Position numbers and translations under genes: made by a program. Positions 1 through 34,924 of a stretch of DNA of 34,924 nt are shown here, piece after piece (positions within the stretch are counted from its first letter, which is position 1; each line of letters starts with the position of its first letter). The notes beneath the pieces were generated by a model. It searched no databases. It saw only the letters and a list, made by a program, of their open reading frames with translations, and had not been told where the DNA came from. The stretch covers positions 1,355,991-1,390,914 of the forward strand of contig FN649730.1 in NCBI GenBank assembly GCA_000310025.1, in the 5' to 3' direction. The DNA is from Ectocarpus siliculosus. Lineage: Eukaryota > Sar > Phaeophyceae > Ectocarpales > Ectocarpaceae.

Positions 1-1332
1 CATGTTGTGCGGGGTGGAGAACCCTCACTCCGCGCAAGGGGGATGATCACACCACGTTGTGTTAAAATGGTCAAGCATCCTCGAGACAGTTACACAGTGC
101 TAACAACTGTCTCTGGAAGTGAAAGCACCAGAAAATAAATTAAGTCATATGCAGCTGTCATACGTACGCAAGGAAGTAAGCACAAGATGCCAAACACCCT
201 TAGCAGGATGCAGCTCACCCTTCATGCGACTCGCCAAATACCTCACGGCGCTTCGCGCTTGGTGATGTGAGAGCCTGGTCCGGTGAGAACCCGGCGTGCT
301 CCGTCCCGGCTTTGTAGGGATGCGAGGTCAATGGTTTAACGACTACGGCATGCACGACTATGAGTACCCCCCCCCCCCCCCCTCTCTTGGGGCGCTTGGA
401 AGCATAGTCGTGCCTGCCAAATGTGAAATTCTTGACTAGCCGGGATGCCCCTATCTGATTAGGCATGGTCTTGCAGATTTGAAACTCTTGGCTGGACGGG
501 ATGCCCCTATCAGACTAGGCATGGCAAACGAAAGGATGGCAGCTTGGCTGATCCTTGTGAAACCTAGCCTGGGTCGGCGAAAACCCGGCGCGTCGCTCCG
601 TCTCGGCATTTGTACGGATGCGAAGTCTATGGCCTACCGCATGCGTTTACATGAGCACTCCCCCCCTCCTGAACGAGTTCGAGCTCTGACGGTTTCTCCG
701 TGGGGACGGGGTCGATGGCGGCGCTTTTCGTTCTTGACGCCGTTGCGAGACATGCCGCCAAGCGTTGTTCGGCTTCGCAAACCCCTCTCTGGCTGGGCAA
801 GTCTTTGCCCTCCCCTCCAATAAAATCACTCGGGTTGTTGGTAGGCGGGAGCACACCAGCGTTTGATTGTGCCGCATTGCCATTTTGACGCGATCATCCT
901 ACATCCATCCCCCACGCCCACTAACTATGTTGTTCCGTCGACCTCACCGAATCATAACTTCCGACCGTAGTCCTCCTCGCGACGTTTGCACCCCTGTTCC
1001 AAGACGTCTGTGTTCTGTGCATGTCGTCACATCTTGGTCGGTGGCGAACGCGCGCGCTTGGTGTTCTCTCTTTTACGATGTGGTACGCGTATGTACCACC
1101 TACCATACTGTTCTTCCATCTTTTGTTCTCTTACACGACTTGCTACAGCTGCCACGATCTCCACCGAATGACCTAAATAATATTAGAGGTTCTTCGTTTG
1201 GCGACCCCGGGTTTCAGATCATGAGGCATCTATATATATCCGTTTCCGATTCGCGATAAGCGTCAGTTTCTTGTGTTCGACAACATTTTCTCCTCTTTTT
1301 TTCTTTCTTGTTTGCCACCAATCAACAAACAG
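1..1332 (+). other. Intronic left flank of the receptor-like gene, with duplicated repeat units
   Basis: I see no convincing exon here. The first exon of the plus-strand gene starts at 1333 with an AG acceptor behind a T-rich tract (about 1285-1310), in phase 1, so an upstream exon must exist left of the window. The stretch holds two related repeat units, about 290-385 and 580-670. Both contain a 'ctccgtc..cgg..ttgta.ggatgcga' core and end in a C-rich tract (16 or more Cs near 367). A shorter repeat with the core 'gggatgcccctatc' occurs near 441 and 499. Open frames in this part have no recognisable protein features. Confidence 0.6.
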
Positions 1333-4300
1333 GTGCGGTGTACGCCGACGTTGGCGTTACCGTCGCCCTGTCGGGCACGCAGCTGTACGAGAACAACTCG
1401 GCCAGGGGAAACGGAGGTAATTCATCATTCAGTGTAGGGATTTTAAATAGGCCCCCCGAATAAGCCCTATGGGCTTAGATTGGCTCAAAATATGCCGTGC
1501 GTCCAGCAGCTGTACCGGAACAAATCGGCCGGGGGAAACTGAGGTAATTAGTTGAGTGTATCGGGTCAGACAGACTCAAACAGGCCCTATGGGGAACAGG
1601 CTCGAATTAATCCCACTGCTGTCCAGCAGCTGTGTGCATACGAGAAGTACTCTCTGCCCGGATGTATTCATCGATCGGTGGGTCACGCTCATCGGTCAGG
1701 ACCACAAACGAGAGCCTCCTCAGAGCAATCGAGCATGTTCTTTCGGCAACCGCGAGATCCCTTCACGAGAGCTGATTGGTCGGTGTCGGTGAGCGTGTGA
1801 ACACGCCCTGAGACTTGTGCACCGTCTCCACGTTTTGGTGGGGAACGGGTTACGGAAACGCTGGAAAATGGTTGGTTCGGGAAGCGTGATGCCCTGAGGC
1901 ATGATACGCGGTCCACATTTTCAGAGCGAGCACCATTTCCAGCACACGACAGTGGCCTCTCCTCCCATGTGTGTACGTTGAAAATCACACAACAGGTGCA
2001 ATCCACCTAACTCTCGCCCAGTATGCTCTCATCACGGGCCAGCCAATTTTCCTCGGCAATACCGCCCTTGAAGGGTCCGGGGGCGCGATCTACAGCTCCA
2101 ACGTCCCACAGGTACGACAGCAGCTAGCGGCTAGGGGGCTGTCTGTAGGCCCCCCCCCTTTGATGGGAGCTGAGAAATATGCAGAAAGGTAGAACGAGAT
2201 GTTCGAGGCACGGGATAGCCAGGAGAAGACGGTAGCTGTACTGGGGCATTGTAACTGGGCTGAAGAGGCGGGAAGTGACATCGATAGGATAGGTAGGTTA
2301 GGGAGAACTTTTTGCCGAGCCACCTCTGGTGAAGTAGTAAAGAACAATCGGCCATCGGTGATCGGTCCGGTGGGAACAATGCTCCGTCCTCTCAAGGACG
2401 CGTGGTCAATGGTCTACCCGCTAAGGCATGCAAAACATGAGAGTACGCCCCCCCGCCCCCCCCCGAGATGAAACCAATGGAGTTGTATCAGGGTAGCTGA
2501 CGGATGAGGAAGCCAGATGGCATCAGGTGGAGGACGCACACGTACATGACAGCACGGGACTTCCGTCTTTCCCTTGTCACTCTTTTCTCCACTTCTTTCT
2601 GTCTTCCAAGTTATCATTTGAATATTTGCTACTACCACCAACTAAGATATGCACCGGGGCACGTTTCACTCCGCCTCACGAGCTGGATGCTCGACGCATC
2701 GACGCACGGGGAAAGGCCGATTGAAGAAAGGTCGTTCCAAGGGCGTCGCTGTTCAAATTCTGGGGAAAGTTACTTATCGGTAGGGACCGCCTCGGGGTCC
2801 TGTTCAGGCTCTAGCTTTTTGCCGGCTGAAAAATATTCGCTTAGACCCCACCAATCGATCCGCCCGCCGCTTGCCCCCCTCCAGGCAACCTTCAAGAACG
2901 CCAACTTCGACGGCAACGCCGCCGTGTGGGGGGGCGCCGTGGCATCGTTCTCCTCCGGCGGGGCGGCCTCCTCCTCCAGCTCCAGCACCCCCTTCCGGAC
3001 GAGCGGCAGCAGCGGCGGATACGACCCGGACGACCTGACGCCTTCTCTCACCACCACCGCGGGAGGCGCCACGACCGTAACCTCGCTGTCTGTGGACCCC
3101 GACGCCGGCGGTTCTGGCGGCGAAGAAGGGGGTTCTTTCGGCGGCGGCGGCGGCACCAGCAGCACCGCCGCGCCCACGAAGTTTCTGAGCTGCGTCTTCG
3201 AGGAGAACCACGCCTCCGAGGACGGCGGGGCTATCTGTGAGTGGCCTGGGCGGTTTCGAGAGAGGCGTAGGTATACGTTGTGCTGTTGGATGGTGCATCG
3301 ACGGTTGTTCGGTGTTGGTGTTGGTGTTGGTGATATATTTGTTTTCTGGATGGTACTATTAATAACTGACCCGTAGTACGGGAAAGCTTCGGCTGGTTGA
3401 AATCATATATTTTGAAGGGGTGTAAGTAGCACATGGATGTTTGCTTAACGTTCCTGACTTCGGAAACGTGTTCAGCAGTGTTATGTCCATCACCCCTGAA
3501 AATTTCATTCGATTCGGTGAGGTTATTTTCCTCGGGGGGGCCGCGGATGCGATTTTCCCTGAATTTGCTCCACTTATTCGTGCATAAATTACCACTACTC
3601 ATGACCCCCACACAACAAAATGATATTTTCGTGATCCCCATGACCTAATGGAAGTTTGTGCAAAATTTCAGACACAGAAACTCATTCCTTGCCACTTTGT
3701 GGGAAAAATAGGAATTTGGCGACTTCAGCTCGGAACCCGCCCTATAGGGAAAACAAGCCATATTGGAACCTTTTTTTTCCCACCTTCATTTTTTGTCGGA
3801 GCAACTTTTTGAGTGGCTCTACCCCCCCTAATTCGACCAAGAGGAGGCGATTGCCGCCGAGTTATCAGAGCACAAACTTCGGGAATGCAGAGAAAAAACT
3901 TCAGGCCGAGCACAGGTCGAAGGGGGACTTTTTTTTTTTGAACTTTTTCTTTAGCGTCTTTTTTGGTCGTTTCAAAGCGACCTACGAAGTCGAATTTCTT
4001 TTTGTTCTTGTTCCGAGGGTGGGAAGGGGCTGTCGTCTTACCTCGGAACCCGCCCCGTACAATGTGTTGGATTTTGCATCGAGAGCTGTTGGTAGTGGTG
4101 GTGGTATTTTGTTATTCTTCGTGGTGATGGCGATGGTAACGGCAACGTGCCTAATGCATCGACGGTTGTTGGTGGCGTTTGTCTATTGGATGGTACTGTA
4201 TCGGTACAATTGTGTTGGATTTTGAATCGACAGCTGTTGGTAGTGGTGGTGGTATGTTGTTTCTTCGTGGTGATGAGGATGGTAGTGGTATCGTGTTTGA

Positions 4301-4732
4301 TGAAGTGCCAGTTGGTGGTGGTGGTGGTGGTGGTGGTGACCTGGGATGGCACCACCACACTATCACGGGCCTTTGCCATCCTCCCCCCATCTGTCTTACC
4401 CCGGCAGCTCTCAACCCAGCTCATCTCCTGCGCCCCCCTCGTTCGTTTCTCTCCCCCCTTATTTTTGTTCTTGTTCAGATTCTGTGGCGGGTTTTGACAT
4501 GGTAAAGGACTCCACCTTCTTCCACAACATGGCGGCCTCTTCGGGCGGCGCCCTCGTACACGCCGGGGTGATGGAGGAGATCTCCGGAACCACCTTCGAG
4601 GGCAACGGGGCGGGAAACGAGGGCCCCGCGGTCGTCAGTCTCGGCCTGCTGGGCTACATGGGACGGGTTACCTTCGACGGCAACAGCTTCTACTGCGAGG
4701 AAGGAACGTTCAGCACGGAGGTCGAAATCGAG
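1333..4732 (+). CDS. Exons 1-4: Pmp-like right-handed beta-helix ectodomain
   Basis: Spliced exons 1333-1416, 1996-2111, 2885-3236 and 4479-4732 give repeated 'F/Y-x-x-N-x(n)-GGA-I/V/L' units, the signature of the Pmp (polymorphic outer membrane protein) repeat. Examples are YENNSARGNGGAI across junction 1/2, FLGNTALEGSGGAIY in exon 2, FDGNAAVWGGAV and FEENHASEDGGAIY in exon 3 and across junction 3/4, and FFHNMAASSGGAL and FEGNGAGNEGPAV in exon 4. That GGAI motifs form exactly across two splice junctions strongly supports the junctions. Exon 3 carries a linker of about 75 residues rich in Gly, Ser and Thr between two repeats, probably a loop leaving the helix. In bacteria such repeats form extracellular passenger beta-helices; here an extracellular binding surface is inferred. 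Confidence 0.85.
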
Positions 4733-7700
4733 GTGCGTGTGAGCCTTGTGGGATAGCTCCAGAACCGCGCGGTTACTCCGGGCCGGACCGTGCGACAACG
4801 CTCAGTCTTTACGGTAGCCCCCGCCTGGACGAAACGCGACAAGTTCAAACTTTCCACGAAATATCAATTGTTTGTTGCGAGTGCATTTATTTGTGTACCC
4901 ATTCGAGCACTTACCTTGCTTTTTTCTGACCCACTGAGAGACACCGTCAATTTCCGCGTGTTGTGTGCAACGCGCCGCTGTTACCAGGGGGAGGACGTGT
5001 GCCGCTTCGGCCTCGTGTGCTCGAGGTGCGCCAGCGAGTGCGCCAGCGAGCTGGAGGATGAGGTCACCGTCGCCGACCCGGACCTACTTCCCGCGTGCGA
5101 AGCCGTTCCCGAGGGAGCCCAGACCACATCCAGAGGTCAGCTCGTTCGCAGTGGCCAACCCGCTCTAACACGGTGTTGGGTTATGTTTGCAGCTGTGTCT
5201 TGCCATGTTCGTAGTGGTAAACCCGCTCAAATTGGGTTACGGTTGTGTGAGAGCTGCTGTGTCCATGGAATGACGTTTGTACCGATCGCCAACAACGAGA
5301 GTCCATCGTGGCAAACCCACTCCAGTTGAGTTAGCTGCTGTGTCCACCACGTGCGGGATGGTGGCGCTTGTACTACCGATCCCCCGGCAATCGAAAATGA
5401 TTCGGAGAGACCTTGGCTCTGCTTTGACATTGGACCTGGTTGTACTGCAGGTACCCGTTCGCCCCCCGCGAGGTAGATATCTAGAGGACACGCGCTTCAA
5501 CCGCTGATGATGAATACCGGGAAAAAAAACCACGGAAAAGGGTGTATAGCCGGCTCTCGTGATCGCTTCAGTGACATGACGTTAGATAAGCACTTTGTTG
5601 CGAAAAATAGCATAGCTGCTTGATGTTGGGGTTGTGGACGCGGGGCGCTTGCTTGTGGTCATTACGGTTTTTTCTTTGCTGTTTTGGCTCAGGGTCGGAG
5701 AAAGGGGAGACAAATCCATACCGTTTGGTTCCACAAACGGTTGCGCTGGACACGACAGCCAAAGTCACCCTCCATGTATTGCGAACGCTGATATCGAAAC
5801 TTGGCCTTGTAAAGGAGCCACTCCCCACTTCCTCTTAACCCTCAACCACGGGGCACGTTCCAAGAACTTTCCTCCTTTTTTTTTTTTTCCTACGAAAACA
5901 CAACAAATTCATCTCTTCCACAGACAACAAGTTTGGGTCGGATAGATCAGTAATGCATTCGTAGGGTTGTTTGATGACCAACCTTCAGTTCTGCGATTCC
6001 CCAAGCGTTGCTCTTTCTCTTTGGCATGCTTGATTTGTCAACCCGTATTTTCTACGGTTCCCCAGGTGCTTCCATGTGTGTTGAACCCCGCCTTCCCGCG
6101 CGCGCGTCCGTTCCGGCTTCTTGTCTTCTTACCTCTCCTTGTGTTGCCAGGAGGCACCCTAGCGACGCTGGAGATTCTGCCGGGCTACTACCGATCTTCG
6201 GCCACGAGCACGGACATCAGGGAGTGTTTCTATGAGGACGCGTGCGAGGGGGGCAAGGTCGTCGGAGAGTACTGCGCGGCGGGATACACGGGGCCATGTG
6301 AGAAGCACACGTCGATTTCGTGTGGGCTTGTACCCATGGACAGGGCCCAGTATTGTTATTTCGCACTCAGAAAATCCTATTTCGGCCTTTGCTGAGTGTG
6401 TTGACGTGTCTGTATTTTTTTACGCGACTCGCCTCGTACGCACACATGTGTCCGCCCCCCCCCCCTGCACAGATTGCGCCGTGTGCACGGCCGGTTTCTC
6501 CCCGGGATACTTCCACTCGTGCAAGTCCTGCATGGGGGATAGCCGTCGGAGGGCGTTCTACGTAGTCTCCGCGGTAGGCGTGCTGGTGCTTCTGGCCGTC
6601 GTTTTCATGGCGGCCAAGCTGGTTTCGGTGGTGGAGACCACGCCTTCGAGCAAGGCCCCGAGCCGCTGGCAGCAGAAACGGTCGGTGTGGCAGGCGCGCA
6701 TGAAGAAGATTCTGCCGCTTACGGCGATCAAGATCGTCGTGGTGGTGTGGCAGATCGTCACGCAGGTATGTTCGTCACCGTTGAGAAGACGTGTGGCTGA
6801 AAACGAGAAAGGGTTCTGCAGGCAGTGACCTGGTGTGAGGGCGCGTCATGGGTGAAGCTAAGTTTCTCTCCGGGTTCAAGACGAAGACGGTAGCAATAAA
6901 GTGTGTGTGCCGGAAAGATGTTTATTGCCGATCATGGGACTGTGCCGGTGTAGCAAGTAGACGAAGGCGAGCACGCCTGCTTACGGCACGGCACGGTGGT
7001 TGCGGCAGCCGGGGGATGGGGGGGGGGGCTGTGTCGCGGTGAGGGTTCGCCTGAGTCATTGCTACTGTTGTTGTTGTTGTTGTTGTTGGAGTTGGAAACA
7101 GGGGGGGCAGCATCCAATCCAGCACGCATCCGCTCCTTCAAGGGCAGGGCAACGTGCTCTCGTGGCCGCGAGCTTTCCGCTGCACAAGTACCGTGTACCG
7201 TGTCAACAACAAGAGAGACGAGATCCAGAACGTTCCGGTCGCTTTGGATATGAACGAACTACCCCGAGTGCCCCCTTGACCCAGACATACGACGAAGGTA
7301 CAAGATGAGCCCCTGTTCGCAGCTCACGCGCGTAGGTTCGCAGGGATAAATAGCGGCGTTCCCCTCCCCTTCCGTCCTCTCGAGGACGCGTGGTCAATGG
7401 TCTAACCGCTGAGTTATGCAAAACATGAGTACTATGCTCGGTCCTTTCGAGGACGTGTGGTCAATGGTCTAGCCGCTTAGTGCATGAATACCCCCCCCGC
7501 GCGCCTCCTGCCTTGCAACTCCAGTACTCCGACGTGGCCGGCGTCGAGTACCCGGGTGCGTACAAGGACTTCCTGTCGGTGGTCGACGTCGTCAACCTCG
7601 ACCTCGGCTTCATCCTCTCCCTGGCGTGCGTGTGCGACACCGACTTCTACGACCGGCTGCTGCTGACGACGATCTGCCCCGCGGTCGTGCTCGGCCTCCT

Positions 7701-10700
7701 GGGCTGCACTTACCTGGTGGCTCGTCGTCGTAACCGCCACTCCCAAGAGGTAGTCGTAACCGTCATTGCGAAGAGGTAGTCGTAACCGTCACTGCGAAGA
7801 GGTAGTCGTAACCGCCACTCCCAAGAGGTGCAGAACTGGCCCGCACTTGAGAACTTGGTAGTCGAGAAACTTGAACCTCAATCTTCGACATAAGAATAAC
7901 CTCCACCACAAGAACAGGTGCTCAGTCAAGAAGGCTACTCTAAAACCTATATAGTCAAGAATCCCACACTAAAACCTACATAGTCGCGGTGGGGGTAGTC
8001 TACCCCGTAGAGGCAAACAAGACACGAGCCTCGGCCAACACAGCAGGTTCTCAAGTGGTGGCTCTAGCTGTACATAGGTATGATGACTTGCCGGCCAACT
8101 GTGGTTTTACCCCGGGCGGGCTTTTTGGGCCACGGCCGCGTGAAAAGGGGACAATGACCAAATCAGCTGTGCTCGCTTGACGGTGTTGAATGGTATGATG
8201 GTACTCAACCATGTGAGTCGCTTTTCGACCAGGATGTATGTACCCTGTTGTGTCTTGTACCGAACAGTTTGTTCGGCGTGATTTCCGTCGGCATTTTCCT
8301 TGCCAGGTGTGTGCCAGGCGGTGCATGTTTTGGCGATTGGACAGGCCCTCAGTGGTGTACCCTAGATCTTGCATGACGCAAGCTATCACACCCCCTAGAC
8401 CGATTTTCGACTCTCGATTGACTCTGCGGCGAAAAAACGGTTTGCCGGTGCCGAAAATGTCGGCGTTGGAGCCGTTTCGTCGATTCCGACCACGTCTGTC
8501 TCATTTCGTTTTCGCACCCCCTTCGTCGTGGGGTAGTGGATCTTTGAAGATCGGTTCAGGGGGTGTGGTATCTTGCGTCACCTACGGGATACCGCTGGGG
8601 GTGGAGCCCGCCTGTCACAGCCCACCATTCACCCGGCGTCAATGTCGTTTTCTCTTAACAAATCAGTGGAAACTTACTCTTCACCGGGGGTTCCTCCCCC
8701 ATGTCGTCCGCTGCCCTCGTCTGCTGTCTCCACTCAATCCGACCAAACGCTCTTCAAATAAAAAAAACGGATGCGCAACAACCTTGGGGGCAGGCTATGG
8801 GCGTCGTCAAGCACCGACACCTCTCGGTAGCCCTGTTCATCATGTTCGTCATCTACGCCACCGTTTCCTACACCATCTTCGAGACCTTCGTTTGCGACCC
8901 CCTCGATGACGGGAACTCATACCTCCGCTCCGACTACTCCTTGACCTGCGATACGGAGACCCACACCGCGTACCGGGTCTACGCCGGGCTCATGATCCTG
9001 GTTTATCCTGTGGGAATCCCGTGTGTCTTTGGCTGGTGGCTGTTCAAGCACCGCCACGAGCTGAAGCAGGAGGGCCGCGAGAGAAGGGCCGTGTTGAAGC
9101 CGGCGGCGGACTTGTGGGAGCCTTACAAGCCTAGCACGTACTACTACGAGGTGGGATTTGTTTTAGGTCGCGGTTGAGCACGCCGTCTTCATCTTCTTCG
9201 CGGACTGACCGCGCAAGAGACCCTTGCTTTAGTTTGGCCTTGGTTTGTTTTGAGTACGCAAGTTGACCTCTAATGCGGTTCAATCCCCGCCGTATCTTGA
9301 CTGATTCCCTCGACGCCTTCCTCACAATGTCTCCCTTGCCGCCCCGCGTCCGTTGACATGCCTCCCTTCTCCCCCCTCCACACCCACCCTTGTCAAGGTG
9401 GTGGAGTGCTTCCGGCGTATCGCCCTCACCGGGTTCGCGGTGTTCATCTACCCGGACAGCTCGGCACAGGTGGCGATAGTCCTGCTCCTCGCGATCGTCT
9501 TCATGGTGGTGTCCGAGTTCCTCTCTCCGTTCGCCCGGCCCGTCGAGATGTGGCTCTACCGGACCGGACACTACGTGGTGTTCGCGAGCATGTACCTCGC
9601 CTTGCTGCTGCGGGTTGATGTCTCCGACGAGCGCAACCAGAGTCAAGAGGTAAAGAGAAAAACGACGTCGCATGGGGGGGTAGATAGATGTAGCACGTCT
9701 TTTCCGCGTCAAGTCTTTGACTGGAATAGACATTTACCGCACGGTTTGCGCGTGAAGTGTCTGGCTGGGTAGATAGGTACAGCACGGTTTTGCACGTAAG
9801 TTCTCTGGCTGCGCAGTTTAGGTTGTCGTCCAACCCGGGGTCATGGTTTGATGCAAGCTGGCAAGGTGGCACAGGGCGCTCGATCGACAGCGGCCATCTT
9901 CTTCCCAGTCCCAGTATCTCCTACGTCTGCTTCGCTCGGACTCTCAACTCTTCGCATACCCCAATAGTTCCAGGTTCTACCTTTTCCTCCCTCCTTCTAC
10001 TCTGCTGGCGCGTACACCCGAACGCAAACCGGACCGTCCCTCACGTTTTTTTTTTTTCTAGGTTTTTTCCGGCGTCCTCGTGATTGCGCACGCAGCCATG
10101 CTCCTGGTGGTTGTCTTACAGGGCCTCCTGATCTTCGCCGGCTGGGGGGACCTCGTGGAGACACCCGGCGCCCTCGCTAACCTCGACGACACAGCCTTCG
10201 TGTCGAAGCGGGGTGGCAGTTTATCCGACGGCGATGTGGACGAGGCGCGAGACGGCGGGCACTATCGGGGATACCTCAGGTACGGCAACGCCCCAGCGTG
10301 GGGTGGCGACACGCGCGGCTTTGACGAGATGATCAACAATCCTCAGAGCCTGCGCGAAAATAACCGTCCCAGTACGTTTAGCACGGGGGCCGCCGCAGAA
10401 CGGGGCAAGAGGTGGGAGATCTGGGAGAGGCCGTTGCCGAAGGCTAGGAGCAGCTTCTTTCCGAGCCCGACGGGCACGAAGCGCAAGGTGGTTCCAGAGG
10501 CCGATGCCGGCCGTAGCCGAGACGACTTATCTGTCCGAGGCGTTAAGGGCCGCCCATCGCCAGAAGTGTCGCGGAGCAATTCTTGGACATCTTCCACCGG
10601 AGGGGACGCTTCCCCGTCAACGGTGGTGTACCAAGCGGCGACGCCCAACAAGGTGGCTGCGGGAGAAGAGGACAGGATTCGGTCGCGAGCTAATCCGAAG

Positions 10701-12641
10701 AAGTGGGGTCACGCCCACTCTCTCCCCGTCCAGGACGCCCAGGTTAAGCAATCGCGTCCTCGCAGCGTCGGCGATAATGCGGCGGCTAAGAAAGCCGTAC
10801 GGCACGGGGGGGGCGCCGTCCAGACAATGGGTGACCAGCGGCCCCGCACTGGCGGTAGCTCTAACGAGGGCGAGGGGAAGGGGCCTACCGCGGCGGACGA
10901 AGGATTGTCCCAAGCCCATGCGGATGCCGGTTCGGTCCACAAGCCGGCGGAGGCGAGCCACCGCGACAATACCAAGCCCAAAACGACGACGACGGGGGCG
11001 AGCAGGCACAAGCGGTCCGTGAGCAGCGGTCACGGAGGCAGCGCCGACGTCTCCCACATGTTGACGGAGTCCTCCTTCCCCTCCATCGCCACCGTGGAGT
11101 ACAACAAGGACACGTGGGGCGCCACCGCCGACACCCCGGGCACCGGCCGCGGACCTGCCATCAGCCCCTCCGCCGTATTCACGCCGCTTGCCGCTAGAGG
11201 TCGCTCGTCCGACAGCAGCCCTGCCGGCGCCGCTACGCCTACCGGCACCGCTAGGCCTACTGGCGCTAGGACAGCGGCCTCCACAGGGTACCGAAGGTCG
11301 GCCACCGTGGGAGCCGCGGACGACCTCCCCGCTGCCGCCCGACTCCCGAAGGCGGCGGCGCTCAGGGGAAGCCGAACCCCGCGGGGCCGTGACGAGTGCC
11401 TGCCGACCTACACCGACGCCTGCCTGCACTCCAAGCCGCGCAGCCGCGGCGGCCGCAAGCCGTTCGGCAAAGGGTCGTGGTGGGACGAGATCGACACAAC
11501 CGCGGCGTCGACCGGTCGCGGCGGCGCTGTTGCCGTTACCGGCGGCGAGGCGACAGCGAGGTTTCGCCCGTCGCCCGTCAACACCACAGACCTCTCCCGC
11601 GATGACGGCGGTAGCACCGCTCCTGCGGCAGCTGCTTCTGCTGCAGCTGCTTCTGCTGCGGGAGAAATCACAACAAGGACGGCGTCCGGCGCCGTGACAT
11701 CGTACCCCTCTCCGTGGCAGCGCCGACCGAACGCGCAGGTTATCCTCAGCCCGCTGAGCTCCACGATGTCGGGGAAGAGTTCGGCGTGCGGCAGCGGGGT
11801 TAACCCTACCAAACCGGCTGCGCACGAAAATGAATCCACGGCGGCGATGTCGAAGAGCGGGGCCGGGGGATCCGGTGGGGGCCGGAGAGAGACCCTCAAG
11901 CCCAAGATTAAGGAGCAGTTTTCTACCGAGGGGCTGTTCGGGACGCCCGCAAGGGTCTCCCGGAAGCCGGCGACCGCGGGCGATACGCCCCCCGGCGGCG
12001 ATGAGGGGACCGGCCGCGTGGCTGAAGTGTCGCCTTCGGAACCCGGGATTCTCGACAATCTGGACAACGCCCCCTCCTTCACAAGAACCTTCAGGTCGCT
12101 GTCGAGCGGTACCCTTGAGTGGGAGTCAGGCAGGAGCTTCGGTGCCCTGGGCTGCGACGCGAAGATCAGCTTTTTCCCTGAGGGTTTGTCGTCGGTGCGC
12201 TCGCCGGCCGGCCTGGTCGCCGCGTCTACCGCCCGCGGCGGCGGCAGCGGCAGCGGCTCCAATAGCCTCGGCAGCGGCGGTAGCGACGCGATTGGCTTCA
12301 TCGGCATCTCCAGCGAAGGGACCTTGCACGGAGGCGGCCTTAATCGCGCGAGAGGCGGAGGTGCTGGCAGCGAAAAGAGCGAAGTGAGCCGCGGAGGTCT
12401 GCTGAAGCGCAGCAGGAAGGACGTCATCGCTCACTATATGAACGGGCTCCGGCGGGACCGCGTAGAATCTTTCGAGCCGAGCGCTGAGTTTTTCCGGCCG
12501 TTCGAGAGGTCTGACGCTAAGCCCGTTGGGAGTCAACCGCCTGCGGCAACCAGGGGAGCGGGAGATAAGACAGCGCCTGCCCAGGCTAAGGCATCAGCCG
12601 CGGCTCGCCAGAGTCGCTGGGCGAGGCTCCCGACCTTCTGA
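1333..12641 (+). CDS. Receptor-like multi-pass membrane protein with Pmp-type beta-helix ectodomain (3' part of gene, 11 exons)
   Basis: Predicted exons are 1333-1416, 1996-2111, 2885-3236, 4479-4732, 4988-5135, 6151-6297, 6473-6765, 7525-7749, 8794-9150, 9398-9649 and 10062-12641 (stop TGA). All have GT donors and AG acceptors. Codon phase matches at every junction, giving about 1600 residues in one frame. Domain order is beta-helix repeats of the chlamydial Pmp type (about residues 1-265), a Cys-rich EGF-like/GCC2-GCC3-like stalk (about 270-390), about eight hydrophobic helices (about 395-770), then a roughly 830-residue low-complexity tail. The first exon starts in phase 1, so the start codon and probably a signal peptide lie left of the window. 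The layout suggests a plasma-membrane receptor or adhesion protein with outside N-terminus and inside C-terminus; the role is inferred, the ligand unknown. Similar beta-helix plus multi-TM proteins occur in stramenopiles. Exon calls are strong; missing small exons cannot be excluded. Confidence 0.85.
1400..1645 (+). repeat. Decayed tandem copies of exon 1 end and its splice donor
   Basis: The end of exon 1 and start of intron (cagctgtacgagaac... ending 'ggag|gtaatt', about 1379-1422) reappears at about 1504-1548 as 'cagctgtaccggaacaaatc' running into 'ctgaggtaatta', and as a shorter fragment (cagctgtgtgcatacgag) at about 1625-1642. Flanking 'ggccct.tggg' blocks repeat too, so the unit is about 110-125 bp. 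The second copy has an in-frame TGA before its donor-like site, so it is a relic and not an alternative exon. Confidence 0.75.
2385..2466 (+). repeat. Dispersed repeat copy with C-rich tail, intron 2
   Basis: This copy has the core 'ggacgcgtggtcaatggtct' followed by 'acccgct', 'atgcaaaacatgag', 'gtac' and a run of Cs. The same core occurs twice at 7367-7497, and a weaker form near 300-385. The core 'tggtcaatggtct' resembles a tRNA A-box, so a tRNA-derived short interspersed element is possible, but I see no B-box at a fixed distance and the family remains unassigned. Confidence 0.6.
4055..4342 (+). repeat. Intron 3 tandem duplication and GGT microsatellite
   Basis: A unit of about 145-150 bp ('gtgttggattttg', 'gctgttggtagtggtggtggta', 'ttcttcgtggtgatg') occurs at about 4061 and again at about 4211. 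The second copy ends in an uninterrupted (ggt)n run at about 4312-4339. Related 'gatggt..atcgacggttgtt' pieces lie at 3288-3308. Everything lies inside the 1242-bp intron 3 and is not coding. Confidence 0.7.
4988..6520 (+). CDS. Exons 5-7 (start): Cys-rich EGF/GCC2-GCC3-like stalk
   Basis: Exon 5 (4988-5135) encodes a Cys-rich acidic segment with CRFGLVCSRC and CASEC. Exon 6 (6151-6297) encodes 'LPGYYRSS' followed by Cys-rich spacing 'ECFYEDACEGG' and 'YCAAGYTGP'. Exon 7 continues 'YCAVCTAGFSPGYFHSCKSC' just before the first membrane helix. The pattern (G-Y-W/Y-R, then C-x5-C-x-G-G, then G-Y-x-G-P-x-C-A-x-C) is common in large stramenopile and ciliate membrane proteins, where it resembles EGF-like and ephrin-receptor-like (GCC2/GCC3) folds. 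Its place between beta-helix and membrane fits an extracellular disulfide-bonded stalk. The Tyr before CAVC is made by the exon 6/7 splice (T + AT). Confidence 0.75.
5137..5345 (+). repeat. Intron 5 degenerate tandem repeat
   Basis: Three diverged copies of a 'cgtagtggtaaacccgctc' and 'ttgggtta' unit followed by 'gctgtgtc' occur at about 5146-5200, 5209-5265 and 5305-5345. They lie just behind the exon 5 donor at 5136. No coding potential was seen. Confidence 0.55.
6473..10145 (+). CDS. Exons 7-11 (start): multi-pass membrane domain, about eight helices
   Basis: Hydrophobic segments occur in exon 7 (FYVVSAVGVLVLLAVVFMAA, then LTAIKIVVVVWQIV at the exon end), exon 8 (LLLTTICPAVVLGLLGCTYLV), exon 9 (SVALFIMFVIYATVSYTIF and YAGLMILVYPVGIPCVFGWW), exon 10 (QVAIVLLLAIVFMVVSEFL and YVVFASMYLALLLRV) and the start of exon 11 (VLVIAHAAMLLVVVLQGLLI). 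Loops carry features typical of one conserved family: 'VEYPGAYKDFL' with 'NLDLGF' in exon 8, 'VCDPLDDG' with 'LRSDYSLTC' in exon 9, 'PYKPSTYYYE' at the exon 9 end running into 'VVECFRRIALTG' of exon 10. I do not assign channel or GPCR activity: no pore motif or DRY-like motif is visible. Confidence 0.8.
7367..7497 (+). repeat. Two dispersed-repeat copies upstream of exon 8
   Basis: Two head-to-tail copies of the 'gaggacg.gtggtcaatggtct' repeat lie at about 7367-7430 and 7435-7497. The second ends in a C-rich tract only about 30 bp before the exon 8 acceptor (7523-7524), so the repeat now forms part of the pyrimidine-rich acceptor region. A (tgt)n microsatellite lies in the same intron at about 7066-7087. 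Confidence 0.65.
7724..7827 (+). repeat. Four 26-bp tandem repeats that copy the exon 8 end and splice donor
   Basis: Units are 7724-7749, 7750-7775, 7776-7801 and 7802-7827, each ending 'aagag' before a GT. The first unit is the coding end of exon 8 and the other three are in the intron. Possible donors therefore exist at 7750, 7776, 7802 and 7828. Only the first keeps the frame without a stop into exon 9 (8794). Use of 7776 shifts the frame by 26 nt, and reading beyond meets TAG at 7777-7779. Confidence 0.85.
10062..12641 (+). CDS. Exon 11: last membrane helix and long disordered C-terminal tail
   Basis: This single 2580-bp terminal exon starts after an unusually long T tract (10046-10058) and acceptor 'ctag', with Val-Phe-Ser-Gly, and ends at TGA 12639-12641. 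After the last membrane helix the product is about 830 residues rich in Ser, Gly, Ala, Thr, Pro and basic residues, including an Ala-rich run near 11622-11665 and a Gly/Ser run near 12235-12290. It is probably disordered and cytoplasmic, with many possible phosphorylation sites. Near the end (about 12415-12515) is a segment of normal composition, with 'DVIAHYMNGLRRDRV' followed by 'FEPSAEFFRPFERSD', which may be a conserved peptide for partner binding. Long open frames on the opposite strand here follow from GC-rich codon use. Confidence 0.85.
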   Translation, partial: VFSGVLVIAHAAMLLVVVLQGLLIFAGWGDLVETPGALANLDDTAFVSKRGGSLSDGDVDEARDGGHYRGYLRYGNAPAWGGDTRGFDEMINNPQSLRENNRPSTFSTGAAAERGKRWEIWERPLPKARSSFFPSPTGTKRKVVPEADAGRSRDDLSVRGVKGRPSPEVSRSNSWTSSTGGDASPSTVVYQAATPNKVAAGEEDRIRSRANPKKWGHAHSLPVQDAQVKQSRPRSVGDNAAAKKAVRHGGGAVQTMGDQRPRTGGSSNEGEGKGPTAADEGLSQAHADAGSVHKPAEASHRDNTKPKTTTTGASRHKRSVSSGHGGSADVSHMLTESSFPSIATVEYNKDTWGATADTPGTGRGPAISPSAVFTPLAARGRSSDSSPAGAATPTGTARPTGARTAASTGYRRSATVGAADDLPAAARLPKAAALRGSRTPRGRDECLPTYTDACLHSKPRSRGGRKPFGKGSWWDEIDTTAASTGRGGAVAVTGGEATARFRPSPVNTTDLSRDDGGSTAPAAAASAAAASAAGEITTRTASGAVTSYPSPWQRRPNAQVILSPLSSTMSGKSSACGSGVNPTKPAAHENESTAAMSKSGAGGSGGGRRETLKPKIKEQFSTEGLFGTPARVSRKPATAGDTPPGGDEGTGRVAEVSPSEPGILDNLDNAPSFTRTFRSLSSGTLEWESGRSFGALGCDAKISFFPEGLSSVRSPAGLVAASTARGGGSGSGSNSLGSGGSDAIGFIGISSEGTLHGGGLNRARGGGAGSEKSEVSRGGLLKRSRKDVIAHYMNGLRRDRVESFEPSAEFFRPFERSDAKPVGSQPPAATRGAGDKTAPAQAKASAAARQSRWARLPTF

Positions 12642-15600
12642 TTTTCGGTACGGGGCCGGTTAGAGCGTGGTGAAGCTTGTCTTTGGTATAGTTTTCTGTG
12701 GACAGGCCTCGTTAGTGCGTGGCCTTACGCTATCCCCACGCGTCTCCTTGGCATGGGTGGAATGTTGAGAGTTTCTCGTCGGGGTTCTGTGCGGTTGTCG
12801 TTCACGCCCGGAGCCATCGAACGAAGCAAGGGAGCGTCAGTTTTTATCGCGGGGGAGCCATAGGAGGAGCATTGGTTATTTTTCTAGAGTGAGTTCCAAG
12901 GCGTAGCAGTAGCATGACGAGGGCTGGCGTGCCCGCTGCACACGAAGCAGCCGTTGCCGTTGCAGAGGAGGATGAACTTTCCACCAGTTATGTGCTGCTG
13001 TGCCAATAGCCGGTAGGCTCGCACGCCCGGAACGACGTTCGACCGCCAAGTTGGCAGGCAAGCCTGGACATCACTTATTTTTTTTGTTTGTGCGGAGGTG
13101 TGTGTTAACAACGTGTTCTGTGTGGATGAAGTTATTAGTGTCCGGAGTCTATGTCACGATGAGCCATTGAGATTTACTGTGTGGGTGACCTTCACGCGTG
13201 GTTGAAGGGGGGTGTTTCAGCTACGGCAAAGTCGATCCCGCCCTTCCTTGTCGTTAGACGCCTTTCAAAACACGAATTACAACTATTCCGTCCACGTGGT
13301 AATCTACGGCATCACGAGTGGCTTGCTGCTATTCTCCAGCGAAATGGAATGTGTTCAGTATAGTGCTATTCTCTGGCAAGTTGAAAGTATGTTCAGTATA
13401 ATAGTGGTATCGCATGTGTGTGAGTGCAAGGAGTGGTCTGTTGGCGTGTAAGCCAAGACAACAGCAGTGACAGTATTTTTCGCTCCAGTTTTGCAGGTGT
13501 TTCGGGGTCGTGTTCGTGTTTTGTTACTGTTCAGTCGATGCAATTTGTCTGTGTAACTTGTCGTCATCTCCTCCCCACCCTTGATGATTGTCAGAGAAAC
13601 AGTACTTATCAGGGTCGTCTTGTTGGTGCTATCCGTGTCTGCGCAGACAGGTTGTCTTGACGGGAGATTGCCTACTACCATCCGAGAAATGTGAGGACTG
13701 CTACCGCTGTATCTCGATTGGCTCGTTTCAAACGTATGTTCGTGACGCGTGCATGCCTCGGAAGTATCCAGCAAGCCGTAGGAGGAGGTCTTGGTTTTTC
13801 TGCACGAGTCTGTCTACCCCATCTATCACCTTCAACGTTGCCGACATGGGGAAAGGCCGTTCACGTGTGGTGGGTATGTTTTGTACAAACTGTCGCTTGG
13901 CGTGGTTTTTTACCTCATGTGCCTTCATTGGGATGAACAACAAAATAACCCCTCCAACGACGACGACAGCGGTGTAGTTCTTCTTCGAAAGCAATTCAAG
14001 GGGTACGAAAGACAAAAAAAGCGTTTTTCTGTACAAATTGTCGCTATCTGGCACAGTGCCGGTACCTCTAATTGTTAGGTGTGTCCGTGCCGAACCCCCA
14101 CGGGTGGCCAAAGGGAGGTTGTAAGTGGTGCCCAACCTCCCCGGGGTCAGGTTGGGACGTTGGGGATCGACCTTGGACAACATGTAGTCTACGCTGCCCG
14201 TCCGCCCTATTGAATGGACCAACGTCGCAATCTGTGATGCGGGGCTAGCTTCATATGTCGGCGTACAACCTGACCCTAGCGAGGTTGTGGGGAGGTTGTG
14301 CACCAGATACAACCTGCTTTGGCCACCCGTGCCCGGGGGGAGGATAAGCGGTCCTTACTTGCATCCATCCGCAGAGAACATGTAAGCGCCCGAAGCAGGG
14401 GCGAGGAAAACACTTCATCCGCGTGGAGAACAAAAAACGATCTACCTTGCGCAATTCCCGCGGTTTTGTGTGGTGCGGTGTACATACATGTCGGACACAT
14501 GATGTGGATACTTCGGAGGGATTGTGCGGGGGGTTATGAACGACTTGTTTTGCTCTAGACAACGTGCTTGAGACGGGCTGCTAGTGAGTTTGATCTGCCG
14601 GCCTCGCGGCATTCACCGTGCACCAGAACGAAATTTTTACGCCAACCGTCGTGCTTATGCCGAACATCGGTCGGTCTGGTTTACCGTATGGCAGCGGAGG
14701 CACAGAGAGAGGCACTCAGTCAGGCATTCCGAAAAAGACATTCGCCCGCAATGTATCTAGACTACGTCTATAATAGCAGTGCTATTGTTCTTCGCCGTAT
14801 TGCATTATTCGACTGTGTCTCTGAAACTGCAACCACAACCCTTCACCACATTATTACACCATCCAATTGTGTGCGCCTTTCTATGTACAAACCAAGTAGT
14901 TACGAAACACTTAGCAACCAAACGCCACTCTCCGCCTAGAGCGCTATCGCCGTGGCGAAATCGAAGCTACCTACAGTAGCTTTCCCGTTCGACCTCACAA
15001 GAAATTCAACGTGGAACCCCCACGGCTACGTGCCGACAAGAGACTTTCCAACAAATAATCACCCCCCTTTTCACTGAATTAACCAAAGTCTCTCCCATCA
15101 CTCCAACACATAAAGCATCAGTCCACAAAAAAAATGTAATAGACTTAGACAATCGACTCAATCCACCCAAAACGTCAAACGATAAAACAATAAATAGGAC
15201 ACCTCACACATGCATGCATGATGCCCTTGAAGGTGAAAACAAGCCAAATGCACAACGCAGAATAATCTCGCCCTTCCCCCCTGATTTGCTCACCATCTGC
15301 GGAATCGCCAGGGAGAAGAACTCTTCGCCGGAGGAATCGAACAATGCTATCCTCCACATAAATACCATAAAATGATATGTATCCGCGCCCACGAAAAACC
15401 GGCGGCTGGCTCTCAATAGGCATGTGTTCTTTCCCTCTACACTACCCCTCCCGCGTTACGATAGTAACGGCTTGCTGACGTTCGCACCAAACAAAGTTCA
15501 ACACCAACCAAATCCAAACATAAAAGTAGTTGTTACAAGTGCGTGTAGCCATCGGCATTTTCCCTTCGTCTGAAAACATTCCCCGGGAAAATGGGACGTC

Positions 15601-15715
15601 AGGGCAGCCTTTTCGGTATAACTTCGGCGGAGAGACACCGCTGCGAAACAAACGCTCTGAGAACAATCCCTGATCACAAATCTATTCGTGACGGGTATAT
15701 TGTTCGCGCGGGACA
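12642..15715. other. Convergent intergenic region with the 3' ends of both genes
   Basis: This 3.07-kb stretch lies between the stop of the plus-strand receptor gene and the stop of the minus-strand modular gene, and must hold both 3' untranslated regions. I found no frame with recognisable protein features. A short direct repeat ('gctattctc...ggaatgtgttcagtata') occurs at about 13328-13362 and 13364-13402. An inverted-repeat element lies at 14099-14331. The part near 15000-15300 is AT-rich and contains AATAAA-like strings on the plus strand, but no poly(A) site can be fixed by eye. Confidence 0.6.
14099..14331. mobile_element. Small non-autonomous DNA element with long terminal inverted repeats
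   Basis: The left arm, about 14099-14154, starts 'cacgggtggccaaag' and contains 'ggttgta', 'ggtgc', 'caacctcccc' and 'gggtcaggttg'. It is matched by the reverse complement of the right arm, about 14266-14331, which ends 'ctttggccacccgtg'. The right arm has about 10 extra bases. The element is about 233 bp with a central spacer of about 110 bp and no open frame. A 3-bp 'ccc' borders both ends and could be a target-site duplication. The CAC start plus 3-bp duplication recalls CACTA-type elements, but it is too short to assign. Confidence 0.7.
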
Positions 15716-15780
15716 CTAGGGGCAAGGGGTGCAGTCATCGCAGTCTCCGCAACCGCGGCAGATCTGGCCCAGGCCGAAGT
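15716..15780 (-). CDS. Modular protein exon 9: terminal half-module and stop
   Basis: This 65-bp exon follows acceptor 'ccgcag' and encodes FGLGQICRGCGDC, DDCTPCP, then TAG at 15718-15716. It completes the sixth Cys module, so the protein ends right after the last CP with no membrane anchor or GPI-like hydrophobic tail. That supports a released or wall-bound protein. Confidence 0.85.
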
Positions 15781-18700
15781 CTGCGGAGGGTAGAACGCGA
15801 AGCAAGGGCGGAATAAAAGGTACGGCGAGGGGAAAAGGGAGCGGAGGTGAAGATGGCGTGCTATGATGCTATACTGGGCGTGTCAGGACCATGCCCCTTG
15901 GAGGGCAGAATTAAAGTTGTTCGCCCAGCGAAGTATCGACGGAACTCGGTGGCCGAACGAACTATATGGCGATCGGATTGTTGTCTGACTCACGCCGTGA
16001 AGTGGTGTATCCTACTGTAATTTACCGGGCCAGCCCAGTTTCTGGGCGGGATAGGGCAGGAAAAAGTGCCCACCGATGGAAAGGGCGATGCCACACCAGA
16101 ACACCTTCTGTACACCGAAAACCTTGCACGCTTTTACTCGCGAAGCATTCTGCGGTCGCCTGGCAAGGCATTTGTGACCCCACACCATTCTCAACATTAC
16201 AAAGCAGTCGTTTTAGGAAACGGATTGTTACCTCCTTTCGACCTCACGTTTTCCAAGCGCAAACTTTGTAGCCCCATATAGTACCTTGTGTGAGAATATA
16301 GAAACGGAACGCGACCGGCTACAGAGACGACGAACACAGGCCTCGACGACGGGGGGCGATTGCTGAGGAGGACTCACAGTTGCAGTGGGCGATGTCAGAG
16401 CTTCCGTCGACGCATCGGGGGTCGCAGATGATTTGCTTCCCGCCGTCCGGGTAGGCGGCCAGAGACTCCATCTGGGCCTCGGTGAGGTTCGAGCAGACGG
16501 AGCACTCGTCGTCGTCAACAGCACCGTCGGCTCCGAGCGGCATCATCGTCGGCGAGGGAGTAGGCACTTCGGGCTCTGGCGTCTCGGCAACGGTCGGCGG
16601 TGTGGTCTCCGGCGTCTCGGGGGAGGGCGTGTGCATCACCGGCTTAGCGGAAGGCGCGGGTGTCTCGGGCGTGACGGGGCTCGGAGTGAAAAGATCATCA
16701 AAGCCGAGGTCGGGCACCATCGTCGGTGAGGACGTTGTTTCGGGCGCGGGAGTTGCCCCTGGGCAAGGCTCGCAGAGAGAGCATTCGCCGCAGCCCCTGC
16801 AGATCTGTCCCAGGCCGAAGTCTGGGTGGAGCGAATGGATTTCGGGCGGTGAAATGTGGGCACGGGAGGGTCTTTGTTAGGTGGCGTGTTTTTCCCGAGG
16901 CGGTGACACCGAATATGATCGTGGCCGTGTGTTAAGATGCACAGCATATCCGCGATGCTACAAGTCAGCGGATATGCTGTACATCTTAACACGGTGGCCC
17001 ACGCTCTAGACTAGCTGGCAGTGCCCCTCTTTTCGATTAGCTTTTTCCTTCCGACCGTGTTCGCTCGATACTTTGTTCCCCGCAATACACCATCTGTCTC
17101 ATCGCCGTGCGGTCTCTCACGCCCACCAGCAATTCTAAGGATGATCATTAGCGGGCGCGAAGCATGCCCGTCTTCAAATATTTGGCACGCTTTGGAACAT
17201 GAAACAGTCGCTAGCAGTGGCGAGGGCAACACTTTTCTCGGAGGTCAACGGGCCGGAGCCGAAAATTCAATTTTACTCCGAACCCCCCCTCGACTCACAG
17301 TTGCAGTGTAGAGGGTCGGTGACGCCGTCCAAGCAGGAAGGGTCACACACCACCTGCTTCCCGCCGTTGTCGTAGCTGGCCAGAACCGCTACTTGCTCGT
17401 CTGTCAGGTTCGAGCAGACGGAGCACTCGTCGTCGTCGACAGCACCGTCGGCTCCGAGCGGCATCATCGTCGGCGAGGGAGTAGGCACTTCGGACTCTGG
17501 CGTCTCGGCAACGGTCGGCGGTGTGGTCTCCGGCGCCTCGGGGGAGGGCGTGTGCATCACCGGCTTAGCGGAAGGCGCGGGTGTCTCGGGCGTGACGGGG
17601 CTCGGAGTGAAAAGATCATCAAAGCCGAGGTCGGGCATCATTGTCGGTGAGGATGTGGTTTCGGGCGCGGGGGTTGTCCCCGGGCAAGGCTTGCAGGACG
17701 AGCATTCGCCGCAGCCCCTGCAGATCTGTCCCAGGCCGAAGTCTGGGTGGTGCGGGTGGAGATGTGGCGGGGAAGCACGGAGAGCGGGGGACGTAGTAGT
17801 TAGACGGCGTTGTTGTACCTGTCGGCGACACAAGAGACCTGTGTGGGCACTTTGAACTATCGACAGAGGGAGGAAGACTGACTAGCGAACAGTCAGGTGC
17901 TTACAGCATAGGAACACCTAGAATGGCAGAAACATAACATAGTCTTTTTCGGAGACAGGGATAAAAAAAGCACTCGAATAGCATTGGACAACGTCGCGAA
18001 AGTTGACGAGAAGATCACATTGTTGGCAGGGAAAAGGTGGTTGGGGTTGTGAGAGACTGGAAATGGCTCACCCAATAAGCTATGGGATGACCGGAAACTT
18101 GTAAATCGCGTCGAGAGCACTCTCGCTCGCGTGCAACTGCCTGCGCTCGCAGCACTCTCGTTGAAATTGTGTTTTTGTCTTTCGTTTTTCCCTCTCTGTG
18201 TGTGCGTCGTCGGTGTACGCGGCGGTCTCTGTTGTTCTATGTAGTGCGCCTCTGTCAGTGCATCACGCTGCTTTTCTTCTGGCCGCCTTGGCCTGCGGAC
18301 TTCGCGGCCGAGGCCCACACTCCAGCTGGCGGTGCCGCAAAATTCAAGATCAATCTGAACCTCCCCGACTCACAGTTGCAGTGCAGAGGATCGGTGACGC
18401 CGTCCAAACAGGAAGGGTCACACACCACCTGCTTCCCGCCGTTGTCGTAGCTGGCCAGAACCGCTACTTGCTCGTCTGTCAGGTTCGAGCAGACGGAGCA
18501 CTCGTCGTCGTCGACAGCACCGTCGGCTCCGAGCGGCATCATCGTCGGCGAGGGAGTAGGTACTTCGGGCTCCGGCGTCTCGGCAACGGTCGGCGGTGTG
18601 GTCTCTGGCGTCTCGGGGGAGGGCGTGTGCATCACCGGCTTAGCGGAAGGCGCGGGTGTCTCGGGCGTGACGGGGCTCGGAGTGAAAAGATCATCAAAGC

Positions 18701-21700
18701 CGAGGTCGGGCATCATTGTCGGTGAGGATGTTGTTTCGGGCGCGGGGGTTGTCCCCGGGCAAGGCTCGCAGGACGAGCATTCGCCACAGCCCCTGCAGAT
18801 CTGTCCCAGGCCGAAGTCTGGGTGGTGCGGGTGGAGATGTGGCGGTGAAGCACGGAGAGCGGGGGGACGTAATTGTTAGACGGCGTTGTTGTACCTGTCG
18901 GCGACACAAGAGACCTGTGTGGGCACTTTGAAACTATCGAAGACTACTCAAAACGTCCGAACGGGCACTTTGCAACCATCGGAAGAGCTGTCAGGTGCTT
19001 TTAGCTAAAGGAACACCAACGCTGGGTGAAACATAATACAGTCTCTTTCAGAGACAGGGATTGGAAAGTAACCCGAATAGTATCGAACGTCGCGAAAGTT
19101 GACGAGAAGATCACATTGTTGGCAGGGAAAAGGTGGTTGGGATGGTGCTCGAAACGGCTCACCCAATAAGCTATGGGATGACCGGAAACTTGTAAATCGC
19201 GTCGAGAGCACTCTCGCTTGCTTGCAACTGCCTGCACTCGCAGCACTCTCGTTGAAATTGATTTTCTGTCTGCCCTTGATCCTCTTTCTCTCTGTGGATC
19301 GTCTGTCTACACGGCGGTCTCTTTGTTGTTGTAGTGCGTCTCTGTCTGAGTATCGCGCTGCTCTGCTTCTGGCCGCCTTGGCCTGCGATTTTCACGGCCG
19401 AGACCCACACTCTAGCTGGCGGTGCCGCAAAATTCAGTACCACTCCGAACCCCCCCTCGACTCACAGTTGCAGTGCAGAGGATCGGTGACGCCGTCCAAA
19501 CAGGTAGGGTCACACACCACCTGCTTCCCGCCGTTGTCGTAGCTGGCCAGAACCGCTACTTGCTCGTCTGTCAGGTTCGAGCAGACGGAGCACTCGTCGT
19601 CGTCAACAGCACCGTCGGCTCCGAGCGGCATCATCGTCGGCGAGGGAGTAGGTACTTCGGGCTCGGGCGTCTCGGCAACGGTCGGCGGTGTGGTCTCCGG
19701 CGTCTCGGGGGAGGGCGTGTGCATCACCGGCTTAGCGGAAGGCGCGGGTGTCTCGGGCGTGACGGGGCTCGGAGTGGTAAAAAGATCAAAGCCGAGGTCG
19801 GGCTCCATCGTCGGCGAGGGGGTAATCGCTTTGGGCGCAGGGGTCTCGGCAACGGTCGGCGGTGCGGTCTCCGGCGTCTCGGGGGAGGGCGTGTGCTTCA
19901 CCGGCTTAGCGAAAGGCACGGGTGTCTCTGGCGTGACGGGGGTCGGAGTGGAAGGATCAAAGGTGGTCTCGGGCACCACAGTCGGCGAGGGAGTAGGCAC
20001 TTCGGGCTCGGGCGTCTCGGCAACGGTCGGCGGTGCGGTCTCCGGCGTCTCGGTCGAGGGCGTGGACTTCACCGGCGCGGGTGTCTCTGGCGTGACCGGG
20101 CTCGGGGTGGAAAGATCATCAAAGCCGAGTGGTGCCGGTGAGGGTGCGGGTACGACTGGCGAAGGCGTTGCGTCCGGGCAAGGCTGGCACCACCCGTCAT
20201 CGCACTCTCCGCAGCCGCGGCAAATCTGCCCCAGACCGAAGTCTGTAAGGATTGGGAATCGAAACATCCGTGCGGCAAAAGAGAGAGTCACTAATGAGTC
20301 GAACATAGATTCCGGAGGCTTGGAACGGTGCGATGTGTTTTTCAACCTTAACCCCTTTCCCGGTTCCATGCGCCTAATGAAGCCTAATTTCATACGCAGA
20401 TCTCGTAGCATGTAAGGGGAGGCAATGTTTTCTCCAGGTATATGCACACCAATACACATACTTCCTCTGTATCATAAGTCTGGTCCGCTATGTGCGCGTA
20501 GTCGTAAGGGTACTTACACGTTGACGTTTAGCCTTTAGCCGGGTGCGTTAGAAAGGCAAAGCACATACCAAGCTGAATTAAAAAAAAAAAAAAACGAAGA
20601 CCGTGTTAGGCACTAAAATTAGGTCAAAATATGCCCATTTTGGCCCGTTTTGAGAATTTTTACGAGAACGTTTATGAGATTTTTTTTAATAATTCTTTGA
20701 GAATTCGTGAGATAAGTCGTGACTACCACCCCCCACACACTATACAAACGATGGATGACCCTAACCCTAACCCTTATACGACAAGGAGGCTTTCGAGAGG
20801 GCTCACGCCTGGATGGCATCGAGTCCCAGCGACGGCGAGGACGACTAGTCGACATTTTTCCCCCCGACACCAACAGACACTTTTTTTTTACCCGCAAGTG
20901 TCTTGGCTTTAGTGTGGGCTCCCCAAGTGTCTTGTTTTTAATGCGGAACCCCAAGTGTCTTAGTTTTGGTGTGGGGTCACTACTATACTGGTTTAAGTAT
21001 AGCGGGACGCGACGTAGATCGTTGAGTAGAGGGGGGGGGGTTCGGGCCCTACTCTGTTGTTTTTTTGCCCCGCAAAGTGTCTTGGTTTTAGTGTGGGACC
21101 CCAAAGTGTCTTGAATTTAGTGTGTGGGTCACTATTATTATGGTTTTAGTATGGGGGACGTGTTATGGATGGTTGAGTCTAGGCGGGGTTAGCTTTAGGG
21201 TTGGGGATAATTCTTGTGTTTTTTTTGGGGGGGTTTAGGCCAGTGCCCCACCTACCCCTCCCCCTGGAAATGGGCAAAATATGGCCGTTTTTGGGCCGAC
21301 TCAATGTTTTCCGGCCGTTCAGCCGCATGGTTCAAGCACCAGCTCTAAAAAAAACAAACTTTTTCTTGCTAAAAAAACACCGGAGAATTCAACAAAAAAA
21401 ACGAAAAACAGATCGGGCACCGTTAAGGGGGCGCATAAACCTAACGGACCAGACTTATGATACAGAGGAAGTAGAAGCAATTTTTTTTGTGTTGGAGGGT
21501 GGATGAAGCAGGGCACCTTGTCGAGCCGTTTCACCGACAACGAGCGACAACGTGCCAATGGTGCGCGTTAAAAATCAGATCCTACGGAGTGCCGTGTGGG
21601 AGAATGAAGCTTTTGACCCAGTGTTAAATACAGGGGTGGTTGCGATAGAAAGGCCTTTTCTCTGTCGCGTCCTCTACTGCTTCTACTATTTTACTAATTC

Positions 21701-24700
21701 TTGCATTGGTCGTCGATGCCTACGTTGAAAAAACGTTGGTCTACGAGAACTATATAATAATGTGCATGGTCTGTTCAGTCAAACCACGGCGCGCCCAAAC
21801 GAGGTAATCTACTGACGGTACACTGGCGAATCAATCCATACATCTAGATCCACCCCGAAAGTAACGTGAGGCGCCACCTTTCTGGTCTTAGAGTAAACGC
21901 AAGCAGCAGGTCTCTCTCACAGTTGCAGTGAAGGACGTCGGCGGCTTCGCCCACGCAGGCGGGGTCACACACGATCTGCTTCACGCCCTTGTCGTCGTTG
22001 ACCAGGGCCTCGGCATCTTCTTCCGATACCTCCGAGCATACGGAGCAGTCGTACTGATTTTCGTCCAAGTCAAGCCCAGGGACGAATGGGGCCGGCGTGC
22101 TGCCGACAGGGGCCGTTGTCGGTGGAGTAGTCTCAGGGATCTCCGTAACGGGGGCCGGGGATGGTTCGGGTGTCGTCGTCGGTACCGGCGTGGCTACGTC
22201 GACAGGGGCCGTTGTCGGTGGCGTGGTCTCAGGAGTCTCCGTAACGGGGGCCGTTGTCGGTGGCGTAGTCTCAGGGATCTTCATAACGGGGACCGTTGTC
22301 GGTGGAGTGGTCTCAGGAGTCTCCGTAACGGAGGCCGTTGTCGGTGACGTAGTCTCAGGGGTCTCTGTAGCGGGGGCCGTTGTCGGTGGAATAGTCTCAG
22401 GGGTCTCCGTAACGGGGGCCGGGGATGGTTCGGGCGTCGTCGTCGGTACCGGCGTGACTACGTCGACAGGGGCCGTTGTCGGTGGCGTGGTATCAGGAGT
22501 CTCCGTAACGGGGGCCGATGTCGGTGGAGTAGTCTCAGGGATCTTCGTAACGGGGGCCGTTGTCGGTGTCGTAGTCTCAGGAGTCTTCGTAACGGAGGCC
22601 GTTGTCGGTGGCGTAGTCTCAGGGGTCTCTGTAGCGGGGGCCGTTGTCGGTGGAGTAGTCTCAGGGGTCTCCGTAACGGGGGCCGGGGATGGTTCGGGCG
22701 TCGTCGTCGGTACCGGCGTGACTACGTCGACAGGGGCCGTTGTCGGTGGAGTGGTGTCAGGAGTCTCCGTAACGGGGGCCGTTGTCGGTGGAGTAGTCTC
22801 AGGGGTCTCCGTAATGGGGGCCGTTGTCGGTGTCGTAGTCTCAGGGGTCTCTGTAGCGGGCGCCGTTGTCGGTGGCGTAGTCTCAGGAGTCTCTGTAGCG
22901 GGGGCCGGGGATGGTTCGGGGGTCGTCGTCGGTGACGGTGTGGCTACGTCGACAGGGGCCGTTGTCGGTGGAGTGGTGTCAGGGGTCTCCGTAACGGGGG
23001 CCGTTGTCGGTGACGTAGTCTCAGGGGTCTCTGTAAAGGGGGCCGGGGAAGGTTCGGGTGTTGTCATCGGTGATGGTGTGACTACGTCGGGGGCAAGCGT
23101 CGTGGCGGTGGTCGGCGACGGAGTCTCTGGCGAAGGCGTGTCCTTCACTGGCGCAGAGGAAGGTGCTGGCGTCTCGGGGCTCGGAGTCTCGGGGAGGTCA
23201 CCCTGGGGCTCTGTCGGTGACGGTGTTGCTACGTCGGGCACAAGGGTCGCGGCATTAGTCGGCACTGGGGTCACGGGCGCGGGAGTGTCCTTCACTGGCG
23301 CGGAGGAAGGCGCCGGCGTCGCGGGGCTTGGAGTCTCGCGGTCGTCCAGGTCTGTCCCGAAGGTCGGCGACGGTGTGCTTTCGTCCGGGCAAGGCTGGCA
23401 GTAGCCGTTGTCGCATTCTCCGCAGCCGCGGCAGATCTGTCCGAGGCCGAAGTCTGCGCGGGGGTGGACGAAAGGCGATGGAAAGGGGGGCGTAAGGATT
23501 TTTTTGGGGAAGGTCGGCACGGAAGTCTATGCGGTGAAAGCTGATTTTTCAATGGGAGGATCCGTTACTGTCGAAAGTCATGACGGCAGATGGATCAGGG
23601 GAGGTGGGGGCGTAAAGATTTGTTGGGGAAAAGTCGGGACGGAAGGCTTGCGGTGAAAGCTGATTTTTCAATGAGAGGACCCGCTACTATCAAACGACTT
23701 GGCGGCAGAGGAACATGACTACTGTACAACCCCTCTGTTGAGCAGGATATGATCATGTATGTAACGGAAATATCGGATCATTGGGTTTGCCTACACTCTC
23801 TCCGGCTCTCTACCCCGTTTGCATCTTTTAAAAAGAGCGCTAGATTGTAGTGTTTGGGGACATAGTGCAGCTTGAGGACTGCATAGGCATTGCCATACAG
23901 GAGTGCTCCTCGTAAGTCTACGCCCTATACTGCTAGGGTTGGCAGATGTTGTTGATGGTGCTCAAGCCTAATGGGGGACCACCCAAGCAATCGTTCGGAA
24001 ACAAGGTCCTAACCCTAACCCCAACCACAAATTAGCCGATTCTTCGCGTTATCCAGGATGTTTGCTCCATAGGAAAACCTACGTAGACTGCAGTATTGGA
24101 AACAAGGCTATTGGTGGACCGCCCAAGCAATGGTTCGGAAGCATTTCGAAACGCTGATGAAAGATGAAAAAGTCGCTTTAGTTCCCACTCACAGTTGCAG
24201 TGAGTGTTGTCGGCACCGTCGACATTGCAGGTCGCGTCGCACACGATCCGCTTCACGCCGTGGGTGTCCGTGATGAGGGCCTCTTCCTCAACGGACGACA
24301 GGTCCAAGCAAGCAGAGCAGTCGTCTTCATCATCATCATCAGTGTTGTCCTCGTCGAGATTCACCTCTACCTCTGACGGAGATGCTGCGTCCGTTTTGGT
24401 CGGGGAGGGGGTGGACTCATCAGCCGCAGGCGCCGCCGTAGTACCCTCGTCTTCCTCCACGTCCTCGGGCGCTGCTGTCGGTGCCGGCGTGACGTCGCCA
24501 GCGACGCCGCCATCGTTTTCGTCAGCGGTGGCGGGAGTTTCGCTTGCGTTGACCGTCTCGATCGGAGAAGGGGTGGTCCCGCGGAGCTTGCGCCCGAACG
24601 AGATAGCGGCGGCGGACCTGGACAACACGAAAATTTGGGCCCCGACCGGGGGGCGGGAAGCAGGAGCAGGGATAAGACTTAGTGGGGGGCGGAATCGTAC

Positions 24701-26375
24701 GGCGCAAGACAGCTGCTAATTTCGCCCCCAAGGCGAAGCACAAGCACGGGCACACGCCCAGCTACTAAATAGTCTCGTAGCGGATTGCTTCTCGTTTGAT
24801 GTCAGGGCGGAGTGGTTTTCATGTAGTTCCATCGGTGCGTTTTGTGTCCAAGAATTGAGTGACGTTGACAATGCACGCCTCCGAATTATGTGCATGTATG
24901 TCTGGTTTTCGCTTGAGTGTGTCGTTGGGCCTATCTACAAGCGGCGAATGGCGGCAGTGATAGACTCATTCATTCTTGGAAGGCAAACCGTCGTCAAGAA
25001 TCGATGCCATCCTCCCGACGTGTATACAGTCGAGGCTATAACCGCGGATTAAAGCGTGACGGGTACCGATCACACTGTTGTAGTCAAGAAGCTGAACGTT
25101 TCCGACCATCAAGGGGCCGACAACGTGTTTGTTTGTACTAGAGTCATTCGGCTTTCGTCTACCACGTTGAGGGAGCGCCCGGCACGGGCAGTTTGCATAC
25201 GAGAGAGGGTCTACGAAGTGTTTTTGTTTCGGGGCGTGTTCTTGAAATTGTAGAGGACACCTGAACGAACCAAGCACAATACACACGGGCAGAACTATCT
25301 TGAAGCTATGGGTATGATGAGTAGAGAGGTAGGGGCAAACAACAACTTACACGCCACACTCAACTGCAAAGAGCTCCGCTAGTTTCGATAAGTTGTGCTT
25401 GGGTGGTGGCGAGAAGCGTACCAACGGATAGTGGTTGAGAAACATTTCTTCGTCTCGTTTCAGCGTTGCAGCAGTTCGCATCAATGGTCAAGCAGTACCC
25501 AAGAATCCCGATACTCGTGACACAGAGTACCAGAACATGGGAGAGTGGAGCGGCGGGGACGGCCGGGTGGGGTGGGGGGCTCAAGATAACTCGAACCGTC
25601 GCCACAAAGACCCACACGGGAACAGAGATGGAGAGAGAGCGGAACCATAGTCAGAGTTTCCCGGCGCTGATGATGCTGCCCTTACCGGTTGGCGTCGTTG
25701 CACTCAGGAACAGTCCAGGGGCCTCGAAGAGAGCCGCCAGAACCGAGGATGGCTTGGCCGTCGGCGAGTCCGGTAGTGTCGAGGATAACGGACAACTCCA
25801 GGTGGTCTTCGGCGAGGAATGTTACCTGAACGATTCACGATGACAGAGGGCAAAGACCAAGGAAGGGCATAGAATGAAGGGAAGGGGTCTTCCGTGTTTG
25901 GTGACATGATTGTGAAGAATGTGAGAGCTAAAGGAATTATTCATGGAAGAACTAAATTAAAAGTGGTGTCACGCACGGGCGGTTCGTCTCTGACGGGGGC
26001 CAAATTTTCTGACCGCGCGAGGGGAGGTGAGGGTACTGCTGCGCGGTTGGCGTACAATCCGAAACGGAATTTCAAGAGGGCACGATTGATTGCGGTTCGA
26101 GAAGGGCGTGTATTGGAGAGAAAAAAAGCAAAGCACGGGTACACGCGGCCGGACAGCAGCAACAATAACTACACCACCAAAATACTATGGTCACCTTGTT
26201 GTTGTCGACCTCGCCACCTTCGCGTAGCAGGTGGAAGGTCGAGGTAACCGGCGCGTTGAACTCTAAGCTGACGGGTTCTCCAGGGGTGTTGCAGGGTCCT
26301 GAGTCGTCGGCGTTCACGCACAAACGCGTGGCGAGTAGGAGGACAGCGAAAAGGTCAAGCTTGAGTAGGTTGCAT
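15716..26375 (-). CDS. Secreted modular protein: Thr/Pro-rich linkers alternating with six copies of a Cys-rich module (9 exons)
   Basis: Exons in gene order are about 26375-26195, 25825-25686, 24617-24193, 23453-21921, 20242-19466, 18817-18374, 17742-17299, 16821-16378 and 15780-15716 (stop TAG). Splice phase matches at every junction. The product is about 1480 residues if the start is at 26375. Order is signal peptide, a domain of about 95 residues without known relatives to me, then mucin-like linkers rich in TPSP, PETP and TTAP, broken by six Cys modules, the last ending the protein. Each module has the pattern C-x2-C, a helix-like stretch, V/I-C-D-x2-C, then HCNC joined by splicing to YFGLGQICRGCG, two more Cys pairs and CP. 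Secretion and a cell-wall or matrix role with O-glycosylated linkers are inferred. It resembles in style, not by proven homology, arabinogalactan- or mucin-like proteins. The initiator region has a one-base problem. Confidence 0.85.
16378..16821 (-). CDS. Modular protein exon 8: 444-bp repeat exon, diverged half-module
   Basis: The opening half is as in exons 6 and 7 (SLCEPCPG), and the linker is nearly identical. The closing half-module is clearly diverged: NLTEAQMESLAAYPDGG, QIICDPRC, DGSSDIAHCNC. The upstream intron also differs from that of exons 6 and 7. So the exon is either an older duplicate or a mosaic, with conserved linker and separate module end. The splice donor is AACT|gtgagt. 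Confidence 0.85.
16929..16992. repeat. Near-perfect hairpin in the intron between exons 7 and 8
   Basis: Arms at 16929-16953 and 16968-16992 are 25 bp each with one mismatch (gtgttaagatgcacagcat... against ...atgctgtacatcttaacac), with a 14-base loop. It may be a tiny palindromic transposon remnant or an RNA hairpin. It is absent from the sister introns. Confidence 0.8.
17299..17742 (-). CDS. Modular protein exon 7: 444-bp repeat exon
   Basis: This is a near-identical sister of exon 6. It has SSCKPCPG in place of SSCEPCPG, 'PSPEAPET' in place of 'PSPETPET', and the same CSVC, QVVCDPSC and HCNC half-module. Phase 1 at both ends means that loss or gain of this exon leaves the frame intact. Confidence 0.85.
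18374..18817 (-). CDS. Modular protein exon 6: 444-bp repeat exon
   Basis: It has FGLGQICRGCGEC with SSCEPCPG, a linker ending in 'TPSPTMMPLG', then DDDECSVCSNLTDEQ, QVVCDPSC and HCNC, with donor AACT|gtgagt. It has the same length and phase as exons 7 and 8, and differs from exon 7 by only a few bases. The flanking intron sequence is shared as well, so the duplication included the intron. Confidence 0.85.
19466..20242 (-). CDS. Modular protein exon 5: 777-bp repeat exon
   Basis: It opens with FGLGQICRGCGEC and DGWCQPCPD, then has a linker with three diverged copies of a block containing 'PSPVTPETPAP', 'HTPSPETPET' and 'PPTVAETP', then the half-module DDDECSVCSNLTDEQ, QVVCDPTC, HCNC. The last roughly 330 bp (19466-19795) are nearly identical to the matching parts of exons 6 and 7. 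It is phase 1 at both ends. It looks like the source form from which the 444-bp exons arose, or a 444-bp exon with an expanded linker. Confidence 0.85.
20759..20776 (+). repeat. Telomere-like CCCTAA repeats inside the TA-flanked element
   Basis: Here lie nearly three CCCTAA units. A mirrored, imperfect TTAGGG-like stretch (ggggttagctttagggttgggg) lies at about 21184-21206, near the other end of the same element. Another short run (cctaaccctaacccc) lies at 24008-24022 in a different intron. Confidence 0.65.
20890..21195 (+). repeat. Internal tandem repeats of the TA-flanked element
   Basis: Five copies of a roughly 26-30 bp unit (aagtgtctt, ttttagtgtgggac, cccca) occur at about 20897, 20926, 20951, 21076 and 21103. 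They are arranged as two blocks, each closed by a shared tail 'tcactattat..tggttttagtat' and 'ggttgagt.tag'. The pattern is non-coding. Confidence 0.65.
21921..23453 (-). CDS. Modular protein exon 4: 1533-bp repeat exon with expanded Thr/Pro mucin-like linker
   Basis: The exon opens with the second half-module (FGLGQICRGCGEC, NGYCQPCPD), then has about 440 residues of linker, then CSVC, a Glu/Asp-rich helix, KQIVCDPAC and HCNC. The linker is built from a unit of about 12-14 residues (TETPETTPPTTAPV and variants). These are grouped into larger blocks of about 88 residues marked by 'TTTPEPSPAP' (marker positions on DNA near 22160, 22423, 22687, 22910 and 23045). The 1533 bp are a multiple of three with phase 1 at both ends. 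Every residue type needed for dense O-glycosylation is present. The opposite strand is also open here for 435 codons, an artefact of the repeat. Confidence 0.85.
23483..23715 (-). repeat. Tandem duplication of about 122 bp, intron between exons 3 and 4
   Basis: The block 'gggggcgtaaggattt', 'ttggggaa', 'gtcgg.acggaag', 'gcggtgaaagctgatttttcaatg' and 'gaggatccg' at about 23485-23600 recurs at about 23605-23715 with a few changes. A separate short repeat 'cccaagcaat.gttcggaa' lies at about 23980-24000 and 24121-24140 in the same intron. Confidence 0.7.
24193..24617 (-). CDS. Modular protein exon 3: acidic Pro/Thr linker and first half of Cys module 1
   Basis: It starts after 'gttgtccag' and completes an Arg codon, then SAAAISFGRKLRG, a linker with TPSP, TPAP and acidic stretches (NLDEDNTDDDDEDD), then the first half-module: CSAC, EEEALITDTHGVKRIVCDATC and HCNC. 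The exon ends AACT|gtgagt in phase 1. This is the most diverged half-module of the array (RIVCDATC where later ones have QIVCDPxC) and it has no preceding FGLGQ half, so it marks the start of the array. Confidence 0.8.
25686..25825 (-). CDS. Modular protein exon 2: N-terminal domain
   Basis: This exon has acceptor 'ttcag' and a phase 0 start (VTFLAEDHLELSVILDTTG, then GQAILGSGGSL and VPECNDAN), and donor CG|gtaagg in phase 2. Joined to exon 1 it gives a short, probably beta-rich extracellular domain with one Cys on each side (SGPCN in exon 1, PECND here) that could form a disulfide. I do not recognise the fold. Phase 2 at its end fits exon 3 exactly, which starts with one base completing Arg. 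Confidence 0.75.
26195..26375 (-). CDS. Modular protein exon 1: signal peptide and start of N-terminal domain, start codon apparently out of frame by one base
   Basis: In the open frame this exon reads NLLKLDLFAVLLLATRLCVNA, a classic signal peptide with likely cleavage after VNA, then DDSGPCNTPGEPVSLEF and on to the donor (AAC AAG|gtgacc) at 26194. The only nearby ATG (minus strand 26375-26373) directly precedes the Asn codon but is separated from it by one extra base (plus position 26372). From that ATG the frame stops after five codons. Without the extra base the Met would start the signal peptide directly. So either the sequence has a one-base error, the allele is broken, or a short upstream exon supplies the Met. 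The frame itself is open to a TAG upstream near 26450 with no in-frame ATG. Confidence 0.65.
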
Positions 26376-29300
26376 GTTTTAATGTTGGGGCAATGGGAGT
26401 CAGGGAGTTGTTTTGAATAAAAATATACTAAATAATAATATAACTATTAGGAAATAAATACACACACAGAAAAACTACCCGGCCCGTTCTCTAATGCGTC
26501 TACTTCCAGCGGTCGCAAGCGAAGGTAGGTTTAGCCGAGGTGAGTTCGCGCAGCACGGCGGTACGGACGGAGAGAGAAATAGTAGCGATTGGGAATGCTA
26601 GACAGCGAGGAAGGCACGCAAGCACGGGAACGGGAGGTGGGGTGGTACCGTAGGATGTGCTGTAGATAAAAAACCTGCCTGGAATAATTTTTTCAGTATT
26701 GCAGACGATGGAAGGAAGTGTGGCCAGATTTGGTCAGCACGCACGCATGAATTTGTTGTCAATCTGCCGCCGGTAGTCAACGATCCTCATGTTCCGTCCC
26801 ACACGATTTGTTGTTGCTGCTATTGTCCTCGCAGCACAGAGAGAGCGTGCCGACCTCTGCTCTACTCGTATCAATCGTATCACCAGAATATTGAAAAAAA
26901 ATCGGTAGTCTTGGAGAGGTCTCGCTGCGATTGAGGTAATCTCGCATTTACTTCACAGACAAATAAATCCGGATGTACGTACTTAGTCTATTGTTACGTC
27001 ATCGTTGTAAAGGACTCGAACACGAGAAAACACTAAATAAAGCGGGCTATTTATTCTTCAGCACGTTGTTGTTGTTCGTTGACCATTAACAAAAATCTCT
27101 TCATTTTCTCCACACGCCGCACCTGCCGTACCACTGGAGCCCTGTCGGCGGCGGGGAGTTTTTCGTCCAGCCACCCGCAAGAAGTAAGTCACATTGTGCA
27201 TAAATTAGCGGCGGAGAACGGGAACAAGGGCTTTTTAATTGGCGAGAAGGTCCGCCATCAGGATGCCGTTCCACTCGAAAAAGAACAGTATTACAATCAA
27301 ATGTGGCTCTGTACTGATGAGTGCTGCGTACTGTAAGCTACATACATGAGCAGTCGATAGCCGGATGGTGCACGAGCGGGTTAATGTGTCCTAGTATGCT
27401 TAAGATGGTAGAGTTGCATCATCAGCAGTGCAACCGCGTAGTAAATAGTCGCCATTGGACGACGTGCAACCAAGGCTGGCATGTCAGCGAGCTAGGTATT
27501 AGACATGCGACGACCGTGGTGTACGGGTACGCTGCCTTCGAAGGGTACGCACAAGAAATTAGGCTGGATCCTGCATCGGTGAAGCTGGATCCTGCATCAC
27601 ATACAACCTGTCTTTCTGACACATCGCTGCTACACCACGTTTGCCCTCTCATTCTGCAGGATCCAGAGGCAACAAGCAGCAGCAACAGCAACTGACAAGC
27701 GCACCGGAGGCGATCCAATGGTCGATGCTCACCTGTGCCATAGTGAACGCAAACCTCGTCAATTTCTCGTGCCGAGATGAATCGCAGGTCGACGAGATGG
27801 CAACGTCCTCCATCTGGAGGCACGATCCTCGGATACCACCGGAGGATGCCCGTATGCTATTGGACCAACCCGCTACGGCCGGTACGGCCATAGTCAAGAC
27901 AGTTGTCCGCATGACGCCGGTGGTCCCTCCCTTGTAGACGATGTGTTGTTCTTGTGTGGAGGTTGTTGGATATAGGTGTGAGTGGGAGATGGGGAAGCCA
28001 AACTTTGTTCGCGTCTACAACATGATGATGGCAGGTAGGTGTGGTCAGCATGCTGCAATATCGTTTTACAAAAGTCAGAATATCCCGGCAAGCAAATAAC
28101 CTAACACACGTTGTTTACCGTTCGAATTTTATTACTCACCTTGTGGCAAACACAAGAAGTAGCGAGAAGAGATTCTCACAGCAACTGATCGTTTATGTGT
28201 ATCCGATCTTTCTTTGTCTGTAAGAGGGGGCCGACGGGTATTTTTCGGATAGGTTGATCGTTCAGGGGTATTTGGGGTATGCAGTCTGCGCGGTCAGAAT
28301 GGTCCAACATACCCCGTGCCACACACAGATGAGACAATATCAGGCGATCATCGCTGTACGTTTTACACCTCGATTGCTCCGAGGTTGACACATACATCAT
28401 ACCCCATCTACTACTACTGCTGCTGCACTACAACGTACTGCTGTATACACGCGTCCCGCACATTTTACGCAAAGAACAACTGCTGACACCAACACACGAT
28501 GAATCCGACTGTGCGCCAACAAGATACTGCTGTAGCACGCAGTCAGCCTGTTTTGCATCTCTATGTATACGCTAAACAGAAGGCCGTGTACGTGCATCGT
28601 CACCGCGGGTTGCTGTATAACCCCGCCCAGCACCGTATCCTTCATATAAAGCGCGCGACATCACAGACACAGCACCCCATGGCGAGCACAATACTATGCA
28701 ACACGACAACAACCAGAGCACCGGCAGAGGATCAGCAAGCGTACCTGAGCATGGAGCAATCTGTGTGAAGATCCCTACGGCCCAGCAGGTGGTGTGTAAG
28801 GTGCTGGCGCTGGTTCCGAGAATTTGAATGGACCCCCGTGACGTTTGCGTGACGGTACACCGCCCCCGTCGAGCCCCAAGTGTCAACATTTGCGTGCCCC
28901 CCTGGAAGATTCCATAGGGTACATTGTGTTGTGCGAAGTGGCTTACGCTGTGCAGCGAGGGACGCTGTCCTCTCGAGCTGCTGGCATTGTTCATGCGAGG
29001 TGTAGGTAGGGTAAACACAGAGTGATTTATTATCCACACTCAGACGCCCAAGCTGTCTTCACCTGACGGTTACAGACTTGGAAACACGCCTTCACAATAC
29101 TGCACAGAACCCATGCAGTAGAACCAGTCGTTCTTGTACACAAATACTCCAACACATTGCATGATGTATGTGTAGAGTATCCAGGTGGACACCATCAGTG
29201 GAATGCAAGACTTCGCAGGCCTGCCCGCCGTTCCACTACTAACAGGGCACCGAAAAAGGTGCCTGGAAAACATGAATGTGTCACGTAATTCGCTTCTATT

Positions 29301-30147
29301 GAAGTCTCCAAAAGTTGTGATCACCGCGTGCAGTCTCGATACTCGTTGAATCCAATGTTTGGGTATACAGACGCGGCTGTGATTGGATTGAACCGATCGC
29401 GTACGTGATGTAAGGATGCCGTACGGTTGCAGCTCTCCAGAAAATAGCCTCCGCATTCTTGTTGATTCATCTTGCTCAAAAAGCACCTGCGGTGAACGAC
29501 ATCATTGAGATGAAACTAGATTGGCGTCAATCGTACTGGAGTCTAAACGGGACGGCGCAAAAAGACCGACTCCTGGGAACTTATGTAGTCTATGCGTACT
29601 CGGCGAAGACACCATCGTGTCCAAATAGCAAAATAGTAACAAGTTGTGCATAAAAATCCACGGATACATCGAACTCAGGGTACACGCACGGCATGAGAGC
29701 TCAAAATATCTAGTGCAAAGAGTACCCAACTACACCGAGCACGATGATGATGCGCTTCACGCCCGCCCGTGAAGAGCTACATTTTCTGTCCCACGCTGAG
29801 AGTGGAGTACTAGGATATGTGTTTTCGTCCTATTTATTATGGCGACAGTCCCCCCATTTTTCGTGGTGAGACGTGACACTTTTCATGTAGAGTCTATACA
29901 AGTAGAGTACATAATCGGTACGTATGCATGCTACTTTTGGGTTGTCAAAGATATTGTTGCTACAGACAACAGGGAGTTTAGTGGCTGATTTCGCTCGTTT
30001 CACCTTTGTTTGGTCGGATCCCATCAGCGAGGAATGATGATGTGACCATACGCGACGATAGGCAACCAACAGACCGGCGTTGCGGTACACAAGGCTTCGT
30101 CTCCGTCGGTGGCACCACAAGCACTTTTGGGGTGATCGTCGTGTAAC
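26376..30147. other. Intergenic region between divergent genes
   Basis: This is 3.77 kb between the apparent start of the minus-strand modular gene and the start of the plus-strand helical-repeat gene, so it should hold both promoters. 26400-26470 is strongly AT-rich. The part 27540-27670 has a 'gctggatcctgcatc' direct repeat (about 27560 and 27585) and its partial inverse near 27655. One weak two-exon plus-strand candidate is listed separately. Other open frames, for example 29070-29486 on the minus strand, have no recognisable features. Confidence 0.5.
27125..27937 (+). CDS. Weak candidate two-exon gene fragment
   Basis: A segment at about 27119-27184 ends before a good donor (gcaagaa|gtaagt). 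A second segment, about 27660-27937, starts after a good acceptor (ttctgcag) and runs open to TAG. In one frame the two are phase-compatible, giving 'WSPVGGGEFFVQPPAR' joined to 'SRGNKQQQQQLTSAPEA', then 'PRIPPEDARMLLDQP' and a C-terminus VVPPL. No start codon, no known domain and no homolog is evident to me. It may be a small gene, a retroelement scrap or chance. Confidence 0.2.
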
Positions 30148-31182
30148 ATGGAAACAACGGCAGCCTCCTCGACATGGCAGATAGAGCAAGTCGCGGCGTT
30201 GCTGGCTGTTGAACTCCTCGGGGATGAGAATAATTATCCCGATGATGCCAAGGATTCGCGTACTCGCAAAATACAAGTATTTCCATCCTTGGAGACCCTC
30301 GTGGCCATGTGTCACCGCGCAAGAAACAGGGTAAGAAAACCACTTTGTCCAAGGGGCGAAACCAACTCCTGCAGGGTCAAAGCCGACAACTCCGAGACAC
30401 TTCGAACACCCCAGGCAACGGACAGCGTTCTCTATCTTCCCTACGGCTGTGAAGATGGGCTATCGATCAGCGTCGTGTTGAAATCAATCGCGGTGCTAGT
30501 TGGAGCCGACGTTCTACATGAGCCACCTCCCGCTATTACCGCAATGCATACTGAGGTCTACGCGAGGGACTTCGCTCACGAAAACAGGCCGCAAACGATA
30601 CCCTTCGACGACTCCGACGAGACCAGACACGGGCAGCTGTTGTATCGCTTGAGGTCGTCCCCGTCGCCATGGCGATCTGCGGGCAACATGGATGGCGGCA
30701 ACAACCCCCATATTCCATCGGAACAAGAGCAAGACCGGCAACCGTTGCCCTCGCTACCACCACCGCCGCCGGTTCCACCGTCCACGGACGCGGTGTCGGC
30801 AGGGGCGAGGTGTACCGATGCTAGCATTGTGTCTGGGTCCATGGGTCAACTGGCTAATGAACAGGATTTATCTCTGCCGCAGATGCCGACTGTGAACGTC
30901 GTATCGCCGGCTGGGAAGGTGGTAGGTTCGCTGGCAACACAAGCAGAGATCTGCGGCCTCCGCCGAAGCAATACCCGCCAAGCAAGTAAGGAGAGTTCAA
31001 CGATCGACAAGGACACCTCCAGGCGGGTTCTTTATGAACGATTATTGAGCTTGTTGCTAGGGCTATTTGAGAACGAGGAGGAGAGCCCGACGGAGCGCAA
31101 AGGAGAAAAAGTTATGCTTCAGGGAGAAGGAGGCAACATAAGCCACAGCTCGGACGCGGAAGAAAGAATAGATCTTGTTTGG
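30148..31182 (+). CDS. Helical-repeat gene exon 1
   Basis: It begins METTAASSTWQIEQVAALLA, continues through a conserved-looking part (LPYGCEDGLSISVVLKSIA, then LVGADVLHEPPPAI) and a Pro-rich loop near 30750-30785, and reaches a helical part with RRVLYERLLSLLLGLFENEE. I end it at TGG|gtgaga (31182). The frame stays open to 31293, so a later donor (CAC|gtgctg at 31278) is possible and would add 'FARAIASSSLRCRRQFL', which also looks like a helix. A gtaaga...tgcag pair at 30331-30374 is only 44 nt and would break the frame, so I treat it as exonic. Confidence 0.65.
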
Positions 31183-34100
31183 GTGAGAAGCATTCATGAT
31201 GAGAGGATGCTCCTAAACTCGTTTGCCAGAGCGATTGCAAGTTCGTCCTTGCGTTGTCGGAGACAATTTCTCCATCACGTGCTGCCCCCCTAAAGTGACC
31301 GGCTGCCCGCCGCAAAACGTTTTTTATTATCCCGAAGATGGACCTAGTCGTGTGACCCCTCATCGTCGTTACTTTTTGGTAGCGACTTGCACTCATTGTC
31401 AGAACGGCCTCTTAGAGACGGGCGACAACTATAGCCTGCGGTGTCTACACCCCCTGGACTTCAACAAAATCCTGCATCGCCCGTCCAAGAGCACACTTCA
31501 ACAACTGTACGGTGTATAGCACCCCCCCCCCTCCCCCCATCGTTTTGTTGGCGATGCTGGGCCAGGCATTTCGAGGTGGGAAAGAGTCTTACGTTATCCT
31601 TGTTCACTGATAGCTTGCTGATCACCTGCCGCTAAGAGCCCACACATCTTTCACACCTACAGGATATCGTTATCTCGATTCTTGGTGACAGCTGGTCGGA
31701 AATACGCAAGATGGCGACGGCGCACGCGAGATCGTTGGTGGAAACATTTGGGCCCGTCGAGGTAAAAGGCGGGTGGGACTCGGTGTAGTGACGTTTTGCG
31801 ATGGAACGCTCTGCGGTCCAGAGGCTGCAAAACACACGTTTGTTTGTTTCCGAGACGGACCAACTACTTACGCAACAGCACCGGGTATCGAACGCACAGC
31901 CAATTTCTACCGGCTTGCAGCGAACGCTCCCACTCTCGCACCCAAACTCTGCCTACCCCAACGGGGACGTTTCCTTGTTCAGAAACTCTTCAAGTGTTGG
32001 GTTGTAGCTGATGACGGAGACTCATCATCCGCCTCCACATGTTCGTCTCATCTCTTAGTCTTTTAACGGCGTTGGTTGTTCGCGACGCTCATGTGGTTTA
32101 CACAACCGACAGGCGCGGGCCCTTTACCTTAAGGCCGCCGCCAGATGCAACGATTCCTTGCTCCTTCCGGAGCCCGACAACAACCAGCCCTGCCAATGGA
32201 AACGAATGCACGGGTTGCTGTTGGGGATGCGCGCGGCCGTGGAAGGAGCTGCAGCTTCAACAGCGACAGCTTCGTTGGTGCTTCCAGCCGCAGGGGGAAT
32301 ACCGGCAATAGGAATAACGTGCCGCACGACGAGCCTCTCCTCGGCTCCTGAACAAACTCCCCCCATCGAACGCTCCCGAGATGCAAGGGAGGAGCCGGTG
32401 GCACCAAGGTCGAGCATGCAAAGAGACGCAGCGCTGGCCGAGTTTGTCGCCGAAGTGGTTGCAGCTGGTGCGGACCCCCCGTCTTTGCAACCAACACCGC
32501 CACCGCCCCTGGCCGCAGAGCTGTCGCTTGCGACTGCGCCAGCGCAAGCGTCAGCTCCAGCCACAGCAGGTACACCCCGGGGTATTTCGACCACGGCTAG
32601 ACATTACCCACCACCGGTGGTGAATGGCGTAGAGGTGGCGTTCGACTGCCTGTCCCACCGCCAGGCGGCCGTTCGCGAGGCCGCGGTCGGGCTGCTGCAC
32701 GCGCAAGCGCTCACCCTCGGCCCTCGAGCAGCGCTAGCGCTGTATCGAAGGACCGTCAAGAGCCTGGAACTAGAGCGGACACAGGAGACCTCCGAAGAGG
32801 AGGAGAAGGGCACGAACGGGCGGCCCGGTAGCTCAAGGACAACGTCGTCTTGTCCGCTCCCGGGGGCGATTGAATCCGGCGAAGCCGCGGCTGGTGCTGC
32901 GAAGACGAGCGCTGGCTGCGGCGTACGCGGGGCAGCGAGGATTGGGGTGAGAAGGGATGACGCGGGAGTGCCCTCTGAACCTTCTCCGGCAGGCACAAGG
33001 AGCAGGTGCGATCGAGTTAGCGGTCTGCTTGACCTTCTGCAGCACTTACTGGGGGAACGAGGCGTCCTCCCGCACGGGACTGTCGGAGATACCTGGGAAC
33101 GCTTGTTCTCGGTTTTGAGGTGCGTTTCAACGAAGAGACCGCTCGTTACCTTTCTAGCTTCAACAACGAGACCGCTCATTGAATTTACGGGTTTGGCCTG
33201 ACCAATGCTACATGGACGGGACGGGGGAGAAGGTTTCCGGTGGACCAAAACATGCGGCACAACCAACTAGCCCCTGTGTAGTCGGGTCGATTTTTTCAGA
33301 CGCGGGAATGTGACGGATGACGCACGAAAAGATGAAACTGCTGCTTCGTTGGTCGGTGAGATCGGAAACAACCAAACCCTTCAGTTGCAGTTGCTTTGAC
33401 GCAACTGTTGGATCGTGTCCCTGCCGTTTCTTCCGGCGAATCAGGTCCTACATGGGCCACCCGGGGACCGCACTGCGTCAAGCCGCTGGAGCCGTGTTGC
33501 TTCGAATAGCCTCAACTACCGCACCATCGCGAAACACGGCAGGGACAGTGAGTTTCGAGGATTCTTCTCAGTTCCATCACAAGTCGGCACGCATAGTCTT
33601 ATGGGCGCTACTTCGATCTTCTTCGAGACAACAACATCTGTTGGTTGATGGCGAAACCCACCCGACCGCACCAACCACAACAAACAGTCGCGACGGTGCC
33701 AAACTCGGCAGCAGTGGCAGCGGCGGCAGTACTGCTCCGTCGTGGAAGCTCGGTGAAGGAGCCCTACTAGTTTACGAAGGCGTTCTGAAAAGCCTTGTGG
33801 AAGGTCGCATGGCCCAAGAACTGTCTGGCCATATAATCGCCACCAAAACCAGCGGGCAGCATTCGGTAGAAGATTCTGCCATTCCCTCCGATGAACGGGG
33901 CACCAAAGCCGATCACAGCGGGTGGGGGTGGTCGGAAGAGATGTTGCATACGACGCCTCCGCTGGGTGACCTTCTCGTGTTCCTTCGGCAAGAGGCGGAA
34001 GACGCCCTACACGAGGCAGAGCTCTTGCGCTTGAATGCAGGCCATTGGTACCGTCGTCCCCACGAAACGGCCACGAGTTGTTCGACACAAACTGGCGGCG

Positions 34101-34924
34101 ACGGAGACGGTGTAAGAAATTCGACAACAACGGACAAAGAGCGCACGGGAAAGCAACAGCAGCAGCTTCAGCAAGAGCGGTGGCAGCAAGTCAACGGCAG
34201 CCGTGATGGCAGTGGCGGTTCACTAGAGCTTTGGCGAGCGGGATCACAGCTCCTGCCTTCCATTGCGAGAGCCCTGCTCTGGTGGAACCCGAAGGAGATA
34301 TTAGGGTAACCACATTTTGAAATAGTTTCAGGCCGTACAAGGTTCAAATCTCCACACTTGCTTCACGCATATTGACCCTCACGAATTCAAATTTGTCTGG
34401 ACTCTGCCTGGACAAATTCTACTATGAGCGTTTCCCATTTGAAGACAGGACAAAAACACAACAGCGCCGGCGACAATAGGTAATCTTTGTGCATGGTTCA
34501 GCTTTGTTTCAAAGGAACAATCATCCTCTCGAGTTGGTATGAGTTTCTCTTATTTGCATTGCATGATGTCCGGACATCTCTCACCTCTTCGCATATGATG
34601 GCGGTTCCCGTTCAATTGCAATCAGGGCCTGTGAACGCGCTTCCCCGACCGTAAATCGAATGAGGGCTGGGGCTGAGGTCGATACTGAGTCAACCTCGGC
34701 CGCAGGCGTTATCATGAAGGGGGAAACACCGCTCGAACCACTATCACGAGGGTGCCTTCCCTTGCTCCGTCGCAGAACATGCCTATCCGTTGCATGCGAG
34801 ATCCTGAGGGCGGCTGTCAGGCACGCCCGGCACCTGGCAGAGCTAAGCACAGATCGTGGCCATGATGATGGTGCGAATGAACATCACGTGACGAACGGTA
34901 TCTCGATCGTGACCAGAGAGCGAT
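30148..34924 (+). CDS. HEAT/ARM-repeat-like alpha-helical protein (5' part of gene, at least six exons)
   Basis: Predicted exons are 30148-31182, 31403-31513, 31663-31761, 32134-33119, 33445-34305 and 34626 to beyond the right edge. Phases match at each junction (0, 0, 0, 2, 2). The start ATG at 30148 has A at -3 and G at +4. Helical repeats of HEAT/ARM type are visible, for example ILGDSWSEIRKMATAHARSL, CLSHRQAAVREAAVGLL, SYMGHPGTALRQAAGAVLL and WKLGEGALLVYEGVLKSLVE. They are separated by long low-complexity Pro/Ser/Gly insertions. Such proteins are usually intracellular scaffolds; no catalytic motif is seen. I cannot name the family. About 1130 residues lie in the window. The exon 1 end and exon 2 are the least certain parts. 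Confidence 0.7.
31403..31761 (+). CDS. Helical-repeat gene exons 2 and 3
   Basis: Exon 2 (31403-31513) follows 'cattgtcag', encodes LLETGDNYSLRCLHPLDFNK and ends TAC GGT|gtatag. Exon 3 (31663-31761) follows 'cacctacag', encodes DIVISILGDSWSEIRKMATA and RSLVETFGPVE, and ends GAG|gtaaaa. Exon 3 is a textbook HEAT-like helix pair (hydrophobic-D-x-x-x-x-V/I-R-x-x-A) and is firm. Exon 2 is less certain because its donor is weak and a competing G|gtgtat site would shift the phase. Confidence 0.6.
32134..34305 (+). CDS. Helical-repeat gene exons 4 and 5
   Basis: Exon 4 (32134-33119) starts AAARCNDSLLLPEP, has a charged helix QWKRMHGLLLGMRAAVEG, an insertion of about 110 residues rich in Ala/Pro, a repeat (VAFDCLSHRQAAVREAAVG), and ends WERLFSVLR across the junction. 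Exon 5 (33445-34305) opens SYMGHPGTALRQAAGAVLLR, has Ser/Gly-rich and Gln-rich (KQQQQLQQERWQQ) insertions, and ends LLWWNPKEIL before donor TTAGG|gtaacc. A strong gtgagt at 33549 inside exon 5 could be an alternative donor. Confidence 0.75.
34626..34924 (+). CDS. Helical-repeat gene exon 6, runs off the right edge
   Basis: Acceptor 'ttgcaatcag' precedes a phase 2 start that completes Gly from exon 5. It encodes ACERASPTVNRMRAGAEV, a Ser/Thr segment, then a helix LLRRRTCLSVACEILRAAVR with ARHLAELS, and stays open to the window end. The matching phase and helical character support it as a continuation. The minus-strand frame 34581-34850 is its shadow. Confidence 0.6.

Follow-up and report, generated by a model that had tools for sequence, protein, structure and literature searches.

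Six ten-cysteine modules between Thr/Pro/Ser-rich linkers in a predicted matrix protein of Ectocarpus siliculosus

The window, a stretch of 34,924 nucleotides from contig FN649730.1 of Ectocarpus siliculosus, carries on its minus strand a gene for a protein with six copies of a Cys module; the six repeated modules of the original prediction were all recovered, and the 60 Cys of the 1,377-aa core lie exclusively inside them (10 per module, none in the linkers). The Cys pattern is shared by a family of three genes, and the protein is under constraint. Judged by sequence comparison, the module is new to the libraries searched, and the kind of architecture is one already known. We consider it fairly probable that the product is a large secreted, polyanionic arabinogalactan protein (AGP)/mucin-like matrix glycoprotein, in which disulfide-bonded modules would form repeated binding or cross-linking points and whose gene grows by duplication of class 1-1 exons; here we infer secretion, glycosylation, disulfides, ligand and location alike. 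In that case its six modules would serve binding, in a scaffold of the extracellular matrix, of the wall or for adhesion. Complex multicellularity arose independently in brown algae, whose wall proteins are, to our knowledge, little known compared with their wall polysaccharides. A conserved, probably secreted Cys module common to three genes would define a specific class of candidate matrix proteins.

Gene model and N-terminal region

Seven exons on the minus strand (24617-15716) were assembled from reading frame and splice signals into an open frame of 1,377 aa without internal stop, within which the six modules measure 63-65 aa each, slightly shorter than the 65-70 residues first proposed. 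From these signals we infer that the seven exons are joined in the mRNA. Together with three upstream exons and two duplicated introns, they are as follows (a raised dot marks the exon end).

27733..27912, minus strand: probable exon 1; ATG, hydrophobic N-terminus MRTTVLTMAVPAVAGW..., phase 0 end at CAG·GTGAGC
26195..26298, minus strand: probable exon 2; PGEPVSLEFNAPVTSTFH...DNNK; C28 match 51% over 35 aligned positions, E 2e-7
25686..25825, minus strand: exon 3; VTFLAEDHLELSVILDTTGLADGQAILGSGGSLRGPWTVPECNDAN plus 2 bases, phase 2 end; C28 match 60% over 43 positions, E 3e-17
24193..24617, minus strand: exon 4; acidic 100-aa stretch and N-terminal part of module 1; open frame; donor AACT·GTGAGT
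21921..23453, minus strand: exon 5; module 1 end, 446-aa Thr/Pro linker and module 2 start; donor AACT·GTGAGA
19466..20242, minus strand: exon 6; module 2 end, 194-aa linker and module 3 start; 777 nt, phase 1-1
18818..19465, minus strand: intron 6; copy of intron 7, 82% identical over the full length
18374..18817, minus strand: exon 7; module 3 end, 85-aa linker and module 4 start; 444 nt, phase 1-1
17743..18373, minus strand: intron 7; copy of intron 6, 82% identical over the full length
17299..17742, minus strand: exon 8; module 4 end, 85-aa linker and module 5 start; 444 nt, phase 1-1
16378..16821, minus strand: exon 9; module 5 end, 85-aa linker and module 6 start; 444 nt, phase 1-1
15716..15780, minus strand: exon 10; module 6 end, with a TAG stop immediately after C-x-P-C-P

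A signal peptide had been placed at the start of the module exons, but none is present at 24617; the start of the gene lies further upstream. Three stretches within 27912-25686 match, in the same order, the gene on C28, a contig of the same genome that carries the second gene of the family. When only the two regions are compared, exon 1 matches its C28 counterpart with E 1e-5 (39% over 70 aligned positions), and in both genes it stops at Q·GTGA. The DNNK·GT donor of exon 2 is the same in C28; its start is uncertain, at 26298 (which requires phase 1) or at 26359 (phase 0, adding LDLFAVLLLATRLCVNADDSG). A small exon may be absent from the model between exons 1 and 2, and none was found there by comparing the window gene with the C28 gene. 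The junction of exons 3 and 4 is in frame, as in C28 (R-S/T-AAA..GR-K/R-L). A third gene, on contig C8, encodes one full and two reduced modules, and the C28 and C8 proteins terminate at the same module point as exon 10.

The signal peptide was scored by hydropathy alone. The best 9-aa mean was 2.18 for exon 1 and 2.79 for the stretch before exon 2, and 2.58 and 2.49 for the two paralogues, both of which have hydrophobic N-termini. The leader would be exon 1 (27912-27733), or possibly lie instead in the stretch before 26298, and on hydropathy the protein is likely secreted. The core contains no hydrophobic segment (best 19-aa window, 0.8) and no tail past the last Cys, so hydropathy gives no indication of a GPI or membrane anchor.

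The linkers between the modules are, in order, 446, 194, 85, 85 and 85 aa long. Thr/Pro/Ser linkers had been predicted correctly and are devoid of Cys, with a length range of 85-446 aa in place of 80-440. They consist of 58-72% Pro/Ala/Ser/Thr; chimeric AGPs are recognized by a region of about half or more Pro+Ala+Ser+Thr with [A/S/T/V/G]-Pro dipeptides, and the linkers have this composition. The core contains 202 [A,S,T,V,G]-Pro dipeptides against 269 Pro in total, and 35 basic versus 215 acidic residues (net charge -180). The alternation of Pro/Ala/Ser/Thr-rich linkers with Cys modules supports the mucin-like architecture proposed originally, and the linker composition suggests that they are probably O-glycosylated. 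The 446-aa linker in exon 5 contains an in-frame 42-nt minisatellite. On the opposite strand, this linker is likewise covered by an open frame of 448 aa.

Pattern, constraint and relatives of the Cys module

The pattern C-x2-C..G-x-K-x-(I/V)-(V/I)-C-D-x2-C..H-C-N-Y-F-G-L-G-Q-I-C-R-G-C-G-(D/E)-C..C-x-P-C-P is present in all six modules, and FGLGQICRGCG is identical throughout. It agrees with the pattern first reported except at H-C-N-C-Y: the spliced sequence reads H-C-N-Y-F-G-L-G-Q. The additional Cys arose because TGT was read across the donor AACT·GTGAG; the HCNC reading spans the GTGAGT or GTGAGA donor, would give an odd Cys count, and was rejected. Each module is split by an intron, a feature missing from the earlier description, and in 6/6 window modules the cut falls between the fifth and sixth Cys.

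In an alignment of ten module copies from the three genes, in which modules 3-5 are near-identical and independent copies therefore number fewer than ten, six Cys and FGL were invariant (10/10). The four-Cys tail R-G-C-G-x-C..C-x-x-C was absent or incomplete in the two reduced copies, which hold 8 and 6 Cys. dN was lower than dS in 15/15 whole-module pairs and in 3/3 pairs of the 85-aa linkers of recent copies, these pairs not being independent. By module halves this held in 29 of 30 comparisons; it failed only for the first halves of modules 3 and 4, which are one change apart. The second half showed dN of 0.02-0.20; the first half reached 0.31-0.51 in the 12 pairs besides those among modules 3-5, and is only moderately constrained between old module copies. 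In the module tree, the separation of modules 1 and 2 from the rest was supported, and four of five inner branches were left open.

The absence of a named family, as originally claimed, was upheld: sequence searches of Pfam, NCBIfam, PHROGs and PDB gave no credible match. With the ten copies and the correct junction as queries, Pfam gave a best E of 0.092, NCBIfam nothing to E 10 and PHROGs a best E of 0.16. No Pfam match at E<=1 was obtained with six pieces, among them the N-terminal region and two exons carrying linkers, or with three modules as an approximate query (2-3 residues off at the junction); PAN/Apple, CBM1, WSC and other Cys-rich families were likewise without a Pfam match. Against PDB, the ten-copy profile retrieved nothing to E 10 and the six-copy profile three matches (best E 0.4), to lysozyme and EB3; no PSCD repeat of diatom pleuralins appeared among the matches of either profile. 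TALE repeats are tandem repeats of 33-35 aa, and 27 matches, mostly to TAL-effector chains, were listed with whole-chain E-values of 7e-18 to 2e-12 over 21 aa, none significant singly; the 51-aa chain 2kq5 gave E 1.0. The match was absent with modules 6 or 1 as query and with profiles, and it was rejected as a short LTxEQV..GGKQ resemblance inflated by summing across repeats. The proposed fold prediction was run with AlphaFold on the contiguous exon 8 unit and four sister units, the input being the exon unit and not the whole spliced module, and yielded a mean pLDDT of 44 and no fold.

Short exact peptide patterns, which distant relatives would escape, gave 58 matches in viral contigs and 48 in prokaryote genome contigs, none of them confirmed, and a viral or bacterial origin was rejected on these scans. 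The eukaryote search for the module covered the gene's own genome, where two further contigs carry both module halves, in order and split at the same splice site. A match on contig C161 (E 0.25) was discarded, as the other module half was not among the matches listed and the frame lacks FGL and RGCG; that on contig C2 (E 2.2) was rejected as a single weak match. The same genome gave 87 exon-level matches to the chlorophyll-binding family, and one of its proteins aligns over all 181 aa to FCP17 of PDB 9ygv (E 7e-114), which marks the organism as an FCP-bearing alga. No description of the ten-Cys module was found in the literature covered, most subscription journals lying outside it.

Proposed function and alternative explanations

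In the matrix glycoprotein that we favor, a signal peptide would come first, followed by a short N-terminal domain and long acidic Thr/Pro/Ser/Ala linkers, which, probably O-glycosylated, would act as extended spacers. The ten Cys of each module would most likely form five disulfides, in a six-Cys core and a four-Cys tail. Two features, the conservation of the Y-F-G-L-G-Q face and an acidic stretch ahead of every module, point to a recurring contact site, whose partner would most likely be a wall polysaccharide or another copy of the protein. Composition makes Ca2+ binding plausible, and a Ca2+ bridge likewise, because the protein is strongly negative. Class 1-1 exons, each comprising a module end, a linker and the next module start, are duplicated as the gene grows, so that module number and spacer length could change with the modules unbroken.

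The protein could instead be a chimeric AGP with type-II arabinogalactan on linker hydroxyproline, its modules mere folded spacers or anchors and its main function signalling or wall hydration. Linker composition and dipeptides fit this possibility, and chimeric AGPs are reported in brown algae, with developmental regulation in fucoid embryos (PMC8307928, PMC11468063). However, the T-P-E and T-P-S pattern fits a mucin as well as an AGP, and FGLGQICRGCG, unchanged in 6/6 copies, together with the low second-half dN (0.02-0.20), is more conserved than expected of inert spacers; we hold this alternative to be rather unlikely. More doubtful is a role of the modules in binding zinc or copper, as a secreted metal buffer or metal-dependent cross-linker. 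The spacings C-x2-C, C-x3-C and C-x2-C-x2-C..C-x2-C would suit it, as would weak Pfam matches to RecR_ZnF (E 0.092) and Metallothio_Pro (E 0.11), but each was given by one of ten copies and does not exceed chance. No match to a RING-like or EsV-1-7-like spacing (the EsV-1-7/IMM motif is C-x4-C-x16-C-x2-H) was found in the 1,377-aa core, and disulfides are favored over metal because the protein is presumably secreted and the Cys count per module is even (10; 8 and 6 in the reduced copies).

Recent exon duplicates and the coding minisatellite suggest length variation, as might be expected of an adhesive or recognition protein of the gamete or zygote surface with module copy number differing between strains. 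The 85-aa linkers of the recent copies, with dN < dS in each pair, argue against positive selection, and such a role appears improbable. The tandem repeats and the open 448-aa antisense frame over the long linker would also be compatible with a decayed or mispredicted repeat array rather than one working gene; yet splice signals, frame and 60 Cys are intact, dN is below dS in every module pair, and two paralogues have the same splice site, which leaves this reading very little likelihood.

Exon duplication and comparison with known systems

Across the window, C28 and C8 genes, a phase-1 intron lies at the same codon in 8/8 full modules, so an internal exon could be skipped or duplicated with the modules left whole. 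Exons 5-9 (1533, 777, 444, 444 and 444 nt) are all multiples of three and of phase 1-1, that is, class 1-1 exons, with introns that sit inside modules and not at domain boundaries. At least one exon unit was duplicated together with its intron: introns 6 and 7 belong to duplicated units whose repeats are spaced 1,090-1,091 bp. In the intron that follows, at 17298-16822, similarity to intron 6 is limited to the opening 46 bases (87%). The tandem repeats form 11 rows, several of which overlap one another; eight are exonic with periods divisible by three and three are intronic with periods that are not. These periods, the low dN and the recurrence of the module on two further contigs speak for more than a chance pattern.

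We tentatively consider, as a less likely extension, a splice-assembled cassette matrix protein. Each internal exon would begin with the C-terminal third of a module, continue with a glycan spacer and close with the N-terminal two thirds of the module that follows; with all exon ends interchangeable, exon skipping would give strands with one to six intact modules and duplication would lengthen the strand, making this a class 1-1 exon-cassette system outside animals built on a module fold not yet described. If true, a class 1-1 extracellular exon system arose in another complex multicellular lineage. This permuted exon design bears on the claim that practically no exon shuffling occurs outside animals, where class 1-1 exons have introns at domain boundaries (PMC8001218). 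What is supported here is tandem duplication within a single small family and not an exchange of exons among unrelated genes.

Animal gel-forming mucins, in which Thr/Pro/Ser regions alternate with Cys domains, are alike in this alternation and in tandem-repeat growth, whereas the window protein is far smaller, has another Cys pattern and gave no Pfam domain in the pieces scanned. Chimeric arabinogalactan proteins of brown algae, reportedly treated by Herve et al. in 2016, come from the same kind of organism and likewise have Pro/Ala/Ser/Thr-rich stretches beside other domains; unlike them, the window protein has no known domain and repeats its modules six times. Oomycete CBEL, also a stramenopile wall protein, joins Cys-rich binding domains (CBM1 and PAN/Apple) by a Pro/Thr-rich hinge, and CBM1 is reported to be absent in Ectocarpus (PMC3532174); the window protein has neither a PAN/Apple nor a CBM1 match in Pfam. 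Diatom pleuralins likewise belong to the wall proteins of stramenopiles, and they combine a proline-rich part with repeated Cys-/Asp-rich domains of similar size. As described (PMC4557024), they have one N-terminal proline-rich domain followed by PSCD repeats of ~90 aa, and by that description the window protein is set apart, with linkers of 85-446 aa between its 63-65-aa modules.

Gene model and composition of the six-module protein

Joining seven exons from 24617 to 15716 on the minus strand (exons 4 to 10), with splicing predicted from frame and splice signals, gave a core of 1,377 codons plus a stop, free of internal stops. The donors read AACT/GTGAGT (GTGAGA in one case) and the acceptors CAG/ACTTCGG. 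The original prediction of six Cys-rich modules joined by linkers held for their number, and its lengths required adjustment: modules 1 to 6 measured 65, 65, 63, 63, 63, and 63 aa (65-70 residues had been claimed), and the inter-module linkers 446, 194, 85, 85, and 85 aa (80-440 had been claimed). The H-C-N-C-Y included in the predicted module pattern arose from one codon read through the donor, and the spliced text is H-C-N-Y-F-G-L-G-Q-I-C. All 60 Cys of the core were found inside the six modules, an even number of ten in each.

The frame of exon 4 (24617) lacked a start codon, and sequence comparison places the beginning of the gene upstream of this exon. Three upstream stretches matched a paralogue on contig C28 of the same genome (C28 gene), where they occur in the same order and are bounded by comparable splice sites; the E-values below come from comparing these two regions alone.

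Upstream stretches of the window gene and their matches to the C28 gene
27912-27733, minus strand: stretch 1, 39% over 70 aligned positions, E 1e-5
Exon ending at 26195, minus strand: stretch 2, 51% over 35, E 2e-7
25825-25686, minus strand: stretch 3, 60% over 43, E 3e-17

In both genes, the third stretch joined exon 4 in phase 2, giving R-S-AAA..FGRKL in the window gene and R-T-AAAAYGRRL in the C28 gene. A hydrophobic N-terminus was present in 27912-27733, with a best 9-aa hydropathy mean of 2.18, compared with 2.58 in the C28 gene and 2.49 in a second paralogue on contig C8 (C8 gene). Since exon 1 ends in phase 0 and the acceptors closest to the conserved part of exon 2 need phase 1, a small exon between the two may be missing from the model. 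Further, with the acceptor at 26359, exon 2 opens on a stretch of hydropathy 2.79, above that of exon 1, and the leader could therefore lie in exon 2 instead. For the signal peptide originally placed ahead of the modules, the candidates are these hydrophobic leaders upstream of exon 4, judged by hydropathy.

Acidic residues numbered 215 in the core, against 35 basic ones; by hydropathy, its 1,377 aa showed neither a hydrophobic segment nor a C-terminal anchor, and Pro, Ala, Ser, and Thr together made up 58-72% of the inter-module linkers. On these grounds, the composition fits a putative soluble, secreted, glycosylated spacer in which the modules, probably disulfide-bonded, recur. A contact site present in each module is suggested by the strong conservation of the face H-C-N-Y-F-G-L-G-Q-I-C-R-G-C-G and by the acidic run that precedes every module; its partner would be a wall polysaccharide or another copy, perhaps bridged by Ca2+. 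An AlphaFold model of one contiguous exon unit with sister units was uninformative (mean pLDDT 44).

Family members and surroundings in the genome

The 189-Mb eukaryote genome containing the window (G000:C5:1355991-1390914) was searched with module halves. The first half was found at eight places and the second at nine, including for each half six in the window gene, one on C28, and one on C8; the ninth place, a weak second-half match on contig C161 (E 0.25), was rejected as a family member. The same eight places were returned when the query was the opening half of the terminal C8 module.

The C28 gene shares the N-terminal region and encodes a single module, which has ten Cys and stands at the C-terminal end; the linker ahead of it is about 1,000 aa long and has many Ala-Pro and Ser-Pro pairs. 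In the C8 gene, the leader was directly followed by two reduced modules with eight and six Cys; after these came two linkers, one Pro-rich and one Gly-rich, and then a complete module with ten Cys at the end, the first pair of which was spaced C-x7-C. In all three proteins, a single residue followed the final Cys of the terminal module. The alignment of ten module copies, which represent fewer than ten independent copies as modules 3-5 are near-identical, showed six invariant Cys and an invariant F-G-L. The two reduced copies lacked some or all of the four tail Cys.

On the plus strand of the window, the neighboring gene or genes at 2501-12641 showed weak matches to MASE3 (E 0.007) and to the repeats of Chlamydia polymorphic membrane proteins (E 0.009 and 0.0003), segments that by eye appeared membrane-spanning, and an extended tail of low complexity. 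At 30136-34309 (plus strand), three open frames (385, 380, and 331 aa) had no Pfam match at E 0.01. Elsewhere in the genome, the chlorophyll-binding family PF00504 had 87 matches at exon level, many of them clustered on a few contigs (G000:C92, C232, C488, and C16) and a large number sharing one score. For one PF00504 protein, all 181 aa given aligned to PDB chain 9ygv_17 'FCP17' (E 7e-114); the next matches were FCPI-12 of 6ly5 and further fucoxanthin chlorophyll proteins. The genome is therefore that of a photosynthetic alga bearing FCP, and a brown alga would be consistent with its size and with the FCP sequences of that group.

Exon cassettes and coding constraint

Exons 5 to 9 were of phase 1-1 throughout, each running from the closing part of a module through a linker into the opening part of the following module. 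All donors and acceptors are mutually compatible, and the skipping of any one cassette exon would therefore shorten the protein by a linker and a module without breaking the others. The module intron probably predates the duplications, because it interrupts the identical codon in all eight full modules of the three genes.

The exon-unit repeats were spaced by 921, 1,075, and 1,092 bp. Introns 19465-18818 and 18373-17743 were 82% identical over their full length, showing that exon and intron were copied together there; the following intron (17298-16822) shared only its first 46 bases with 19465-18818. Modules 3 and 4 differed by three changes in 189 bases, and the linkers of the same two units by six in 255. 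Within 17743-19465, the coding parts of the two recent units were about 98% identical, far closer than their introns (82%), which suggests that the exons were homogenized after duplication, for example by gene conversion, or held by constraint.

The six-module sequence is coding and constrained. In non-independent pairs, dN was lower than dS in 15 of 15 comparisons of the six window modules (dN 0.014-0.36, dS 0.023-1.08) and in 3 of 3 comparisons of the 85-aa linkers. By module halves, this was the case in 29 of 30 comparisons, the exception being the first half of module 3 versus 4, in which the sole change was non-synonymous. In 12 of the 15 pairs, dN was lower in the second half than in the first, and the remaining three were those among modules 3-5, which are few changes apart. 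Among 11 tandem-repeat rows, several describing one array and together concerning two exons and two introns, the eight in exons had periods divisible by three and the three in introns had not.

A coding minisatellite with a 42-nt unit and longer periods of 138, 147, 222, and 264 nt occupied 22109-23338 in the long linker exon, and is a candidate for length polymorphism. An antisense frame of 448 aa was open over it.

Comparison with known families and systems

The ten module copies gave best Pfam matches to RecR_ZnF (E 0.092) and Metallothio_Pro (E 0.11), in one copy each, no NCBIfam match to E 10, and four PHROGs families, each with one copy (best E 0.16). Against PDB sequences, the six-copy profile reached E 0.4 at best and the ten-copy profile had no match to E 10; in single-sequence searches, module 6 had one match (E 1.6) and module 1 none. 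Pattern matches in viral and prokaryote contigs yielded no confirmed relative. The view that the Cys pattern belongs to no named family was supported by the Pfam, NCBIfam, PHROGs, and PDB searches, which returned no credible relative.

Of the 33 sequences listed for module 4 alone in a PDB search, 27, for the most part bearing the name TAL effector, had E 7e-18 to 2e-12. The segment LTDEQVAVLASYDNGGKQ in modules 3-5 (17300-17431, minus strand) resembles part of a TALE repeat, a single repeat not being significant. Kinship with TAL effectors was rejected: a 21-aa resemblance (LTxEQV...AS..GGKQ) was summed over many repeats with no stretch significant alone, the short chain 2kq5 scored only E 1.0, and the match was absent with modules 1 or 6 and with the profiles. 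The resemblance, judged from these alignments, is treated as chance or convergence.

According to PMC8001218, exon shuffling is practically confined to the animals, and the domain types involved are all of class 1-1, with introns flanking the domains. The window gene likewise has class 1-1 exons, but its intron lies inside the module. In architecture, the protein of the window gene is like oomycete CBEL (PMC3532174), no CBEL domain being found in it by Pfam, and it resembles the diatom pleuralins (PMC4557024), with a different layout. It also resembles in architecture the chimeric AGPs of brown algae (PMC8307928 and PMC11468063).
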